From assembly GCF_003675855.1 (NCBI RefSeq), contig NZ_RCIH01000009.1, positions 124,001 to 188,000 on the forward strand: a stretch of 64,000 bases of DNA, read 5' to 3'. This document shows positions 1-64,000 of the stretch, one piece after another (positions within the stretch are counted from its first letter, which is position 1; each line of letters starts with the position of its first letter). The translations under genes were made by a program, and so were the position numbers. The notes beneath the pieces are model-generated. The model did not search any database. It saw only the letters and a list, made by a program, of their open reading frames with translations, and was not told where the DNA came from. Source of the DNA: Halostella salina (GTDB taxonomy: Archaea > Halobacteriota > Halobacteria > Halobacteriales > Natronoarchaeaceae).

Positions 1-1
1 C

Positions 2-757
2 CGTGAATCGATCGAATGGCCGCGTGAACATCCCGAACTCTGTGCCGATCTGGATATCGATACGGCGAGGGGAATTCTACTCCACGGACCGCCCGGAAAC
101 GGCAAAACGATGCTTGCAAAAGCCATCGCTCACGAGACCGAGAGTCGGTTTATTTCGGTCAAGGGGCCGGAGGTTCTCGACAAGTACGTCGGTGAAGCAC
201 AGAAGTTCGTCGACACTCTCTTTGAGACGGCACGATCCCTTTCACCCGCGGTGATTTTTATCGACGAGATCGACTCGATAGCTGACCAGCGAGGCGGGCA
301 AGGCTCAGAACGGGCCTCTGACCATGTGATTAACCAGCTCCTGATCGAACTCGACGGCCTCGATGAACTCTCGGATATCGTCGTCATCGGAGCGACGAAC
401 CGCCCGGACATGATCGATAGCGCGCTCACCCGTCCCGGCCGCCTCGGACGGGAGATACATGTACCATTCCCGGGGGAGGAGGCTCAGTCCGAGATATTTC
501 AGGTTCATACATCGAACAGATCGTTGGCTGCTGATGTTTCTATCGAGTGGTTAGTCCGCGAAACTCCGGACCGTATCTCCGGTGCACGGATCGCCGCGAT
601 CTGTGAGGACGCCAGCCGGGCAGCGCTACGACGAACACTTGCAGAAACAGGCACCCCGAACAGTGACGAAATACAGATCCGGAGAGGTGACTTCGAACGT
701 GCATTGGAAGACAATCAAAATGAAGAGAGCCATCCTAGAACCGCTGGTTTTCAGTAA
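2..757 (+). CDS. CDC48-like AAA+ ATPase, C-terminal part (5' end outside window)
   Basis: The reading frame is open from the first bases of the window, so the gene starts upstream and only about 251 residues are seen. Visible: Walker A GPPGNGKT (near residue 29 of the fragment), pore-loop-like KYVGEA, Walker B VIFIDEID, sensor-1 region GATNRPDM and an arginine-finger segment RPGRLGRE, followed by a small helical lid. This is the order of a CDC48/VAT-type AAA module, an ATP-driven unfoldase or segregase. Because the N-terminal half is missing I cannot say whether it has one or two AAA modules or a special N-domain. It is followed by 28 bp and then a SWIM-domain gene on the same strand. Family call is firm; its specific role is unknown. 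Confidence 0.9.
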   Translation, partial: RESIEWPREHPELCADLDIDTARGILLHGPPGNGKTMLAKAIAHETESRFISVKGPEVLDKYVGEAQKFVDTLFETARSLSPAVIFIDEIDSIADQRGGQGSERASDHVINQLLIELDGLDELSDIVVIGATNRPDMIDSALTRPGRLGREIHVPFPGEEAQSEIFQVHTSNRSLAADVSIEWLVRETPDRISGARIAAICEDASRAALRRTLAETGTPNSDEIQIRRGDFERALEDNQNEESHPRTAGFQ

Positions 758-785
758 TTTGAATCGATAAAACACCATCGTCGAC

Positions 786-1271
786 GTGATGGCCACGCTC
801 GGTGCCTGGCGCGTCTGGACCGGAAGCGCAGCCGCGCGCGGTTCCTACGACCATCGCGAGCGTCGTGAGGTCCACTACCTCTGGCCGGAAGGCCATCCGG
901 TGGAGGAAGTGCTCCACGAGCGGCTCAGTGGTCCTGCGGAAGCCGTCGCTCCCGACGGTGGCCGAACAGGCGACGTTCGCGACCGACTGGTCGTCGACGA
1001 GAACGCACAGTCGGAGGACGATCTTGAGTCCCGCACGAAGCGTGCCGTCGCCGAAGCGATGGACGTCTCACTCCTCTCGAAGGGTGGCCGCTATGAGGTA
1101 CAGTCTGCGTCCGGGAACCGGTACGAAGTCGACGTCATCGACGAATCGTGTTCCTGTCCCGACTGGCAGCAACGTTCACCCGAAGGCGGCTGCAAGCACC
1201 TGCGCCGCGTCGATCACGAGATCAAACGGGGCCGCGTTCCCCGACCAGACGGCCGCCTTCCCTCCCCGTAG
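786..1271 (+). CDS. SWIM zinc-finger protein
   Basis: About 161 residues. The C-terminal half holds a SWIM-type zinc motif, CxCPDW then CKH (residues about 122-139), preceded by a beta-rich stretch (GGRYEVQSASGNRYEVDV). SWIM domains bind DNA or proteins and often occur in mobile-element and repair proteins. The start is a GTG at 786 with an ATG directly after it at 789; a downstream Met at about residue 92 would give only the SWIM domain. Small SWIM proteins of this form are common on haloarchaeal plasmids. It converges with the nucleotidyltransferase gene, with only 11 bp between the two stop codons. Confidence 0.75.
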   Translation: MMATLGAWRVWTGSAAARGSYDHRERREVHYLWPEGHPVEEVLHERLSGPAEAVAPDGGRTGDVRDRLVVDENAQSEDDLESRTKRAVAEAMDVSLLSKGGRYEVQSASGNRYEVDVIDESCSCPDWQQRSPEGGCKHLRRVDHEIKRGRVPRPDGRLPSP

Positions 1272-1282
1272 TCGTGGCCAGA

Positions 1283-2086
1283 CTACTCCACGGGACGGAC
1301 TGTGTCGCCATCCCGACGGACCCGGTCGAACGTTGAGAGATACGCGATCCGGTCGTGAACCTCGTCAGTATCCAGCTCCAGTTTGGCGGCCAGTTCGTCG
1401 ACGGTCATCGGCTCGTCGAGTGCCTGGAGGACTTCGAGCCCCCGGTAGTACCTGTTCGTGAGCTCCTGGACGCGGTCCTCGATCGGTGTGGTCACTCCGT
1501 ACCGCTCCTCGAGTTCGACCAGCGCCTCATTCGCGAACGTGGCGAACTGATCGTCCCCCAGGCGTTCGATCTGGGCTTCGAGTTCAGCCCGGACGACGTC
1601 GTAATCGAGGCCGGCCTGCACGAGCATATTCATGTCCTCGATGTCGTCGTCGCGGCCGGCGATCGCCTTGAACAGGAAGATATCCTCGTTGCTGACTAGC
1701 CGGACCGTCAGTCGATCCGTGTCGAGGAACGGCTCGCTGCGCTCTTGCATCCCGTCGGTGAGCACGAGCTTGTTCGCGACCTGCTGGTTGAAGATGTCGA
1801 GGCGACACCCGTCGTCGTTCTCGACGCAGCTCGTCGCCCCCAGCGCCCGATAATCTGGATCCAGCGACTGGACCTCCGCATACCCGAGGTCCATCAAGAC
1901 GGCCCACAGCTGACCGTACGCGTCGCCATCCGGGACGACCAAGTCGATATCTTTCGTCGCCCCCTTGAGGTCGCGCAGCGACATCGCGCCACCACCAATC
2001 AGGTAGACCGTGAGCGGTTCAGGTAGCCCGTCCCCGATTCGCTGGAATTCGTTCTCGATGTACTCGCGTCCGAATGTTGGTCTCAT
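1283..2086 (-). CDS. Nucleotidyltransferase (AbiEii/DUF6036-like) with C-terminal winged helix
   Basis: 267 residues. Residues about 31-52 carry a nucleotidyltransferase signature: a GGGAMSLR glycine-rich turn, then TKDIDLVV, which supplies the paired aspartates for metal binding. The last 50 or so residues (DEPMTVDELAAKLELD...) read as a winged helix-turn-helix. The start codon overlaps the stop of the upstream regulator gene by 4 bp (ATGA), so the two are co-transcribed and coupled. The pairing of a wHTH regulator with this type of nucleotidyltransferase resembles AbiE type IV toxin-antitoxin systems. That role is inferred from domains and order only; a metabolic or regulatory nucleotidyltransferase cannot be excluded. 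Confidence 0.75.
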   Translation of the reverse strand: MRPTFGREYIENEFQRIGDGLPEPLTVYLIGGGAMSLRDLKGATKDIDLVVPDGDAYGQLWAVLMDLGYAEVQSLDPDYRALGATSCVENDDGCRLDIFNQQVANKLVLTDGMQERSEPFLDTDRLTVRLVSNEDIFLFKAIAGRDDDIEDMNMLVQAGLDYDVVRAELEAQIERLGDDQFATFANEALVELEERYGVTTPIEDRVQELTNRYYRGLEVLQALDEPMTVDELAAKLELDTDEVHDRIAYLSTFDRVRRDGDTVRPVE

Positions 2087-3009
2087 TGTGGTAGATCCAC
2101 CTCGTAGTCAGCCGCTAGCTCCTGAAACTCGTCCCACTCCGGAAGCCGGTCGTCGTCGACCTCGCCGTGCGTCTCGAGGTAGCGGAGCAGGGCGTCGATT
2201 TCGTCTTTGAGGCCATACTTCGCCGCCTGCTCTCGGAGGTCCGCCTCGTCGACGTCGACGTGGCTGAGCAGGAGGAGACAGTACGAGCGGTGGCGGCTGC
2301 CGTCATCGATCAGCAGCGTGTGACAGCAGAGCTCCGCCGGCGAGACTGCGTCGAGGTCTTCGGAGTAGACGTAGTAGCGGTGGCCGGTGAGCAGGAACTG
2401 GAGGTCGAAGGCCGCGAATCGAGCGAGGCCGGTTTCGTGGAACCCCTCGGCGTCGATCTCCGTCTCGGTCTGGGCGAGGAATTCGTCGTAGTCCTCCCAG
2501 AGAATTGTGCCCTTCGGGGCGACGGCTTCGAGGCGGTGGCGATGCAGCTGGTGTGCGAGTTCACGGGCGAACTCGTGGAGGCGGTCGAAGTCGGCGTTGA
2601 ACTCGTAGCGGCCGTCGGCCGTCCCGACGAGCCCACGGTCGCGAAACCGCTTGAGGACGCGGTTGACCGTGTTGCGGTAGTTATCGCTCAGGTCGGCGAT
2701 TTCAGAGACGGTTCGCGGCTGGTCAAGGTAATACAGCACCTCGAGTGCCTTGCCCGTCAGCAGTTCGGGGAAGTCGATGTGGGAGTGCTGGCGGACGAGG
2801 TCCTGGTAGCGTTCGACGGCGCGAGCATCCGACGGGACGACTCGTTTTCGCCGGCCATCGCGTTCCGTGTAGACGAGCCCCTTCTCGACGAGGTCGGCGA
2901 CGGCACGAGAGAGGTAGCTCTCGCTGTGGTCGAGTTTCGTCGCGAGTTCGGAGATCGTGTCGCCGCGGTCGACCGTGGCGAGGACCTCGAGTTCGATGCG
3001 CCGGAGCAC
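2083..3009 (-). CDS. Two-winged-helix transcriptional regulator, probable autorepressor/antitoxin
   Basis: About 308 residues from a GTG at 3009. Two successive winged-helix segments are visible in the first 130 residues (VDRGDTISELATKLDHSESY, then DQPRTVSEIADLSDNYRNTV), followed by an all-purpose C-terminal half. An in-frame extension to 3069 exists but would translate through a TATA box and an inverted repeat. The GTG at 3009 sits 26 bp from the TATATA at 3033-3038, as expected for a leaderless haloarchaeal mRNA. The downstream gene is a nucleotidyltransferase overlapping by 4 bp. Binding to the 19-bp inverted repeat straddling its own TATA box would give autorepression, as known for AbiEi-type antitoxins; that is inference. 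Confidence 0.8.
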   Translation of the reverse strand: MLRRIELEVLATVDRGDTISELATKLDHSESYLSRAVADLVEKGLVYTERDGRRKRVVPSDARAVERYQDLVRQHSHIDFPELLTGKALEVLYYLDQPRTVSEIADLSDNYRNTVNRVLKRFRDRGLVGTADGRYEFNADFDRLHEFARELAHQLHRHRLEAVAPKGTILWEDYDEFLAQTETEIDAEGFHETGLARFAAFDLQFLLTGHRYYVYSEDLDAVSPAELCCHTLLIDDGSRHRSYCLLLLSHVDVDEADLREQAAKYGLKDEIDALLRYLETHGEVDDDRLPEWDEFQELAADYEVDLPQ

Positions 3010-3012
3010 GGT

Positions 3013-3060
3013 GTAACATAGTACGAAACTTGTATATAAAGAAGTTTCGAGTAGTGTTAC
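3013..3060 (-). promoter_or_regulatory. Inverted repeat straddling the TATA box of the regulator gene
   Basis: Two 19-nt arms, 3013-3031 and 3042-3060, match at 14 of 19 positions when one is reverse-complemented: the outer 6 bp GTAACA and the inner 8 bp CGAAACTT are identical. The TATA element (3033-3038) lies in the 10-bp spacer, 26 bp from the GTG start at 3009. A bound dimer would block TBP, so this is a probable autoregulatory operator. Confidence 0.7.
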
Positions 3061-3092
3061 AGCCAGCAATCGCGAGAACCGTCTCCATCGTA

Positions 3093-3133
3093 TTAACCAA
3101 CAAAACTATGGATTCGTGGGCCGTGTTGGTTAA
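3093..3133. promoter_or_regulatory. Inverted repeat TTAACCAACA ... TGTTGGTTAA
   Basis: Perfect 10-bp arms at 3093-3102 and 3124-3133, 31 bp centre to centre, ending 14 bp before the ATG of the gene at 3148. The same arms recur with nearly the same spacing at 56816-56857. Three helical turns between half-sites suggests a looping or double-dimer regulator site. Confidence 0.5.
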
Positions 3134-3147
3134 CACGAGAATAGCCG

Positions 3148-3471
3148 ATGTCCTACAAACCCCCGACCCCACCAGCGAACCTCCCGGCGGAGATCGTCAA
3201 CACGCTCAACGAGTCGGACCCGGAACAGCTCCGAGACGTTGCGACGTACGCTGAAGCGCTCGCCGAGCACAAGGAACGAGAGGCCCGTCTCGAGGAGTCG
3301 GCAGATCAAGAAGAGGTCGAAGAACGACCAGACGATCTTCCGGACGACGTCCCTGCCAAAGCGACAATCACGATCAAGGAGATCAATGACAATCGCTACT
3401 ACTACTGGCAGTGGCGGGAGGGCGATACGGTGACGTCAAAGTACAAAGGACCGGTCAACCCCAACGAATAG
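3148..3471 (+). CDS. Small conserved haloarchaeal protein, unknown function
   Basis: 107 residues, strongly acidic. The N-terminal half is helical and charged (ESDPEQLRDVATYAEALAEH), a low-complexity acidic linker follows, and the C-terminal third is a compact beta-like module (ATITIKEINDNRYYYWQW ... TSKYKGPV) rich in aromatic residues. I recognise the C-terminal module as typical of small plasmid-borne haloarchaeal proteins but cannot assign a function. The start ATG follows directly on the TTAACCAACA inverted repeat, which probably controls it. It is separated by 54 bp from the HNH-type gene that follows on the same strand. Confidence 0.7.
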   Translation: MSYKPPTPPANLPAEIVNTLNESDPEQLRDVATYAEALAEHKEREARLEESADQEEVEERPDDLPDDVPAKATITIKEINDNRYYYWQWREGDTVTSKYKGPVNPNE

Positions 3472-3525
3472 CCCCAGACATTCATCAGTGATGACGGTTG
3501 CTAATGGTCGGCGAGATGCCGATCT

Positions 3526-4167
3526 ATGCCCGTCGAGGTTGAGTGTGACTTCTGTGGTGATACAGTCTCAAGACCGCTGTCGGTAGTGGAGCGTGCAGAG
3601 CACCACTTCTGTGATAAAACATGTCACGGGAAGTGGCGGACTGAACAAATGGACAGCAGGCTCGTCCTCCAATGTGACTACTGTGGGACGGAATTCAAAC
3701 GATACGAAAAGAAGCTCAGAGACGATCAGACAAACCAGTTCTGTAGCAAGGAGTGTAGAGGGCGATGGCAGATAGAAAATCGTCCGCAGACGGAGTGTAC
3801 AAACTGCGGCGAGACCATCAGGCGAATTCAGTACGATATCGAATCAGCGGATCGGCATTTCTGTAGTCGAGAGTGTAAATGGGAATGGCAGCAGGAGACA
3901 GCGACCTACGATTGGGAATCAACCCCGAACTATGGACCACTGTGGAAAAAGCGGCGTGAACAGGTCTTGGAGCGAGATAATCGAACCTGCCAAGGGTGTG
4001 GCCGTAGCGAAAACGAGCTCGGATATACGCCGCGAGTACATCATATCCGGCCGTTCGCGGAGTTCGATGAGGACGAGGTCGAAGCTGCTCACGATCCATC
4101 GAATCTAGTCTCGCTCTGTGAGCCTTGCCATACCCGGTGGAAGGTATCCCGCTCCGTCCAAAGCTAA
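3526..4167 (+). CDS. HNH endonuclease-like protein with three zinc ribbons
   Basis: 213 residues. Three consecutive treble-clef-like Cys motifs occupy residues 1-125, each of the form CxxC ... FCxxxC (CDFCGD/FCDKTC, CDYCGT/FCSKEC, CTNCGE/FCSREC), then an HNH nuclease at the C-terminus: CQGCG, RVHHIRPF, NLVSLCEPCH. HNH domains cut DNA with a single metal ion; the HH pair and the two CxxC pairs are present, so it looks active. The three upstream ribbons probably recognise DNA. It ends 12 bp before the first origin repeat, so it sits directly at the edge of the replication origin. Role could be restriction, homing or maintenance; not decided by sequence. Confidence 0.8.
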   Translation: MPVEVECDFCGDTVSRPLSVVERAEHHFCDKTCHGKWRTEQMDSRLVLQCDYCGTEFKRYEKKLRDDQTNQFCSKECRGRWQIENRPQTECTNCGETIRRIQYDIESADRHFCSRECKWEWQQETATYDWESTPNYGPLWKKRREQVLERDNRTCQGCGRSENELGYTPRVHHIRPFAEFDEDEVEAAHDPSNLVSLCEPCHTRWKVSRSVQS

Positions 4168-4178
4168 TCTCATAGACA

Positions 4179-4404
4179 CCCCGTGTGCGAAGTGAAATTG
4201 CCAACAGCATTGAGGCAATACCCCCCGTGTGCGATATGATTTCGGCCGTTTGCCAGGGAGACCCCGTGTGAGAGATGAATTGAATGATGAGTTGAAGAGG
4301 AGACACCCCGTGTGCGAAATGAAATCTTGCGTACTGTTGTCAGACATATCTAGTCAATCTAATAATACGCTCGGCGGAACCACCCCCTGTGTGCGAAATG
4401 AATT
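4179..4404 (+). repeat. ORB-like origin repeats, cdc6 3' side (5 copies)
   Basis: Five direct copies of CCCCGTGTGCGAnATGAAnT at 4179-4198, 4223-4242, 4262-4281, 4306-4325 and 4383-4404, all in + orientation, spaced about 40-80 bp. The C-run corresponds to the G-string of archaeal origin recognition boxes. They lie between the HNH gene and the 3' end of orc1/cdc6; the last copy ends 27 bp before that stop codon. Confidence 0.85.
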
Positions 4405-4431
4405 CGGAGCCGGCGTCGGAGAGTCTTCGCG

Positions 4432-5778
4432 TTAGTTCCCCTCGAAGAAATCGTCTATCTGCGCGTTGACAACGGATTTGACGAGATCCTCGTCGTGTTC
4501 AGCATCCTCGAGGCGGACGTCAGTTCGGAGGGTCTCGGCGACTACCTCCGGATCGTCGACGAAAGTGTACTCCTTGTGGACGCCACTACCGTACCCGCGC
4601 CCCCGCTTCTCCGACGTAACGAAATTGTAGGTCTCAGCTTCGTTCATATATCGCAGATAGGAGTCGCGCGATTTTTCATCGGCATCCAGGAGATCGGTGA
4701 GGTACTGGTACACGCGATAGGCAACCGTACTGGGGACAGCGTTCAGATTGCGCTGTGAATAAACAGGGACGATCGCAGTAGCGTAGAGCGAGAGCTTCTT
4801 TTGCGTCGAGAGGCCCTGCATCTGAGTTAGCGTCCGGTCCCGTTCGGCTTCCTTCTGGGCGTCGCGAACGTGCTCTTCACGAACCGTATCTTCTCCACCT
4901 CGGTCGGCGATTTCACCCGCCTTCCGGAACAGATCGATTGCCTTCCGCGCATCGCCGTGATCCTGAGCAGCGAATGCAGCACTGAGCGGAATGATTCCAT
5001 CCTCGAGGACATCGTCCTGGTACGCGTCGCGACGACGTTCGAGAATCGACTGCAGTTGATTCGCGTCGTAGTCGGAGAAGACAACGTCCTGCGGATTGAA
5101 CGAACTCTCCGCCCGGCCGTCGAGGTCCTCCATGAATCGGGGATCGTTCGTGAGCGCGGCGACGGACACGTGACCCTCAATGCGCCCGAGCTGGGACGCT
5201 CGCGACAGCTGGTAGAGCAGTTTCGAATACGCCGGCTCGTCGTTCGGATCGCGTTGCCGGCCCACTAGGAGATCGACCTCGTCGAGGATGATGATGACCG
5301 AGTCGAAGTTATTGCTCAGAATATCGTAGAACCGGTCAAGCTTCTGGTCGGTCGAAATCCCGCTCTCGGGGACACCGACGTCGACCCCGGCTTCTTCGGC
5401 CGCATTCTTCACGAGGCGATAGACAGCCCGGTCGTGCGATTTGATTGTCTGGCAGTTGATTTTGATAACGCCAAACCGATCTCCCTGCGAGTTCGCGAGT
5501 TCGAGAACCTGCTGGCAGACCGCATTGATGATGAGTGACTTCCCGGTTCCCGACGGCCCGTAGAGGAGCATATTGGGTGGGCGATTCCCCTGCAGTGCCG
5601 GTCGTAGGTAGGTGATGATGTCGTCCAGCTGCTCATCACGACCGACAATTCGATCCTCGTCGATGACAGCATCCGGGTCGAGAAGCCCCTTATCTCGAAA
5701 GACAGAGTTCTGAACACCCTCCTGAAGGCGGCCTTTGATAGATTGTGAGAGGGATTGTTGATCGTCGCCGTCAGCCAT
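4432..5778 (-). CDS. cdc6: Orc1/Cdc6 replication initiator
   Basis: 448 residues. Walker A GPSGTGKS (about residue 74), Walker B IIILDEVD (about 164), sensor-1 ALTNDPRF, sensor-2 helix GDARKAIDLFRKA, and a C-terminal winged helix (residues about 320-420). This is the AAA+ initiator that binds origin repeats and loads MCM. Length is usual for the family. Its flanks carry nine or more ORB-like repeats of one sequence type, so it is almost certainly the cognate initiator of this origin. A TATA box lies 23-30 bp before the ATG, so the mRNA is probably leaderless; degenerate repeats just upstream suggest autoregulation by Cdc6 binding. Confidence 0.97.
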   Translation of the reverse strand: MADGDDQQSLSQSIKGRLQEGVQNSVFRDKGLLDPDAVIDEDRIVGRDEQLDDIITYLRPALQGNRPPNMLLYGPSGTGKSLIINAVCQQVLELANSQGDRFGVIKINCQTIKSHDRAVYRLVKNAAEEAGVDVGVPESGISTDQKLDRFYDILSNNFDSVIIILDEVDLLVGRQRDPNDEPAYSKLLYQLSRASQLGRIEGHVSVAALTNDPRFMEDLDGRAESSFNPQDVVFSDYDANQLQSILERRRDAYQDDVLEDGIIPLSAAFAAQDHGDARKAIDLFRKAGEIADRGGEDTVREEHVRDAQKEAERDRTLTQMQGLSTQKKLSLYATAIVPVYSQRNLNAVPSTVAYRVYQYLTDLLDADEKSRDSYLRYMNEAETYNFVTSEKRGRGYGSGVHKEYTFVDDPEVVAETLRTDVRLEDAEHDEDLVKSVVNAQIDDFFEGN

Positions 5779-5800
5779 GTTTGTGCAGTTAGGTCGAAAC

Positions 5801-5808
5801 TATAAATA
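5801..5808 (-). promoter_or_regulatory. TATA box of cdc6
   Basis: TATAAATA on the + strand (TATTTATA on the coding strand), 23-30 bp before the cdc6 ATG at 5778; the standard position for a leaderless haloarchaeal promoter. A degenerate origin repeat (5818-5836) sits just upstream. Confidence 0.7.
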
Positions 5809-6334
5809 AATATGGGTACCGTGTGCGAGGTTAAATCAGTCGAATTCAGTCGGTAGAGGGGTTTAGAAGAGTAGTAGTCGGTAGAACCCCGTGACCGCGG
5901 GCGAAATCAATTGGTCGTAATAGCCCCCCGTGTGCGATATGAATTCCCGGGAAGCTCATCGAACAGCCGTCGACGCCAAAGCGGGTCACAAGAACTCGGT
6001 GGAGATACCTCCCCGTGTGCAAGATGAAACATCAGACGTGGTCTCGATCCGGATAGTACCGAGCATATCTCTCGACAATCTCGTGTGGGACGAGATCTCG
6101 TCGGGAGATCACCCCCACACCCCGTGTGCGATATGAATTTGACGAGAGGGAGGGCAGGACCGATTGAGTCGAGAAACACGGGATTCGGCCAGAGAACCCA
6201 CGAAAGGCCGTAGAATAGACGATAACACCCAGCCCACGAGGGAGGCAAACCACGAACCAGTCCGGTCGTGTCACGAAACGTACTGTTTCGTTCGACCGAC
6301 TCTAGTTCTATTGCGGCTATGGTTGACAGAGTGG

Positions 6335-6361
6335 CTATGTAAAAGTTTCCCTGAAACATAG
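6335..6361. repeat. Dyad inside the origin unwinding region
   Basis: Nested inverted repeat: outer arms CTATGT (6335-6340) and ACATAG (6356-6361), inner arms GTTTC (6345-6349) and GAAAC (6353-6357) around CCT. It lies between the inverted ORB pair. The GTTTCC...GAAAC core resembles the dyad of haloarchaeal chromosomal ORBs, so a second protein or a second Cdc6 may bind here. Confidence 0.45.
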
Positions 6362-6503
6362 TCCACTCCGATATTGTTACCTCTGCGTTCTCTCCTCCGT
6401 GATATCGTGGATTTCGGGTATCTCGCGTTCTCTCTTCCCGACCACCCCCTCCCGTCTTTTTCCTGATTTCATTTCGCACACGGGGTGTGGGGGTTCGACT
6501 TCG

Positions 6504-6525
6504 TGTTGGTCGTGGTTAACCAACA
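6504..6525. repeat. TGTTGGT/ACCAACA inverted repeat near polB 3' end
   Basis: TGTTGGT (6504-6510) and ACCAACA (6519-6525) form a hairpin; the right part reads TTAACCAACA, identical to the arms at 3093 and 56816. It lies 28 bp beyond the polB stop, so it could be a terminator or a third binding site for the same regulator. Confidence 0.4.
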
Positions 6526-6552
6526 GCCCCTTCCGAACGACTCTTTTGTAGG

Positions 6553-8718
6553 TTAATCGTCCTCCGTGTTCACGAACGTCGTCAACTCCGGCACCCGCGT
6601 CTCCGTGAGCTCTCGACGAATCTCAGTCCGATCCCAGCCGAGCGGTGCCAGCACACTCTCGACAGCTCTGACGAGTTGCGTCTTGTAGTACGACGCGTCG
6701 TACGACTCGATCTCCTCGTGAGCCAACGCGACCCGCTCTCGCGAACTCTTCTCGTCGTCGACGACCACGTACTCGATGTCCTGTCCCGGGTGGATGGCGA
6801 GGTCCTGGTTCCGAGCCCGCTTCAGCGCCGCCACGTTCTGTGTGTTCTGCGTGTACCCTTCCAGCGGCTTGGAGACACGGTTCCGCTCGACGAGCCGCTC
6901 CACTGCTACGTTGCCCGCCTGTAGTTCGCCGATTGCTCGTTCGAGCCGTCCGAGTACCGCGTCCGGTGACCGCGTGGCATCGAGCTGGTCGAGACAGTCC
7001 CGCTGGACGTCCTCGATGAACGGCGGGGTCGAGCGCTGCCGGGCTTCGATGCCTCTGACCTTGAAGTCGTCGTCACCGGCGACCTTTCCGAAGTACTTCG
7101 TCAGCGCGCCGGCGTCGCTCTCGCGCTGCGGGACGAACGCCACCCAGTCGTAGTGGGCCTCGTGTTCGAGCCGAATCTCGACGCGTTCCGTGATCTCCGT
7201 CGCGAGCGTCCCGAGGTTCTCACGGTCCTCGTCGTCGACGTCGGGGTCCGGGGTCACCCAGATGGAGTCAACGATGCCGTGGACGACGCGCCAGCCGCCA
7301 GCTTCCAGTCGCTGTTTCGCCGTCAACAGAATCTCGCGAGCGAACGCGTTGATTGCCTCGTGGCACTCGATGCGACCGAACTTCGCGTTGCTGAACCCCT
7401 GATAGCCGAAGCAGGCGACGAGGATCCACTTCAGCGCTCCCGACCCCCCCTCGAGTTCTGCCAGTCGGTCCTCGTCGGGGTTGTCCCGTTCCTTCTTGCG
7501 ACGGATGGCCGCCTTGATCTCGTCGCGAGCGTCGATGATCGGCTGCAGCACGTCGACGAGGTAGCCCCGGTCGTCGCAGATCGAGTACCCGAGGCCGGGG
7601 ACGTCCTCGCGGTCGCTGTGGCAGTCACACCGGATGACGTCCGGCGAGACGTTCCGGGTGCAGATGATGTTCGGATACAACGAGGAGAAGTCGAGTTCGT
7701 GGACGTTCTCGTGGAGGCCGACCTCGGGCGCGAAGATGAACCCGCCGCGGTCGGCATCGTGGAGCGTTCCCATCGGCTTGTAGAACTCGTGGCGCCAGGA
7801 GTTCCATGGCACGAGGACGTCGCGGTCGTGGGCCTCGCAGATCTGGATCGCCGTGAGGACGTTCCCGATCGACGCCCACGCGAGCTCCTGAACGGGTTTT
7901 TTCGAGCGCGACACGAGGTCGAGGACGCCGTCGAGGTTCGTCTCCCCGTAGAAGAACGTGTTCGACTCGTCGATAATCGCCCGGCCGGGCACGTTGTACC
8001 GCGCCGGCGAGTGGCCGACGCGGCCGTAGCTCGAGTACGTCGACCGGCTCGCGAGCTGCTGGTAGTCGACGTCCGGCCACCGACTCAGCGAGAAGTCGTC
8101 GACGCCGGCGTCCGTCGCCATCTCGTACAGGGTCGGGATGATCTCGCTGGTTGAGCAGACCAGGACGTCCGGATCGTGCGCGTCGAGTGCCCCTTGGACG
8201 GCGGTCAGGATATCCGTCGGCGAGCCGGTGACGGCGTCGCCGGCGACGGTCAGCTCGCCGTAGACGTCGTTGCTCGTTTCGGTCACTGGGACGCTGAGCC
8301 GGAGCGTCGACAGTTCGCTCGCCGGCGTCGGATCGGCGCCGGTCTCCAGACAGTATCGGAACTCTCGCGAGAAGTCCACGTTGAAGCAGGCGAGATCCCC
8401 GACTGGATAGTCCGACAGCTGGCGTGCCTGCCGGGCGAGTGGGGTGACGCGGTCGATGTGGGCGACGTTGACCGCGAGAACGGTCTCCTCGTCTCGTCGA
8501 AAGCTCGGCCGTCGCGTAACCATCTCGGTCGCGACGACGTCCGGGTGCTGGTCGTACACCGACTGGAGCGTTGTGAGGTCGAGGTCGGTCTCTGGGTCGC
8601 GAGCGGCGACGTAGAAGCGTGGGGTGTAGTCATCGCGCTCGGTCGCGACGGCGCCGTCGGCGGTTGCCTCCCACTCCAGGACGCGGCCGTCGTCGAGGAA
8701 ATCGATGCAGAACGGCAT
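6553..8718 (-). CDS. polB: Family-B DNA polymerase, plasmid type
   Basis: About 721 residues from the ATG at 8718, chosen because MPFCIDFLDDGRVLEW is the usual beginning of this haloarchaeal family; a 51-residue in-frame extension to 8871 looks non-coding and contains palindromes. Polymerase motif A DFSSLYPNII, motif B KWILVACFGYQGFSNAKFG and motif C GIVDSIWV are visible in order. Motif C lacks the first Asp of the canonical GDTDS, keeping only the second. An N-terminal exonuclease-like region is present but I could not place all of its acidic motifs. It is much smaller than main replicative PolB enzymes, so it probably acts in repair or in element replication. It sits next to the Cdc6 origin. 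Confidence 0.92.
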   Translation of the reverse strand: MPFCIDFLDDGRVLEWEATADGAVATERDDYTPRFYVAARDPETDLDLTTLQSVYDQHPDVVATEMVTRRPSFRRDEETVLAVNVAHIDRVTPLARQARQLSDYPVGDLACFNVDFSREFRYCLETGADPTPASELSTLRLSVPVTETSNDVYGELTVAGDAVTGSPTDILTAVQGALDAHDPDVLVCSTSEIIPTLYEMATDAGVDDFSLSRWPDVDYQQLASRSTYSSYGRVGHSPARYNVPGRAIIDESNTFFYGETNLDGVLDLVSRSKKPVQELAWASIGNVLTAIQICEAHDRDVLVPWNSWRHEFYKPMGTLHDADRGGFIFAPEVGLHENVHELDFSSLYPNIICTRNVSPDVIRCDCHSDREDVPGLGYSICDDRGYLVDVLQPIIDARDEIKAAIRRKKERDNPDEDRLAELEGGSGALKWILVACFGYQGFSNAKFGRIECHEAINAFAREILLTAKQRLEAGGWRVVHGIVDSIWVTPDPDVDDEDRENLGTLATEITERVEIRLEHEAHYDWVAFVPQRESDAGALTKYFGKVAGDDDFKVRGIEARQRSTPPFIEDVQRDCLDQLDATRSPDAVLGRLERAIGELQAGNVAVERLVERNRVSKPLEGYTQNTQNVAALKRARNQDLAIHPGQDIEYVVVDDEKSSRERVALAHEEIESYDASYYKTQLVRAVESVLAPLGWDRTEIRRELTETRVPELTTFVNTEDD

Positions 8719-8771
8719 TTGTTGTTCACAATCCACTGGACATCCGAATCCGATAAGCGACGGCGTGTCAT

Positions 8772-8787
8772 TTCCGGGATTCCGGAA
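8772..8787. promoter_or_regulatory. TTCCGG-N4-CCGGAA palindrome upstream of polB
   Basis: Perfect 6-bp arms 8772-8777 and 8782-8787, 54 bp before the chosen polB start and in the divergent spacer toward the gene at 8936. A second palindrome GGAATTCC lies at 8860-8867. Possible operator; no regulator identified. Confidence 0.3.
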
Positions 8788-8935
8788 TAGCCCGAAACCG
8801 TGAACGACGGCGTATTCCGATCTATTTGCAGGTGGTCCTCCATTTCCAGAATCGTGTCCGGAATTCCTCACTCACAGGTAGCTCCTGGGGAAAAACTGTT
8901 GTCGGACGGACGTAATTGGATTACCTATTCAGAGA

Positions 8936-10057
8936 ATGACGACCCATTCATTGGCAGATGCGCTTGCTGATAGACAGGTTCAAGAATTGCTTGGGGCCCT
9001 CCAGTCCGAACACGTGGTGACACCCGGAGCGTTCGAGAACGACGTTGAGCAAGCGCTCAAAGAGACGATTTCATCTAGGTTGACCGACGAACCAGTCGCG
9101 TACGAGACTATTTTGGATGAGCATGGCGATCTCGTTGGATCGACGGATCGTGAAAGGGAGACGCTCCCGTGGTGGTTATTGGACTTCGTCTGGACAGTTG
9201 ATACAGAAGGGTCGGACCAGATGGAACTCACGCTTGATGATCCAGCGAGCCTCAGCCGTTTTGAGGACTATCCCGAAGGGGAGACACGGGTGGTTGATAT
9301 CTCTCTTCGAGATGACCATCCGTTCAAAGAAGTTCTCACTGCTCTGCAGGACTTGAAACAGGCGTTAGCGGATGAGGTTGATCCAGAGATAATTGACGGA
9401 GCGGGTAACGGGACAATCAGGTCGTTTCCTGAGAGAGATCGTCTCTTCGATAGTCCATACGGCGACAATAAACTGGAGACCCACCGCGATTTCGAGAACT
9501 GGCTCGGCGACCTCCTCGGACTGTTCCCGCCCGAGAACGACGCCTCAACGGGGCTTTTGATGGCGCTTACGAACGTCCGGCGCTCCCACGCGGAAAATGT
9601 ACTCCCGGATCAGACACTGAGTCAGTTCGACCGCATCGGACTCGTTGATGAGGACGACCGTATCTTTAACCAGCGATACTACGAGGCGCTAGGAACGATT
9701 TTGGAGTTCGTAGGAGTGTTCGACCAACACATCTCAGTGAACCCGCCCGAGGAACTTGACGTGCAGACCGACCAGTATGATGATGGCGAGATGTTCCCGC
9801 TTCAATACGCCTTCCACGACGCGTGGGCGAGCGCGAACCAACCTGTTGACGGTGCTGACGAGTGGTTCGGGCGCGTAGGCAACTCTACACTAGAAACCGA
9901 AGAGGAACGCCGGTTCGCCAACGTAGCGTTTGACACACCGCTATGGATACACAGCTCATCGGTCCTGTTTCAGCCGTGGGAAAAGAGCTACTATGCAAGT
10001 AACCGTGACCAGCTGCACACTCTGTTAGATAAGCGCAACCATCCAGTCGATGAGTGA
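8936..10057 (+). CDS. Unknown protein, first gene of a three-gene AAA+ operon
   Basis: 373 acidic residues, no recognised motif. The N-terminal 60 residues are helical, residues 70-130 alternate strands around PWWLLDFVWTVDT, and the C-terminal half contains aromatic-rich segments (FGRVGNSTL, PLWIHSSSVLFQPWEKSYYA). No signal peptide or membrane segment. The ATG follows a short divergent spacer from polB. It overlaps the next gene by 8 bp, and that gene is followed after 5 bp by an AAA+ ATPase, so the three form one transcription unit and probably one complex. Plausible roles are target recognition or scaffold for the ATPase; not shown by sequence. A database search for conserved three-gene neighbourhoods would decide. 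Confidence 0.75.
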   Translation: MTTHSLADALADRQVQELLGALQSEHVVTPGAFENDVEQALKETISSRLTDEPVAYETILDEHGDLVGSTDRERETLPWWLLDFVWTVDTEGSDQMELTLDDPASLSRFEDYPEGETRVVDISLRDDHPFKEVLTALQDLKQALADEVDPEIIDGAGNGTIRSFPERDRLFDSPYGDNKLETHRDFENWLGDLLGLFPPENDASTGLLMALTNVRRSHAENVLPDQTLSQFDRIGLVDEDDRIFNQRYYEALGTILEFVGVFDQHISVNPPEELDVQTDQYDDGEMFPLQYAFHDAWASANQPVDGADEWFGRVGNSTLETEEERRFANVAFDTPLWIHSSSVLFQPWEKSYYASNRDQLHTLLDKRNHPVDE

Positions 10058-11912
10058 CAGAGATCGCGACTCGCCACGCGACCGTAATCACGAGGATACA
10101 AGCGGGGAGCAAACGGAGGCGCCGGCTCGAATACCGAGCGATCCGTCAGATGCAGACGATGCTGACGAATCGACCCCGGAGGAGCGTATCGCAACGCGTT
10201 CGATTGGCCTGTCAGGAAATGACGGTTCGGTAATTGACGAAGCACGCCCTCAAGCCGAGATCACCGTAACGTCTGGGAAGGTTCAGTCGGGGTCGGTCTC
10301 GGTCAAAAGACTGACCCACCGGACGGCAGTCGTTGACTCGGTGAGGCCTAGGGCAAGGGTCGCGCAGTCATCTGGTACGGTGACGACATCAGATATCGAG
10401 CTAGGACAGCGACGTTCAGCAGTCCGGATGCCGAGTCGACCAACGCACCAGCGGGAGAGTCGTGAGGGAACAGCTGCGACTCGCGACGTTGAGATTGAGC
10501 AGCGGACTGAGCCTGTCACCGATGCCAGCCGACCGTTGGCGCAAGACAGGGTCCAAGAGTCTGAGAGCCGTGGCGCCATCGAAGAGATTGAGGAGTATGA
10601 CCCGGTCTTCCGCTGGGCGGGTGGAGCACCCTACGGAACCGATCGCCCGATGTTTGTGGTCAACCGCGACCCGGCTTTCTCGACACTAGAGCATCTCAAG
10701 AGTGTCCTCCGTGACACGTACGCTGAACTCAAAGGCGGCGAACCGGGTACCGCCACCGTAGAATTCCTTGCGAATGAGGTGCAGACCCCCTCGGTACAGG
10801 GGAACATTGTAACGCTTGACCTTCGAGACGACGGCTGGACGGCAGGTGTCCAGAACGGCAAACCGTTAATTGAGCGATCAGATGTTGACTTGATTCCGAG
10901 ACTCCGTGACGTTGTCGACGGCCTCTACAGTGGGGATGTGGGCTATTTTGTATTGAACGTCCCAGCCGAGTGGGGGAGTGGATACCTAACTGAACGGTTC
11001 CACGAACGACTTGTCGCACGGCTTGCGGGCGTCTCGCAATCCGAAGTCGAGACGGACGAGCGAACCACGCTGTTCGAACGCGTTGAGTCGGCACCCGTCG
11101 TCCTTACAGAACCAGTAATCGAAACCGAGAGTACCTATGCCGACCGGGTAGCCGGATATCACGGATTGGACAAAAAAAGTGCGAACGAATTTGAGTCAAT
11201 CCCGCAGATAGAGCAGGCTGTGGGTCGGATTCTCTCCCAACAGGATTGGTTCAGGATTACGCTGACCGAGCGCCACGGGTCGGAAGGTAATCGACACTAC
11301 CTGTGGAAGGCTGCTATTGTCGACGGCGTCTGTCGGGCTGTGTGGCGGACCAGCGAAGGTGGCGTGGATGGCCGTACGTACAACCGATTCGTCCGTGAGG
11401 AGTTCCGCCCTCAGCTTGCCGACGAGGCGTTCCCCCTAGAAACCGAGTACGAAGTCCGTGATACTGAGCAGGACGTGCGCCTCGCCGCCGACGTGTGGAT
11501 TCGAGGGCCGACTGACGACTGGCAAAGAGCTGTTCGAACTCTGTTTAATGGTGAGGCCGACAAGGAGGGTGACGGACAGGGGACTGACTCCGGAGACGAA
11601 GAAGATATCAAATTCCCGGTGGCCGTCGAGTACGAGACCGGATTCAAAGAGGGCGCGTTCAATTTTCGGAAAGTCGTGGAGACGCTCGAAAAGTACGAAC
11701 CAGGTGAAGAGGTCGGACATATTGCCGTCGTCGTGCCACAACGGCTGCTCTATCGCGGACGTGGTCGAGCGGAGATGCTCACAACGCTCGTTTCGCAGTG
11801 GACCAAGCGTGTCGAGAATACCACTGCCTCGCTGTACGTACCTAAGCTCGTCGGTGGATCGTGCCGACGTCTTGTTCGGGCCACAGACAGAATTGATGAA
11901 CTCTACGAGTAA
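10050..11912 (+). CDS. Unknown 620-aa protein with internal repeats and nuclease-like C-terminus
   Basis: Residues 1-50 are disordered and charged. Residues about 55-165 contain three to four degenerate units of roughly 33 residues, each with a V[VI]D-x-xRP core followed by TVTTSDIELGQR-like beta segments. The middle (190-400) reads as alpha/beta. The C-terminal 100 residues carry FPVAVEYETGFKEGAFNFRKVVETLE then HIAVVVPQRLL, which has the look of a PD-(D/E)XK core (acidic residues before a strand, ExE, then a second hydrophobic strand), but no lysine is clearly placed. It overlaps the upstream gene by 8 bp and is followed after 5 bp by the AAA+ gene. Function unknown; nuclease is a hypothesis. 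Confidence 0.75.
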   Translation: MSDRDRDSPRDRNHEDTSGEQTEAPARIPSDPSDADDADESTPEERIATRSIGLSGNDGSVIDEARPQAEITVTSGKVQSGSVSVKRLTHRTAVVDSVRPRARVAQSSGTVTTSDIELGQRRSAVRMPSRPTHQRESREGTAATRDVEIEQRTEPVTDASRPLAQDRVQESESRGAIEEIEEYDPVFRWAGGAPYGTDRPMFVVNRDPAFSTLEHLKSVLRDTYAELKGGEPGTATVEFLANEVQTPSVQGNIVTLDLRDDGWTAGVQNGKPLIERSDVDLIPRLRDVVDGLYSGDVGYFVLNVPAEWGSGYLTERFHERLVARLAGVSQSEVETDERTTLFERVESAPVVLTEPVIETESTYADRVAGYHGLDKKSANEFESIPQIEQAVGRILSQQDWFRITLTERHGSEGNRHYLWKAAIVDGVCRAVWRTSEGGVDGRTYNRFVREEFRPQLADEAFPLETEYEVRDTEQDVRLAADVWIRGPTDDWQRAVRTLFNGEADKEGDGQGTDSGDEEDIKFPVAVEYETGFKEGAFNFRKVVETLEKYEPGEEVGHIAVVVPQRLLYRGRGRAEMLTTLVSQWTKRVENTTASLYVPKLVGGSCRRLVRATDRIDELYE

Positions 11913-11917
11913 TCATA

Positions 11918-13555
11918 ATGCCAGACACACCGCTGTATAACTGGGTTGAACGCGCACGCGACAACCCATCGGTAGCATCGATCCGTTCCTCGTTATTCGA
12001 AGGACAGCAGTACCTTCCATGGACAGTGGTCAGGAGTCGTGCTGAAGACCAGCCAAATAGGGCGTTCGAAGTACGGGCCTCCAAGGACGTAACCGAGCAG
12101 TACGAATTCCGTATCAATCCAGACGGGACTGAGAACGGAGTGACCGTCTACCGCCGTGAATTCGATGTCACAACAGCAGGGCCACGGTCAGGCGACGCCG
12201 AGCACGAACTCAGGCTCATCGTCGAGCTCGTTGATCAAGACGTTACGCCGCCTGATGACTTGAGAACCGAAGTCAAAGAGCGTGAACTGGCCGAATTTAT
12301 GCAGGCTGATTGGGTTCATCCGGTCGGCGCAGACCGCGTCGCGGGGCTGGACCATCAACGAGCGGATCTTGAACGATTTCTCGAAGCCGACTACGAGTCT
12401 TGGGGTCTCTCTGAGCGGACTGGAATCCTTCTGGAGGGGCCTCCGGGCACAGGAAAAACCGAACTCGTCAAAGAAGTCTGTGAAGAGAAATACGGCGAAG
12501 TCCCCGTCAGTATCTCTGGACCTGAAGTGCTAAGCAAGTGGGTCGGCGAGTCCGAGCGAACACTTCGACAGAAGTTTGAGGAGGCGCGTGACCGGGCTGA
12601 CAGCCCTGTTCTCTATATTGACGAGCTCGACGCCATCGGGCGCAGCCGTGACTTAGCCAGCCAAGACCACGGCCACCAGCTTGTCGCACAGCTGCTTGTC
12701 TTGCTTGATGGTATCGACCAGAAGGCACGTGACCGCGACCGATCGCTGAAAGTTATCGGATCGACAAATCTTGCCGAGGTGCTCGATCCGGCGCTTCTCC
12801 GGCCTGGTCGGTTCGGTAGTGATCCGATTGAGTTCGGCCGTCCAAATCCAGCCCAAAGAACGGCGATCCTCCATCATTACCTCGAACAGAGCCGTCGGGC
12901 GGAGGCCTCAAATTTGGATAAGTCCCTCGACAGCTTTGTTACAAAGTTCGAGACGGAACCCCTCTCAGAAATCGTCACAAACACGGAGGGGTTCACTGGG
13001 GCCGACCTCGAAGATCTGGTTCTCAAGACGGTTGAGCGACTCGAACGCGGCGGCAACGAAGAACTTACAGTAGCAGCCCTTGAGAAGACGCTAACTGGAC
13101 CGTTCGAGGGACGAGGGCGTGGACCCTTCACCGACGAAGAGATCACGGCTGGCGGTCGGACACGACGGGTCGATACGCACGTCGGTATGATTCGAAGTGA
13201 GTCCTTGGACACCGACACCGCTCGAGATACCGCACGCCAACACGTCGCGGCGCTGGGGGAGAACGAACGCGGAACCTTCAGAATTGTTTCTGTTCGTGAA
13301 TTGCTCGGGCCGGACCACCAGACCACTCGTGAACAAGTTATCGAGACATTCCAGACGCCGGTGACTGCTCCTCTCGTCGTCTATCTCAAAGGTGCACGGA
13401 CGCTGAACCGAGCTAGGTCGGCTTCTCCGTTGCTGCAAACACTCGTCGAGACACTCCACGAGGAGGTTCTCAAGTGGCCTGACGACAACGTGCTACTCTA
13501 CGCGAAAGATGATGACCACTCGCTGTTGTCTTTACCGACAACTGATCTTGACTGA
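11918..13555 (+). CDS. CDC48/FtsH-like single-module AAA+ ATPase, third gene of the operon
   Basis: 545 residues. A specific N-terminal domain (1-135, mostly beta) precedes a full AAA module: Walker A GPPGTGKT (174-181), pore loop KWVGES, Walker B VLYIDELD (231-238), sensor-1 GSTNLAE, arginine finger RPGRFGSD, then the helical lid with TEGFTGADLEDLV. A further C-terminal domain (about 420-545) is not recognised. The ATPase appears intact. The N-domain differs from that of CDC48 proteins, suggesting a dedicated substrate. Five bp separate it from the 620-aa gene. In context it is the motor of a three-protein machine of unknown role, sitting between a replication module and a defence island. 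Confidence 0.88.
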   Translation: MPDTPLYNWVERARDNPSVASIRSSLFEGQQYLPWTVVRSRAEDQPNRAFEVRASKDVTEQYEFRINPDGTENGVTVYRREFDVTTAGPRSGDAEHELRLIVELVDQDVTPPDDLRTEVKERELAEFMQADWVHPVGADRVAGLDHQRADLERFLEADYESWGLSERTGILLEGPPGTGKTELVKEVCEEKYGEVPVSISGPEVLSKWVGESERTLRQKFEEARDRADSPVLYIDELDAIGRSRDLASQDHGHQLVAQLLVLLDGIDQKARDRDRSLKVIGSTNLAEVLDPALLRPGRFGSDPIEFGRPNPAQRTAILHHYLEQSRRAEASNLDKSLDSFVTKFETEPLSEIVTNTEGFTGADLEDLVLKTVERLERGGNEELTVAALEKTLTGPFEGRGRGPFTDEEITAGGRTRRVDTHVGMIRSESLDTDTARDTARQHVAALGENERGTFRIVSVRELLGPDHQTTREQVIETFQTPVTAPLVVYLKGARTLNRARSASPLLQTLVETLHEEVLKWPDDNVLLYAKDDDHSLLSLPTTDLD

Positions 13556-13683
13556 AGACTTATCGAACCACGGGCTACCGGGATCAAGAAATTCAGAACC
13601 GGCCCGAACATAGGGCCAATCAGGCAGTTCGCTGAGGTTGAGATCCAGCTTCTTGACTATGCCGTGCATCTTGTGAAGCATAT
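13532..13683 (-). pseudogene. Possible insertion-sequence transposase fragment
   Basis: The minus-strand frame reads MHGIVKKLDLNLSELPDW, which resembles the N-terminal part of haloarchaeal IS5-type transposases (a helix followed by LSELPDW). It abuts the polB remnant and overlaps the 3' end of the AAA+ gene by 24 bp. The fragment is too short to be sure; it could be random. Confidence 0.25.
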
Positions 13684-13684
13684 T

Positions 13685-13729
13685 CAGGACGCGGCCGTCG
13701 TCCAGAAAGTCGATAGTAAACTGCCCCAT
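13685..13729 (-). pseudogene. Remnant: first 15 codons of a second polB
   Basis: Encodes MGQFTIDFLDDGRVL, which aligns with MPFCIDFLDDGRVLEW at the start of the intact polB (8718). At DNA level the 3' half is near identical to 8678-8718 and the 5' half differs, so it is a diverged copy, not a fresh duplication. It breaks off after codon 15. It directly abuts the 3' end of tnpB. It marks a lost polymerase gene. Confidence 0.7.
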
Positions 13730-13730
13730 C

Positions 13731-15038
13731 CTACTCGCTCACGGCTTCGCCGTTCGCTTCGTTGCGGGTGGGGCTTTCGCATGGACTCCCGTTCTGTCCG
13801 CCGTCGGCGGAAGGCTCGTAATCGCCATTCACGTTCAACGTCCCGCGATTCAAGCGCACGTTTACGGGTGCGCCTCCGCCCGACGACTTTTGCGCCGAGC
13901 GGAGATACTTCAATCCGATATTCTTCGCCGCGTTGTAGTCCGCATGGGGGGAGTATCCACACTTCAGGCACTCGAATACGTCCTGCCCGTCCGAGGTTGA
14001 ACGGTTGTTCTCGTGAGTGAAGCCGCACTTGGAACACCGCTGGCTCGTGTACGCAGGACTCACCTGTTCGACCGAGATGCCGACCACTTCGGCTTTGTAC
14101 TCGACGTACTCGAACAGGCGTCGAAACGCCCACGCGTGGAACTTCTTGGCGTTGGGCATCCGCTCACGAATCCCGGTTAGGTTCTCGAACGCGATCACGT
14201 CGCAGCCATAGTCGACGGCTTCCGCGACGAGTTCCTTTGAGACAGTGTGTAAGAAGTGATCGTAGCGGCCCGTCTCAGTACGTCCGACCGACTGGATGGT
14301 TTCGTGGGCGGACCGTGTGCCGCGCTGGTGGAGTGACCTGCGCCGCTTCTCGAACTCACGGTGCCAGTGATTCAACTCCGACCCGTTCCAGAATGTCCCT
14401 GTGGAGGTGACGGCGATGTTTTCCATGCCGAGGTCAACGCCGAGGACTGTGCTGTGCTCGCCGTTGCCATCGTCGGCAGTCTCGAACTCCACGTCCGCCT
14501 TTGTTCGGACGTGAAGGTAGAACTCGCCGTCGCGGTAGTGCAGTTCTGCGCCCGTCACTTCGTAGTCGTCGTTGTATAGATACTCCGAGTGTGGTGTCTC
14601 GCGGTTCTCGTCGGGGAGGACGTATTCAGCGGTAATCCGTCCTTCGACGGTCGAAAGTGTGGCGTGGTCATCGTTGAATGTCGCACACCGCTTGTCGTAG
14701 ACGAGCGTCGGCGCGGTGAAGTTTGGCTTCCCCGCATAGTCACCTTGCTTCCAGCGAGCAACGACGCTCTGTACGGCATCGGCAGCCTTGTTGCGGGCGT
14801 TCTGGACGAGGTTCGCTTGCAGCCAGGTCTCTGCCCGCACGTCGTCATAGGTTTCGCGTTGGAGTTCGGCCTTGCTCGTGGTCTTGTACTCGCCTTGCCA
14901 CGCGTGGTCGACGACGTAGTTGGCGGCCCACAGGAACTCGGAAATGGTTTCGTGGAGGAGATCGGCGTCGCTGTCGGCCACGTCGAGCTTGACGGGGACG
15001 GTGCGACGGACCTCCATCCGTGTTTCAGATGTGTACAT
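13731..15038 (-). CDS. tnpB: TnpB, RNA-guided nuclease of an IS200/IS605 (IS1341-type) element
   Basis: 435 residues. Ruv[13 protein letters not shown], Ruv[15 protein letters not shown], a zinc ribbon CSKCG ... CLKCGY, and Ruv[14 protein letters not shown] are all present, so the nuclease is probably active. TnpB cuts DNA guided by an omega-RNA made from the element's 3' end and needs a short target-adjacent motif at the 5' end. No tnpA is present, so this is a tnpB-only element. The start is the ATG at 15038; a second Met at 15017 ([13 protein letters not shown]) is equally possible and lies about 33 bp from AATATAAAG at 15046-15054. The stop is one base from the polB remnant, so the right end must be within or just beyond that point. 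Confidence 0.93.
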
Positions 15039-15190
15039 GTGTCTTTATATTCACCACGATTCGGTGGGAGTCGGTAACCCATCGAGCGTGGATGGCACAG
15101 TATCGTGTCGGTTTCCTCTCCACACAATCTCTCGCTTCGCTTGCCCGGTGAGGTCGGAAGCTTCCCCTTGCCTCACGCTGAACGGCATCG

Positions 15191-15496
15191 TCACGGATTC
15201 GAGTCCAGTGGGCCACTCTCTTGATCATCCCGTGCTGCGACCGCGGCTTCGAGCTCTTCGAGGCGTTCCTCGTGGTCGTCGAGGCGGGCCTCCTGTTCGA
15301 GATCGATGCTGAGCAGCGCCGGCAGCAACGGGTTCTGGTGGTTCAAAAGCCCACTCGCGTCGGCGTGCTCGCGGGCGTACTCGAACAGCCGGTCGAACCG
15401 CGGCTGGTTGCGACGCCGCAGTGCCCGCCGGAACTCTGCCCAGCGCTCTTCGATGGCCCGGAGCGCATCTCGGTAGGTTGGGTTTGTGCGTCCCAT
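15191..15496 (-). CDS. Small haloarchaeal protein (DUF8156-like)
   Basis: About 101 residues from the ATG at 15496 (MGRTNPTYRDALRAIEERW). Two helical segments, arginine-rich (AEFRRALRRRNQPRFDRLFEYAREH), then a coiled-coil tail (DLEQEARLDDHEERLEELEAAV). I recall this family as a frequent neighbour of plasmid polB genes in haloarchaea, encoded between a RecA-like protein and polB. Here it follows the RecA-like remnant by 2 bp and would have preceded the lost polB, so it is the surviving middle gene of a broken operon. Function unknown; a DNA-binding accessory is plausible. Confidence 0.65.
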   Translation of the reverse strand: MGRTNPTYRDALRAIEERWAEFRRALRRRNQPRFDRLFEYAREHADASGLLNHQNPLLPALLSIDLEQEARLDDHEERLEELEAAVAARDDQESGPLDSNP

Positions 15497-15498
15497 CG

Positions 15499-15990
15499 CT
15501 ATCGGCCTCCTGTACCACTCGCCGTCCATGCATCGAGCAAGAGGTCCGCGGTTGCCGCCACCGTCTCACCGTCAGCTGTGACACCCGTCCCGACACCCTC
15601 TGGGGTCGGCGGCGACGGCGCCGGCGTCGTCGGTTCCATGCCGACCTGCGTGGCGCGTGCCGCGAGCAGCTGCCGCCAGTACGCGAACGTCGTCTGGTAG
15701 TACGCGCCGTCGTCGACGGGATAGACGAGCGTCTTGAAGTCTTTGCCGACGACCTGTGGGCCCATCCGGGTTTGCTCGCACTCGAGCTGATGGTCGGCGA
15801 CCGTCGCGACTGGCTCGGTGAATTCGTTTCGTTCGTTTCGCGTAACGAGCACCGGGATGTCGTACCCATCGGCGTAGGTCGCCAACCGGGCGAGAGTTCG
15901 GGCCTGGAGGGTTTTTGCGTGGGTCTCGCCAAGGGTATCGTCGCCGCTGTACTGGGCGTCGACGGCCGGCGCGACGATGAGGGCGGGGGT
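15499..15990 (-). pseudogene. C-terminal fragment of a RecA-superfamily ATPase
   Basis: The minus-strand frame is open from about 15990 and reads TPALIVAPAVDAQYSGDD ... LQARTLARLATYADGYDIPVLVTRN and ends after a Pro/Thr-rich linker. This is the C-terminal half of a RecA/RadA-like fold (core strand, helix, then the IPVLVTRN strand); the Walker A half is missing. The frame runs without a proper start into the oppositely oriented gene at 16001, so the gene was cut at about 15.99 kb. A stretch encoding NERNEF contains the GAACGAAACGAA motif on the minus strand (15823-15840). The exact breakpoint is uncertain by a few tens of bases. Confidence 0.6.
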
Positions 15991-16000
15991 GTGGGGCGAC

Positions 16001-16849
16001 GTGTTAGAAAACCGGGAATACGATCAAAGCATCCTCGCCCGGCTCGGCGATTACCCAGAGCTCAAACGTCACTTCCACACTCGGCTCTCCCGGAAGATTG
16101 ACCAAGCGACGTACCACCCGATGCTTGATCTCCTCCGAAACGACGCGGAGACCTACCTCACGTTCCTCGATGAGAACTGGCATCGGATACCAGCGGCGAA
16201 GCAACAGCAACTGCTCGGAGACGCCTTCGAATCCACATTGAGCGAAATCGGGTTTCTTCTCTGGCTTGACGACCACGGCCTCAGCTACCGTATCGACGTT
16301 CCACTGCACCACCACGAAACCGGTAAAGAACTGGACAAAGATGTGGACGTGGTCGTGGAAAACAGCTACATTGAAATCCGAGCACCACAGCTCTGGCGTA
16401 ATCTCGACGTTGCAAACAGGGCGATCGGTATCCCCAACACTGCCTACAACAAAATCGCGGACAAATTCAAATCTGATTACACCAACACGGCCGAGCTGAC
16501 AGAGGACTCCGTATTCATCGCACTCGATATCACCCAATCGGAAATCATGCCAGAACAGGTCGTGGCCTCACTCTACGGCTCATTGAAAATCCAACTTACG
16601 TACGACACTGAATCAGGCTAGGCCGTCGATGACCGCCCCGTTCGTGATCCCGACGACGCCCTTCAAGCATGGCCACTACTGGATGACAATCTTAATGGTG
16701 TGATTTGGTACACCGCCCACATCACCACCGACAGCGACGGCACACCCGAACTCAAAGTAGACGGTGACGTCATCCCGAACCCCCATCATCAGGACGAAGA
16801 CAACCCTCAATACTGTAGCGGCTTAGTGGACACCCTGTTCAACCCGTAG
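16001..16849 (+). pseudogene. PD-(D/E)XK-like gene interrupted by an in-frame TAG
   Basis: The frame starts at a GTG (16001) or further upstream, though its 5' end may be lost at the junction with the RecA-like fragment. It reads through helical segments to KELDKDVDVVVENSYIEIRAP, which resembles a nuclease core, and on to a TAG at 16619-16621. In the same frame the sequence continues for 75 coherent codons (AVDDRPVRDPDDALQAW ... WYTAHITTDSDG ... VDTLFNP) to a stop at 16847-16849. Codon use and hydrophobic pattern do not change at the TAG, so this is one gene with a nonsense mutation, or one that is read through. No partner gene is adjacent. Confidence 0.65.
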
Positions 16850-17180
16850 CCAACACCTAGTTTGGTTGCCCTTTGATGCAGGAGAGATAGCGGATCGAGA
16901 GGTCTAGGATAACGGTTGAGAGGTGCGTCGGAGAAACGATGCAATTTCCTAACTAAGATCAGCCTGACCCGGTCTGGGCTCGAAGACTACTATAAGAAGG
17001 GGAACTCACCACCCATGATCCTTCTGAATTTGGCTCCGTTATCGAAATGAACCTCGAAAAAATGACTTTCGGTATCTCAAGCTCGAATATTCACAGGTGG
17101 AGGATTTCCCGTCTAGCTATACTCGGTAGTAATCACAGTTGTGGTTAAAATATATTCCAGATGAGCATAATGGAGAAGCC
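16850..17180. other. Intergenic, promoter of the following gene
   Basis: No coding frame or RNA gene seen. Contains a TATA element TTAAAATATA at 17145-17154, about 27-36 bp before the ATG at 17181. The rest is unremarkable and less GC-rich than the flanking genes. Confidence 0.5.
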
Positions 17181-18407
17181 ATGGAGGGAAGACATGATTT
17201 CCTCTTCTGGTACGAGGAAGGATCGCGCCACCAAAACATACAGAAAGAGAACAACGTAACGGATTCGCTATTGAAAACATTACAGGAGGGGACTGATGGG
17301 ATTTCTCGAGGCGTGATTGCGAACGCGTTCGACATCCAAGTTCCAGCAACAACCTATGAGTGGGAATACACAGCACAACCAGTGCTGAGTCCTGAGAATA
17401 TTTCTGAGTGGGACATCGACCTGCAACAGACCTATATCGTTGGCATTTCAGAAAACGGGGAGAACGTCGCCGAACGCGCTGGAACCACCTCGATTGATTC
17501 AGACGACCGACCGCGACCAGATGGTCTGGTCCAGCTCCGGTCACGGAATGCCGCAAATTCCTCGCCTATCTCAATCTTTCTTGAGGTGAAAACAGGCAGT
17601 GACACGCTTAGCAAGTCTGAGATGGCGACGTACCGGGGTGCGCTCGGACTGTCATCGCCTGAATTTAATGAGGCTGGACGCGGCGTCCAGTGGCTTGATG
17701 TCTACCGGGTGCTACGGAATTACCTTGAGCGGACGGAACGACAGCCGGACAGGTTCTTACTCCGGGAGTTCACGGAGTACTTAGCGTGGTTTGAACTGGA
17801 CCATATCGTGGCTTCCCACGAAGGGGACTATATCAAGCGGCTGAAATTCACCGGGTATCCGGTGGAGGACCGTAACAAATTGGAGCTTAAATTCATCTGG
17901 GACCGTGACGAGCGGCAGTCCCAGTCACCCGCGTTCACAGCCGCCGAGTTTAATACCTGTCTTAAGCAGATACCGACAGACATCCGTGAAGATACATTTG
18001 TAGACGGTGATTTGCAAGTGTTGGAGGACTGGGCGCGATCAAAGTTTGGTGATGCCTCTGTGGACGACGGGCAGCGGGTTGCCGTGTCCCCTGCCGAGGA
18101 AGACGGTGCGACGGTACGCCTCGTAGAGTCTGATCCGGTCCCAGGGAAGCGGGTTGCTTTCGTTGATTCCGAAGAGACGGTTGAATCAATCGGGGTTCGA
18201 CATAAGGCGTTGTATTTCGAAGGTTCGAACTTGATGCCGATCTGGGCGGGCCCGTCTGGGCGGAAGAATACGCATGTACCAGCGATTCTCGATCCGACAG
18301 CCTTCCGGGACCTGATGGGTGAGATGGATGATGAAGCGCGGCAAACAGCGTTTGGCGGGGAATCACCCGATACTGCTGCGCTGTGGGAAGTCGAATTAAA
18401 TGGCTAG
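17181..18407 (+). CDS. Probable PD-(D/E)XK-fold defence-type protein
   Basis: About 408 residues from the ATG at 17181, preferred over a TTG at 17139 because the TATA box lies within that longer frame. Residues about 95-135 contain PDGLVQLRS ... SISIFLEVKTG, the D-(x)n-ExK spacing of a restriction-endonuclease fold. The remainder is mixed helices and strands with no motif known to me, ending in a beta-rich domain (KRVAFVDSEETVESIG...). It stands alone between the scarred zone and the AddAB operon. Likely a nuclease of a defence or repair system; the substrate is unknown. GC content is lower than in the conjugation genes, which fits recent acquisition. Confidence 0.65.
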   Translation: MEGRHDFLFWYEEGSRHQNIQKENNVTDSLLKTLQEGTDGISRGVIANAFDIQVPATTYEWEYTAQPVLSPENISEWDIDLQQTYIVGISENGENVAERAGTTSIDSDDRPRPDGLVQLRSRNAANSSPISIFLEVKTGSDTLSKSEMATYRGALGLSSPEFNEAGRGVQWLDVYRVLRNYLERTERQPDRFLLREFTEYLAWFELDHIVASHEGDYIKRLKFTGYPVEDRNKLELKFIWDRDERQSQSPAFTAAEFNTCLKQIPTDIREDTFVDGDLQVLEDWARSKFGDASVDDGQRVAVSPAEEDGATVRLVESDPVPGKRVAFVDSEETVESIGVRHKALYFEGSNLMPIWAGPSGRKNTHVPAILDPTAFRDLMGEMDDEARQTAFGGESPDTAALWEVELNG

Positions 18408-18893
18408 ACTGCTACGACCTGCTTGGATGCGAGGGTGTCATACAGCGGTTCTCATAGCTGTTATTCACCCCCCCAATTTGCTCAGTATAGGGAGTTCACA
18501 TACTAATCAAAGATAAGCAACAGGTCGAGAGCTGAAGCTCCACTCGATCGTGCTATCTATCCGCTCTTACATCGTGATACCTATAATTCCGAACCATTCG
18601 GGCTTCTTCGTCGTGTGTTCAGTGAAGTCAACCAACAGCCAGAATTGTAGGATGGAACTCCTCAAGCGATCGGGTGTATTAGTCACTAACCGTGACGTAG
18701 TCATCGAACATTTCAACACCCTTATCGAGGACCCCGAGATTTCGGAGAGATCCTGAACAGGTTTTTACAGTAGAGGTGTTTGTGAGAGTCGTCGGTAGCG
18801 ATCTGCGGCCATTCTAACTTTTTAATGGATCTGCCTGAAGACCCGTCTGTGTCTGGGACAGAATTATATCACGGGAATTAGTTTGCTTGTTGC
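18408..18893. other. Intergenic region before the addB operon
   Basis: 486 bp without a convincing gene. A 68-codon frame (18550-18756) has no recognisable features. The TATA element ATTATATC at 18862-18869 lies 25-32 bp before the addB ATG at 18894, consistent with a leaderless promoter for the whole AddB-AddA-protease operon. Confidence 0.5.
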
Positions 18894-21800
18894 ATGGCTA
18901 ATGGCTGTGATTTTCTCACCAGTCCCTCCTTCGACGCGCTTCAATCTGAGGTGTTTGAACGGGTTGCTGAACAGGCTGGCGGCGAGCCCGGCAGCATCCT
19001 CTACATCGAGAACAACGACCATCGCACGGATGAGGTCGCCGACGCGTGGGCCGAGACTTACCAACCACTCCGACTTCGAGTAACCGATTTCAATACTGTC
19101 GTCGGGGAATGCTACGAGCGGATCGCTGACCCGAGTTCTCTTCTGGATGCGCTGACTCGGCGCCGGTTAATCGACCGAGCGCTTCGAACTGCCGCTGACC
19201 GTGGTCTCTTGGACGATGCGCATCTCTATCGAGACCACTTCACCGATCTTATTACAGAACTGGAGGGAGAGGGCTACCACTCCCCTGAATCAGTTCGAAC
19301 CCTCGTCGAGAATTCCCAGTTATCACCTGGAACCATTGATCTGGTCGCGAGCGTGTATGAGGAGTTCTACGAGCTCCGTCGAGAAGGTGTCGGGGATGAC
19401 GTGTACACCCTTAGTGAGGCGTACCGGACGGTCCTCGATAGCGGAGCTTCCCTTACGGAGATCTTCCCTCACGTCGACGTCGTCGTAATCTCTGGATTCT
19501 ACGACCTGTCCCACCACGAGAAGCGTTTTATTCACCGACTAGCCACCGTATTCCCTGTCTGTATCTCGCTCCCCCTGGCCGACACAGAAACGCCGTCCGG
19601 TGGAGCAAACCAGATCACTGCTGACGCGATGGAGACGTACCAGGCAATTGCTGGCCCACCGACCGCTGTCACTCCCGATTCTCCGAGTTCACTCATCGAC
19701 GCTGCTGGAAAGCTCTATACGCCATCTCCAGGGGTTGACGAGGATACGGCTCCTCCCGACCAGCTTCAATGGTACAGCGCCCCCACACCAGATCGAGAGG
19801 TTAGACAAGTTGCTCGAAGGGTGCGGAAACAGCTCGCGGACGGCGCCGACCCCAACGACATTCTGGTTGTCATTCCGGGTCTAATCTCGTATCAGGAGCA
19901 AGTCGCCGACGTATTCGAGGCCGCTGGTATCCAGTCGGTCGGGTTTGCGAACAAACTGCTGTATCAGACGTATGCTGGGCGGGCAATGCTCGATCTGGCT
20001 GAACTCTGTGTCGACGACCCACGCACAGATACGGTAGCTCGTCTCGCGACGAATCCGCTCGTGACTCTTGGAGGAGCCACCGACGACGTTGATCGGTCCG
20101 CTGTTGCTGACCTCGCCCGCCGTCTTCCGACAGTCGATACTGACCGACTTCTCGAGGAACTCGACGATGCCTCCGCTGAGGTGTTGGAGAACCTCTTCCA
20201 GGTCGCCGACGATGCTGAGGCCGCGGAGGCCGACGACGTCGTTGAAGCCGTGCACACTGTGTTCGAAACCGTCGATCTCTCTGAAAACGTCGACTCTATC
20301 GAAGAAGATGCGGCGTCATTCGATGCTCGAATGGAGGTCGCGTCCTACAATCGGGTCGAGAGGGTGTTTGATGCGATCGAATTCGTGGCTGAGCGCTTTG
20401 GAATAGACGAGCCAATCGAAGAAGTGGCCGATGCACTTGAGAAGGTGCGGGTTCCCCCACCGAGTCAATCTACACAGGATGTCGTCGAGATCGTTGGTCC
20501 ACGCGATGCCTACATGCAGTCCTATTCGCACCTGTATTTCGTCGGGTTGACCGAGCAGGACTTCCCCGTCGAGAAGGATCGACCTCTCTTTTTCGAGCGT
20601 CTGTTCGACGACATCCCCGACCTCTCGTTCACCGATGACCGAGCTGAGTCCCGCTACCAGTTTGCTACCTTGCTCTCAGGTGCCGAGAGCGTCTACATTA
20701 CGACCCCCGAGACATCATTTGATGACGATGACCTGCTTGAGTCGTCGATTCTCGATGAACTCGCTCGAGTAACTGGCCTTGAGCCAACGCCTGATGATCT
20801 TGGGAATGCCGTTCCCGAAGATGTCCAGCGGGCCCTTCGTCATCACCGAGATAGGGAGGGACGGGAGGAAGCCGTTAAGCACGCTGCTGACTCCGGAGTA
20901 TTCTCGCGACAGCAGGCCGAGCGCGTCGTGGCGGGTACGAGGTGCGCTGAAAGTCGAGCTGACGCCGGACTATCCGCCCACGATGCACAGCTTGATCCCG
21001 AATTGGTCTCGGAGCTCCACGGTGAACGTGGGCCGTACAGCCCGACGCAGCTGAAAGATTACGCTCAGTGTGGGCACGCCTACTATATGAAACGGATACT
21101 GGGCATCGAAGCGCCCGACGAGTTCCATCTCGAGCCTCAGAAAGTCGATCTCGGGAGCCTCGTCCACGATATCTTCGAGGAGTTCTATCGCGGGCTCCAG
21201 GATGACCACGGCGATCCAGTTGACCTCAGTGAATATGATCGAGAATTCCTCGAAGAACAGCTGTTGGAGCAGACACGAGATAGCCTTGCTGACTCCGACA
21301 TCGACTTCGACGACGTGTTCTATAAACGGTGGCTGGAACAGCTCCTTGCTGGGCTCGCGACGCCCGACGTGAACGAGTACTTCGGTGATGATCGACCTCA
21401 TCAGGGAATCGATCGAGGACTCTTCGTCCGGTTCCTTGATGCGGAGCACGACGACAACGACGATGTTCCGGCATGGTTTGAGGTGCCGATGGACTTCTCG
21501 GATTCGGAAGAGGGCGAGATCACGGTGACGACGCCGGATGGAAGAGAGATATCCGTCGGGGGATTCATCGACCGCGTGAGCCTTCGCGAACAGGACGATG
21601 GTACCATCGAAGGATTAGTTCACGACTACAAGACGAGCGACCCAGAAACCATTCAGACAATCGACGGTATCGAATTTCAGCTCCCGCTCTATATACTTGC
21701 CACACGAGCAGAACTAGCAGCCCGATACGAGGATACACTTGCCGATGTGGACGGGGAATTCTATGTAACGGAGCCCCCGACAGAGATTACTCGAAAGTGG

Positions 21801-22109
21801 AGTCTTCGATACTACCTTGAACGGAACGATGGAACTGACGAGGACTACGAGCGGTTCCTCACAGAAACCGTCCCATCGCGAGTTGGCGAGGTAGCTGACG
21901 GCATCGAGAATGGTGCTTTCCAAACGACCACGCTTTCGCCGAAAGAAGCGGGCTGTCGCTACTGTGACTATCGGGACATCTGCGATGTTCGACACCACCA
22001 ACGACAAGAGATAATCCAAGAGATGGATCGCTCCGATTCGTCCGGTTATATCCCACAGAGGGCGCGAGATGGGTCGTTCTTGGATACGCTTGGGGGTGAA
22101 GACGGATGA
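18894..22109 (+). CDS. addB: AddB-like nuclease subunit with Fe-S cluster
   Basis: 1071 residues, usual AddB length. The N-terminal part is a degenerate UvrD-type fold without a Walker A, as in Chi-scanning AddB subunits. The C-terminal nuclease has the AddB Fe-S staple: one cysteine in YAQCGHAYYMKR (about residue 725) and three in CRYCDYRDIC (about 1020-1030), with the nuclease core FIDRVSL ... GLVHDYKTS (about 890-915) between them. The gene overlaps the next by 4 bp (ATGA). AddAB unwinds and degrades DNA ends to give 3' tails or destroy foreign DNA. Haloarchaea normally process ends with HerA-NurA and Mre11-Rad50, so an AddB is unusual and points to transfer from bacteria. Confidence 0.88.
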   Translation: MANGCDFLTSPSFDALQSEVFERVAEQAGGEPGSILYIENNDHRTDEVADAWAETYQPLRLRVTDFNTVVGECYERIADPSSLLDALTRRRLIDRALRTAADRGLLDDAHLYRDHFTDLITELEGEGYHSPESVRTLVENSQLSPGTIDLVASVYEEFYELRREGVGDDVYTLSEAYRTVLDSGASLTEIFPHVDVVVISGFYDLSHHEKRFIHRLATVFPVCISLPLADTETPSGGANQITADAMETYQAIAGPPTAVTPDSPSSLIDAAGKLYTPSPGVDEDTAPPDQLQWYSAPTPDREVRQVARRVRKQLADGADPNDILVVIPGLISYQEQVADVFEAAGIQSVGFANKLLYQTYAGRAMLDLAELCVDDPRTDTVARLATNPLVTLGGATDDVDRSAVADLARRLPTVDTDRLLEELDDASAEVLENLFQVADDAEAAEADDVVEAVHTVFETVDLSENVDSIEEDAASFDARMEVASYNRVERVFDAIEFVAERFGIDEPIEEVADALEKVRVPPPSQSTQDVVEIVGPRDAYMQSYSHLYFVGLTEQDFPVEKDRPLFFERLFDDIPDLSFTDDRAESRYQFATLLSGAESVYITTPETSFDDDDLLESSILDELARVTGLEPTPDDLGNAVPEDVQRALRHHRDREGREEAVKHAADSGVFSRQQAERVVAGTRCAESRADAGLSAHDAQLDPELVSELHGERGPYSPTQLKDYAQCGHAYYMKRILGIEAPDEFHLEPQKVDLGSLVHDIFEEFYRGLQDDHGDPVDLSEYDREFLEEQLLEQTRDSLADSDIDFDDVFYKRWLEQLLAGLATPDVNEYFGDDRPHQGIDRGLFVRFLDAEHDDNDDVPAWFEVPMDFSDSEEGEITVTTPDGREISVGGFIDRVSLREQDDGTIEGLVHDYKTSDPETIQTIDGIEFQLPLYILATRAELAARYEDTLADVDGEFYVTEPPTEITRKWSLRYYLERNDGTDEDYERFLTETVPSRVGEVADGIENGAFQTTTLSPKEAGCRYCDYRDICDVRHHQRQEIIQEMDRSDSSGYIPQRARDGSFLDTLGGEDG

Positions 22110-25100
22110 CGGGTATCGACGATGCGCCAGCGTCGACGGACGACGAAGGCGAAGAGGAGCTCTCCCCAACAACTGAACAGGAGGAGGCTCTGGAACTCGA
22201 TCAGAATATCGCGATTACCGCTGGGGCAGGCACTGGAAAGACCACAACCTTGACTCTCCGTTACCTCGAGATGCTGGAGTCCGACCCCGACATCGGGCCC
22301 GAGAACATCGCGACGATCACGTTTACGAACGATGCCGCGAATGAGATGCGGGAGCGTATCCGGGAAGAAGTAGCTGAGCGTCTCAGTGAGGTCCCCGAAT
22401 CAGACGAGTACGACTACAGTCGATGGCGCAGCATCAAGGACGATTTGGAAGACGGCTATATTCATACCATCCACGGCTTCTGTTCTCGGCTGCTCCGCGA
22501 GTACGTCGTCGAAGCCCCGGTCCAACCCGAGTTCGACACGCTGGACGAGGCCGATTCCAAGGTGTTGATGCAGGAGGTGGTCAGGGAGACGATTGACGCT
22601 CGCTGGGAAACGGATGAGGATATTCGCCGCCTCGCTCGACTCTGGAGTCGAGATTCTCTTGAGCAGGTTCTGGCCGGTCTACTCAACAGCCGCCCGATGA
22701 GTACTGAATGGGCGAATCGCTGGGAAGACGAGTCCGTAGATGCATATTTGGACCATGTCTGGAGGACGTTCTATCCGACGGATCAGGAGACTGCTGAGGA
22801 TTACCTTAGCGACCCGTCAGTACAGGCCGCTTTGAACACCATTTGCGACCTCTACGACCAAGAATTCGACATCGATCCTAGTGATAACGGGATGGATTTC
22901 CTGGAGACCGTCTCTACTATCGCACGTGAAACCGGAATTCACACCGGCGAGGCAGAAGGAAGAGAGTGGCAACGAGCCTTCGACGTTATTTGTGACCGAC
23001 TGACGACTGGGAGTGGTAGCAGATACAGCCGACGTCACTGGTACCGGGGGTCCAAGTCGAGCTGGAGTGCTCACGAGGGCGAGCAGGAGCAATTAGACGC
23101 AGCTGCAGATGCGCTTCTGGAAGCGATCGAACCTGAGGAGCGAGAGTTCATCGGCGGTCTCGATACCGAGTGGAACAGTAGTCATTACGTCCTGAGCCTT
23201 GCTCGGCTCTACTGCACTGTTCTGGACGAATACACACAGACGAAATCGGATCAGAATGCTCTGGACTATCACGACCTCATCCAGACCTGCATCGAGTTCC
23301 TGAACGCGGACGACCGCGTCTGCGAGCAAGTTCAGTCACAGTTCGAGTACGTAATGGTCGACGAGATGCAGGATACTGACCTGCTCCAGTGGGAGCTCAT
23401 CAAACTCTTGACTGCCGGCGATACCGATGATTTTGACGCTCAGAACGTCTTCTTGGTCGGTGACGAGAAACAGAGCATCTACCGATTCCGTGGCGCCGAC
23501 GTGACCACCTTCGGTTCGGCTCGTGAGGACCTCGCTGCGGCTAATCCGGACGATGTCGAGACTACCAAGCAGCTCAGAGGCAATTTCCGCACGATTCAGG
23601 AGACGCGGGAGTTCCTGAACGCGCTCTTCGACAAGGTATTCGAGCCGATGGGCGACGAGTACCGCGACTATGAAGCCAAGCCGCAGGAACTTACGGATGA
23701 ACGCCGGCAGGGACGTGATGTCACCGGATCAGTCGAGTACCTGCTCGTGCCTGACGATGACGTCCCGGAACTCCACGGTACCGATTACTTGAATCAAACT
23801 CCTCGATTCGCTGGGCACGGCGAACGAGAAGCTCACGCGCTTGCCAGCCGTCTCACCTCGTTACTGGACGATCCTCCGGAAGTCTACGATGACGACGAGG
23901 AATGCCTTCGACCTGCGAAACCCGAAGACGTCACCATCCTGTTGCGCGCTCGCACCCGGCTCAAGGAGCACGAACGAGCGCTGGATGCATACGGAATTCC
24001 GTATACTGTCGTTTCGGGTACTGGGTTCTGGGACGCCCCCGAGATCACAGCCTTGGTCAATCTGTTTAGGTTCTTCGAGAACCCGGACGACGACATCGCT
24101 CTCTACGGTGTCCTCCGGTCGCCACTGTTTGGTTTCCCCGATGAGGATCTCGCCCGACTCCACTCCGAGGATCAGCCACTCTGGATTGCTCTCCAGACAG
24201 CTGAGGATGATCTCGGCGACGCTGCCCGTCTCCTAGACGAGTGGCGGCAGATCGCTGCTGTCAACGACGATGTAACGGTTGACACGACTGTTCCGTGGGG
24301 AACGTTGCTTTCCCGGATTATCGACGATACCGGGTATATCGCCAGTGTCGGGGCAGATGAACGCCCGCGACAGGCGGCAGTGAATATCAACAGGTTCCGC
24401 GAACAGGTTCGCGCCTGGGAAGAGGGTGGCGTCAAGACTGTCTCGGAACTCCTCACGCGAATCGACCGTCGGAAGGAAATCGAATCCCACGCTGACGAAG
24501 CGACTATTCCCGAAGATGCTGACGGCGTCCAGATTCGAACAATCCACTCGGCGAAGGGGCTTGAGTTCCCTATCGTCGCAATTCCAGAAGTGGGCACCGA
24601 GTTCAACTTTCAGGGGGATGTCGACGACTACGGGAAAGTCTACCTCGACGAGCTTGACGTCGGGGATGGCGAGTCAGAACCCGTGCTCGGTCTGAAAGCT
24701 CCGTCAGCCGACGATCCCTATGAGCACCAGAATACGCTCGCTCGGACGCGGCTTCAGGAGGAGGTCCGAATGCAGGAACGAGCTGAACTGAAGCGTCTCC
24801 TCTACGTCGCAGCGACGCGGGCCCGTGACCACCTGCTCTTCAGCGGCGTTCACTCTACCGACGCTGATGAGGAGGATGGCTTGGGGTTAGGTGACCCGAA
24901 TGATGCCGCGGATGCACGATACTGGCGTGATTGGCTCCAACCGATTCTCTTGGAAGACGAGGACGGTGATGCAGGACATATCTTGAGACAGCTCTCCGTC
25001 GGGGCAGATCATACGACCACTATCCGTGGGAGCGAATACACAGTTCGAACACCAACCGCTCCTGTCCACGATTGGGACGCGTCAGCGGCAACTGAGCGCG

Positions 25101-25828
25101 ACTACCCTCAGATTGACATTCCTGCTCCAGAACTGTCCACTCCCCCGACGTCGATCACGGCCACGAATTTTGCGAAAGCACTCTCTCCGGATGATACAGC
25201 CATCTACACTGACGAACTCGAGGAGGACGCCGCGAGCCTCGAAACGGATGGCCTTCAGGCCAACCATCTGGGAACGATCGTCCACAAGCTCTGTGAGCTA
25301 CGACCTGCTCGAGACCGGTGGCGCTCCATCGCGGCTCGGCTGGGTTCTGCTTTGGATGATACGGTGACTGATGGGGATTTGGATCGGATCGAAGAGTATA
25401 CTGAGCGCTGCCTACAGTTCCGTGACGGCGTCGCCGACGACGAGTTGCCGACAACCATCCACGAGGAACTCTCGGTTGTGACGCGATTGGAAGCCGGCCG
25501 AATCGTCGGCGATATCGACCTGCTTCTAGTCAGTCCAGACAGCTACCACGTTATCGACTACAAGACGAACGACACCTCTCAACGGTCGGTCGACGACCTC
25601 GCAGAGAAGTACTGGCCACAACTCGAAGTGTATGCAGCTGCCCTCTACCAGAACGACGATTCCCGAATCGTTCACACCACGCTGTACTTTGCCGACGCTG
25701 ATGAGCATCGGACCACGACCCACGACATGCTTTCGTTGGATATTCTTGGTGATGACCTGAACACACAACTTGAGGGGTTAACGCAGTCCGACGGCGCCGC
25801 AGTCCGAGGAGAATCGAGCAATTTCTGA
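22106..25828 (+). CDS. addA: AddA-like UvrD-family helicase-nuclease
   Basis: 1240 residues. Helicase motif I AGAGTGKTT (about residue 38), Ia ITFTNDAANEM, II VDEMQDTD (about 418), III GDEKQSIYRFRGAD (about 451), V IRTIHSAKGLEFP (about 812), VI LLYVAATRARDH (about 900). The C-terminal RecB-type nuclease has GDIDLLLVSP ... HVIDYKTN (about 1135-1155). All core residues seem intact. It forms the heterodimeric motor-nuclease with the product of the overlapping addB gene. The next gene starts 126 bp downstream. A combined role in end resection and attack on invading DNA is expected from the family. Confidence 0.93.
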   Translation: MTGIDDAPASTDDEGEEELSPTTEQEEALELDQNIAITAGAGTGKTTTLTLRYLEMLESDPDIGPENIATITFTNDAANEMRERIREEVAERLSEVPESDEYDYSRWRSIKDDLEDGYIHTIHGFCSRLLREYVVEAPVQPEFDTLDEADSKVLMQEVVRETIDARWETDEDIRRLARLWSRDSLEQVLAGLLNSRPMSTEWANRWEDESVDAYLDHVWRTFYPTDQETAEDYLSDPSVQAALNTICDLYDQEFDIDPSDNGMDFLETVSTIARETGIHTGEAEGREWQRAFDVICDRLTTGSGSRYSRRHWYRGSKSSWSAHEGEQEQLDAAADALLEAIEPEEREFIGGLDTEWNSSHYVLSLARLYCTVLDEYTQTKSDQNALDYHDLIQTCIEFLNADDRVCEQVQSQFEYVMVDEMQDTDLLQWELIKLLTAGDTDDFDAQNVFLVGDEKQSIYRFRGADVTTFGSAREDLAAANPDDVETTKQLRGNFRTIQETREFLNALFDKVFEPMGDEYRDYEAKPQELTDERRQGRDVTGSVEYLLVPDDDVPELHGTDYLNQTPRFAGHGEREAHALASRLTSLLDDPPEVYDDDEECLRPAKPEDVTILLRARTRLKEHERALDAYGIPYTVVSGTGFWDAPEITALVNLFRFFENPDDDIALYGVLRSPLFGFPDEDLARLHSEDQPLWIALQTAEDDLGDAARLLDEWRQIAAVNDDVTVDTTVPWGTLLSRIIDDTGYIASVGADERPRQAAVNINRFREQVRAWEEGGVKTVSELLTRIDRRKEIESHADEATIPEDADGVQIRTIHSAKGLEFPIVAIPEVGTEFNFQGDVDDYGKVYLDELDVGDGESEPVLGLKAPSADDPYEHQNTLARTRLQEEVRMQERAELKRLLYVAATRARDHLLFSGVHSTDADEEDGLGLGDPNDAADARYWRDWLQPILLEDEDGDAGHILRQLSVGADHTTTIRGSEYTVRTPTAPVHDWDASAATERDYPQIDIPAPELSTPPTSITATNFAKALSPDDTAIYTDELEEDAASLETDGLQANHLGTIVHKLCELRPARDRWRSIAARLGSALDDTVTDGDLDRIEEYTERCLQFRDGVADDELPTTIHEELSVVTRLEAGRIVGDIDLLLVSPDSYHVIDYKTNDTSQRSVDDLAEKYWPQLEVYAAALYQNDDSRIVHTTLYFADADEHRTTTHDMLSLDILGDDLNTQLEGLTQSDGAAVRGESSNF

Positions 25829-25954
25829 GCTAGTCCAGGATCACCAACGCTATTCCTGCTCTGGAACTCCTCTACCCCCAATTCCTATTCTCAACCCTCG
25901 GAATTTAAAGCGAAAACTTATATCACTCGACAAGGCGTACACACGTAATAGCGT

Positions 25955-26407
25955 ATGACTCGATGGCGAGCGAAGCGCCGGTACGAGGCAAACCGGCGGT
26001 TCGGCGAGCGTGCAGATGAGGCGCTCGTAGCCATCTCTATCCTCAAAGCTAAGCGCGACGGCATCGATCTCGAGCAGAGTGAGGACGACTTGCGAGCGAA
26101 ACTTGAATCAGGCCGCCACCTACTTGAGCAAATTCGCGACGCGCTCGATGAAGATCCGAACGCTGACCCGTATGAATTAGCCATCGCTGAGCAGATTCAG
26201 GAGAACGCGATTACTGCACGCTCCCGGTTGGTCGGCGATTTCGATGACCTGATTGAGGTCATGGAAGCCGCTGAAGAGACCCTCACCTATCAACAGGGTC
26301 TTGATGACGTCCGTGAAAAGTTGAAGGAGATCTCGGAGACCGCGAACCGCACTTCTCGAGATAGTATCAATCGTATGCGGGGTACTCTTGCCAACGGAAC
26401 TCGCTGA
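25955..26407 (+). CDS. Small coiled-coil protein between addA and a metalloprotease
   Basis: 150 residues, almost entirely helical and charged, basic at the N-terminus (MTRWRAKRRYEANRRFGERAD) and heptad-like from about residue 70 (IAEQIQENAITARSRL...). No known motif. A TATA-like ACTTATATCA lies at 25916-25925, about 30-39 bp before the ATG, so it may have its own promoter as well as read-through from addA. It overlaps the metalloprotease gene by 20 bp, which implies translational coupling. It may be a regulator, inhibitor or substrate of the protease; that is inferred only from coupling. Confidence 0.7.
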   Translation: MTRWRAKRRYEANRRFGERADEALVAISILKAKRDGIDLEQSEDDLRAKLESGRHLLEQIRDALDEDPNADPYELAIAEQIQENAITARSRLVGDFDDLIEVMEAAEETLTYQQGLDDVREKLKEISETANRTSRDSINRMRGTLANGTR

Positions 26408-27506
26408 GTCCCAAGTTGCGTTTCTTCGGGGCAAATTCGAGGCCGCCCGCGAAGTCTTGGATTCTCTCGATACTCGGATTCCTGTGACAGATTCGATTTA
26501 CAGCTCCGTGGAGGATGGATTCGATAATATCGAGGAAACGCGTTCTCTCTACGAGCGAGCGTACGACCAGGAACCGGATGCAGAAGCGACTCACGAACTG
26601 TATGAAGAGTATCTAGGAGCCATCGATACTGTTGCCCTAGAGCTCCAAGTTCTGGAGACGGAACTTGTTTACTTAGATCTACATCAGTATCAACGCAATT
26701 CGGCTACATCTGGCCGGCTTGACCATGCATCGTCGATCTCATCTGAGCTCGAGGATGCATTTGGAATCGATATTACAGTCCTCCCGGTGATCTGGAATGG
26801 ATTTGCGATCGATCCTCTTGATGAAAATATTCCTGCGACTGGTGATCTGAGCCAAATTTACGCCCTCATCCTCCCTAGAACCCAGAGTGACCCAGAGGTC
26901 TATGCCCCGATATTCGCCCATGAAATCGCGCATGCGGTCTTGGACCGACACGACGAACTAAGGACGGGCTTCAATAATGCCGTAAGAGAAATCCAGGGAC
27001 GAACCCGGCAAGAGATTGATGATGAGGCTCAGTTTGCACGCTCGTGGCGGGCTTGGTTTGAGGAACTGTTTTGTGATGTCTGTGGAGTATTGACTTTTGG
27101 GCCGTCTTATCTCGCTTCGCTTGTTAGGCACCTTCATCATTCCAATCCGTATTATATTGAGGAGGATCCAGATGGAGACCTACATCCACCGCCTGCACTT
27201 CGGTTCGATCTTGTGATGGATCTCTCTGACGAGTACTTCCCGAACCTTCTGAACGGGATTCGAGATGACCGTATCGCGTTCGAACGCCACCTCGATGCTC
27301 TGGAACACAGTCAGCCTCGAATATACGACACCTACGACTACGGTGAGCTCAGGACATTCATTACACAAGAGGTTCCGGCATCGGTCGATCATGATCTCGA
27401 GGCACTCGTCGACGACATCACAGCCGGTGTGACTCCTGATGACCGGCCGGAACGATCTCACCGGTTAGCCGCAAACCAATATTGGCTGGATACCTATCCA
27501 CCTTAG
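26388..27506 (+). CDS. Zinc metalloprotease (gluzincin-like)
   Basis: 372 residues from a TTG at 26388, the only start compatible with the frame; it lies inside the upstream gene. The catalytic motif is HEIAH (178-182), and a candidate third ligand follows in FEELFCDVCG (224-233), the E-x-x-x-D pattern of gluzincins. The first 120 residues are helical. No signal peptide or membrane segment, so it acts in the cytoplasm. Residues 237-260 (GPSYLASLVRHLHHSNPYY) form a helix next to the active site. It shares its last 4 bp with the convergent Argonaute gene. A cytoplasmic protease in an AddAB operon suggests activation or removal of a partner after DNA damage or infection. Confidence 0.82.
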   Translation: MPTELAESQVAFLRGKFEAAREVLDSLDTRIPVTDSIYSSVEDGFDNIEETRSLYERAYDQEPDAEATHELYEEYLGAIDTVALELQVLETELVYLDLHQYQRNSATSGRLDHASSISSELEDAFGIDITVLPVIWNGFAIDPLDENIPATGDLSQIYALILPRTQSDPEVYAPIFAHEIAHAVLDRHDELRTGFNNAVREIQGRTRQEIDDEAQFARSWRAWFEELFCDVCGVLTFGPSYLASLVRHLHHSNPYYIEEDPDGDLHPPPALRFDLVMDLSDEYFPNLLNGIRDDRIAFERHLDALEHSQPRIYDTYDYGELRTFITQEVPASVDHDLEALVDDITAGVTPDDRPERSHRLAANQYWLDTYPP

Positions 27507-29698
27507 AACGGCGGGTAGGTGAGGCGTGAAACACGGTCGTGACTGAGACGACTATTCATTCTCCGAGTGAGGTACACCGTCAGAGGGTCTTTGATTCCCT
27601 TTGAAGGCGCGCCCCAATTCAGTTCCGAGAGATAGAACGCATCCCGTCCGACTGAGTAAATGTCGAAATCTCCCTCTTCAACGGAAATCTCACAGAGAAT
27701 CGGCTGCGGGGTCCCCTCACCTAGTCGGGGTGCATCGGTCGTGACAATCAGGACGGTCTCATCATCCAGCTGAGCATACGAACCCATATCCGGCATTCCG
27801 TCGTCGTCGTAGATGCGATAGGTGGGAGAATGTTGGACGTCGACGCCCACCCATTCGAATGACTCAGTTACGAAATCATTTGATTTCAGATACTCTACCC
27901 CCTCTTTGAGGCCGGAGATCTCATCGTCGCCGAGGTACCCGTTTCGGTGAATCGTGAGGGAACTCAGTTGATCGAACCCAGAGCGAGGATCGTTGACCGC
28001 ACCCTGAACGGCCCGAATCAGAATCTGCTTCGCCATCCCTTGGTTCGTCACCGTACTTCGCCCGGTCGGATTCGTCTCCTCTGTTTGATAGAGAATCTGG
28101 TTGTCAGTACCTGAGACTACTACTCCGCTAGCAACGGTTCGGTCACGACCTGTTACGCTAAGTCCGAGGTAGGCGTCTGTATCGAGCTGATTCTCGATGC
28201 TGAATGGAATCACGCCTAGCTTTACCCCTAACCCGACTGCCGTGTTCGAAATGACATCGGCCTCGTGTCCCGACCGCTGGGCGCTTCGCAGATTCGTTGC
28301 GGTTAACGATTGGAGCGGCTTCCCGTCCAGTATCTCGATCAATTTGTGGTAGACATCTTCGTCGTATTCGGGGAGATACCCAAAGCCGGCGTCGACATCC
28401 TCAAGCGAGCGTTGCCATTCTTCGACCTCTCGCGGGTCCTCGTAGTTGACTCTTCCAGGCCGATCCGAGAGGATGAGTCCAAGGTGTTCCTCAACATATT
28501 CTCGCACCTGCTGATAGGCACTGAGCGCTTCGTCTTCCGTCCCCTCTGGGAAGAGGACAGCCACACTGAAATCCTGGTCAAACGTGCGTCGAGGGCCGAC
28601 TTCCTCGAGATACCCCTGCTTTGCTGGGTTCCAGTATTCTTGGGTGAGATCGCTGCCGTCAAAGCTGATGTTCGGTCGCCCAATCGCCATTTCCGTTGAA
28701 GGGTCGTCGCCAAACGTCAGTACCGGATAACCGTATGCGCTGATCCCGTCGCGTACCGATGATGGGCTAATGTCGGTCTGGATAGAGCCGATACTGATGT
28801 CCCCGATCAGCTCACGGAAGTCTTCGACTCTTTGCCATCGCTCCTGAGGCCCGAACGTCGCCCGTTGGCTGATTTCGTCCGGGCGATCCTCAGACGGTGC
28901 AAACAGGAGTAACGACGGAGCAGCTGGGTACCAATCACTATTCCCGTACTGAATTTTGACGGTTGGCTCAGATGGATCTATGCTGTCGGCATATCGCTTC
29001 CCATGCCGGCTCTCGATCTCATCTAGTGTCTCGTTGTCGAACCGGCCGGGTGGAATCTCGGAGACTGTCGTGTTCTCAAAGACTCCCGTGACAGTGCAAG
29101 AAGACCGCTCCGAGGTTTGGTAGATGAATGTACGCCCGACGAGTTCGTCGTTGACTCGATCTATTCCCCAGTCGGGGTGATTTAGATAGTCTGCTAGCGT
29201 CCTCGATCCGAATGCACCTAACGTCGGATCTAATGTGATGAGAGGTCGGTCGTGATGACTAATTCGTACTTCGACGCCGGGGTGGACATCGTATCCTTCG
29301 ATACGCGCTTCTCGGTCCTCATGATAGAACGTGTTTCTCGTAGAGTCGTACCAGTAATTGTCCGCTTCGAGATCATCTTTCAGTTCCTCGATTATCGCTT
29401 CCTGTAGAACCTTGAAATCGATCCACACAGAGAAATCGAGTTCGGATTCATGTGCGAATTCTAGCTCCGCTCCGTCCGCAGATTGAATCGTTCCATAATC
29501 CCGCTCGGTGCCGATTACTGCGATATAATGGCGACCGCCTTGGTTGTACCAACGTGCCCTCCCACCTACATTCCTTTCGAGGATTGTGGCGTGGGCATTG
29601 AGGAGGGAGTAGTTATCGTTGGGCTGGGGATCGATATCATAGAGGTCCGCAGTTACTGACGGCACGTCGATTTCAAACGAATTGATGAACCGACCCAT
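27503..29698 (-). CDS. Prokaryotic Argonaute, long form, PIWI probably catalytically inactive
   Basis: 731 residues. N and L1 regions (1-180), a PAZ-like region around residues 185-260 (ELVGRTFIYQTS...), a MID domain (about 355-470: NPAKQGYLEEVGPRRTF, then YHKLIEIL ... PLQSL for 5'-end binding), and PIWI (about 480-731: YLGLSVTG, LTIHRNG, SPTYRIYD, GTPQPILCE, LSELNWGAPSKG). In active enzymes the first PIWI Asp lies where S514 is, and the HRDG Asp is N586 here. Two of the expected catalytic acids are thus replaced, so it likely binds guide and target without cutting and recruits an effector. It converges with the protease gene and diverges from a CoiA-like nuclease. Family call rests on motif pattern. 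Confidence 0.82.
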   Translation of the reverse strand: MGRFINSFEIDVPSVTADLYDIDPQPNDNYSLLNAHATILERNVGGRARWYNQGGRHYIAVIGTERDYGTIQSADGAELEFAHESELDFSVWIDFKVLQEAIIEELKDDLEADNYWYDSTRNTFYHEDREARIEGYDVHPGVEVRISHHDRPLITLDPTLGAFGSRTLADYLNHPDWGIDRVNDELVGRTFIYQTSERSSCTVTGVFENTTVSEIPPGRFDNETLDEIESRHGKRYADSIDPSEPTVKIQYGNSDWYPAAPSLLLFAPSEDRPDEISQRATFGPQERWQRVEDFRELIGDISIGSIQTDISPSSVRDGISAYGYPVLTFGDDPSTEMAIGRPNISFDGSDLTQEYWNPAKQGYLEEVGPRRTFDQDFSVAVLFPEGTEDEALSAYQQVREYVEEHLGLILSDRPGRVNYEDPREVEEWQRSLEDVDAGFGYLPEYDEDVYHKLIEILDGKPLQSLTATNLRSAQRSGHEADVISNTAVGLGVKLGVIPFSIENQLDTDAYLGLSVTGRDRTVASGVVVSGTDNQILYQTEETNPTGRSTVTNQGMAKQILIRAVQGAVNDPRSGFDQLSSLTIHRNGYLGDDEISGLKEGVEYLKSNDFVTESFEWVGVDVQHSPTYRIYDDDGMPDMGSYAQLDDETVLIVTTDAPRLGEGTPQPILCEISVEEGDFDIYSVGRDAFYLSELNWGAPSKGIKDPLTVYLTRRMNSRLSHDRVSRLTYPPF

Positions 29699-29722
29699 TG
29701 TCTTCTATTCCCTGTTGACAGG

Positions 29723-29730
29723 ATATAATA
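29723..29730 (-). promoter_or_regulatory. TATA box of the Argonaute gene
   Basis: ATATAATA on the + strand, 25-32 bp before the ATG at 29698 on the minus strand. A second AT-rich element, ATTCTATAGG at 29848-29857, lies 24-33 bp before the divergent CoiA-like gene. Confidence 0.6.
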
Positions 29731-29880
29731 CCCCGCGGTTCTCCGCTGAATTGCTAGTGATTGGGGTGAGAAAATCGATCTAACCATGCCACGAAGTACT
29801 TATTCTAGATTTATTTCTCAATCGAGGGCCGCAATAGGGGCATTATTCTATAGGTGGAGTGCTAAGCTGCGACAGCTAGT

Positions 29881-30987
29881 ATGCCGTTCTTGGCCCTCCA
29901 CGACGGTACCGAGGTTATCCCGAATCAGGTACAGAAAGGGGATTTCCTCGAGTGCTCGAAATGCGGCGATCAATTAAAAATTCGCAACTCCCATCGCCGG
30001 ACGGGGTCGTTCGTCGCGCGGCATTTCTACCACGCTGCTGAAGAGGAGACGGACTGTGGCGGTGAATCTCCACCTCATTTGCGGATGAAGTCGATCGCGT
30101 ATTCGAAGCTCACGACCGAGTATCCCGACGCCACAATAGGACTAGAACAGCAGCTGGGTGACCGGCGTGCCGATATTCTCGTTGAGTTTCCACAGCCTCG
30201 ATTCCCTGAGGGCCGTGGGATCGGCGTCGAAGTACAGCACAAACACGAGGACAAGGATGTCGATGCAGTAACCGCTGAGTATCTCGCTGCAGAGTATAGT
30301 GTCATCTGGCTGGGAGAAGAGGACTTCTCCGGATTCAACGTCGATCTCTCTGGCATTCTCTCGACTTGGCCTCACGCGGTCCAACACGACTTCAGCGACG
30401 GGTATCACGGCGTCATCCACTGGCTCCGACAACCAAAGCCAGCCAATCCCTCGATAGACGTCGTCCTCCCGCGAGAATATCTAGCTGAACACAGCGAGGG
30501 GCTTCGTCGAGCATGGGAGTACGGGAAGTTCGATCAGGGAGGCCAATCGGACTGGAACGATCTCGGATTCTGGTGGTTGAGTGCCTCGTATGACCCGTAC
30601 CAGAAGTGGTTCAAACTCACCGAGACGCCTGACGGGCGGACGATGCTTCAGCTCGGGAAGCAGGTCCGCGGTACTGAACACGTGCTCGCTCCAGTTCAGA
30701 CTGGACACTCTCGGAATCGGGGGAAGGTTCACAGCTTGGCTTACGAGGTGGATTCAGCAGATACCTCCGCTGGCGAATGGGCAGATATCGAAAAGGCGTG
30801 GCTGGAAACCGGCTTACAGAGCACTTCAGTTATCTTCAAGCTCGTTGCAACCCCGAGCGGGGAGATCGCTCTATCGCTGGGAAAGTACAAGGAACACAGC
30901 GACGACGGCGAGTTCATTACCGTCTCTACCGAGTTCCAGCGTAATCTCAAAGAAAACCTTCACGAACTGGCTAACCTATTGGGATGA
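29881..30987 (+). CDS. CoiA-like nuclease with N-terminal zinc ribbon
   Basis: 368 residues. An N-terminal zinc-ribbon-like motif C25-x2-C28 with a further cysteine at 59, then H66, then a CoiA-type nuclease core: LRMKSIAYSKL, GDRRADILVEF (D98) and GIGVEVQHKH (E117, Q119), then VIWLGEE. The ExQ variant of the PD-(D/E)XK core is typical of CoiA-like proteins. CoiA enzymes are competence or defence-associated DNA nucleases. The C-terminal 200 residues are a separate unknown domain rich in beta strands. It is divergent from the Argonaute gene, sharing a spacer of 182 bp, and is 63 bp upstream of the GmrSD-like gene on the same strand. It is a candidate effector for the inactive Argonaute. Confidence 0.8.
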   Translation: MPFLALHDGTEVIPNQVQKGDFLECSKCGDQLKIRNSHRRTGSFVARHFYHAAEEETDCGGESPPHLRMKSIAYSKLTTEYPDATIGLEQQLGDRRADILVEFPQPRFPEGRGIGVEVQHKHEDKDVDAVTAEYLAAEYSVIWLGEEDFSGFNVDLSGILSTWPHAVQHDFSDGYHGVIHWLRQPKPANPSIDVVLPREYLAEHSEGLRRAWEYGKFDQGGQSDWNDLGFWWLSASYDPYQKWFKLTETPDGRTMLQLGKQVRGTEHVLAPVQTGHSRNRGKVHSLAYEVDSADTSAGEWADIEKAWLETGLQSTSVIFKLVATPSGEIALSLGKYKEHSDDGEFITVSTEFQRNLKENLHELANLLG

Positions 30988-31050
30988 CCTGATGTGGCCC
31001 GGAAACCCGCCCACAACGGTAAATGGACGGACTACAAACAGCAGTCAATA

Positions 31051-33492
31051 ATGTCGGACGAGGCTGACGATTTGTATGATAAGTACATCGACTACGATGG
31101 CAGAGATCTCGATACCCGGAATGTCGGTGATGGGAAGGTAGTTCGGCCGATTACGGCCGAGAATTTCGAGATGGAGAAACGGACTCTGGGGGAGGTCCTC
31201 ACCGATCAGAAGTTCAACGTACCAGAGTACCAGCGACTGTACTCGTGGAAGAACATCCACCACGAACAGTATTGGTCGGACATCGTGCAGTTCGTGAATG
31301 CCGACCTAGTCGCTGACCGACGCGAAGTGTCGGACGTGTTCTTCAGCTCGATGTACTTCGCGGTCAACGACGACAAACAGGTGTACGAGGTCATCGACGG
31401 CCAACAGCGCCTGACGACGACACACCTGCTGTTGCGCGTCCTTATGGAGCACCTCGAGGATGTCGACCCAGCTTCTATCGAGGACGATACCCTGGCGGAG
31501 TTTCGGGACTACGGGATCGGACGAATCACCGATATCCTCTATGTGGAGGAGATGTTCGGCAAACGTGAGCCTCGGCTCACGCTGAACAAACACGACGCTG
31601 AATTTTTCAAAGCCCTCATGATGGGGCCCTCCGCCCAGGTGGACTACCTCAAGAACGAGGCCGACTTCAGCATTCACGGGAACAACAGCGATGCAGTACA
31701 AGTCTCGGAATGTCTGGACCGGTTCGGTACCACGGACGATGAACTCGCGGACTTGGATACTGACTCGCTGTCCTTAGGGGCGTTCTTCAAACTGTACCGC
31801 TCACACCGGCGGTTGTTGAACGCTTACGAGTTCTACGACGAGAAGATTAGCGGCGTCGTCGCCGACGCCGAGACGCCGGACGAGACTGTGCGAGCGCTCG
31901 TGAATATCCTTAACTACGTCTACAACTCCTACCACGTCGGGGAGTACCTGATTCGAGAGGCGGAGTCGGATTTCCGGATGCAGATCTTCGAGATTTTGAA
32001 CGACCGCGGCGTCGATCTGACGAAAATCGACCGTATCAGGGCGGCGGTCGTGAACGCGTTCTTCGATACCGACGTGAAAGACGAGTACGTCGACAAGTGG
32101 GAGGATATCGTGGTGGCGTTCGCAACCGATGGTGACGCCATCGACGACTACCTCTCGATCTATCTAAGTATCGTCGACGATGGCATCGACAGGATTGGTG
32201 ACGCGAGCGCCGAACTGACCAACGCCTTCGACACGAGGAACATCGACTCGGATGTCGTCCCGCGGCTTCGGAATCTCGATGAAGCGAAGGCCTTCCTCGA
32301 CTACGCGCACGACCTCGTCCACTACTACCAAGATATCACGACCACGGAGCTCGCCGCCGAGGACCTTGAGTTAGCCAGTCACCGAGATCAGTGTCGGGAA
32401 ATCCTTGTTCGCCTCAATAACCAACAGATGGATCAGTGGCGGCCATTCGTCCTGGCGCTCTACTATCACACCAATCCTGAATCGGAACGGGATGCAGCAC
32501 AGTTCCACCGCGTACTAGAGACTATCGAGAAACTCAACCTGCGACGGCTCCTCATCTCTGAACGACCGAGTATTTTCCGCGAGGTCTTCATCGAGGCCGT
32601 TGAGGAGTTCAATCTCGCACCAACTGCCGACGCCACTCCAGATAGTGTATACGAGCCCTCTCGAGAGTACCTCATCACCGAGATGCGTTCCTCTACGCCG
32701 ACGCTGTTCGGCGACCGGTTTGTCGATACGGTCGTTCAGACGCAGTCCTGGAGTACCGGAACGGCGCGACTGCTCTTCGGGAAGATCGCACAGGATCACT
32801 TCGACGACAGTAGTCGTGCCGTCGAACGAGACCTGAACATGGGGAACATACATCTCGAACACGTCCTCCCGCAGACTCCCGTCAGCGACCCGGAAGACCC
32901 GACGTGGCTTCGGGAGTTTTTCAAACTCGACTCGGAGCCGAACATCGAGATCGCGTCAGAGATCGAACGCTATATCGAGCTAGTGCAGCGCTCTGATCTC
33001 GACGAAGAGGAGGAGCGACTGAAAGACAATATATCGGAGTTCATTACACAGGGGTTCATCGACGATATCGGGAACTTCCTCCTGCTCCGTGACACCGATA
33101 ATATCGGGGCGAGTAATCGGCCACTCGCCGAGAAGATGACGCAGTACTACTCCGAAATCGACGGTTTCGCCAGTATCTACCCCAATCGATATTTCACGGC
33201 CGAATACGGCAACGTCGATCGCGACTCCCTCGACAAACTCCGTGAGCAGCACGATGGCGGTGACGTTTCGAATGTGGACGCCGATGTAGTGGCGTATTTC
33301 AACTCCTTCTGGACCTACGAGACTCTGCAGGATCGACGAATTGAGCTCCTCTTGGATATTCTGTCGACGCTTGGGTTCGATTCGTTTGAGGACGAGTTCG
33401 GGATTGAATCCGACCAAGATGAGGTACGCCACGAAATTCGAGAGAAGACGGACCAAGAGTTTGAGAAACGTCTGTCTGTCCGATCGCTTTAA
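31051..33492 (+). CDS. GmrSD-type restriction protein (DUF262 + DUF1524 HNH)
   Basis: About 813 residues from the ATG at 31051; an in-frame GTG at 30994 adds 19 poorly conserved-looking residues. The N-terminal DUF262 domain has FNVPEYQRLYSW and the signature DGQQRLTT (about 115-122), a ParB-like nucleotide-hydrolysing fold. The C-terminal DUF1524 domain has HLEHVLPQ (about 600), the HNH-type His-x-x-x-P. These two domains make a fused GmrSD/BrxU-type type IV enzyme, which cuts modified phage DNA using NTP hydrolysis. Catalytic motifs appear intact. It is probably co-transcribed with the CoiA-like gene and adds to the defence island. Confidence 0.9.
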   Translation: MSDEADDLYDKYIDYDGRDLDTRNVGDGKVVRPITAENFEMEKRTLGEVLTDQKFNVPEYQRLYSWKNIHHEQYWSDIVQFVNADLVADRREVSDVFFSSMYFAVNDDKQVYEVIDGQQRLTTTHLLLRVLMEHLEDVDPASIEDDTLAEFRDYGIGRITDILYVEEMFGKREPRLTLNKHDAEFFKALMMGPSAQVDYLKNEADFSIHGNNSDAVQVSECLDRFGTTDDELADLDTDSLSLGAFFKLYRSHRRLLNAYEFYDEKISGVVADAETPDETVRALVNILNYVYNSYHVGEYLIREAESDFRMQIFEILNDRGVDLTKIDRIRAAVVNAFFDTDVKDEYVDKWEDIVVAFATDGDAIDDYLSIYLSIVDDGIDRIGDASAELTNAFDTRNIDSDVVPRLRNLDEAKAFLDYAHDLVHYYQDITTTELAAEDLELASHRDQCREILVRLNNQQMDQWRPFVLALYYHTNPESERDAAQFHRVLETIEKLNLRRLLISERPSIFREVFIEAVEEFNLAPTADATPDSVYEPSREYLITEMRSSTPTLFGDRFVDTVVQTQSWSTGTARLLFGKIAQDHFDDSSRAVERDLNMGNIHLEHVLPQTPVSDPEDPTWLREFFKLDSEPNIEIASEIERYIELVQRSDLDEEEERLKDNISEFITQGFIDDIGNFLLLRDTDNIGASNRPLAEKMTQYYSEIDGFASIYPNRYFTAEYGNVDRDSLDKLREQHDGGDVSNVDADVVAYFNSFWTYETLQDRRIELLLDILSTLGFDSFEDEFGIESDQDEVRHEIREKTDQEFEKRLSVRSL

Positions 33493-33594
33493 CCCCCTCT
33501 GAGAAGTCGGTTTTGCGAGTACCTGTCGAAGCCTTCTCAGCTGACTATCCTATCCAGCTTCGCCATCCCCACAGAAGGTGCCGACCTCCTTTGC

Positions 33595-33876
33595 CGAAAT
33601 GAAAGGAACGAACGAAACGAATGGAATGAAGTAAACGAGATTGGTGAATTGAATTCTCCAAACGAACTGGTTTGTCCCTGGTTGGCCATTTGCAGAAACG
33701 AACAAAACGAACGGAACGAATTGAGTGGTAGAAATGAACGCAATTAGTTCAACGAGCGAAACGAACAGTTGGTTTTAACATCGTAGTAATCCTCTCACCG
33801 AGTGAAACACCCTCACCGAACGCACCGAACTAAACGACCAAAACGAACGAAACGAATACAACGAGAGAAACGAAGA
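33595..33876 (+). repeat. GAACGAAACGA repeats: candidate partition centromere
   Basis: About 280 bp directly upstream of parA carrying at least seven imperfect copies of (G)AACGAAACGAA, e.g. near 33606, 33700, 33748 and 33838-33864, interspersed with related AACGAnnGAA units. Position and composition fit a plasmid centromere (parS-like array). The final copies overlap the expected parA promoter, so ParA or its partner may also autoregulate. The same word recurs inside the partner gene and elsewhere on the element. Confidence 0.65.
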
Positions 33877-33878
33877 TA

Positions 33879-34697
33879 ATGACCGACACCAATACCGCAC
33901 GAATCACGGTGGCGAATCAGAAGGGTGGCGCGGGGAAGACAACCGACGTCATTCATACTGGCGGCGCACTCGCTGCCCGAGGCCACGACGTCCTCCTGGT
34001 CGACATCGACTACCACGGAGGGCTCACCTGCTCGCTTGGCTACAACGATCTGTACTACGATACCGACCGTACGACGCTGTTCGACGTCCTCGACTTCGAC
34101 CAGATGGAGTCGGTGAACGACATCATCGTCGAGCACGAGGAATTCGACATCCTTCCCGCCAGCGAGAAACTCGCGAACAACAAGAACATCCAGACGCTGC
34201 TTGAGGCGCCGAAGAGTCGCGAGCGGTTGGAGATGACTCTCGACGAACTCGAGAAGGACTACGACTACATCATCGTCGACACGCCACCATCCCTGAACGT
34301 CCTCACCGACAACGCCCTCGTCGCAACCGGCAACGTCGTCATCCCCGTCATTCCCGAGAAGCTCAACGCCAACAGCCTCCAGATTTTCGCAAAGCAGCTG
34401 AGTTCCCTCGAACAGGCGTACGGAGACATCAATCGGCTCGCGATTGTCTGTAACCGCGTCGAGCAGAACGCTGAACACCGCGACACCATCGAGGAGATCG
34501 AGTCGGCGTACTCCCTCCCGGTGTTCGAGATCCCGAAGCGGACCGACCTCTCCCAGTCGATCGGCGAGGGGGTGTCCGTCTTCGGCTTCGGCAAGGAGAA
34601 CCAGCGCGTCGAGGATGCACGCAACCTATTCAACGAGATCGCCGACCTGTTCGACGAAACGTTTGAGAAGACCGCACCTGAGGAGGTGGAAGCATGA
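33879..34697 (+). CDS. parA: ParA-family partition ATPase
   Basis: 272 residues. Deviant Walker A KGGAGKTT at the N-terminus, DVLLVDIDYHGG (the Walker A' Asp), YIIVDTPPSLN (Walker B) and the C-terminal helices usual for Soj/ParA proteins. It lacks an N-terminal HTH, so it is the small type in which the partner binds the centromere. ParA dimers coat the nucleoid with ATP and pull partner-centromere complexes. The downstream gene overlaps by 4 bp and the repeat array lies immediately upstream, giving a complete partition module. One oddity is D in GKTTDVIHTG where S/T-rich sequence is usual. Confidence 0.94.
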   Translation: MTDTNTARITVANQKGGAGKTTDVIHTGGALAARGHDVLLVDIDYHGGLTCSLGYNDLYYDTDRTTLFDVLDFDQMESVNDIIVEHEEFDILPASEKLANNKNIQTLLEAPKSRERLEMTLDELEKDYDYIIVDTPPSLNVLTDNALVATGNVVIPVIPEKLNANSLQIFAKQLSSLEQAYGDINRLAIVCNRVEQNAEHRDTIEEIESAYSLPVFEIPKRTDLSQSIGEGVSVFGFGKENQRVEDARNLFNEIADLFDETFEKTAPEEVEA

Positions 34698-35101
34698 CCG
34701 ACGGCTGGGGCGATGCTTCCGGCATCGAGGGCAACTACGAAGACGAGGACGATGAGGCCGATTCCGGCGAAACGAGTGAGGTGAGTGAAACGGTGGAAAC
34801 CAGTTCATCGACCGAAACGACCGAGTCTACTTCAACGAGTGAAACGAACGAAACGAGCAAAACGAAGACGAACATCAAGGACGAGTGGAATGGGCGGACG
34901 ATCTACATTCCCGACGATGTCCTCGACGAGATGGAGGATACCTACCTCGAGTCCCAGCTAAAGCTCCGCAAGGCGGGCCAGGACGAGTTCAAGAAGAACC
35001 GCCACTTCTACCCGCTACTCGTTCAGTTTGGTGTTGAGGCGCTCTCTGAGGCGGATGCCGAGGAAATCAAGGCTCGGCTTTCGGAACTCGGCGACGGATG
35101 A
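34694..35101 (+). CDS. ParA partner, acidic low-complexity N-terminus and small DNA-binding-like C-terminus
   Basis: 135 residues. Residues 1-55 are Glu/Ser/Thr rich (ETSEVSETVETSSSTETTES) and encoded by GAAACGAACGAAACGAGC-type DNA (34832-34869). The C-terminal 75 residues start with a beta strand (GRTIYIPDDVLDEM) followed by helices, the ordering of ribbon-helix-helix-like DNA binders. It overlaps parA by 4 bp and takes the place of the centromere-binding protein. A hairpin follows directly after the stop. The coding DNA itself carries the same words as the upstream array, so it may be part of the centromere. Confidence 0.75.
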   Translation: MTDGWGDASGIEGNYEDEDDEADSGETSEVSETVETSSSTETTESTSTSETNETSKTKTNIKDEWNGRTIYIPDDVLDEMEDTYLESQLKLRKAGQDEFKKNRHFYPLLVQFGVEALSEADAEEIKARLSELGDG

Positions 35102-35118
35102 CCTCGCGCAGAGCGAGG
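35102..35118 (+). terminator. Hairpin directly after the partition operon
   Basis: CCTCGC-GCAGA-GCGAGG, a perfect 6-bp stem starting on the base after the stop codon. No T-run follows, so terminator activity is a guess. Confidence 0.35.
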
Positions 35119-35224
35119 CCCGAGATTTCGTATAACGATATATGATATACATTCTACTGTAATGCGGAGTTCCGACGCTAAGAGACTCTAGACCCCCGAA
35201 TTCTCCCGATGGCTCAAGTACAAC

Positions 35225-35260
35225 AAGTGGTCCTGATTATGCCCGTAATCACGACCACTT
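35225..35260. other. 15-6-15 inverted repeat, candidate recombination core or operator
   Basis: Arms 35225-35239 and 35246-35260 match at 14 of 15 positions with a 6-bp spacer. The gene of a tyrosine recombinase starts 114 bp downstream. Tyrosine recombinases use inverted 9-13 bp arms around a 6-8 bp crossover region, which this matches. A regulator operator is the alternative. Confidence 0.5.
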
Positions 35261-35374
35261 TGAAGTACCCCGCCGCAGTCGGTGAAGCACGAATGCAGCA
35301 ACCGCCTCACGACGGCGCTTCTCCCAGGGTAGAGGACTCGAGACCGGGCCCGCAGGACGGTGGAGGGCCGGTGA

Positions 35375-36625
35375 ATGCCTGACCGAGCGCTTTCGACGCC
35401 GCTCGACGACAGCTTCGAGCGCTACCTCCAAGACAAGGGGAAAGGCCGCGGTGGGGACGGTGGGAACTATCGACGAAACGCTGCACGCGAGCTCGAGCGG
35501 TTCGCCGAGTGGGCCGCCGGCGACCGCGGCGACGACGGCTGGACCGGGATCGTTCCCGACGACGTCGACCGGGAGCCGACCTTCGACGATCTCGAGGAAC
35601 GCGTCTTCCGGGAGTATGCCCGGCATCTCGGTGGAGATCGGGGACTCAAACAGAATACGGTACAAACCTATTACCGCTATATCTCTGCGTGGTGCGGGTG
35701 GTGTGTCAACGAGGGGTATCTCGAAGCGCATTACGCCCAGCGGGCGAGTGCGATGGCGCCACTGCCGGAGGACGACGGCCGCAAGCCCGGCGACCAGCAG
35801 GCCTGGACGTCCGAACAGCGCCACGCTCTCACCCGCCACGTCGACGAACGGGCACGCGACGCCGTCGAGGCGTACACGACACTTCCAGAGGAGACTGCCC
35901 CCCTCGAGAAGCAGCGAGCGCGCTACGCGGCGCTGAAGGCGGCTCGTGACCGAGCTCTGGTGTTCGTCCTCGCGTACACAGCTGTCCGCGTTGGGGAACT
36001 CCTCCGGGATCCGAACGATCCGCGCCGGCGCGGCGTTCGCTGGGATGACCTCTCCCTCGACGACGGAAGTATGGACGTCTACCGGAAGAAACAGCAATGG
36101 GACGCCGCGAGTCTCCCCGACCCGGTGATCTCGCCGCTGCGAAGCTACCGCCAGCTGATGAACCCGCCGACGGACCGGTGGCCGGTGTTTCCGACGTTCG
36201 ACCAACGGACGCTTGCGGGGCTCGTTCAGGATGAGTTCGAAGACCGTGGAGAACGCCCAGAAGAAATTACTGAGCGCCGTGAAGAATACGCTCGCGACCT
36301 ATTACTGGCAATCGATGAGGATATTTGTCCGCCGTCGATCACGACGGACGGCGCACGGTCGATTCTCCAACGGCTCTCGGAGGCCGCAGAGATCGACATC
36401 GACCATCCGAAACACGATTACCTTGCTCCGCACGGTGGTCGACGTGGGATGGGTGAGGTCCTCGTCCGCGCGTTCGGGTATACAGTTGCGGCTCGATATC
36501 TCGATAATTCTGAGGAGATGGTGCGGGAGCGATACTCGCACATTGAGGCCGGCGAACTCGGTGATGTCGCAACAGAGGCTCTCGACGAGGTTGATTCAAT
36601 TTCAGAGTTCCCAGAGAACCAGTAA
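35375..36625 (+). CDS. Tyrosine recombinase (XerC/D-like integrase)
   Basis: 416 residues. An N-terminal SAM-like core-binding domain (1-130), then the catalytic domain: AVRVGELL (first Arg, about residue 204), YRKKQQWD (candidate Lys), HGGRRGMG (His-x-x-Arg, about 353) and RYSHIEAGEL (nucleophilic Tyr, about 387). All key residues of the family are present. It catalyses site-specific DNA strand exchange, for integration, excision or dimer resolution. A near-perfect inverted repeat with a 6-bp spacer lies 114 bp upstream. It follows the partition module and precedes the conjugation genes, as in integrative or plasmid elements. Confidence 0.92.
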   Translation: MPDRALSTPLDDSFERYLQDKGKGRGGDGGNYRRNAARELERFAEWAAGDRGDDGWTGIVPDDVDREPTFDDLEERVFREYARHLGGDRGLKQNTVQTYYRYISAWCGWCVNEGYLEAHYAQRASAMAPLPEDDGRKPGDQQAWTSEQRHALTRHVDERARDAVEAYTTLPEETAPLEKQRARYAALKAARDRALVFVLAYTAVRVGELLRDPNDPRRRGVRWDDLSLDDGSMDVYRKKQQWDAASLPDPVISPLRSYRQLMNPPTDRWPVFPTFDQRTLAGLVQDEFEDRGERPEEITERREEYARDLLLAIDEDICPPSITTDGARSILQRLSEAAEIDIDHPKHDYLAPHGGRRGMGEVLVRAFGYTVAARYLDNSEEMVRERYSHIEAGELGDVATEALDEVDSISEFPENQ

Positions 36626-36696
36626 TGATTGCTGAATCAGCAGGATATCGGCCTGTACCAACAAAGGCACAGTATCTCTAACCCGTAGCTTGTAGT

Positions 36697-37209
36697 ATGC
36701 CCTACTGCCCAAATTGCGGAAACCAGGTCAAAGCAGTTCACCACTACTGCAGTTCCTGTGGACAGGCGTTATCCGATATTGCAGAGTCGGAAACCGATCC
36801 ACCGATGGCGATGGATAGAGAGGGCTTTTTGTCGATGCGCTCGCTTTCCTACGTGAACGAACTGCTCGCGGGAGAGCGGGAACTCGATCAAAACTCAGTT
36901 TCTTATACGCAGTTGTCTCGGGATACCAACGCTGCATTTGCTGATTTTGCTCGGTTAGCGATGGTGAAGGATCTCCATCTCCTCCACCTTTGGGCTGCAA
37001 GTTTGAACACGGATACGCAAAGTATACCGGCGGAGGACATGAACAGCAATCAGTTTCGAGATTGGCTTGCTACTCTCGGGTTAGGACGAACTCTTCGGAT
37101 GTACGATGATGCGCTCCACACCGAATTCGAGGATCAGTTGGACGACAGGCTCCAGAAATTGATGGAGGTTGCGAACGAAGAGTTTAACAAAGAGGAAATC
37201 TCAGAGTAG
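36697..37209 (+). CDS. Zinc-ribbon protein, unknown function
   Basis: 170 residues. The N-terminus is a double CxxC zinc ribbon (CPNCGNQ ... CSSCGQA, residues 4-23), followed by about 140 residues predicted helical without recognised motif (SMRSLSYVNELLAGERELD ... DRLQKLMEVANEEFNKE). Similar architecture is common in small haloarchaeal regulators and adaptor proteins. It stands alone between the integrase and the conjugation operon, with its own spacer on both sides and a lower GC content than its neighbours. No function can be assigned. Confidence 0.75.
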   Translation: MPYCPNCGNQVKAVHHYCSSCGQALSDIAESETDPPMAMDREGFLSMRSLSYVNELLAGERELDQNSVSYTQLSRDTNAAFADFARLAMVKDLHLLHLWAASLNTDTQSIPAEDMNSNQFRDWLATLGLGRTLRMYDDALHTEFEDQLDDRLQKLMEVANEEFNKEEISE

Positions 37210-37419
37210 TATTCCTTTCTCTCATGTATATCTCTATACGTACTCAATACTAGATATAATTATAGCTATTTCTATATTTTTCAATAACAGTTAACAGAAA
37301 GTATTTGCAAGTGTCCAGTTACTTTCCAATATGCACCGGGACTCAGCCGGTACATACCCATACCCGCATGTATGATTACGAGGCCAGTCACCATCGAGGA
37401 CATCGATGACCTGTAACTG
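37210..37419 (+). promoter_or_regulatory. AT-rich block and leader before the conjugation operon
   Basis: The 37225-37315 stretch is strongly AT-rich (runs such as TATAATTATAGC, TATTTCTATATTTTTC), far below local GC content. A 14-codon frame MITRPVTIEDIDDL (37372-37416) ends just before the ATG at 37420. The block may be the promoter region of the long operon or part of a transfer origin; neither is shown. Confidence 0.4.
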
Positions 37420-37650
37420 ATGTGGAACGACCACATCAACGCCTCCGCCCTCTATCGCCGCGCCCTCCGCGAGGAAATGGAAGTTCGCGGTGTTGACCCC
37501 GATGAACTCCGCGACCTCCTCGAACGGGCCCGCGAGCAGGGCTACACGCTAGAAGAGATCGCAGAGGAGACGAATCGATTCGATGACCTTCGATCGCTGG
37601 TCGAAGACCAGCAGAGCCAGCCAACGGCTGGCGATGTAACTGACGATTAA
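37420..37650 (+). CDS. Small helical protein, first gene of the conjugation operon
   Basis: 76 residues, all helical and charged: ASALYRRALREEMEVRGVDPDELRDLLERAREQGYTLEEIAEE. The final third is polar. It resembles small DNA-binding or antitoxin-like proteins in size and charge but has no decisive motif. Six bp separate its stop from the next start, so it is part of the operon. Possibly an operon regulator. Confidence 0.6.
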   Translation: MWNDHINASALYRRALREEMEVRGVDPDELRDLLERAREQGYTLEEIAEETNRFDDLRSLVEDQQSQPTAGDVTDD

Positions 37651-37656
37651 CCCGCC

Positions 37657-38076
37657 ATGTCACAGGACAATACACCCTCCGACGCTGAGCGTCGCACCGA
37701 CATCGAGCCACTGTTGACTGGTCCAACTCCGCGACAGGCTATGTTCACAGTTGTCCTCCTGAGTTTAATCGCCGTACAACCTGTCGCTGCACAGGGCAAT
37801 GCAGTCTGTAGCGCGGACAACCTCCCGAGCATGATCGAGGGATTCTTCCAGTTAACCACTGCCCTCGGTATCGTCGGCCTCGCCATCGTCTGGCAGGCAG
37901 ACTCCCTTATCGAGATGTTCACCCTCAATCCCGAGCAAAAGAAGGGCCTCAAGCGCCACAAGCGCTCGGCGATGAAGTCGGCGGTCATCCTTGTCGTCCT
38001 CGGGCCGCTGTACACCGTCGCCGGCTCGATGATGGGCCTCCCGTTGGCCGAGTGTGTCGACCTCGTGCCCTGGTAA
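37657..38076 (+). CDS. Small membrane protein of the conjugation operon (VirB2/TrbC-like in size and topology)
   Basis: 139 residues. A signal-like segment at about 29-46 (FTVVLLSLIAVQPVAAQG), then two more hydrophobic helices (about 63-85 and 108-128) separated by a basic loop (KKGLKRHKRSAMKS). Size and topology resemble the pilin-like subunits at the head of type IV secretion operons. It lies six bp after the previous gene and 26 bp before the chosen start of the next. The VirB2 comparison is based on position and topology, not sequence identity. Confidence 0.6.
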   Translation: MSQDNTPSDAERRTDIEPLLTGPTPRQAMFTVVLLSLIAVQPVAAQGNAVCSADNLPSMIEGFFQLTTALGIVGLAIVWQADSLIEMFTLNPEQKKGLKRHKRSAMKSAVILVVLGPLYTVAGSMMGLPLAECVDLVPW

Positions 38077-38102
38077 CCACCACATCGGTTTCCCCGCCCC
38101 CA

Positions 38103-39839
38103 ATGCCCCAGCAAGAGTTCGCCGTACTCTGGGTCGTACTGTTCGTGACCAGCGGCATCACGGGGACCGTTGCTGCTGATCCACCCCGTCCCGACACTGA
38201 GGGGAACGGACTCAGCGAAAACGAGTCCGCGACGCTCTGGTCACGGGACGCGGACAACTACATCAGTCAGGAGGCATACCGGGACCGCTACGGCGAGTCC
38301 CGGTCCGCACTCCACCAGCTCGCAAACGGGACGGACATCACGTTCAAGCGGCCGCCTGACACCGCCGCAACGTGGACACGCAACGACTTTGAGGATCTCG
38401 ACGCAGGATCTGCCAATACGTCCGTCCACCCACCCAATGCATCCCTGGAGGACGGGCGATTCATCGCCGACGCACACGCGACCGTGTTTGCGGTTCAGCC
38501 GTCGACACGGGCACACCTCGAACCGAGTGAAACACCGCTCTACGTCGCCCCGAACGGGACCGTTCGTGGCCTCGTCGATTATCGGGTACGCGTACCCAAC
38601 GGCAGTTCCGAGGGGAACACGACCGTCGACTGGTCGCTTGCCGACCACGGGATCGAAGAAATACGAATACGGACGGACAACACGACTGTCGCAACAACCA
38701 ACGGTTCGCAAACCCCCTCGATCGACTACCGACTCGCCGGTGACGGAGAAGCAACCTTGTCCATCGAAGCCGAGATCCAGGTTCGCCTGAACAAAACCGT
38801 TCGGATCGACCGGGGGAACGAAACCGAGGTCAACATCACGTATCCCACCGAGGAACTGACAGTCTCGGACGAGCTCGCCGTCGAGATCTACGATCTATCG
38901 GCGTACCCGTACTATGCCGAGTACCCGAACGGGGATACCGGGGTTGCCGTCTACCAGTCCCGGCCTTGGCAAGGGTACACGCTCACAGAAGCGGGCACCA
39001 CGAGCGTCCGTGGTGTCTGGCGGTTCTACACCGCACGCGACACGGACTGGGACACGCTCGTCAGGACGAACCGCACCGCGAGTTCGACAGTTGAGTCGGA
39101 TGCGCTCCCCGTCTACGTCCATGCCTATCCGTCGCGGATCGGTCCACGTGCGGAACCAGTGCGGGGCGGGCCGGAGATCGTCGAAACGTGGGGGATCGAG
39201 CGGTCGTCGCCGACGGCAACCATCGGTGAGAATGTTCATATCGAGGAAGTTACGGACGCGTACAATACGACCTACGGCGTCGCTGTCCGTGCCGAGACCG
39301 TCGACAGGGATGCGTTACAGGTCGCCGGTATCGTTCGCGGAGTCAATGCTTCGATCGAGGAGCCGCAAGCCGATTCTGAGCGGCAGCTACGACGGAGTCA
39401 CCTCTCTATCGAGGTTATCGAGCAGAACGAGAGCCACGCTACCCTGCGGCTTGAGCTGCGAGATCGGCAGACTGGTGAGCCGATTACGCTCAATGAAAGC
39501 CCACGCGGATACCCGATCATTGGAGATTCCCGACGTGGCTACATCACGATAGCTGACCGGCGCGTCGAAACCAACCGCTCGGGCGTGGCCATCGTGACGA
39601 TCGACCAGCCGGGGATCTACACTGCCCGGTACCAGCCCGGGTCCTGGCGAGATCACGACCCGGCGTACGTCGGCGAGACGGCAACCGTTCGGTGGCATCC
39701 GCTCAGAACCATCGAGGGATGGTTTGCGCTGCTGTTCGAAATTGGCTGGCAGCTGCTGCCGTTCATCGTGATGTTTTACGCCGGAACCCGCCTCCTGCGG
39801 TTACTCGCACCCGACGACAGCTTCGATAACAAATTATGA
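38103..39839 (+). CDS. Large exported membrane-anchored protein of the conjugation operon
   Basis: About 578 residues from the ATG at 38103. That start gives a clean signal peptide (MPQQEFAVLWVVLFVTSGI..., cleavage near TVAAD), whereas the frame to 38052 adds 17 residues that overlap the previous gene. The extracellular part is beta-rich with many N-x-S/T sites (NGT, NTS, NAS, NTT), consistent with an N-glycosylated S-layer-exposed protein. A single C-terminal membrane helix (WFALLFEIGWQLLPFIVMFYAG) anchors it, with a short cytoplasmic tail. It overlaps the next gene by 4 bp. It may be a surface structure or mating-contact protein. Confidence 0.7.
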   Translation: MPQQEFAVLWVVLFVTSGITGTVAADPPRPDTEGNGLSENESATLWSRDADNYISQEAYRDRYGESRSALHQLANGTDITFKRPPDTAATWTRNDFEDLDAGSANTSVHPPNASLEDGRFIADAHATVFAVQPSTRAHLEPSETPLYVAPNGTVRGLVDYRVRVPNGSSEGNTTVDWSLADHGIEEIRIRTDNTTVATTNGSQTPSIDYRLAGDGEATLSIEAEIQVRLNKTVRIDRGNETEVNITYPTEELTVSDELAVEIYDLSAYPYYAEYPNGDTGVAVYQSRPWQGYTLTEAGTTSVRGVWRFYTARDTDWDTLVRTNRTASSTVESDALPVYVHAYPSRIGPRAEPVRGGPEIVETWGIERSSPTATIGENVHIEEVTDAYNTTYGVAVRAETVDRDALQVAGIVRGVNASIEEPQADSERQLRRSHLSIEVIEQNESHATLRLELRDRQTGEPITLNESPRGYPIIGDSRRGYITIADRRVETNRSGVAIVTIDQPGIYTARYQPGSWRDHDPAYVGETATVRWHPLRTIEGWFALLFEIGWQLLPFIVMFYAGTRLLRLLAPDDSFDNKL

Positions 39840-40690
39840 CACGACAAAGCCATCGCAGTCGACGAACCGTCCTTCGAACAGCTGCTGGTGCTGCCGTTGC
39901 GAGCGTCGGCGGATGTCTACGTCCCGATGACAATGGCACCACGAACGGCGCAACCGATGAAGATGATGCCGAAGGCCCGTTCCAGCGCGTCGCCGTCGAG
40001 GAGACGATGCTTGTCGTGGAACTCACAACTGACGCCACCGTAGACCGGATCAACCTCATCAAGCCGAATGGAGAGCTATTCGGCCAACGGGAGGTTGCTG
40101 CTGGAGTGCAGCAGGCTACGTTTACGATCGGAACGACCTACGAACCTGGCGAGTACCGCGTTCTCGCGCTGCGGAACGGGGAACAGGTGGGCGAAATGAC
40201 TGTACCTATCCAGCCGGATGTCAGCATTGAGAACGTCGGGATTGGCCGAAATCAGCCGGAGAAAATGTGGGATGCCCCGATCGATGAGATCGGCGAAGAG
40301 GCGTTCGTACGGGTTGCAAACCAGGGCACCGGTCCAACAGCGCTCACGAAGCTACTCTTCATCGGCGACGTACCGTATCCGTCCGGTGAGGAGGGTACGA
40401 ACTACGTGAACGACGAGGATATTAGCGGGATCTATGATCCGGCATCGGAGTCGGAAGCCGATACAGTTGTCCTTCTAGCAAATAGTCGAGTTACAATCTA
40501 TAGCTCCAGATCCCCGTTTGCGTTCGTTCCCGGTGCTGGAACGTCCTGCACAGACGAACACCAGAGCGGTGAATTTCGGCTAGTCCTCGAAAGAGCAGGG
40601 GACGACCAGCGGATCTCGAAATCATATAATATCCAGTATACTGCAGCAGGTGAGACTGACAGCTGCGATATCACCATTGAGGGGAAGTAA
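39836..40690 (+). CDS. Tat-exported lipoprotein of the conjugation operon
   Basis: 284 residues. The N-terminus has a twin-arginine signal (SRRTVLRTAAGAAVAS) ending in a lipobox GGC, the usual form of haloarchaeal Tat lipoproteins. The mature part is beta-rich (Ig-like: VDRINLIKPNGELFGQRE ... YEPGEYRVLALRNGE), with acidic surface and two cysteines in the last quarter. It overlaps the upstream gene by 4 bp and is 2 bp before the VirB6-like gene. It probably forms part of the extracellular portion of the transfer apparatus. Confidence 0.8.
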   Translation: MTRQSHRSRRTVLRTAAGAAVASVGGCLRPDDNGTTNGATDEDDAEGPFQRVAVEETMLVVELTTDATVDRINLIKPNGELFGQREVAAGVQQATFTIGTTYEPGEYRVLALRNGEQVGEMTVPIQPDVSIENVGIGRNQPEKMWDAPIDEIGEEAFVRVANQGTGPTALTKLLFIGDVPYPSGEEGTNYVNDEDISGIYDPASESEADTVVLLANSRVTIYSSRSPFAFVPGAGTSCTDEHQSGEFRLVLERAGDDQRISKSYNIQYTAAGETDSCDITIEGK

Positions 40691-40692
40691 CC

Positions 40693-41745
40693 ATGGTTGA
40701 TCTGATCGACGTAGTTCTGGAGGGGATTCAGGAAGTCGTTGACTGGTTTATTGGCCTCTTCAAGGCTGGCCTCCAATCTGGATATGAGGATCTCACCGAG
40801 GCGATGTTCGGCACTCCGACGCCACAAACGAGGGGTGCGTTCGTCTTTGGAGAGCCAACGAACGCCCCATGGTCCACAATCCGAGAGGCACTGATCGGCG
40901 GTGAGGTTATGCTGATCTCGTTGCTCCTGTTAGTGATGTGTGTCCAGGGACGGCACACGATCCGGATATTCAACATTGGAAGCGCGTATGAGGCCCACAG
41001 AACGAAACGAACGGCGTGGGTCGGTGCATTCCTCATCGCCACCTGGTACTGGGTGAGCGTACTGGCTCTCTACCTGATTGATGGATTTACTATCGCACTC
41101 GTCCCGGGCCTGGATTCCTTGAGCAACGTGATGCTCAACTTCCTTGAGGTGTCGCTGACAAATCCCGGATTATCGCTTGTCTTTGCACTCATCGGCGGTT
41201 TCTCAATGTGGGCCTTAGAGGCACTCTATTACGTTCGAGAGGTCCTCCTCTACGTTTACGTGTACGGGATGCCGATCGCATTTGCCTTCGCGTACGGCAA
41301 TGTCCCGGTTCTTTCGAACGTTGCGATGGGGTTCAGTAAACGGTTTGTTCCACTCGCGATTCTACCTCTCCCTGCCGCTGTCGTATTCAAGGGATACGAT
41401 GTTATCTACTCGCAAAACGCTCTCGCACCTGGGTCCCCGTTTTTACGATATCTGGTCGCGGCCTCACTGCCACTGATCGCACTCTACGTGACTTGGAAGA
41501 CGTTCAAATTTGCAACGCCGCTGACGGCGAGGGTCATTGGTGGCGCGACGAAAGGAGCGGCTCTCGTCGGCGGTGTTGCAGCTGGCTCCTACCTCGGCGG
41601 AGCCGGCGTCGCTACGACTGCAGCTCGTTGGGGACCAAAGGCCGCTGCAGGCCATGCGGTCGCTCAGCGAGCCGCAGCGAAGGAGAATAATCGTACCGAA
41701 ACGAGCAGTTCGCCATCGTACCGCCGCACTGAGAACGATCCCTGA
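40693..41745 (+). CDS. Polytopic membrane protein, VirB6/TrbL-like
   Basis: 350 residues with about six to seven hydrophobic helices (for example about 76-92, 115-138, 155-180, 190-210, 215-245, 250-265), a Gly/Ala-rich last helix (TRVIGGATKGAALVGGV...) and a polar cytoplasmic tail. No enzyme motif. The position between the lipoprotein and the ATPase genes fits the channel subunit of a type IV secretion system. DNA at 41000-41014 contains GAACGAAACGAACG, the same motif as the partition array. Confidence 0.7.
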   Translation: MVDLIDVVLEGIQEVVDWFIGLFKAGLQSGYEDLTEAMFGTPTPQTRGAFVFGEPTNAPWSTIREALIGGEVMLISLLLLVMCVQGRHTIRIFNIGSAYEAHRTKRTAWVGAFLIATWYWVSVLALYLIDGFTIALVPGLDSLSNVMLNFLEVSLTNPGLSLVFALIGGFSMWALEALYYVREVLLYVYVYGMPIAFAFAYGNVPVLSNVAMGFSKRFVPLAILPLPAAVVFKGYDVIYSQNALAPGSPFLRYLVAASLPLIALYVTWKTFKFATPLTARVIGGATKGAALVGGVAAGSYLGGAGVATTAARWGPKAAAGHAVAQRAAAKENNRTETSSSPSYRRTENDP

Positions 41746-41757
41746 CTCCCCTAACAA

Positions 41758-42879
41758 ATGTCGATCGACAAAGACGCAGCCGCACGGCGCATCATGGACC
41801 AGTTCGGTGAGGCAAGTCACATCCCCTACCTCAACATCGAGGAAGGCGATGTCGGCGTCCTGATTGCCGTCCCGATAGTCGGCCTGTTCATCGCCGGCCT
41901 CACCGGCATCGAATCACTCGCCCTGCCGTTCGTCGCTGGTGGCTTCGGCTTCGGCGTCGCGATCGTCTACGTCTCGCCCGACCACCTCAACGCGTGGATG
42001 TGGACGAAAGACGTGTATCGCTACGTCAAGCGCCCCCAGATCACGTTCAGCGCCCCGGAGGAAGCCGACAGTGGTACCAACGAGACGGAGCGCAACGAGG
42101 GCGGGCTCGCGAACTACACGCCGTTCACGCCCGACGAGCGGACGCAGGACCTCACGAACATCGAACGGGCGTGGCCGGGGGCTGGCGCGATCCAGCGCGC
42201 CGACGGCACGATGGAGGCGTTCATCGAGGTCGACCCCGGCAACATGGACTTCGCGATGTCCGACGATTGGGCGCGGCTCCAGGACGCCGGCGAGGAGTTC
42301 GCCAACAAGGAACTGGACTCGAAGCTCAAACTCCACGCGACGACCCGCTCGTTCCCGGTCGAACAGATTACGGAAAACATCGAAAACCGCCTGAACGACG
42401 AGGACGTCAAAGAGAACCCCATCTTCCGAGAACTCCTCGAGGAGTATCGGGAGACGCGGCCGAAGGAGATGCGCGAACGGGGCATCCAGCAGGTGCGGTA
42501 CTACATCGGCGTCGAGGTCACCCCACTGGAAGTATACGACCGCTTCCGCGACGAGGGGACGCCGGCCGAGAAGCTGACCCAGTTCCCCGTCATCGGGTTC
42601 CTGTTCAACCCGTTCGTGACCCGCCGTGAGGACCTCACCGACGTCGAGCGCCGCGCACAGATGTTCGAGAAGCTGGACAGCCGAGTCAACGACGTCCGGT
42701 CGGAGTTCATCCAGCAGGCCTCAGGGTGGTCCGCTCGGCGGCTCAGCACGGTCGAACTCTTCGTGTTGAATATGGACTTCTGGAACGGCCGCGAACACGA
42801 CTACGACGACGCAGAGAGCGTCGTTCGCGAACAACCCATCATCGGCCACTCGCGCCGGGAGGATGACCACGATGCGTAA
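41758..42879 (+). CDS. VirB3/VirB4-N-terminal-like membrane protein
   Basis: 373 residues. Two closely spaced membrane helices near residues 30-65 (VGVLIAVPIVGLFIAGL, LPFVAGGFGFGVAIVYV), then a soluble part beginning YTPFTPDERTQDLTNIERAW, like the N-terminal domain of VirB4-type proteins. It lacks the ATPase motifs, which are in the next gene. The pair looks like a VirB3-VirB4 N-domain protein plus a separate ATPase. The gene overlaps the next by 8 bp. Confidence 0.7.
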   Translation: MSIDKDAAARRIMDQFGEASHIPYLNIEEGDVGVLIAVPIVGLFIAGLTGIESLALPFVAGGFGFGVAIVYVSPDHLNAWMWTKDVYRYVKRPQITFSAPEEADSGTNETERNEGGLANYTPFTPDERTQDLTNIERAWPGAGAIQRADGTMEAFIEVDPGNMDFAMSDDWARLQDAGEEFANKELDSKLKLHATTRSFPVEQITENIENRLNDEDVKENPIFRELLEEYRETRPKEMRERGIQQVRYYIGVEVTPLEVYDRFRDEGTPAEKLTQFPVIGFLFNPFVTRREDLTDVERRAQMFEKLDSRVNDVRSEFIQQASGWSARRLSTVELFVLNMDFWNGREHDYDDAESVVREQPIIGHSRREDDHDA

Positions 42880-45097
42880 CCTCGTCCTCCAGACGGGCAG
42901 CGGAGCCGTCGGCCAGCTCACAGAGTGGCTGACGAATCCCACCTCAGCTGAAGGGGCCGCCCTCTACATCCTGCTCGCGGTACTGGTCGGTATCGGCGGG
43001 AAACTCCTCTGGGACTGGTACACCGACGACGATGAGGAAGAGGTCGAGTTCTCGGATTTGCTCGACGAGGAGACCATCGAACAGGGCGCGGCCGAACGCC
43101 AGCTCCTCGACGACATCGCCGAGTCACACAAGACGGTGACGGCGCCGGCGGCGATCGAGTGGGAGACGCGCGCGGCACGGGTCGGCGAGCAGTGGACGAC
43201 GACGCTGTACATCGCTGACTATCCGGACTACCCCAACGACGGCTACCTCTCCGAGCTCTTCGAGATGACGGACGTGCAGTTCGACCTGACGGCCCACATC
43301 ACGCCGAAGAACCAGGAGCGGGCGCGGAACGAACTGCAGGATATCGCTGACGACCTTCAGGTGGACGCTGACCTCGAACAGAGCGTGCGGAGTGCCTACC
43401 TACAGGAACGCGCCAACGAGGCCGCAGCGACGTACAAGGCCGTCGAGAACGGCGCGAACGTCTTCGACCAGGGGATGTTCATCACGGTCAGAGCCGACGA
43501 GAAGGAGGACCTCCGCGACGCCGTCCAGAAGGTCAAGAGCGCACTCCGCGACGATCCGGCGAACCTCACGCCGAAGACAGCGATCTGTCGGCAGGATCTT
43601 GCCCTCCAGTCCGCTGCGCCCATCGGCGACAACGAGTTCGGCCGGACGTCGATTGCGCTCGGCGGCGCCGTCGGCGCGCTGCTGTCCTCGCCGCACAACG
43701 CGACGATCCTCGAGGAGGGTGGCGTCGAGTTCGGGATTCACAAAGATAACCAGAGTCCGGTCGTCATCGACCCGTTCGCGCGGGACAACGGCTACGCGAT
43801 GTTCACCGTCGGCGACACGGGGTCGGGGAAGTCGTTCAGTTCGAAGCAGAACTTCATCCGCTCCATCGAGCAGAGCAAGGACCGGATCGGCATCATCCTC
43901 GAGCCGCTGAACAACTGGGCGGGGGTCGCCGAAGCGCTTGACGCCAAACGCATCACGGTCGGCGGGACGCTCGGCCTGAACCCCTTGGAGATTCGGGAGA
44001 CGCCCGAGCATGTCCAGCGGGCGATGGGCGAGGACGCGAGCCCGTTCAACGAGAAGCTCGACGACGCGATGAGCTTCCTCACCAACTTCTTCGCGCTCCG
44101 CGGCATCTCGCTGGGCGACCGCCGGACGACGCTGGAACTCGGGCTCAAGCGGGCGTACAAGCGCAACGGGATTACCGACGACATCTCCACGCACGGCAAC
44201 CCGACCCCGACGATTCAGGATATGATGGACGTCTTCGAGGAGATGGTCAACGACCCCGAGGAGTTCGTCGTCCGGTCCGACGAGGAGGCGGGGAAGATCA
44301 AGGAGGACGCGACGTGGCTCCTCGACCAGCTTCGCCCCTTCGAGGACGACGGTCGCCACGCCAACCTCGGCCAGGAGTCCGACTTCGATATCCGTGACGA
44401 GAAGGTCATCTACCTCGACCTCGCCCAGCAGGAGGGCAGCGTCGACAGCAGCACGGCACTGACGATGCAGTTGCTGATCTCACTGGTGTACGAGCGGGCG
44501 AAAGTCTCGGAGAAGGAGGTCGTGTTCTACATCGACGAGGCGCGCTACATCATGCAGGACGCCGCGAGCCTGGCGTTTCTTGAGACGGTGTTCCGCCACC
44601 ACCGGCACCACGACCTCTCGATCCGGCTGGTTACGCAGACCGTCGACGAATTCTTCGAGCACGCCGAGAGCGAGGCCATCCTCGACCAGTGTGCGGTCAA
44701 GCAATTCCACCGTCTCGATGGGATGGACGAGGAATGGGCTGATGAGTTCGGCCTAAACTACGCACAGATGCGGTTCGTCCAAGATGCCGTGCCGGGCAAC
44801 GAGGACGCCGGCTTCTCCGAGGCGCTGGTGGGCGTCGACGGCGAGTGGCGCGGCATCCAGGTCAAAGCGATGCCCAAGGAGAAGCAGGTTATCGACTTCG
44901 ACCCGACCTCCCAAGTTCGATCCTCGCTGCCCGGCGCCGGCGACGACGCCGTCGATACCGAGATGGAGGAGTTCCAGGACGAGCTCGAGCATCGAGCAAC
45001 GAACGGAACGAACGAAACGAGCGAACTGAACGAGGAATCAGACGCCGTCGAAGCCGAGCCAGACGGCGGGTCAACGGAGGGGACCAACGATGGCTGA
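42872..45097 (+). CDS. virB4: VirB4-like conjugation ATPase
   Basis: About 741 residues. The start is ATG 42872: GGGAGG (42857-42862) lies 9 bp upstream, while the ATG at 42863 would touch it. A membrane helix at about 25-45 is followed by an acidic linker. Walker A GDTGSGKS is at about residue 314, Walker B VVFYIDEARYIM at about 549, then a RecA-like motor with HHRHHDLSIRLVTQT. It powers assembly and substrate transfer of a type IV secretion system. DNA at 44998-45034 in the acidic C-terminal tail carries GAACGAACGAAACGAGCGAA. The next gene overlaps by 8 bp. Confidence 0.9.
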   Translation: MRNLVLQTGSGAVGQLTEWLTNPTSAEGAALYILLAVLVGIGGKLLWDWYTDDDEEEVEFSDLLDEETIEQGAAERQLLDDIAESHKTVTAPAAIEWETRAARVGEQWTTTLYIADYPDYPNDGYLSELFEMTDVQFDLTAHITPKNQERARNELQDIADDLQVDADLEQSVRSAYLQERANEAAATYKAVENGANVFDQGMFITVRADEKEDLRDAVQKVKSALRDDPANLTPKTAICRQDLALQSAAPIGDNEFGRTSIALGGAVGALLSSPHNATILEEGGVEFGIHKDNQSPVVIDPFARDNGYAMFTVGDTGSGKSFSSKQNFIRSIEQSKDRIGIILEPLNNWAGVAEALDAKRITVGGTLGLNPLEIRETPEHVQRAMGEDASPFNEKLDDAMSFLTNFFALRGISLGDRRTTLELGLKRAYKRNGITDDISTHGNPTPTIQDMMDVFEEMVNDPEEFVVRSDEEAGKIKEDATWLLDQLRPFEDDGRHANLGQESDFDIRDEKVIYLDLAQQEGSVDSSTALTMQLLISLVYERAKVSEKEVVFYIDEARYIMQDAASLAFLETVFRHHRHHDLSIRLVTQTVDEFFEHAESEAILDQCAVKQFHRLDGMDEEWADEFGLNYAQMRFVQDAVPGNEDAGFSEALVGVDGEWRGIQVKAMPKEKQVIDFDPTSQVRSSLPGAGDDAVDTEMEEFQDELEHRATNGTNETSELNEESDAVEAEPDGGSTEGTNDG

Positions 45098-48000
45098 GTA
45101 CCTTCGCGTCACGCCGACATCCGAGCGACTCGATCCGGAGAGTATCCCCCGAGTCCTCGACAGCCTCCACAAGCTGACCACGCCCGGCTCGTCGGGTCTC
45201 GGGGCGAAGCTGAACCCACTCCACAGTGAGACACCACCCCGATTCGAGTTCCTCGCGATCAGTGATGGCCCGGACGACCCGGTAGAGTTCTTCTACGGGG
45301 CCGATGCCCATCTCGATACGCTCGAGAAACGCCTCCGCTCCATCTATCCGGCCACGTTCGACATCGAGCGGGTTGACGTCGACGTCGCTGCCCGGCTCAT
45401 TCAGCCAGTCGAGTTCACACCGCAGGAGTTCGTCGACCACTACGAGGCCGGACGGCTGCAGTACGAGTTTAGCCCGGCAGAACAGTACGACATCGTCGAC
45501 GAGGAATCAGGGGACTCCGAGCCAGCCGAAGCGGACCCCGTTGTCGACGGCGGTACGGCAGCCACGAGCGTCCCCGATCATCACGTTACTGTCGGGGACT
45601 CAGCCCTCGAACTAGCGCCGCCCGATGCACTTCCAGACGACGAGGAAGAGCGACGGACCATCGAGAAGCCGACGATGACACCGGCGGGAACGATTCTGGC
45701 TCGCCCGGCACAGGATGCTGTCTCGCCGCTCGTTGTCCGGTGGTGTGGCGCCGCGTCGCGGAAGCAGGACTGGATGACCTCGCTGACGCCGTTCACAGCG
45801 GAGGAAACGAACGGCGATCTCTCATCCGTCGACGAGCCCGGCGCGGCGCTGGCGTCGCTGATCGACCATCTGATGGAGGCGACAGCGCCGACCGCGTTCC
45901 AGGCCGTCTTCCAACGGCGTGCCAGCTGGCAGTCCGACGCGGAGGTGCGGAAAGAGGACCTCGTCGACGGCCGCGACACGTTCTTCCAGGAGGTCGTCGG
46001 GTCGTTGCTCGAGGTCGAGGAGCAACGGAGCGACCAGGACGACCGCCAGCTCAGCGAGGCCGTCGAGAAGCGGATCGAGTACATCGATGCGAAGAACGCC
46101 AAACGGTCGTTCACGGTCAACATCCGGGCCGTCGGCGTCCCCACCGACGACACCCGCGACGACCTCGATGGTCGGATGGACTCGCTCCTCCCCGTGTTCG
46201 ACCCGCTTGATGGACCGTTCTACGAGGTCGAGGGGCAACGCCTCCGAGACAGCGGCTTCCGTGAGAAAACGAAGGAGAAGAAGGCACGGGCCGCTCTCCA
46301 GCGCCTCCTCAATCGCGAGTTGACGACGGGCCGGGGGAAGACACGCCCCGAACTGACTCTCTGTGGAACTGAGCTCGCGAACTTCGTCCTCGTCCCCTCC
46401 TCCGAACAGTTGACCGTCGAAGGAACGCGGGGAACCAGAGCCGAACAGCAGAGTCGGAACCCGCTCCCGTGGCCGAATCCGGATCTGATCCAGCAGTTCC
46501 AGGACGGGATGGCCATCGGCTACGCGCTCGACGAGAATGGTGAGCCACGACCGGACCCCATCCGAATCCCGCCAGATCTGTTGCCGACGCATTACGGGCG
46601 GTTCGCGTCGACTGGTGGCGGGAAGTCGAAGGCCATCATCAACGACGCGCTCTCGCTCCGTGAGACGACTGGTGGCCCCGTCGTCCTCGTCGACCCGAAG
46701 GGGGACGGGATGTGTGAGAACTACCTGCGCTGCCACTACGAGCGGTTCGGTGGCCTCGACGACGTCTACCACTTCCGCGTCCCGGAGACAATCCCCGCGT
46801 TCTCCTTCTTCGACATCCGGCCTGCGCTCGAGGCGGGTCGCAACCGAGAGGACGCGATTCAGGACAAGGTCGACCACTTCCACGACATCCTCCGGATGAT
46901 TATGGGCCGCGAGCAGTACGGCCAGGCGTTCGTCGCGAACGAGATTCTTAGCTACCTGATCAAGGCGCTGTTCGACGAGGAGTACGGGAGCGACGTGTTC
47001 GGGCTGGACGACCTCTTCGCCGCCGCCCTTCGGATGCAGCGCGACCAGACGATTCCCCCGGTCTCGGCGGACAACCAGAACATCGAGGAATCGCTGACGC
47101 GCCACTTCGCGAAGGACAACCACCAGTTCCAGGTGTCGATGGACGCCGTCGGGAACCGCCTCGACAAGCTCAAAGAGGATGCGCATCTCCGCCGGATCTT
47201 CAGCCACGTCCCCGAGCAGAACGAGGCCGGCGAGTACGTCGACAACCGGTTCGACTTCCGCGAGTTCCTCGATGAAGACGCCACCATCATCTTCGACCTC
47301 GGCGACCTTCGCCCGGAGGCACAGCGAGCGATCACACTCCTGCTGTTGAGCAACCTCTGGGACGCCGTGCAGGTGCGCCGTCGCGACGGTCAGACCGACT
47401 ACGAGAAGCTCACGAACCTCATCATCGAGGAGGCGGCGCCGGTCGCGTCGACAAAGCTCGTCTCCGAGCAGCTACTGCCCCAAGGCCGGTCGTTCGGCCT
47501 GAGTATGGGGCTCGTGATGCAGTTCCCCGAACAGGTGCGGAACCGGAACGAGCGAGCCTATGACGAGGTGCTGAACAACATCAAGACGAAGCTCATCGGC
47601 AATATCTCGATCGAACGCGACCTCGCGGAGTCGCTCGCCCACGAGGACCTCAGCCCGACCGAACTCCGCAACCGGATCAACACGCTGCCGAGTGGCGAGT
47701 GGATCGCCCAACTCCCCAGCCCGTCGTTCGGGGAGACTGGGCCGCCGCCGTTTTCGCTGAAGCCACTCCCGATTGCGCCGGGCCATCCAGAAAGCGACCA
47801 GCCGCTCACAGACCCCCAGGAAGACCATTTCGAGTCCGTGTCCCGGCCACGGATGGTCGAACGGACACAGGCCCAGTACGGGCTAACAGAGCCGACTGAG
47901 TCGGGCACTGCTCCGGAAGAGACTGGCTGGGGTAGTACGGGGACCGAGACGACGGGCTCGGCTGCCGACGGCGATGCAGCGACCGACCCGACGCAATCCG

Positions 48001-48914
48001 CGTTCATCAGCGAATCGACGACCGAGGACGCATCGAGGTCGACCACCCAACCAGAGAGGGACAGCGACCCAGATGCAGACGAGTCAGAGATGAGCTCCCT
48101 GTTCGGGCAGGTCACCGAGACGGACGAGGAACCAACTGGTGACCAAGCAGCGCAGCCGGAGAACGGGGCAACGCCCGTCCAGGAAAGCAGCGTACCCGTC
48201 CCCGATGACGAACTCCGACAACGCGGGCTCAGCCGTGACGACGTCCGGTTCCTGAATCGGGTCCTCGACGTGATGAACAGAGAGGACGACGAGTACACGC
48301 TACTGGACAGGATGAGCCAGCTCCGGGACGAATACGACGACATCCATATAGAGCGGCTCACGGAGCAGGACCTCCTGGAAGCGGAATCCGCGGCGGGGCG
48401 CAAGTACTACACCGTCCTCCCCGACGGTCGAGACCTCCTCGGGAGAGAATTGAAGGCGGGACCAGGAGCGGGCGATCTCGGCGAGAAAACGCCACACAAG
48501 GTTGGCGTCCGGCTCCTCGAACTGTGGTTCCACCAGCAGGACAACGTCGTTCGCGTGGACCCGTACTACGAAACCGACGACGGCACCGTACTGGACGTGG
48601 CCGGCTTCGACGAGGACGGCGATCTCGTCTGGGCCGGCGAAGCAGAGCTCGCGAGTAACAACCGGCACGCCCCGGTCGAGGATTACGACAAACTCAGCGC
48701 GGTGGACGCCGACGCTATCTGGGCCTTCAACAATCGCGAGACGGCGCTCGATGTCCTGGAGAGCCTTGCCGACGCCGATCGGATCGACGAGCGGGTCAGC
48801 GGGCGGGCGGCACGGTCGTTCGCGACCATCAGAGACGCCGTCGACGACCTCGATGCTGCGGGCCTGACCACCGTTCGGGGCTTCAAAAATCTCGATCAGG
48901 AACTTAACTCATGA
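45090..48914 (+). CDS. VirD4/TraG-like coupling ATPase with extra C-terminal domain
   Basis: 1274 residues. SD-like GGAGGGG precedes the ATG. Walker A STGGGKS is at about residue 508, then VVLVDPKGDGM, Walker B LIIEEAAP at about 777, as in VirD4/TraD-type coupling proteins. The N-terminal 450 residues contain no clear membrane helix, unlike typical VirD4. After an acidic Thr/Ser/Glu linker (about 930-1040) is a C-terminal domain with a winged-helix-like part (RDDVRFLNRVLDVM) and KVGVRLLELWFHQQD ... VLDVAGFDEDGDLVWAGEAEL, a restriction-nuclease-like core. It delivers DNA to the channel; the tail may bind or cut the transfer substrate. Confidence 0.85.
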   Translation: MAEYLRVTPTSERLDPESIPRVLDSLHKLTTPGSSGLGAKLNPLHSETPPRFEFLAISDGPDDPVEFFYGADAHLDTLEKRLRSIYPATFDIERVDVDVAARLIQPVEFTPQEFVDHYEAGRLQYEFSPAEQYDIVDEESGDSEPAEADPVVDGGTAATSVPDHHVTVGDSALELAPPDALPDDEEERRTIEKPTMTPAGTILARPAQDAVSPLVVRWCGAASRKQDWMTSLTPFTAEETNGDLSSVDEPGAALASLIDHLMEATAPTAFQAVFQRRASWQSDAEVRKEDLVDGRDTFFQEVVGSLLEVEEQRSDQDDRQLSEAVEKRIEYIDAKNAKRSFTVNIRAVGVPTDDTRDDLDGRMDSLLPVFDPLDGPFYEVEGQRLRDSGFREKTKEKKARAALQRLLNRELTTGRGKTRPELTLCGTELANFVLVPSSEQLTVEGTRGTRAEQQSRNPLPWPNPDLIQQFQDGMAIGYALDENGEPRPDPIRIPPDLLPTHYGRFASTGGGKSKAIINDALSLRETTGGPVVLVDPKGDGMCENYLRCHYERFGGLDDVYHFRVPETIPAFSFFDIRPALEAGRNREDAIQDKVDHFHDILRMIMGREQYGQAFVANEILSYLIKALFDEEYGSDVFGLDDLFAAALRMQRDQTIPPVSADNQNIEESLTRHFAKDNHQFQVSMDAVGNRLDKLKEDAHLRRIFSHVPEQNEAGEYVDNRFDFREFLDEDATIIFDLGDLRPEAQRAITLLLLSNLWDAVQVRRRDGQTDYEKLTNLIIEEAAPVASTKLVSEQLLPQGRSFGLSMGLVMQFPEQVRNRNERAYDEVLNNIKTKLIGNISIERDLAESLAHEDLSPTELRNRINTLPSGEWIAQLPSPSFGETGPPPFSLKPLPIAPGHPESDQPLTDPQEDHFESVSRPRMVERTQAQYGLTEPTESGTAPEETGWGSTGTETTGSAADGDAATDPTQSAFISESTTEDASRSTTQPERDSDPDADESEMSSLFGQVTETDEEPTGDQAAQPENGATPVQESSVPVPDDELRQRGLSRDDVRFLNRVLDVMNREDDEYTLLDRMSQLRDEYDDIHIERLTEQDLLEAESAAGRKYYTVLPDGRDLLGRELKAGPGAGDLGEKTPHKVGVRLLELWFHQQDNVVRVDPYYETDDGTVLDVAGFDEDGDLVWAGEAELASNNRHAPVEDYDKLSAVDADAIWAFNNRETALDVLESLADADRIDERVSGRAARSFATIRDAVDDLDAAGLTTVRGFKNLDQELNS

Positions 48915-49795
48915 CCTGGCGACAGGCGACCCGCGAGGAGATTTACGCCTACTACACCGAGGAGTTCCCCCGCTATCTGGACGACCTGCCGGAATTCATC
49001 ACGGCGGCCGGCCCGAAACAGTACGCCGTCGCCTTCCGCGAGTCCTATCCGGTCCGCAAAGACGAGGTGCCGGACAAGGACTTCATCCGGCGGGATACGT
49101 GGCAGACAGATGCGTCGGGGGACCGAACGACGCCCGAGTTTGACGACTTCGAGGACGTCGTCGAGTTCATTCGCCACCCCGCTCGCAACGACCCGCTGGG
49201 GCGGAGCGAGTTCGCGCTTGCTGATCTGGAGGTGCTGGAGAAACCGGACCCACGGCCCGACGCCGTCTACTACGCGCTGGATCACTGGAAACGACCCTGG
49301 GTCCTCCTCGTCGACATCGACGCGAAAGAGATCGCCCGAGACCGAGCGGACGAGATGATCTCGGCGGACGTCGATGATCAGGACGGCGATGCGCTCCTCG
49401 ACGCTGCTGGTATCCTCGACGCCGCTCCCGAGGGGTATCCGTACGCCTTCGAAGACGTCGATCGCGCCATCGAGTACGGGTTCGAGGTGCGCGACATCTT
49501 CGAGGACGATTTCGACGCCGAGGAGACGATGGTCGTATACAGCGGGCAGGGGGTCCACGTCTACCTGCTGGATACCGACCCGGCGCACCGATACGACGAG
49601 CAGAGTCGCGAAGTGTTGAACGACCTCCTCCTCGAGACGTACGACATCCCGATCGACCCTGTCGTCACGGCCGACCGCCGGCGGGTCGCCCGCTTGCCCT
49701 ACTCACTTCACGCCGAAGTCTGTAGCATCGTTCAACCCATCGAGAGCCCGGCGTTCGACGTTCGGTCGGCGACGCCCGAGGTGATCGACGAATGA
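48911..49795 (+). CDS. PriS-like primase catalytic protein
   Basis: 294 residues. WVLLVDIDAK (residues about 136-145) is the primase acidic motif, and VVYSGQGVHVYLLD (about 210-223) matches the SGxGxH motif of archaeo-eukaryotic primases; RVARLPYSLH (about 258-267) is the third motif. These give an active-looking small primase subunit. The gene overlaps both the coupling-protein gene (4 bp) and the next gene (4 bp), so it is an integral part of the transfer operon. It probably primes the complementary strand of transferred DNA in the recipient or replicates the element. Confidence 0.85.
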   Translation: MTWRQATREEIYAYYTEEFPRYLDDLPEFITAAGPKQYAVAFRESYPVRKDEVPDKDFIRRDTWQTDASGDRTTPEFDDFEDVVEFIRHPARNDPLGRSEFALADLEVLEKPDPRPDAVYYALDHWKRPWVLLVDIDAKEIARDRADEMISADVDDQDGDALLDAAGILDAAPEGYPYAFEDVDRAIEYGFEVRDIFEDDFDAEETMVVYSGQGVHVYLLDTDPAHRYDEQSREVLNDLLLETYDIPIDPVVTADRRRVARLPYSLHAEVCSIVQPIESPAFDVRSATPEVIDE

Positions 49796-51318
49796 GTCCG
49801 AGTACGCCCACCGACGACCAGGACATGGCGTATCGAGTTGCGGCACTCCCGCTGGAGTACGGCGAGACCCGCATCAACCAGCTGTTTACGCGTGGCTACA
49901 ACCGATACGTTGTCGACGGCGAGGACCAACCCGAGGACCTCGTGAACGACGTCGAACGGTTCGGGACGGCGGCGTTCAAAGAGCAGGTTCGCGCCGATGC
50001 CGCCGAGGAGCCGTTCGTCGACGAACCGGGGACGCTCGCCGTGCTCGCGACGCTGAGTGCGATCTGTGTGAAAGAGCACCCGAAGTTCGAGCACGCGTCG
50101 CCCCGGAACATCCAGGTGCTCTACGACATCCGAGAGCTGTACGTCAACAATCTCGCCTCCCTCATTCGGGCCCACGGCGATGGGTCGCTCCAACAGGACA
50201 TCGCCGACGTGCTGTACAGTAAGGAGCCCGGTGAGGATGGCCCACATCCGGGTCGGGTCTGTACGGGCATCACGGAGATGCCGGAGTTCGGGGATGGCCT
50301 CTACCTCGAAATCCCGATGGCTGCGGCGTCACGCAAATGTCTCGTTCGAGCGGAGGGCGAGTCATCGACGGGGAGTGACGATGGCGGGGAGATACTGACG
50401 CGAGTGAAGGACAACAATCTGTACGTCCCGGTCGGTGATTTCGACAGCAAGTACCGGGACTACGCTGAGCGGGCGTTCAAGAAGCTCCTGCGGGTGCAAG
50501 AAGACGGGCTCTCCGACGACCAGCTATCGTGGCTGACCACGAACGAGTCGGCAATTACGGAGCGGATCGACCGCTTCCTCGAGACCGGCCATCACGAGCG
50601 CATCTGGCGGAACTGGGACCGTGGGGAACGGACGATTCGCGTCCTCCGGCGGGCCCTGAGTGACGCGCCCAATGACGTGGCACAAAAGGGTGAGTTCCAC
50701 ACGGCGAAAGAGCTCTATCGAGCGGTTACGGCGTACGATGCCGAGGATGACTGGGAATCCTCAGTAACAGACTGGATATCTAGTCCGAGCAGTCTCGCGA
50801 AGACGCTGGCCGACCACGAGTCCCACTCGGCCGTCACCATCGACCGCGACGGGCGCGTCAATACGTACCGAATCGGACGAGCCGGAACCGGCGCCGAACA
50901 GATCGAGGTCCGGGAGATCGAGGACCTCTTCGAACTTCCCTGTATGGCGAATATGGAGGAGCGACTACACGAGAAGAAGCCCGTCCGAAAGGACCTCTAC
51001 AACTTCGCGCGGATGGTGATGTGGCTCCCGCAGTACCAAGACAGCAGCCTCGACGAAATCGTCGCGGATCTCAAGGACGTCTTCTCCCGGTGGCCATGGT
51101 ACGACGAACAGGAGACGGAATACCAGGTCCGCTACGAGTTCTCGAACACGATCGGAGGCGACACGCCGTTGCCGATGAACTGCGATAACGACGATCTACA
51201 GCGCTACTGTATCGGTCAGGACCAGTGTTCCTACTCGATTTGGGGCAGCCTCCCGTTCCCGGATGAGATGTACGAGCAAGTCGACGAGGAATCGGCTGGG
51301 CCTACTGATCAATTCTGA
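49792..51318 (+). CDS. PriL-like primase partner with C-terminal Fe-S type region
   Basis: 508 residues. The N-terminal 120 residues are helical as in PriL. A C-terminal segment (about 465-495) reads MNCDNDDLQRYCIGQDQCSYSIWGSL, with cysteines arranged as in the PriL Fe-S domain (C ... C ... C). A helical insertion and a beta-rich middle (about 180-220 and 320-400) are extra. It overlaps the PriS-like gene by 4 bp, so the two form a heterodimeric primase. The gene ends the operon; no obvious terminator follows. Confidence 0.8.
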   Translation: MSPSTPTDDQDMAYRVAALPLEYGETRINQLFTRGYNRYVVDGEDQPEDLVNDVERFGTAAFKEQVRADAAEEPFVDEPGTLAVLATLSAICVKEHPKFEHASPRNIQVLYDIRELYVNNLASLIRAHGDGSLQQDIADVLYSKEPGEDGPHPGRVCTGITEMPEFGDGLYLEIPMAAASRKCLVRAEGESSTGSDDGGEILTRVKDNNLYVPVGDFDSKYRDYAERAFKKLLRVQEDGLSDDQLSWLTTNESAITERIDRFLETGHHERIWRNWDRGERTIRVLRRALSDAPNDVAQKGEFHTAKELYRAVTAYDAEDDWESSVTDWISSPSSLAKTLADHESHSAVTIDRDGRVNTYRIGRAGTGAEQIEVREIEDLFELPCMANMEERLHEKKPVRKDLYNFARMVMWLPQYQDSSLDEIVADLKDVFSRWPWYDEQETEYQVRYEFSNTIGGDTPLPMNCDNDDLQRYCIGQDQCSYSIWGSLPFPDEMYEQVDEESAGPTDQF

Positions 51319-51572
51319 ACTGCTGATTTCATTCTTAGTTTGAATACTATCGAATAGTACCCTTTCCCGTGAAACGGCTGACAGACCCGTACACAATTAC
51401 TGCTGGAAACTCCAGCGTTTGTGATCCATATTCTCGCTCAACGCCAGATACAGCTAGAGGTATGGTATAACCGCTATAAAGTCGATTCCAGGTCGGAGAT
51501 AAGAAACGGCTATTCTCCCCTTCCTATTAGTATCAGTTGTGCTAAATGGGTGATATCTGGTGACTTGGAGGG

Positions 51573-54500
51573 ATGAGATCATTCATCACGAGGGCCGGAA
51601 GGAAACTCAAGGACCTTTTCGGAGGTGATCAGGAGGTGGAGACAGATTCGTCACCCTTGGCAGTCAGTTATGTCCCACGGGAAGGCGTCCAAGAACAGAT
51701 AGTTCAGCGCCTAGACGGAGAGAAAAACCAGTTTCATATTGCGGGCGAGCCAGGTGTTGGGAAGACCTTTCTCCTTGACTGGGTGGAGGACGAGTTCGGT
51801 GACGAATACGCGGTCGAACGGGTTGAGTTAGGCTCTCACCACAGTATCCAGACGGTGGCGCAGAAAATTTACCGGACGATACTTGGTGATATCCCAGAAT
51901 CGGTGAAGGAAGGCGACCGAGAGATCACCGGTATCTCGGGAAGCGCTAGCGCTGGCGGGTTCGGAGGCGGGGGCGGGGTCTCATGGACACGAAACCCCCC
52001 AGAGTGGGCGGAAGATAGATTCCAATATATTGAAGCACTGGATCAGATGGCTGACTACGTCCCAGACGGTCATAAGCGACTCATCTGTCTTGATGACATC
52101 CACAACGTTGACGATGACGAGAAGAAAATAAAAGATGCTCTCAGCGAGATTGCCGAAGTGCTTGGACCGGAAGTTACCTTACTGTCAGTAGGCCGACTAC
52201 AGTTCAAAGGCCAAGTTCCGGTAATCCGACTTTCTACGTTCAGTGAGGCACAGTCCGTCGAACTCTTGATGAACGAAGTACCTGAAATGGAACCAGCGAC
52301 GGCACGGGAACTCCATGACCGGGTGAGTGGCCATCCATACTACTTGGGCCTCTTGGCAGATATCGAGGATCCCGCCGCCGCTATCGAGGTCCCTGAGGAG
52401 GACATCCGTGACTATATTGAAGAGGAGTATCTGGAAGCGCTGGGTGGAGATGAAGAGCGGTTCCTCCAAGCGACATCCCCGCTGACCGAGCTAGATGAGT
52501 ATGTTTGTAGCGCTGTATTGGCGGACGAAGACGGGTTTGATCAGGTTGGTGTCCGCCGGTTGTTACGTGATCTCAACAAGCGGGTGATCGTCCAAGACAA
52601 GAGGACCGGCCCCGACGGGACGACTCGGTACGCGATCCACGACAAGTTCAGAGAGTTCTTGCTCCGCCAGGAGTCGAATCCGGGTGAAATCCACGTAGCA
52701 GCGTTTGAGTTCTATACAGATCAGCTTCGAGGCCAGATTGCGTCTGATGAAACTAATTTCGAACAGGGGACACAGTCCACCACGCTCTGCACCCATCACC
52801 TGTCCGCTCTGATCGAGTTGCAGGAGCAACAGCAGAGCGTAGCTGATTTTCTGGAAAGAGCATTAGGAGATGATGGATTGCCGTTCTATACGGCGACTGT
52901 TCTTCTTGACGAGCTCAAAGCGTGGCCGACAGATGATGTACCGGAAACCGTCGTGTCGACGGTGCTGTCTACCTTGGAGGATCGAGAGCCGCTTGCACGG
53001 TACTTTTTCGACGAGAAAGTCAATCGATCGTGGGCTGAACAACTCTACGATCAAGAAGTCTTCGCTGATCCAGGTATCCCTCACATGCAGTACCTGTCCA
53101 GCATCATCGACGTTCACCCGGACTTTGTAGTCAAGGTTATTACTAATCTCGACAGCGAAGATCCGAACACGCGACGGTGGCTAATCAGCATCGCAGGCGA
53201 TCTGCCCGCTGATGCAGCGGCTGAGACGGCTGCTATTATCGAGTCGTGGGTCTCAGAATCAGAGTCGTTCCACCAACTGGATTTCTATGCGATACAGCTA
53301 ATCCAGCATTTGGTTGAACATGACGAGATAGAGGCCGCAGTGACCGTGTTAGGCGGTGTACTTCGGGCACCACAACGCGATGCCGACCTCGACTGGCAGC
53401 AGGACGAGCAGTTCGAACAGTATGAACTCCACGAGCTGTTTCAGGAGACACGTGAGATTTTTGTTGAGGCGTGTGGCCACGAGTTCCTCAATGCATTAGA
53501 TGAGGCATTACGAAGGATCTTGGATGCCGGAACGGATCCTGAAGGAGAGCCGATTTATGAATCAGTAGCTAGCCGAACCCCGATACCTGACCTTGATTAC
53601 GGTGAGAACAATTCCGGTGAACGGAAGCATATCCTCTTCACGTATCTGAGCCTCGCTGCCAACCAGTGGGTTAGTGCTGATCCAAACGAAGATAGTCGGG
53701 AAGATTTGATCACATCATATCTAGAGGACCCTATTCCTGCATTCCGGCGTATCGGCTTGTTTCTCCTCAGTCAGCACCCTGATACATATCAAGACCTCGT
53801 TGCCGATGAGTTAGGAGAGGAGACAAACTACGACGATGATAATATCCAGTATGATTTCTATAGACTGGTAGAAACCGCGTTTTCCTCTCTCGACGACGAC
53901 CAGCAGAATCAGGTTTACAAGGTACTCCGCGAAGGGCCACAGGATAGACAGTGGATTGAGGACCGGGCGGCCCACGAAGCGCCAGATCGTGAGCAGTCTG
54001 AAGACGAAATTGTACAGGAGCGTGTGGAGCGGTGGCGATTGAAACGCTTGTATCTCCTTGATGGAGAAGTCTCAGCTGACCAGCAGGAGTATATTGACTT
54101 CTTAGTCGAAAAATACGGGGTTCCAGAAAGGACTGCGTCCGAGCCGTATACACCATCGGTCCGTGGTGGTTTTGTGGATGAACGAGGACCGGAAGATCTT
54201 GAGACGCTTCGTACTTGGTCCGCTGAAACCGTCCTACAGATGTGTGTGGACTGGAATCCCCCTGAAGGCCAATTGTGGTCTTTCGATGATGATGAGCGGG
54301 TAGAGGTCAGTCACTGGGGGTTTGCCAAACAGCTCTCCCAGTTGGTTAAGGAGCAGCCAGCTTCGTACGCAGAGAGAATCAGTATTCTGGAAGATGCGAA
54401 ACCACAGTACGCGGATGTCGTTCTGGATGGGCTTGCTGAGGCGCTACAGAACGATGGGCGGTTCTCCTGGCAGCCAGTCCTATCGTTTTGCGAGACGGTG

Positions 54501-55763
54501 ACAGATGAACCAGGTCAGTGGCCGTCTCGGTGCCGTACCTCGATTGCCCGGCTTCTCCGAGAGGGTATCCAGTCAGACCAGACTGATTTCCCCAGGAAGT
54601 ACTTAGTCCGCGTTGAGGGGCTGTTGGTTCATTTGCTCACGGAGGTCGGTCTTGAGACAATTGAAGAACAGCCGCAGAGTTGGAAAGGTGGCGTCGGTGA
54701 CCCTGAAGAGGAAGTACGGAGAAACGGGGTCGCTACAGTTGTCAGTTATATATGGTGGAAAGACCAGAACGATTGTTTAGGTGACGATGGGTTAGATGAG
54801 CCTCTCCGAGGAGCAATCCAGACAAGGATAATTGAAGATAGCGCTGTCCCGGTGCGGACGGCTTTGGGCAGGCATTTCCAGACGTTCTGGGCAGCAGATA
54901 AAGATCTGATTCAGTCACATTTGGACGACCTCTTTCCAAGAGGCGATGAAAACGAGGCGAAGCAGCTGTTTTCGGCAGTGTGGAACGGGTACACTAGAGG
55001 TAACCCACTCCTTCAACCAGCATTCTCCGAGCTACGGCCGTTCTACAGGCATGCATTAGATTTGCTGGCCGAAGATGAGTCTGATGAGGGATGGATCACT
55101 GCAGCGACGACAGCGTCCCATATTGGTATGGCGTATGTCGTTGAAGACGAATCACTTGACGACGATGAGAGTTTAATACGGCAATTCTATGATATGATGC
55201 ATTCGGAGACAACAGCAAACGTGGCCGATGCATTCTCACAAGTCCTTGATAACGAGGACAGCCCGCTCGACGATCACTGGGACGCGATCCGTGAGCTCTG
55301 GCAGTGGCGACTTGGTCAAGTCGAAAGTGAAATAACCGATATCGAAGATGCCGCCGAGTACCATAAAGAATTCAGATATTTCCTTCAATGTCTTCAACAC
55401 ACTGATACAGCCAGTCTGGAGGACGAACAGGACCTTGCGGAGCGGACTGCTCCTTTCCTCGTTCATCAAGCCCCACATGTGCGGATTCTTGAGGAATGGT
55501 TAGGCGAACAGTCAGCGACCTACCCTGCTGCAGCGATATCCGTTTACCACGCTGTTATTGAAGCGGTCCCTGATGAAGAATGGCACAATATTGCCCGTTC
55601 AAGCAAAGACGAGATGCGAGAGACGCTGTATACAAACGCCATCCACGCAGGGGATGAACCAGGATCCCTTGCGTACAAGGTCGCAAACCGATTCGCAGCA
55701 GCCGGGTACGAGATAGATAAAGAGTTTCTTGACAGCTACCTCAGTAACGACGATTCCCGCTAA
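51573..55763 (+). CDS. Giant STAND-type NTPase with helical-repeat C-terminus
   Basis: 1396 residues. After about 50 N-terminal residues (basic, MRSFITRAGRKLKDLF) comes a STAND ATPase: Walker A GEPGVGKT (58-65), Walker B LICLDDIHN (170-178), a Gly-rich insertion between them (GSASAGGFGGGGGVS), then a winged-helix-like region (GTTRYAIHDKFREFL). Residues about 400-1396 are almost all helical, resembling TPR/HEAT-like sensor repeats. This is the plan of Avs-type and NACHT-like antiviral proteins, but I see no effector domain such as a nuclease, TIR or membrane segment at either end. Stands alone, with its own promoter region. Confidence 0.8.
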   Translation: MRSFITRAGRKLKDLFGGDQEVETDSSPLAVSYVPREGVQEQIVQRLDGEKNQFHIAGEPGVGKTFLLDWVEDEFGDEYAVERVELGSHHSIQTVAQKIYRTILGDIPESVKEGDREITGISGSASAGGFGGGGGVSWTRNPPEWAEDRFQYIEALDQMADYVPDGHKRLICLDDIHNVDDDEKKIKDALSEIAEVLGPEVTLLSVGRLQFKGQVPVIRLSTFSEAQSVELLMNEVPEMEPATARELHDRVSGHPYYLGLLADIEDPAAAIEVPEEDIRDYIEEEYLEALGGDEERFLQATSPLTELDEYVCSAVLADEDGFDQVGVRRLLRDLNKRVIVQDKRTGPDGTTRYAIHDKFREFLLRQESNPGEIHVAAFEFYTDQLRGQIASDETNFEQGTQSTTLCTHHLSALIELQEQQQSVADFLERALGDDGLPFYTATVLLDELKAWPTDDVPETVVSTVLSTLEDREPLARYFFDEKVNRSWAEQLYDQEVFADPGIPHMQYLSSIIDVHPDFVVKVITNLDSEDPNTRRWLISIAGDLPADAAAETAAIIESWVSESESFHQLDFYAIQLIQHLVEHDEIEAAVTVLGGVLRAPQRDADLDWQQDEQFEQYELHELFQETREIFVEACGHEFLNALDEALRRILDAGTDPEGEPIYESVASRTPIPDLDYGENNSGERKHILFTYLSLAANQWVSADPNEDSREDLITSYLEDPIPAFRRIGLFLLSQHPDTYQDLVADELGEETNYDDDNIQYDFYRLVETAFSSLDDDQQNQVYKVLREGPQDRQWIEDRAAHEAPDREQSEDEIVQERVERWRLKRLYLLDGEVSADQQEYIDFLVEKYGVPERTASEPYTPSVRGGFVDERGPEDLETLRTWSAETVLQMCVDWNPPEGQLWSFDDDERVEVSHWGFAKQLSQLVKEQPASYAERISILEDAKPQYADVVLDGLAEALQNDGRFSWQPVLSFCETVTDEPGQWPSRCRTSIARLLREGIQSDQTDFPRKYLVRVEGLLVHLLTEVGLETIEEQPQSWKGGVGDPEEEVRRNGVATVVSYIWWKDQNDCLGDDGLDEPLRGAIQTRIIEDSAVPVRTALGRHFQTFWAADKDLIQSHLDDLFPRGDENEAKQLFSAVWNGYTRGNPLLQPAFSELRPFYRHALDLLAEDESDEGWITAATTASHIGMAYVVEDESLDDDESLIRQFYDMMHSETTANVADAFSQVLDNEDSPLDDHWDAIRELWQWRLGQVESEITDIEDAAEYHKEFRYFLQCLQHTDTASLEDEQDLAERTAPFLVHQAPHVRILEEWLGEQSATYPAAAISVYHAVIEAVPDEEWHNIARSSKDEMRETLYTNAIHAGDEPGSLAYKVANRFAAAGYEIDKEFLDSYLSNDDSR

Positions 55764-56365
55764 CATCCTTATTTAAATCGACTACATAAACTATCCCATC
55801 TGAATTTATTTTAGCAATTTCACAGAGCCAGACGTCTCTCAGATAACCGAAAGTTAGACTTTAGACCAGAACCAGAAACTTCTGATTCCCGTCGAGCTAT
55901 TTTCAGCACCTAACACGACCGAAACCGGTGATATAGAGGGGATTTCGCGATTCGAAGTGCCAAGCCGGAGAACCTCGAGAGATTCAGACCCGGTGAAGCA
56001 ACGGTTCCAAGGTATTCAGATACGTCCGTAATCTCCTTCGTTACCCCGCCGTCGAGCAATTTTTCAAATCACAGTATTATCCTGGAACTCGTCGAGGTAC
56101 TTTCTACGCGCTCAAATCGGCCCGACGGGGTTCTTCTACGATTTGAGCTCGTTATTATGCCTTTCATATCGCGGTTTTCGTCCAAAGAAAGGGGCGATAT
56201 GCAATGTGCGAAGGCTGCCGGCTCTCTCAGGCCGAGGGACCATTACAGGGGTAGCGGAACTACAGAAGTATCAGAATTAGCGCATAGGTTGACGGGGTGC
56301 GTTTCGGTGGTGTCTGTCGCCCCCACGAGGGGGTGGCGGGGCGCATCACGTGCCCCCGATAGACG
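55764..56365. other. Intergenic region without recognised gene
   Basis: 602 bp. The plus frame containing 56157 is open for a long stretch upstream but has no start or recognisable motif, so I take it as chance or a decayed gene. A CCCCC-ACGA-GGGGG hairpin lies at 56320-56333. No RNA gene or repeat was seen. Confidence 0.5.
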
Positions 56366-56806
56366 ATGGCTTCGGAACAACGCAGCAGGGAACGAGCAGC
56401 GGATCACGCAGCAACTACCACTGACGGTGAGGCGCCGTGGGCGGACCTCGAGATGACGGTTCCGACCGACCGGGATCACGCGTCGGTCGTCGCGCTCGTG
56501 GAGTGTGCCCTCGTCGAACTCACGCACGAGACCGTGGGCGCCGTCTTCGTCTCCCGGCAGGTCGGGCGGTCGACGCGGACGCAGTACGTCGCCGCCGACG
56601 ACGTCGGCGAGCAGTTCCAGAAGCGGCACTTCGACGACCGACTGGGCTGGCACGAGACCACCGTCCCTCGACGAACCGTTCGCGACGAGCTCATCACTCA
56701 GCTCACGCAATCGCCTTCGATGTCGGCGGAGCGGTTAGATGAGAAAGCAACCAGCGAGCCAGACACCTTCGTCGTGAAGCCAGTTCGAGAGCTCCGAGCG
56801 CTGTAG
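56366..56806 (+). CDS. Small haloarchaeal protein of unknown function
   Basis: 146 residues. The N-terminal 25 residues are polar and disordered; the core (EMTVPTDRDHASVVALVECALVELTHE ... VFVSRQVGRSTRTQYV) looks like an alpha/beta fold with an HTH-like or adaptor character. The gene seems intact and is conserved in type on haloarchaeal plasmids as far as I remember. It is followed by the TTAACCAACA inverted repeat, 9 bp after its stop codon, and then by a run of small plasmid genes. Confidence 0.65.
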   Translation: MASEQRSRERAADHAATTTDGEAPWADLEMTVPTDRDHASVVALVECALVELTHETVGAVFVSRQVGRSTRTQYVAADDVGEQFQKRHFDDRLGWHETTVPRRTVRDELITQLTQSPSMSAERLDEKATSEPDTFVVKPVRELRAL

Positions 56807-56815
56807 GGACGAGGC

Positions 56816-56857
56816 TTAACCAACATTTCCGACCAATACCAGCACGGTGTTGGTTAA
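56816..56857. promoter_or_regulatory. Second TTAACCAACA ... TGTTGGTTAA inverted repeat
   Basis: Perfect 10-bp arms at 56816-56825 and 56848-56857, 32 bp centre to centre. Arm sequence is identical to 3093-3133 (31 bp spacing) while the internal sequence is unrelated, so the arms are under selection as half-sites. It lies between two small genes. Confidence 0.5.
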
Positions 56858-57024
56858 CGGTGGGGCTGGATCCACTCCCTCGCCCCCACCCACCGCCCAA
56901 CTCCTCGAGTGAGTGTATCCTGGCGGCCGGGCGATCCGAGGAGGTGCCGAATCTGTACGCCATGAACTGTTTGTCGGCGCCAGGAGGCGTGCAGCGCGCA
57001 ACAGCGTGCGCTGCGTGACTCACC

Positions 57025-57315
57025 ATGCCGGGTCCCGATCCTCACGACGACACGAGTCGCGACTACGAACGGTTCGAGAAGAAACAGCTTGCCCAGGACC
57101 GCGACGCCATCGGCGTCGACACGGCGGACATCGACGACACGACGGCCCAACGCTTGGTCAACGACCTCGTCGACGCAGACGTCGTCACTCCGGTTCCTGA
57201 AGACCACGTTCTGGTTCACAAGCCGAGCGGTACGGTGTTCGACTCGACAACGCAGTTGGCCGTCTTCCACCGTGGCTGGACGGCCAACCGCGACGCCGAC
57301 GCGGAGGCCGAGTGA
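57025..57315 (+). CDS. Small acidic haloarchaeal protein
   Basis: 96 residues. Helical N-terminus (DYERFEKKQLAQDRDAIGVD), then TTAQRLVNDLVDADVVTPVPEDHVLVHKPSGTVFDSTTQ, which looks like a small winged-helix or beta-hairpin domain. No enzyme motif. The last base of its TGA is the first base of the next ATG (57315), so it is translationally linked to the broken zinc-ribbon gene. It lies about 170 bp after the inverted repeat. Confidence 0.65.
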   Translation: MPGPDPHDDTSRDYERFEKKQLAQDRDAIGVDTADIDDTTAQRLVNDLVDADVVTPVPEDHVLVHKPSGTVFDSTTQLAVFHRGWTANRDADAEAE

Positions 57316-57650
57316 TGCAGTAGACGCTCGTCGGCTGTGCGTTTTGCGACGCCCCGCCTGGTACCGAGACTGGCGAGGCCCACACCTGGGGGCAAGACGA
57401 TCGGGTCACCCACCCGATCTGCGTCGACTGCGCGATTCAGACAGAGCCGGATCCCGACGAGCGCGATCACGTCGCCTGTGATGGCTGTGGGCTAGTCGTG
57501 GACACGCTCGCGGCACTCACCCGGTTCCGGGTCGAACTGGGGCATCTGGAAGGCCCGTTGCAGCTGTGCGCCCGCTGTAGCCCGGGTGGGCTCGCGACGT
57601 ACTGGACGCGCGACCTCGAGGAGCATCTCGTTACGACGCCGGTGGAGTGA
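57315..57650 (+). pseudogene. Zinc-ribbon gene (DUF7558-like) with TAG at codon 3
   Basis: The frame reads MQ-stop-TLVGCAFCDAPP and continues uninterrupted for 108 codons to a TGA at 57648-57650. It contains three CxxC motifs (CAFC, CVDC, CDGC) and CARC near the end, typical of the small zinc-ribbon proteins I know as DUF7558, which begin MQxTL. The TAG at 57321-57323 is most simply a CAG to TAG change. No other ATG or GTG start can give the intact domain. It overlaps the previous gene by one base, so the context is that of a functional gene with a single nonsense mutation. Confidence 0.65.
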
Positions 57651-57662
57651 CCCAAACACTCT

Positions 57663-57686
57663 TTACTGTTTCGCTGTAAACTGTAA
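57663..57686 (+). promoter_or_regulatory. Operator-like inverted repeat TTACTGTTT ... AAACTGTAA
   Basis: Arms 57663-57671 and 57678-57686 match at 8 of 9 positions with a 6-bp spacer, 13-37 bp before the GTG at 57700, covering the expected TATA position. Probable autoregulatory site of the downstream HTH protein. Confidence 0.55.
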
Positions 57687-57699
57687 TCAAGAACGAATC

Positions 57700-58299
57700 G
57701 TGTCACGCACCTCAAACCGCGCGGACGGCGACATCGTCCAAGACTTCCTCTCGGTCGCCGATCTCCTCGAGGAGCCACAGCTGGCCCAGCTGTACGCGTA
57801 CCTCGCTCGGGAGGGGGAGGCGACCGTCCAGGACGTGATGGACGACCTCGAGCTCGCACAGGGAACCGCCTACAGCTACGTCAACCGGCTCGTCGACGCC
57901 GGCGTCGTCGACGTCACCGACGACGAGCAGCCCCGCCGGTACGCTGCCCGGGAGATCCACCTGACCGTGACGACGACGGCGGGCGACCGCGAGTACACGA
58001 TCACGCCGGCGCTCATCGACGCCGTCGGCCGCCGCGAGACGAATGCGGACATCGACACCTACATCGACCGCCACGGCGTCGCCGGCCTCGCAACCGCGCT
58101 CACCTACGCCGTGGCTCGGGAGCGTGGGGAAGTGACCCATCGGCTGATGGCCGAAGACCTCGACATCTCCCCGCTGGCTGCGGAGATGATCCTCCAGGCG
58201 CTGCGACCCGTCGTCCACGAACACTACAACATCGAGGAAGCTGGGGCAGGACTCGACGAGTTGGATATCGACGACGGCGACGGCGCTGACGACGCGTGA
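57700..58299 (+). CDS. Winged-helix regulator of a PIN-type gene pair
   Basis: About 199 residues from a GTG at 57700; the upstream in-frame extension overlaps the previous gene and the inverted repeat. The N-terminal winged helix reads PQLAQLYAYLAREGEATVQDVMDDLELAQGTAYSYVNRLVDAG. The C-terminal half is helical with an acidic tail. The stop overlaps the start of the PIN-like gene by 3 bp (GTGA), so regulator and PIN-like protein form an operon of the toxin-antitoxin type. It would repress itself through the inverted repeat at 57663-57686; this is inference. Confidence 0.8.
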   Translation: MSRTSNRADGDIVQDFLSVADLLEEPQLAQLYAYLAREGEATVQDVMDDLELAQGTAYSYVNRLVDAGVVDVTDDEQPRRYAAREIHLTVTTTAGDREYTITPALIDAVGRRETNADIDTYIDRHGVAGLATALTYAVARERGEVTHRLMAEDLDISPLAAEMILQALRPVVHEHYNIEEAGAGLDELDIDDGDGADDA

Positions 58300-58804
58300 C
58301 CGCGCTCCACATCGCCGACACCGGCCTGTTCGTCGCGATGGGACAGCCCTCGAACAGCCGCTATCAGACCGTTCGGCGGTTCGCTCGTCGGAACGACGTC
58401 ACCTTCGTCCTGCCCGAACGGGTGTACGAGGAGCTGACCGTCGACGACCCCGACGTCGAGGAAGTGCCGATTGAAACCGGGATCGACGAGGGTTGGGCGA
58501 CAGTTGCGCCGCCACTCGAGTTCTCCGAGCCTGTCGTTTCCGGGTGATGGACGGTGTCCAGCGGTACATCGCGAACGCCGATGACCGACCCACCGACGAG
58601 GTCGAACGGGCGGACGCTGCCCTCGCCGCCCTCGCTGCCCAGCATCTCAGCGCGGGGTCGGCGACCGAGGTGTACATCTACACGACCGATATCGCGGCCG
58701 GCGAAGGGGCCGAAACCGTGCTCGCGAGTGAGGGGTACGGTGACTCGGTGACGTTCGTGAACGGGTTCCGGTTCATCGAGGACCTGGTCGCCGGCGACAG
58801 CTGA
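58296..58804 (+). pseudogene. PIN-like protein gene with a 1-nt frameshift
   Basis: The first frame (58296-58547, GTG start) reads MTALHIADTGLFVAMGQPSN ... FSEPVVSG then stops. The next frame continues with VMDGVQRYIANADDRPTDEVERADAALAALAAQ ... EVYIYTTDIAAGEGAETVL ... FVNGFRFIEDLV, completing a PIN-like fold (IADTGLF, ERADAALAAL, TTDIAAGE acidic residues). Restoring one base in the TCCGGG at about 58534 (TCCCGGG) joins them as VVS-R-VMDG. So the gene is a recent single-base-deletion mutant, or a sequencing error. The regulator gene upstream remains intact, as expected if loss of the toxin-like partner is tolerated. Confidence 0.75.
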
Positions 58805-58869
58805 CTGAGTGCTAGGCTGATTCGGTGGAAGAGGACACTCGAAAGCCCTCAGCCGCTCGACGTCCCGCG

Positions 58870-59000
58870 ACCGCGCGAGACTCCGTCTCGCTGGCCCTCG
58901 TTCGCTCCGCTCACGAGGACGCCGCTGCGCGCCCCGTGCTTGCGGGGTCGGGGGACGTTCACGGCGCGAAGCGCCGTGTGCTCGGGAGACGTAGTCTCTC
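58870..59000. repeat. Cluster of GC-rich hairpins
   Basis: Five stem-loops in about 130 bp: 58875-58891 (GCGAGAC/GTCTCGC), 58896-58918 (CCTCG/CGAGG), 58932-58947 (CCCC/GGGG), 58960-58978 (CACGGCGC/GCGCCGTG) and 58986-58998 (GAGAC/GTCTC). No coding capacity that makes sense. Similar GC-rich hairpin clusters occur between genes in many haloarchaeal genomes as far as I recall. It separates the plasmid-type block from the chromosome-type block. Confidence 0.6.
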
Positions 59001-59061
59001 GGTGGCCGAGGCGGCCTCGCCCGTTCTGAGTCCGCCAGGACGGTAGATGCCTCACCGAGCG

Positions 59062-59076
59062 ACGTAGCCGGCTGGA
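59062..59076 (+). repeat. 15-bp direct repeat, copy 1
   Basis: ACGTAGCCGGCTGGA, followed by C/T-AG then GTGTGT-like sequence, identical to 63236-63250. The two copies bracket the histidine kinase, Bat-like regulator and ABC genes. Confidence 0.4.
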
Positions 59077-59185
59077 CAGGTGTGTACGTACTGGCCCGCC
59101 CCGCTCGCCGCCACTAGTTGATGAGAACTCGGGGAGTCGAGAGTTACGAACCAGAATTTATACGATTTGGGCTTCAGGAAGCCGT

Positions 59186-60232
59186 ATGAGCAACGGATCG
59201 CTGGGGAAGCATCGTGATTTTCAGTCGCTATTTGATGAGCTGGACGGCGTCGCTCTCTGGACAGCGTCCGAACCGGGGGAATTCGAGTACATCAGTGCTG
59301 GCTTCGAAGATATCTGGGGTATTCCCCCCAATGAAATCAAAGACGACATCGGGAAACTGGTTGAGACGATTCATCCCGACGACCGAGAGCGTGTTCGCGC
59401 AAACATCGAGGAATCAACCCGCGAACTCCGTGATACAGAGTATGAGGGGCGCGTCGTTCGTCCGGATGGTTCGGTCCGGTGGACGCTCAATCGGCAAGTT
59501 ATATTACAGGATGAGGCGGGAAATGTCTCGGAGGTCATCGGCATTTCCACCGACATCACCGATCAAAAACGACGCGAGCAAGAACTTGAACTATTGAATC
59601 GGCTCGTTCGACACGATATCCGGAACGATATGGCGGTCGTCCTCGGCTGGGCAGAAATGCTCGACGACCACGTCGACGACGAGGGGCGCGAATATCTACA
59701 GAAGATCCTTGCCAGCGGTGAACACGTCGTTGAACTGACCGAGGTCGCGCGTGAATACGTGGAAACGGTCGTCTCGGATGAAGCGGTCACCGTGGAACCC
59801 GTGCCACTGCGTTCGGTCCTAGAAACCGAGCTGTCGCTTCGAGAGGAGTCCTTCCCGGAGGCAGAGTTCGTACTGGAGAGCTCCCCGCCTGATGTGGAGG
59901 TCGCTGCGAACAGTATGCTCAATTCGGTCTTCCGGAATCTCCTCAACAACGCTGTCCAACACAACGATGCCGACACTCCTCATATCGAGGTTTCGTATGA
60001 GGTACGAGACGACGAGGTTGAAGTGCGAATCGCCGATAACGGACCCGGAATCCCCGACGATCACAAAAACACCGTGTTCGGTAAAGGGGAGCGGGGGCTC
60101 GGCAGTCCCGGTACGGGAATCGGGCTCTATCTCGTTGATACGCTTGTCACCGAATACGGGGGCGAAATCTGGGTGGAAGGCAATGAACCGACAGGCGCCG
60201 TCTTTGTTGTCGAACTCCCGCGCGCTGGCTGA
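59186..60232 (+). CDS. PAS-domain sensor histidine kinase
   Basis: 348 residues. A PAS domain (residues about 10-130, YISAGFEDIWGIPPNEI ... GISTDITDQKRREQ) is followed by a His-box variant RLVRHDIRNDM (phospho-accepting His about 146) and an HATPase domain with N box NLLNNAVQHN, G1 DNGPGIP and G2 GTGIGLYLV. No membrane segment, so it senses a cytoplasmic signal, possibly redox, light or a small ligand. No response regulator is adjacent; haloarchaeal kinases are often orphaned. Isolated by spacers on both sides. The TATA element AATTTATACG (59155-59164) lies about 25 bp before the ATG. Confidence 0.93.
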   Translation: MSNGSLGKHRDFQSLFDELDGVALWTASEPGEFEYISAGFEDIWGIPPNEIKDDIGKLVETIHPDDRERVRANIEESTRELRDTEYEGRVVRPDGSVRWTLNRQVILQDEAGNVSEVIGISTDITDQKRREQELELLNRLVRHDIRNDMAVVLGWAEMLDDHVDDEGREYLQKILASGEHVVELTEVAREYVETVVSDEAVTVEPVPLRSVLETELSLREESFPEAEFVLESSPPDVEVAANSMLNSVFRNLLNNAVQHNDADTPHIEVSYEVRDDEVEVRIADNGPGIPDDHKNTVFGKGERGLGSPGTGIGLYLVDTLVTEYGGEIWVEGNEPTGAVFVVELPRAG

Positions 60233-60341
60233 GCCTCGCAGTTAGAATGAATGGGCTCTCGGGTCGTGGTGATCCGTCCACCTGTTCTACGAAACCTTGC
60301 TCCCCCGCCAGCGCTAACTGTCTGTCCATCCTTTGACCGTC

Positions 60342-61043
60342 ATGGGACTGATTGCGGAGTTCCGGATGGTCTCCGAGCAGCTGCCGCTTGTCGACGTGGC
60401 GGAGAGCGTGCCCGAAGCAACCGTCGAGTTTGAGTCGGTCCAGGGGCACCCGTCGGGAACGCCGACGTTCATCGTGCGGATCGCGGGTGCCGACGCCGAC
60501 GTGATCGAGACAGCGTTTGCCGACGCCGGCTCGGTGACCGACCACTCCCTAGTCGCCGAGGAGACGACGCGGCGCTACCGCTGTCGCCCGACCGGCGATC
60601 CGCCGACCAACTGGGAACTGCTCGCGGACAACGGGTCGATCCCCGACCGGGTGCTCGCCACGCCGAGCGGTTGGGAGGAGCGGCGCTGGTTCGCCGACCG
60701 CGAGGAGTTCGACCAGTTCCAGAGGTTCTGCCGGTCCAACAACTACGACCTCCGGTTGGACCGACTTGTTGAGACCGACGAGGGGAAGGACGGGAGGGCG
60801 ACCGGTCCGTTCGGGAACGGCGACCACTCCTGGCCGCGCGAGATGACCGACGCTCAGCGGGAGGGGCTCGTCACCGCCCACGAGATGGGCTACTTCGACA
60901 CGCCGCGGACTGCCACGTTGGCCGACGTCGCAGACGAACTCGGCGTCGCGTCCGCGTCGCTCTCCGAGCGACTGCGCCGCGCACAGAACCACCTCATCGC
61001 CGAGTTCCGGCGCACCTCTAGTATGAAACCCCGAATAAATTAG
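60342..61043 (+). CDS. Bat-type HTH regulator
   Basis: About 233 residues from the ATG at 60342 (a TTG at 60333 would add three residues). The C-terminus is the HTH_10 domain of bacterio-opsin-activator-like proteins: MTDAQREGLVTAHEMGYFDTPRTATLADVADELGVASASLSERLRRA. The N-terminal 160 residues form the usual alpha/beta sensor-like domain. The gene ends 18 bp before the ABC transporter ATPase gene on the same strand, so it likely controls or is co-expressed with that exporter. This genetic pairing is common in haloarchaea. Confidence 0.9.
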   Translation: MGLIAEFRMVSEQLPLVDVAESVPEATVEFESVQGHPSGTPTFIVRIAGADADVIETAFADAGSVTDHSLVAEETTRRYRCRPTGDPPTNWELLADNGSIPDRVLATPSGWEERRWFADREEFDQFQRFCRSNNYDLRLDRLVETDEGKDGRATGPFGNGDHSWPREMTDAQREGLVTAHEMGYFDTPRTATLADVADELGVASASLSERLRRAQNHLIAEFRRTSSMKPRIN

Positions 61044-61061
61044 GGTGCAGACTACGGGTTC

Positions 61062-62120
61062 GTGGTCACAAGCACACCTGTGACCGACGACACGGTACGG
61101 ACAAACGGGCGCGGAGCCGCCATCGACGCCGAGGGCGTGGAACTCACCTACGCCGACGGGACGGAGGCAGTGAAGGGGATCGATCTGACGATCCCCGAGG
61201 GGGAGTTCTTCGGGTTCCTCGGCGCAAACGGCGCGGGGAAGACGACGACGATCAAGACGTTCTCGACGCTGCTGTCGCCGACCGCGGGGTCGATCGCCGT
61301 CAACGGCTTCGACGTGCGGGACGAGCCCCGCAGGATCCGTGAGACGATCGGCTATATGGCTCAGGAGACCAGTGTCGACGAGGAACTCACCGCCCGCGAG
61401 AACATCCGCTTCGCCGCACGGGCCTACGGCGTTCCAAAGAGCGAGCGTGCAGAGCGCATCGACGAACTGCTCGATCTGGTGGACCTGGCGGACGTGGGCG
61501 ACAAGCAGGCCAGCGAGTTCTCGGGCGGGATGAAGAAGCGACTGGACGCCGCGACGGCCCTCGTCCACAATCCGCCGCTCGTCTTCCTCGACGAACCAAC
61601 GACCGGGCTGGATCCGAAGGCACGAAACCGCCTCTGGGAGTACTTCGAGCGCATCAACGAACGCGGGACGACGCTGTTTCTCACCACACAGTACCTCGAA
61701 GAGGCCGACCATCTCTGCGACCGTATCGCCGTCATTATGGACGGCGAGATCGTCGCCACGGGCTCACCCGCAGAGCTGAAACGGCGGGTCGGCGGGGAGA
61801 TCCTCGACGTGGACGTCCCCTCCGGGGAGGACGCCCGCGAGCGCGCCGCCGAGATCGCTCGCGAGGGCGATGTTTTCGACGCCGATGCAGACGTGACCGT
61901 CACCGACGATGGGATCAGCGTCACCGCCGAACGGGCACGCGAGCACGGGACAGACCTGCTCGTCACCTTGCGTGATGCCGGAATCACCGTCACCGGGTTC
62001 AATATCCGCGCGCCGACGCTCGACGACGTCTTCCTCGCGATCACCGACGAGGAACTCGACTCAGAGAACCGGTCGGCTGACCCCACTGACGTGACGGAAC
62101 CGGAGGTGATCGCCGAATGA
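61062..62120 (+). CDS. ABC-2 type exporter, ATP-binding protein
   Basis: 352 residues from a GTG at 61062. Walker A GANGAGKTT (about residue 55), Q-loop YMAQETSVDE, signature FSGGMKKR, Walker B LVFLDEPTTGLD, H-loop LTTQY. The C-terminal 110 residues form the DUF4162-type extension common in DrrA-like drug or lipid exporters. It overlaps the permease gene by 4 bp. The energy-coupling subunit of an exporter of unknown substrate, probably controlled by the adjacent Bat-type regulator. Confidence 0.95.
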   Translation: MVTSTPVTDDTVRTNGRGAAIDAEGVELTYADGTEAVKGIDLTIPEGEFFGFLGANGAGKTTTIKTFSTLLSPTAGSIAVNGFDVRDEPRRIRETIGYMAQETSVDEELTARENIRFAARAYGVPKSERAERIDELLDLVDLADVGDKQASEFSGGMKKRLDAATALVHNPPLVFLDEPTTGLDPKARNRLWEYFERINERGTTLFLTTQYLEEADHLCDRIAVIMDGEIVATGSPAELKRRVGGEILDVDVPSGEDARERAAEIAREGDVFDADADVTVTDDGISVTAERAREHGTDLLVTLRDAGITVTGFNIRAPTLDDVFLAITDEELDSENRSADPTDVTEPEVIAE

Positions 62121-63025
62121 GCGAGGCCTCAGGGGACGAGGGCGCCAGCGGGGCCCGCGCCGACGGTGGGCACGTCCGCGCGACGCCGTCGAGGAACTCC
62201 TTTTTCAGCGATTTCTGGGTGAACTTCGTCCGCTGGAACTTGAAGGCCATACGCAACCCGTTCGTCGTCGTCGGGTCGCTCGTCCAGCCGATCATCTTCC
62301 TCGTCCTGTTCACGCAGGTGTTCGGCCAGATCGCGACGAGCACGCTCGGTAGCGGTGGCGGGGCGGGAGGCATCACCTACGAGACGTTCCTGTTGCCCGC
62401 AATCGCGATGCAGGTTTCGCTGGCGGCCGCCGCGGGGTCGGGGATCGGTCTCGTCAACGACATGGAGGAGGGAATGTTCGAGAAGACGCTCGTGATGCCG
62501 ATGAGCCGCTCGGCGATGTTCCTCGGCAAGACCGCTGCCGAGATAATCCGGATCGTCGTCCAGATCGCCATCATCCTCGCGCTGGGCTCGGTGCTCGGCG
62601 CAAACGTCGCCACCGGGTTCCTCGGTGCCATCGGGATCCTCGGCGTCGGCATCCTCTTCTCGCTGTGGTTCATCGCGCTTTCGAACATCCTCGCCGTCGT
62701 GACCCGTGATCAGGAGTCGACGATCATCGGTGCGAACCTCCTCCAGTTCCCCCTGCTGTTCGTTTCGACCGCCTTCCTCCCGTTGGACGCGATGCCCAAC
62801 TGGATTCAGATCGTCGCGACGTACAATCCGATCACATACGGCGTCGATGCCGCACGCGCGCTTATGTTAAATCAGGATGTTATGACTGTCGTCGAAGTCA
62901 CCCGTTTCGGTGGTATCTGGGACACGCTCGTTCCAGCGATCGCCGTGCTCCTCGCGCTTGATGTCGTGCTCGGTAGCGTTATGGTCTACCTGCTCAACCG
63001 CGCATCGAGTTCTGCCGTACAGTGA
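62117..63025 (+). CDS. ABC-2 type exporter, permease
   Basis: 302 residues, polytopic: about six hydrophobic helices (VVGSLVQPIIFLVLF, FLLPAIAMQVSLAAAAG, IVVQIAIILALGSVLGA, FLGAIGILGVGILFSLWFIAL, NLLQFPLLFVSTAFLP, and the last at AIAVLLALDVVLGSVMVYLL). The segment MEEGMFEKTLVMPMSR is the ABC-2 coupling region. It overlaps the ATPase gene by 4 bp. Together they form a DrrAB-like exporter for an unidentified hydrophobic compound. Confidence 0.93.
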   Translation: MSEASGDEGASGARADGGHVRATPSRNSFFSDFWVNFVRWNLKAIRNPFVVVGSLVQPIIFLVLFTQVFGQIATSTLGSGGGAGGITYETFLLPAIAMQVSLAAAAGSGIGLVNDMEEGMFEKTLVMPMSRSAMFLGKTAAEIIRIVVQIAIILALGSVLGANVATGFLGAIGILGVGILFSLWFIALSNILAVVTRDQESTIIGANLLQFPLLFVSTAFLPLDAMPNWIQIVATYNPITYGVDAARALMLNQDVMTVVEVTRFGGIWDTLVPAIAVLLALDVVLGSVMVYLLNRASSSAVQ

Positions 63026-63363
63026 GATCCCGCCGGCAGCACTCCCCACGGACTTGATTGCGGCCCTCCTGACGACTTCGAAGAATAACCAGGCGTCTCA
63101 GTGACAGCCCGAGAGTGGAGAGCAGGCCAGCGCGTCCGGGTACGTTCGCTGGGTACCATCGGTGAACTATCCCCGAAACCCATCGGTCGCTTGGCCTTGC
63201 TGAATCCGACCAGGGCGGTGGCTGATTCGCCAAGAACGTAGCCGGCTGGATAGTGTGTCGAAACGGACTGAACCGCTCGCCGCTGCCGCCCTCCGGGTCG
63301 CTCGCGACCGACCATTCCGGGCGTGCGGGCGCTCTCCGCACCGCCCGCGTCTTCTCGCCAAAA
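63026..63363. other. Intergenic, with the second 15-bp repeat copy and a hairpin
   Basis: No gene recognised. Contains ACGTAGCCGGCTGGA at 63236-63250, identical to 59062-59076, and a GTGCGG/CCGCAC hairpin at about 63323-63341. Confidence 0.45.
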
Positions 63364-63999
63364 TCACGGCTCACGAACCGCGAGTAGTCGGCTCTCGGAA
63401 TTATGCCCCGGACTCGTCTGGATGTATGCTGTGTCCCCGACGACAACCGGTGGGCCAGTCCGCTCCCCGATTTCCAGTCGCCATCGACGTGTCCCGTCCG
63501 CCCGTGCGACAGCTGCAAGCTCCTCACCCTGACTGATGTACACCGTATCCCCCGCGACAGTCGGCGATAGGACAGCTCCCTTTTCGGTCTCGTACGTCCA
63601 TATGTTGCTCCCGTCACTCTCGTCAAGAGCGTGCAACCGTCCAGTGTCCGCATCGGGATACCACTCGCCCACGTACAGCGTTTCGTCCGCGTATGCGGGC
63701 GGACTGAGCGTCTTCTTCGGGAGCGTCCAGTCCCACGCAACCTCACCTGAGGTGGTCTCAAGGGCGAATAGCCGTTCTGCCCCGGACCACTGTGAGTCAT
63801 CCAATCCAGCGGAGACATGTGGCTTCAACGCAGACACGAAGACACGATCCGCACCAGCGACAACGTGTCCTTTGAGCCCCCAGTCATCACCAACATTCAG
63901 CTCGGCAGTCCACCCCCGGTCACCGGACTGCGTGTTCACCGCGTACACCTCCCGCGTCGCTCGGTAGCTCTCGTTCATATCGAACGTGAACGCGAGATT
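63364..63999 (-). CDS. PQQ-type beta-propeller protein, C-terminal part
   Basis: The frame extends past the window end, so the start is unseen (an internal Met lies at 63978). About 211 residues visible. Repeating units of WD-like propeller type: VYAVNTQSGDRGWTAEL, LFALETTSGEVAWDWTL, LHALDESDGSNIWTYET, AVARADGTRRWRLEI, each ending in a W-x-x-x pattern. This is a PQQ-like or outer-surface beta-propeller, usually a secreted or membrane-anchored protein. Substrate unknown. Confidence 0.85.
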   Translation of the reverse strand, partial: NLAFTFDMNESYRATREVYAVNTQSGDRGWTAELNVGDDWGLKGHVVAGADRVFVSALKPHVSAGLDDSQWSGAERLFALETTSGEVAWDWTLPKKTLSPPAYADETLYVGEWYPDADTGRLHALDESDGSNIWTYETEKGAVLSPTVAGDTVYISQGEELAAVARADGTRRWRLEIGERTGPPVVVGDTAYIQTSPGHNSESRLLAVREP

Positions 64000-64000
64000 C

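Follow-up and report, generated by a model that had tools for sequence, protein, structure and literature searches.

The window analyzed here, a 64,000-nucleotide stretch of Halostella salina DNA, carries three co-directional open reading frames (ORFs), designated g1, g2, and g3, the first two overlapping by 8 bp and the last two separated by a 5-bp gap (Table 1). These ORF coordinates agree with a first-pass annotation of the locus, which had described a packed set of genes of just these sizes and spacings, placed between a replication module and a defense island. Both flanks also fit that description, with a divergent B-family DNA polymerase gene (polB) on one side and, downstream of the operon, genes for a TnpB-family protein, an AddAB-like helicase-nuclease pair, a pAgo, and further defense-type products (HEC-06/Orf5-type and Dsr1-type). 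The AddB/AddA-like genes overlap each other (positions 18894 to 25828) and encode a 1,071-aa PD-(D/E)xK protein and a 1,240-aa UvrD helicase-nuclease. Further downstream, at 42863 to 48914, lie genes for adjacent 744- and 1,274-aa proteins, both of which contain a weak MADS8-like (mad8) stretch. They belong to a co-directional gene run extending from about 38052 to 51318; this region is possibly another unnamed system.

Table 1. Features of the g1-g2-g3 locus and its immediate flanks (positions counted from the first nucleotide of the window)
Feature	Position	Strand	Description
polB, B-family DNA polymerase	6553-8871	-	PRK05761 subfamily, 1447 bits; neighbor, outside the system
g1	8936-10057	+	ORF, 373 aa; present in exactly the genomes with g2
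g2	10050-11912	+	ORF, 620 aa
g2 N-terminal part, ~residues 1-180	10050-10589	+	Low-complexity, weakly repetitive tether, poorly conserved in alignments
g2 middle alpha/beta domain, ~residues 185-385	10602-11204	+	From alignment A7 and AF2 model
g2 C-terminal domain, predicted PD-(D/E)xK nuclease, CoiA-like	11208-11912	+	From motif, predicted topology, and hhalign
g3	11918-13555	+	ORF, 545 aa
g3 N-terminal domain, residues 1-140	11918-12337	+	Divergent in alignment A3; no Pfam match
g3 classic AAA+ core and lid	12338-13087	+	GPPGTGKT, KWVGESE pore loop, VLYIDELD, STN, RPGR
g3 C-terminal domain, residues 392-545	13091-13555	+	Possibly a second AAA module, degenerate and lacking Walker A
polB 5'-end remnant	13685-13714	-	Direct repeat D4, 30 bp, 90% identical to 8677-8706
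TnpB-family RNA-guided nuclease	13731-15038	-	NF040570, E = 8e-53; neighbor, outside the system

Distribution and co-inheritance of the three genes

Since the neighborhood also contains antisense ORFs of 333 aa, ORF length alone is no proof of genes in this DNA; g1, g2, and g3 are identified as genuine genes by their identical three-gene order at 11 further loci. The 12 operon loci, which lie on plasmids as well as chromosomes, all have the fixed order g1-g2-g3, and of the 11 g1/g2 pairs measured (window counted), 6 show the 8-bp overlap. tblastn searches with g2 located the operon on plasmids of Haloplanus sp. GDY1, Haladaptatus sp. DYSN1, and Haloplanus rubicundus, each with the three genes in order; these represent 3 of 72,556 plasmid records. 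Whole-genome searches added G007, G010, G011, G016, and G042 and then G099, G244, and G371, the last with the same coordinates as the Haloplanus GDY1 plasmid copy, while a scan of genome contigs gave three loci only (G042, G016, and G010). Several copies are chromosomal, and one locus (G640) lies outside the Halobacteriales. In two Halorutilales genomes the operon occupies the chromosome between argG and gyrAB, g1 being frameshifted and g3 lacking the C-terminal domain in both copies. Single-protein and alignment searches of viral contigs found no relatives, nor did the phage collection contain any, leaving a viral origin unsupported.

The distribution is thus patchy and partly plasmid borne, and the sequences are diverging fast (identities of orthologues to the window proteins, 24 to 35% for g1, 28 to 37% for g2, and 34 to 41% for g3). 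In profile searches, the genomes with g1 and those with g2 were the same 9 out of 394 Halobacteriales genomes (~2%; log10 P of about -18 if the genomes are taken as independent). The best plasmid matches of all three proteins fell on the same three records, the next-best matches of g3 being ordinary CDC48 genes that align over the AAA core only, and the pairwise distances of g1, g2, and g3 are correlated (Mantel r, 0.92 to 0.94; p, 0.0002). Co-occurrence, shared plasmid records, the recurring overlap, and the distance correlation together argue that the three genes travel and diverge as one unit. According to the first-pass annotation, the idea of a single system would suffer if the genes occurred apart. 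The genes do not occur apart, g1 and g2 sharing their nine genomes and all three genes their three plasmid records, with the caveat that distant g2-like proteins do have other partners.

These distant relatives were detected in 22 of 315 sampled Halobacteriota genomes with a profile of the middle and nuclease parts of g2. Most are proteins of about 550 to 600 aa whose gene closely follows that of a helical partner, and an AAA gene is usually missing. The partners fall into types A11 and A12, which are related to each other (hhalign E = 2e-7). At one Archaeoglobi-type locus (L090, genome G604), a partner, a g2-like gene, and an AAA gene follow each other in that order and overlap; the partner falls in the A11 family (E = 5.5e-8), and the AAA protein, too, carries a second AAA domain in degenerate form (E = 3e-9). 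The pairing of predicted nuclease and AAA protein therefore occurs twice, in very distant settings. Two other g2-like genes of Archaeoglobi type (L087 and L050) lie near a small-subunit ribosomal protein gene, a neighborhood that hints at a housekeeping role of the ancestral g2-like family. Elsewhere, a g2-like gene and a short helical partner adjoin BREX-5 pglX and pglZ (L079, G027:C30, 8735 to 11128), with no AAA gene; this g2-like gene could be an unrecognized BREX-5 accessory. In an Azaca-like locus (L035, G068:C3, 963 to 9789), also with no AAA gene, a 1,403-aa protein ends in the g2 middle and nuclease module and is accompanied by a ZacB-like phospholipase-D-type gene (E = 6e-17) and a very weak ZacA-like match.

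A predicted nuclease and a Cdc48-type motor

The first-pass annotation had listed g1 and g2 as unrecognized proteins, and indeed neither has a family match in Pfam, NCBIfam, or PADLOC; HMM searches of PDB with the g1 and g2 profiles likewise gave nothing credible. Low-complexity N termini like that of g2 are found in the distant relatives L034, L050, and L090. The middle domain carries the conserved motifs FxWxGGxPY, LRDxYxExxGGEP, TLDL, and GYxxxNxP, with an invariant G, P, G-x-x-P, and G (alignment A7, 14 proteins). Toward the C terminus follow, in order, the motifs ES..HY..K, TE, D, and ExET (E412..H416-Y417..K420, E466, D481, and E527-x-E529-T-G), of which the H, K, D, E, and E are invariant over 14 divergent proteins (alignment A6). 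An AF2 model of residues 180 to 620 (pLDDT, 64; pTM, 0.68) gives this C-terminal part a predicted helix-strand-strand-helix-strand-helix-strand core. Compared with the alpha-beta-beta-beta-alpha-beta fold of the PD-(D/E)xK superfamily, in which D and E lie on adjacent strands, the predicted order agrees apart from one extra helix.

With hhalign, the g2 nuclease domain matched a CoiA profile at P = 0.0015 (0.0019 for the distant relatives alone, compared with 0.49 for an unrelated control domain). Since CoiA is rare in Halobacteriales, the profile consists of only two haloarchaeal CoiA sequences, and the match is suggestive. We accordingly describe the g2 C terminus as a predicted metal-dependent, CoiA-like PD-(D/E)xK nuclease; an earlier guess that this region might be a nuclease has thus gained support from motif and predicted topology, without a significant database match. 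Foldseek comparisons of the g2 model with PDB and viral libraries were insignificant, the top hits being AAA+/P-loop proteins at E of about 0.02 and long alignments having TM values of <0.25. An AAA-like fold of the middle domain is not claimed, given these insignificant matches and a profile test against the AAA core of P = 0.097. A proteasome link through the HbYX-like LYE end of g2 was also discarded, since in most relatives this tyrosine does not fall at the C terminus.

The AAA+ protein proved to be as intact as first annotated, with all motor motifs present and separate N- and C-terminal domains delimited. Its core matches PF00004 (E = 1.7e-31), AAA_lid_3, and the CDC48 model (4.5e-39), and it hits Cdc48/VAT-type PDB chains at 4e-62; Cdc48/VAT and PAN are its nearest families. 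Walker A, the KWVGESE/RWVGESE pore loop, Walker B, sensor 1, and RPGR were found in all 10 g3 orthologues scanned. An aromatic pore loop is the hallmark of a polypeptide-threading ring. By its sequence, g3 is a classic Cdc48-type AAA+ motor with intact motifs and an aromatic, substrate-threading pore loop. The C-terminal domain, which is absent in L017 and L019, resembles the AAA core (hhalign P = 0.008, below 20 of 20 column shuffles) and is possibly a degenerate second AAA module.

The upstream partner, g1, has 19 invariant columns among 10 orthologues, including LPWWL..F.W, a CPP...L.ALL...N segment, and ..SWA; its AF2 structure was unusable (pLDDT, 46). Compared with a merged profile of the partners encoded upstream of distant g2-like genes, g1 gave an hhalign P of 0.014 (controls, 0.08 or higher), which is only suggestive of homology, i.e., of g1 being a diverged A11 partner. 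It is the sole gene of the three to be disrupted in relatives: g2 and g3 stay open in both Halorutilales copies, where g1 is broken by different single frameshifts (at about 2070 to 2100 in L021 and about 9100 in L022) that may reflect either sequencing error or real decay.

These separate frameshifts, confined to g1, would be compatible with a device for protein quality control or of the toxin-antitoxin kind, with g3 unfolding a toxic g1 or g2, and the tight translational coupling of the genes would suit such an arrangement. However, no HbYX proteasome-docking tail was found at the g3 C terminus in any member checked, and no toxin or protease family is matched, so we regard this explanation as very unlikely.

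Genomic setting and candidate functions

The window copy of the operon is framed by a repeat of the first polB codons, the remnant on the far side keeping IDFLDDGRVL in the same frame. Judging from this repeat, the operon region was likely inserted at, or rearranged beside, the start of polB. Such a setting, together with the frequent occurrence of the operon on plasmids, a tyrosine-recombinase-like ORF near the L037 copy, and the fact that the nearest nuclease motif is that of CoiA, a streptococcal DNA-uptake and recombination factor (PMC1189080), would be compatible with a module that helps to maintain or spread mobile elements, be it in replication, DNA uptake, recombination, or conjugation, and whose AAA+ ring and nuclease process the element's own DNA. 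Yet polB, which is divergent from g1 here, adjoins the operon at no other locus, far more plasmid records would be expected to carry the operon if it had a core plasmid function, and several copies reside on chromosomes. We therefore consider such a module rather improbable.

The defense context extends beyond the window. In G011 and G099, which represent different families, a TmtA gene, of Tiamat type, immediately precedes g1 in the same orientation (gaps of about 160 and 250 bp). The two TmtA proteins (L016, 11978 to 17998, and L036, 11820 to 18278; 2,007 and 2,153 aa) share only 24% identity. TmtA is present in 34 of 205 genomes; going by these counts, two such placements among some dozen loci are unlikely to be a coincidence. 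The L016 TmtA protein has a PVEVKA motif at its C terminus. At several operon loci, e.g., L037 and L073, there are no recognized defense neighbors.

Mobile-element upkeep and host repair are the main rivals to a defense role. A RecJ3/4-aRNase J nuclease complex is reported to associate with Cdc48a in Haloferax volcanii (PMC10470531), so that a Cdc48-associated nuclease complex is already known in haloarchaea, and g1-g2-g3 might by analogy encode a host complex for DNA repair or nucleoprotein disassembly. The ribosomal protein gene near the Archaeoglobi-type g2-like genes and the single chromosomal site shared by the two Halorutilales genomes point in the same direction. Against this, the operon is found in only the small, patchy set of Halobacteriales genomes described above, diverges fast, and keeps company with defense genes; in our estimation a host repair complex is improbable, although not as remote as the toxin-antitoxin device.

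On balance, with moderate confidence, we favor the reading that g1-g2-g3 make up a single functional unit, namely a nuclease complex powered by an AAA+ motor, which is most likely an undescribed archaeal antivirus or antiplasmid defense system. The defense role is probable from neighborhood and domain content. In the proposed mechanism, the g2 nuclease would be tethered via its conserved alpha/beta domain to the long flexible N terminus, and g1, a putative sensor or adaptor in the upstream partner position that other helical proteins fill in distant relatives, would recognize a trigger or target and hold the nuclease. A hexameric g3 ring, recruited through either g1 or the flexible N terminus of g2, might then use ATP to remodel a protein, by taking apart either an inactive complex of g1 with g2 or a protein that sits on invading DNA, and the g2 nuclease would thereby be able to cut. 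The direction of control is ambiguous in the sequence, as the ring may either activate the nuclease or strip proteins from the target.

A bolder version, possible but doubtful in our view, is that the operon represents a novel class of immunity in archaea. Its tethered CoiA-like nuclease would be under the control of a Cdc48-type unfoldase in place of a helicase or DNA translocase, and the class would be built on an ancient partner-plus-nuclease core spread across Halobacteriota and recruited to Tiamat-adjacent, BREX-5-adjacent, and Azaca-like settings. Archaeal defense is less explored than bacterial defense, and here a compact three-gene unit, strongly linked by sequence evidence, falls outside existing family and system models, while the g2-like proteins make up an unannotated superfamily of predicted nucleases in Halobacteriota. 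A defense nuclease may, on this evidence, be switched by a Cdc48-type ring that unfolds proteins.

Comparison with known systems

Pfam, NCBIfam (June 2026), and PADLOC contain no model for the g1-g2-g3 set. The absence of a match to BREX, DISARM, Zorya, or Lamassu, first noted from motifs, was borne out by PADLOC, which gave zero matches for g1 and g2 and only generic AAA matches for g3.

With Cdc48/VAT and PAN, g3 shares the classic AAA core, pore loop, and lid but differs in its N-domain and its degenerate C-terminal domain. It scores 134 bits against the Cdc48/VAT model (TIGR01243; cutoff, 802.65) and has one intact AAA core, not two rings; for PAN, it reaches 118 of 500 bits and lacks the HbYX tail. 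The alignment of g3 with IetA of the IetAS system (PADLOC E = 3.5e-19) covers only the AAA core and scores 57.5 bits against an NCBIfam cutoff of 510; moreover, IetAS includes the subtilisin-like IetS, whereas there is no protease among g1 and g2, the latter being a predicted nuclease. McrBC, marked by an McrB GTPase signature and an McrC partner, consists of an AAA+ motor and a PD-(D/E)xK nuclease, and the operon, given the nuclease predicted for g2, shares with it the principle of a ring driving such an enzyme. However, g3 belongs to PF00004 and reaches only 17.7 bits with AAA_5 (below cutoff), there is no McrC match, and the genes number three. The Azaca-like and BREX-5-adjacent loci have the g2 middle domain and nuclease module in common with the operon but carry it as a 1,403-aa fusion or beside a short helical partner, respectively, and without an AAA gene.

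The closest likeness in the active site is to CoiA (PF06054), a PD-EXQ nuclease variant (PMC1189080): g2 has ES..H...K on a predicted helix, followed by E, D, and E-x-E/Q on successive strands. It differs in having no PF06054 match at E <= 1, in lacking the zinc-finger-like N terminus of CoiA, in having ExE in place of ExQ, and in that its predicted nuclease is part of a longer protein with a middle domain and tether, whose operon also supplies an AAA+ motor. The shared order of residues supports a g2 that works like CoiA, not membership in that family. Among the membership features of known families compared here, this order is the only one seen in the operon, which by its predicted parts appears to resemble, in principle, the known defenses that combine an AAA+ motor with a nuclease.

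What the first reader, a model, noticed from the sequence alone, without database searches (positions are those of the whole stretch)
18894..33492. AddB-AddA-coiled coil-metalloprotease operon facing an Argonaute, a CoiA-like nuclease and a GmrSD enzyme
Seen: an archaeal island in which an AddAB-type helicase-nuclease operon continues into a cytoplasmic zinc protease and converges (4-bp overlap) with a long Argonaute, whose divergent neighbour is a CoiA-like nuclease followed by a DUF262/DUF1524 protein. Known: bacterial Argonautes such as CbAgo cooperate with RecBCD/AddAB, which generates guide fragments at DNA ends. Haloarchaea normally use HerA-NurA, so an archaeal AddAB beside an Argonaute is unexpected. 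Inference: AddAB fragments foreign DNA, the Argonaute uses the fragments as guides, the CoiA-like nuclease is the effector and the protease controls the response.
Basis: partly seen in the sequence, partly recalled or inferred. Interest (0 to 1): 0.88.

Follow-up and report, generated by a model that had tools for sequence, protein, structure and literature searches.

The report
Argonaute paired with a zinc protease
A DNA- or RNA-sensing Argonaute that has lost its own cutting site is inherited together with a zinc protease in salt-loving archaea, relatives of the pair occur in other archaea and in bacteria, and DNA-end-chewing enzymes often lie beside it, which points to an undescribed immune system that may act through proteolysis.

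Summary
The genes are present as described. In 384 haloarchaeal genomes, full-length relatives of this Argonaute occur in 10 and relatives of the zinc protease in exactly the same 10, always adjacent and convergent. A small helical gene precedes the protease in all ten. The same Argonaute–protease pair turned up on five bacterial plasmids as one operon (PD-(D/E)XK nuclease–Argonaute–small protein–protease), and also on a Deinococcus plasmid, in a Thermoplasmatota MAG and in an archaeal virus-like contig. The zinc-site residues are kept in 20 of 20 proteases. The Argonaute slicer residues are lost in all 12 haloarchaeal Argonautes tested and kept in the other eight. AddAB is a frequent partner (12 of 18 haloarchaeal loci within 5 kb) but is optional, and it is supplied by mutually unrelated AddB families. 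A 10.9-kb AddB–AddA–small–protease–Argonaute cassette has moved intact between plasmids. It ends before the CoiA-like gene, and the CoiA–GmrSD pair is a separate, unrelated mobile pair. Best reading: a guide-directed Argonaute sensor that gates a protease, with DNA-end-resection machines supplying guides or substrate. The linkage is solid; the mechanism is inferred.

The parts
18835..29797 (.). Mobile cassette AddB-AddA-small protein-protease-Argonaute
   Evidence: 96.4% nt identity over 18835-29797 to Halobacterium salinarum pKBTZ03_58 and 83.1% over 18853-29763 to G108/Halorubrum sp. 48-1-W; flanks differ
18894..22109 (+). AddB-like PD-(D/E)XK nuclease subunit, 1071 aa
   Evidence: PDDEXK_1 7.4e-28; TIGR02773 addB 9.7e-15, below the equivalog cut-off; DYKT911 and 4-Cys cluster
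22106..25828 (+). AddA-like UvrD helicase-nuclease subunit, 1240 aa
   Evidence: UvrD-helicase 1.8e-61, PDDEXK_1 8e-10; TIGR02785 addA 8.5e-112, below the equivalog cut-off
25955..26407 (+). Small helical (coiled-coil) protein, 150 aa, co-directional and overlapping with the protease
   Evidence: Found upstream of the protease in 10/10 haloarchaeal genomes
26388..27506 (+). Zinc metalloprotease, HExxH 178-182 + E226xxxD230, 372 aa
   Evidence: Same 10 genomes as the Argonaute; active-site residues kept in 20/20 members; model pLDDT 86
27503..29698 (-). Full-length Argonaute without slicer residues (S514, N586), 731 aa
   Evidence: PADLOC pAgo 4.5e-69; VbAgo catalytic D positions aligned to S and N; fold match to PliAgo 4.8e-33
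29881..30987 (+). CoiA-like nuclease: NOT part of the system
   Evidence: 95-97% identical copies beside GmrSD in other plasmids, without the Argonaute
30994..33492 (+). GmrSD-type DUF262/DUF1524 enzyme: NOT part of the system
   Evidence: PF03235 6.7e-27, PF07510 1.1e-07; forms a pair with the CoiA-like gene elsewhere

Best explanation
A defence module whose constant parts are an Argonaute and a dedicated zinc metalloprotease, plus a small helical protein in most members. The Argonaute is loaded with guides derived from foreign DNA or its transcripts. In haloarchaea, DNA-end-processing machines encoded beside it (AddAB, SbcCD-like, other helicase-nucleases) fragment invader DNA and supply guides or single-stranded targets. 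Target pairing makes the Argonaute unleash the protease, probably through the co-encoded small protein, and proteolysis of an as yet unknown protein is the output: growth arrest or death of the infected cell, or release of a further effector. Shown here: gene set, conservation, co-inheritance, cassette transfer, intact zinc-site residues, loss of slicer residues in the haloarchaeal branch. Inferred: guide loading, activation, protease substrate, defence role.
For: Argonaute and protease share the same 10 of 384 haloarchaeal genomes, always adjacent; a sensitive 19-member profile finds the protease nowhere else in 378 genomes (next best match 6e-5, N-terminal part of the profile only). The linkage recurs on plasmids of Aphanizomenonaceae, Runella, Emticicia, Rhizobium and Spirosoma as PDDEXK-Ago-small-protease (tblastn with the protease and with the Argonaute hits the same five bacterial plasmids), in Deinococcus beside a PDDEXK/UvrD pair, in a Thermoplasmatota MAG and in a contig with terminase, tail and integrase genes. 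Proteases of haloarchaea and bacteria are homologous (hhalign E=4e-14). Distance matrices of the two proteins correlate, r=0.95-0.96. The protease-linked Argonautes fall on one side of one fully supported branch against 15 other haloarchaeal Argonautes. HExxH/ExxxD kept in 20/20; both slicer aspartates kept in 8/8 non-haloarchaeal members but never both in 12/12 haloarchaeal ones, so in that branch output must come from another protein. AddAB-type pairs within 8 kb in 7/10 genomes versus 0.09 expected, from at least three AddB families with no significant BLAST similarity to one another.
Against: No protease activity, substrate, guide or phenotype is known. Eight members keep the slicer residues, so in those the protease could be auxiliary. 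In haloarchaea the protease and Argonaute are convergent, not co-transcribed, so their dosage is not coupled by an operon. AddAB is missing near 6 of 18 haloarchaeal loci, and no SbcCD-like pair was seen near 5 of those 6. Small proteins of bacteria and haloarchaea show no significant similarity. The chance expectation for AddAB ignores defence-island clustering; against a CoiA control the excess is modest (2/2 v 2/32 after collapsing near-identical loci, p=0.01).
Confidence: 0.55

Rival explanations
1. The protease is a regulator, not the effector. Like PprI/IrrE or CapP it is activated by single-stranded DNA from AddAB or Argonaute action and cleaves a transcriptional repressor (or the small protein) to switch the operon on.
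For: The only solved proteins whose catalytic region the profile touches are IrrE (3dte, E=0.27) and CapP (7t5t, E=0.42), both weak. PprI senses ssDNA and cleaves DdrO (PMC10904395). HTH genes head the Runella and Rhizobium operons and a sigma-70 gene the Emticicia and Spirosoma ones; a TFB gene lies near several haloarchaeal loci.
Against: No HTH gene is conserved at the haloarchaeal loci. The repressor-like genes differ between loci while the protease is invariant. The match to IrrE/CapP is below significance.
Confidence: 0.22
2. Small protein plus protease form a toxin-antitoxin-like pair that stabilises the plasmid; the Argonaute keeps the protease in check and its loss or sequestration triggers killing.
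For: Small protein and protease overlap by 20 bp in the window and are always consecutive in haloarchaea; most known members are on plasmids.
Against: A TA pair would not need a full-length Argonaute in every instance or a recurrent DNA-end-processing neighbour; the small protein was not recognised in the Deinococcus and Thermoplasmatota members.
Confidence: 0.1
3. The set is a DNA repair or replication-completion unit (AddAB/SbcCD with a guide-binding Argonaute), and the protease removes DNA-protein blocks.
For: SbcCD-like or AddAB pairs next to many haloarchaeal Argonautes; TtAgo is reported to help complete DNA replication (abstract of PMC10269773).
Against: Patchy, plasmid-borne distribution in 10 of 384 genomes, transfer as a cassette between distant hosts and presence in a virus-like contig fit an accessory defence function better.
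Confidence: 0.08
4. Only defence-island coincidence: the genes have separate functions and are neighbours by chance.
For: True for the CoiA-GmrSD pair; AddAB also occurs in 85 genomes mostly without this Argonaute.
Against: Argonaute-protease linkage 10/10 in haloarchaea, repeated in bacteria and other archaea in different gene orders.
Confidence: 0.05

Closest known systems
Long-B pAgo effector systems BPAN/BPAS/BPAM (Song et al. 2023, PMC10620215)
   Same: Slicer-inactive full-length Argonaute with a dedicated, co-evolving partner that could be the output
   Different: Known partners are a PD-(D/E)XK nuclease, Sir2 or membrane protein downstream in one operon; here a zinc protease, convergent in haloarchaea. 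'Protease' occurs in that paper only as a reagent note
Haloarchaeal Ago-PLD system APAP (PMC11442185)
   Same: Haloarchaeal Argonaute with an associated enzyme
   Different: That paper reports DEDX intact in haloarchaeal pAgos and a PLD nuclease partner; here both slicer aspartates are never kept together and the partner is a protease
CbAgo with RecBCD/AddAB
   Same: Argonaute cooperating with a RecBCD-type DNA-end machine (PMC10164581)
   Different: CbAgo is an active slicer working with the cell's housekeeping RecBCD; here AddAB is encoded beside a slicer-dead Argonaute and a protease
PprI/IrrE and CapP metallopeptidases
   Same: Intracellular zinc peptidases tied to DNA damage or immunity; weak profile touch
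   Different: No significant sequence or fold match; invariant partner is an Argonaute, not a repressor
AddAB
   Same: AddB nuclease with 4-Cys pattern and AddA helicase-nuclease motifs
   Different: Below NCBIfam equivalog cut-offs; embedded in an Argonaute-protease cassette
CRISPR-linked proteases such as Craspase (from memory)
   Same: Guide-directed sensing coupled to a protease
   Different: Cysteine/CHAT protease with Cas7-11; here a HExxH zinc protease with Argonaute

Membership tests
Prokaryotic Argonaute (full length) | MID-PIWI homology and full-length Argonaute fold | tested here: met
   PADLOC pAgo 4.5e-69 and a full-length model matched over residues 3-717 of 731, 1.8e-55; Foldseek to PliAgo, TtAgo, CbAgo E<=1e-25 over about 800 columns, though the model is mediocre (pLDDT 71) and TM is low
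Catalytically active (long-A type) Argonaute | Intact DEDX tetrad | tested here: not met
   VbAgo catalytic aspartates align to S514 and N586; never both kept in 12 haloarchaeal members
Long-B pAgo clade | Phylogenetic placement with known long-B sequences | not tested
   No reference long-B set was at hand; closest fold is PliAgo
BPAN/BPAS/BPAM | Nuclease, Sir2 or membrane partner downstream of Ago in one operon | tested here: not met
   Invariant partner is a HExxH protease, convergent in haloarchaea
APAP | PLD-family partner and intact DEDX | tested here: not met
   No PLD hit among the flanking proteins scanned; both slicer aspartates never kept together
AddAB | AddA: UvrD helicase + nuclease; AddB: nuclease with 4-Cys cluster, adjacent genes | tested here: met
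   equivalog cut-offs not reached
Zinc metalloprotease (gluzincin-like) | HExxH plus downstream glutamate ligand, conserved | tested here: met
   H178, E179, H182, E226, D230 invariant across the family alignments; activity not tested
IrrE/ImmA/CapP (M78-like) | Significant sequence or fold similarity | tested here: inconclusive
   E=0.27-0.42 at profile level; no PDB fold hit
CoiA | CoiA-type nuclease domain | tested here: inconclusive
   Only DUF7830 at E=0.016
GmrSD | DUF262 and DUF1524 domains | tested here: met
   PF03235 6.7e-27, PF07510 1.1e-7

The most novel reading that the evidence does not exclude
Argonaute-gated proteolysis: a guide-loaded Argonaute senses invader nucleic acid and switches on a dedicated zinc protease as the immune output, a mode of Argonaute immunity not described in the papers I could read, spanning archaea, bacteria and a virus-like contig, with interchangeable DNA-end-resection modules feeding it.
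Probability: 0.45. Interest if true: 0.9.

Novelty: new variant of a known kind. Interest (0 to 1): 0.8.

Why it matters
Effectors reported for prokaryotic Argonautes in the papers read here are nucleases (including PLD), NADases or membrane proteins; a protease would add a fourth kind of output and give a natural guide-programmed protease switch. The family contains slicer-competent and slicer-dead branches with the same protease, so the role of slicing can be tested directly. Recurrent, non-orthologous AddAB and SbcCD neighbours make the old question of where Argonaute guides come from testable inside one cassette. The Argonautes are annotated 'hypothetical protein' in nearly all records seen and fall below the Pfam Piwi cut-off in the window, which probably explains why the system was overlooked.

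Tried and rejected
Piwi family search of the own genome: no hit, because the Argonaute is too divergent. Fold search of the protease against PDB and viral models: no significant match, long N-terminal helices dominate. CoiA-like nuclease as effector: rejected. Protease in the phage collection: none; in viral contigs only one contig. Argonaute in viral contigs: none. Thermoplasmatota class: no second genome of 60. Distant haloarchaeal Argonautes: no protease beside any of 15. Small protein of the virus-like contig compared with the haloarchaeal family: not significant. Five full-text searches for an Argonaute-protease system, and text look-ups in the two large pAgo surveys, found none; preprints and most subscription journals are not held, so prior description cannot be excluded.
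Full report
OBSERVATION. The protease (26388-27506 +) and Argonaute (27503-29698 -) overlap tail to tail by 4 bp. The Argonaute is far below the Pfam Piwi cut-off (E=0.11) and was missed by a Piwi search of its own genome, but PADLOC pAgo models (4.5e-69), a local match to VbAgo and the predicted fold (PliAgo, E=4.8e-33; the model itself is mediocre, pLDDT 71) settle its identity. Relatives are annotated as hypothetical proteins in nearly all plasmid records (the Rhizobium one is named Piwi domain-containing).

THE REAL UNIT. I searched 384 haloarchaeal genomes. Full-length relatives of the Argonaute occur in 10; relatives of the protease occur in the same 10, always adjacent and convergent. 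A profile of 19 proteases from archaea and bacteria finds no further protease in 378 of these genomes: the eight extra hits are weak (6e-5 or worse) and cover only the N-terminal part of the profile, not the catalytic region. In all ten a small helical gene precedes the protease on the same strand. The CoiA-like gene is in 106 genomes, with 95-97% identical copies on other replicons beside the same GmrSD gene and without the Argonaute; it is a separate mobile pair. AddB is in 85 genomes, mostly without this Argonaute, so an AddAB-type enzyme is ordinary in haloarchaea.

CASSETTE TRANSFER. Nucleotide identity between the window and Halobacterium salinarum plasmid pKBTZ03_58 is 96.4% from 18835 to 29797, and with G108 (Halorubrum sp. 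48-1-W) 83.1% from 18853 to 29763; outside those limits the flanks differ. The shared block is exactly AddB, AddA, small protein, protease and Argonaute, and stops before the CoiA-like gene.

BEYOND HALOARCHAEA. Plasmid and contig searches found the pair in an Aphanizomenonaceae cyanobacterium, Runella, Emticicia, Spirosoma and Rhizobium, as PD-(D/E)XK nuclease-Argonaute-small protein-protease in one direction (in Emticicia the first gene is unannotated and had no Pfam hit). Searching with the cyanobacterial protease and with the cyanobacterial Argonaute returned the same five bacterial plasmids. Deinococcus sp. KNUC1210 has a PDDEXK/UvrD pair beside an Argonaute convergent with a divergent member of the protease family. 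A Thermoplasmatota MAG and a contig with terminase, tail and integrase genes carry the pair too. Haloarchaeal and bacterial proteases are homologous (hhalign E=4.3e-14). Argonaute and protease distances correlate at r=0.95-0.96 (Mantel p=0.0002), and protease-linked Argonautes sit on one side of one fully supported branch against 15 other haloarchaeal Argonautes (long branches make finer placements unsafe).

ACTIVE SITES. HExxH and the downstream ExxxD are kept in 20 of 20 proteases. The two slicer aspartates that VbAgo mutants identify are both present in the eight bacterial, Thermoplasmatota and virus-like members, and never both present in the 12 haloarchaeal ones. The protease is therefore the constant, and slicing is dispensable in one branch. 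This is the main argument for the protease as output, and it is inference. The protease model (pLDDT 86) has no significant fold match; at profile level only IrrE and CapP are touched in the catalytic region, non-significantly.

DNA-END MACHINES. An AddAB-type pair lies within 5 kb of the core in 12 of 18 haloarchaeal loci; in nine of these it is directly upstream of the small gene on the same strand. The AddB partners fall into at least three groups with no significant BLAST similarity to one another. In the ten-genome set, 7 have one within 8 kb where about 0.09 are expected from genome-wide counts; that null ignores defence-island clustering. A CoiA-like control set gives 2 of 32 near AddB; the core gives 3 of 3, or 2 of 2 after collapsing near-identical loci (p=0.01). 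SbcCD-like pairs adjoin the Argonaute in three loci (L098, L101, L144). Unrelated haloarchaeal Argonautes also sit by SbcCD-like, MrfAB-like or AddAB-like genes.

MECHANISM. Shown: gene set, conservation, co-inheritance, transfer, motif states. Inferred: guide-directed recognition by a slicer-dead Argonaute, with DNA-end enzymes supplying fragments, activates the protease; its substrate is unknown. The best rival is a regulatory protease of the PprI/CapP type activated by single-stranded DNA; HTH or sigma genes head some bacterial operons, but no such gene is conserved in haloarchaea.

NOVELTY. Known long-B systems use nuclease, Sir2 or membrane partners (PMC10620215); haloarchaeal pAgos were reported to keep DEDX and to use PLD proteins (PMC11442185). 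The two large pAgo surveys I could read do not mention a protease. I class this as a new variant of a known kind (Argonaute with a dedicated partner), with the caveat that preprints and most subscription papers were not searchable.

Noticed in passing
L097 5697-6638, L102 5089-6168, L104 18238-18873, L118 6653-7642, L120 3197-3964, L145 9017-9760; L148 4908-5507, L150 4894-5499: A TFB (archaeal basal transcription factor) gene recurs near the Argonaute-protease core in haloarchaea, and a sigma-70 gene heads two bacterial operons.
   Followed up: partly
L126-L140: Fifteen distant haloarchaeal Argonautes without the protease often adjoin SbcCD-like, MrfA/MrfB-like or AddAB-like genes.
   Followed up: partly
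window 29881-33492; L112-L115, L165: The CoiA-like + GmrSD pair is a separate mobile pair, 95-97% identical across several genera, elsewhere next to a divergent 301-aa gene.
   Followed up: partly
L125 (IMGVR_UViG_3300034378_000255): A virus- or provirus-like contig with terminase, tail and integrase genes carries a small protein-protease-Argonaute module.
   Followed up: partly
L118/L121 (Halosimplex aquaticum plasmid), L143/L144 (Halorussus caseinilyticus plasmid), L145: Two copies of the module on one plasmid, one copy broken in each case; an IS5 element separates Argonaute and protease in Natrinema caseinilyticum.
   Followed up: no
one search places, e.g. G385 C1:1714446-1718367 and C1:2136208-2140228: A second AddAB-like pair (about 860 + 950 aa) is found in most of the 12 haloarchaeal genomes tested, sometimes in two or three copies.
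   Followed up: no
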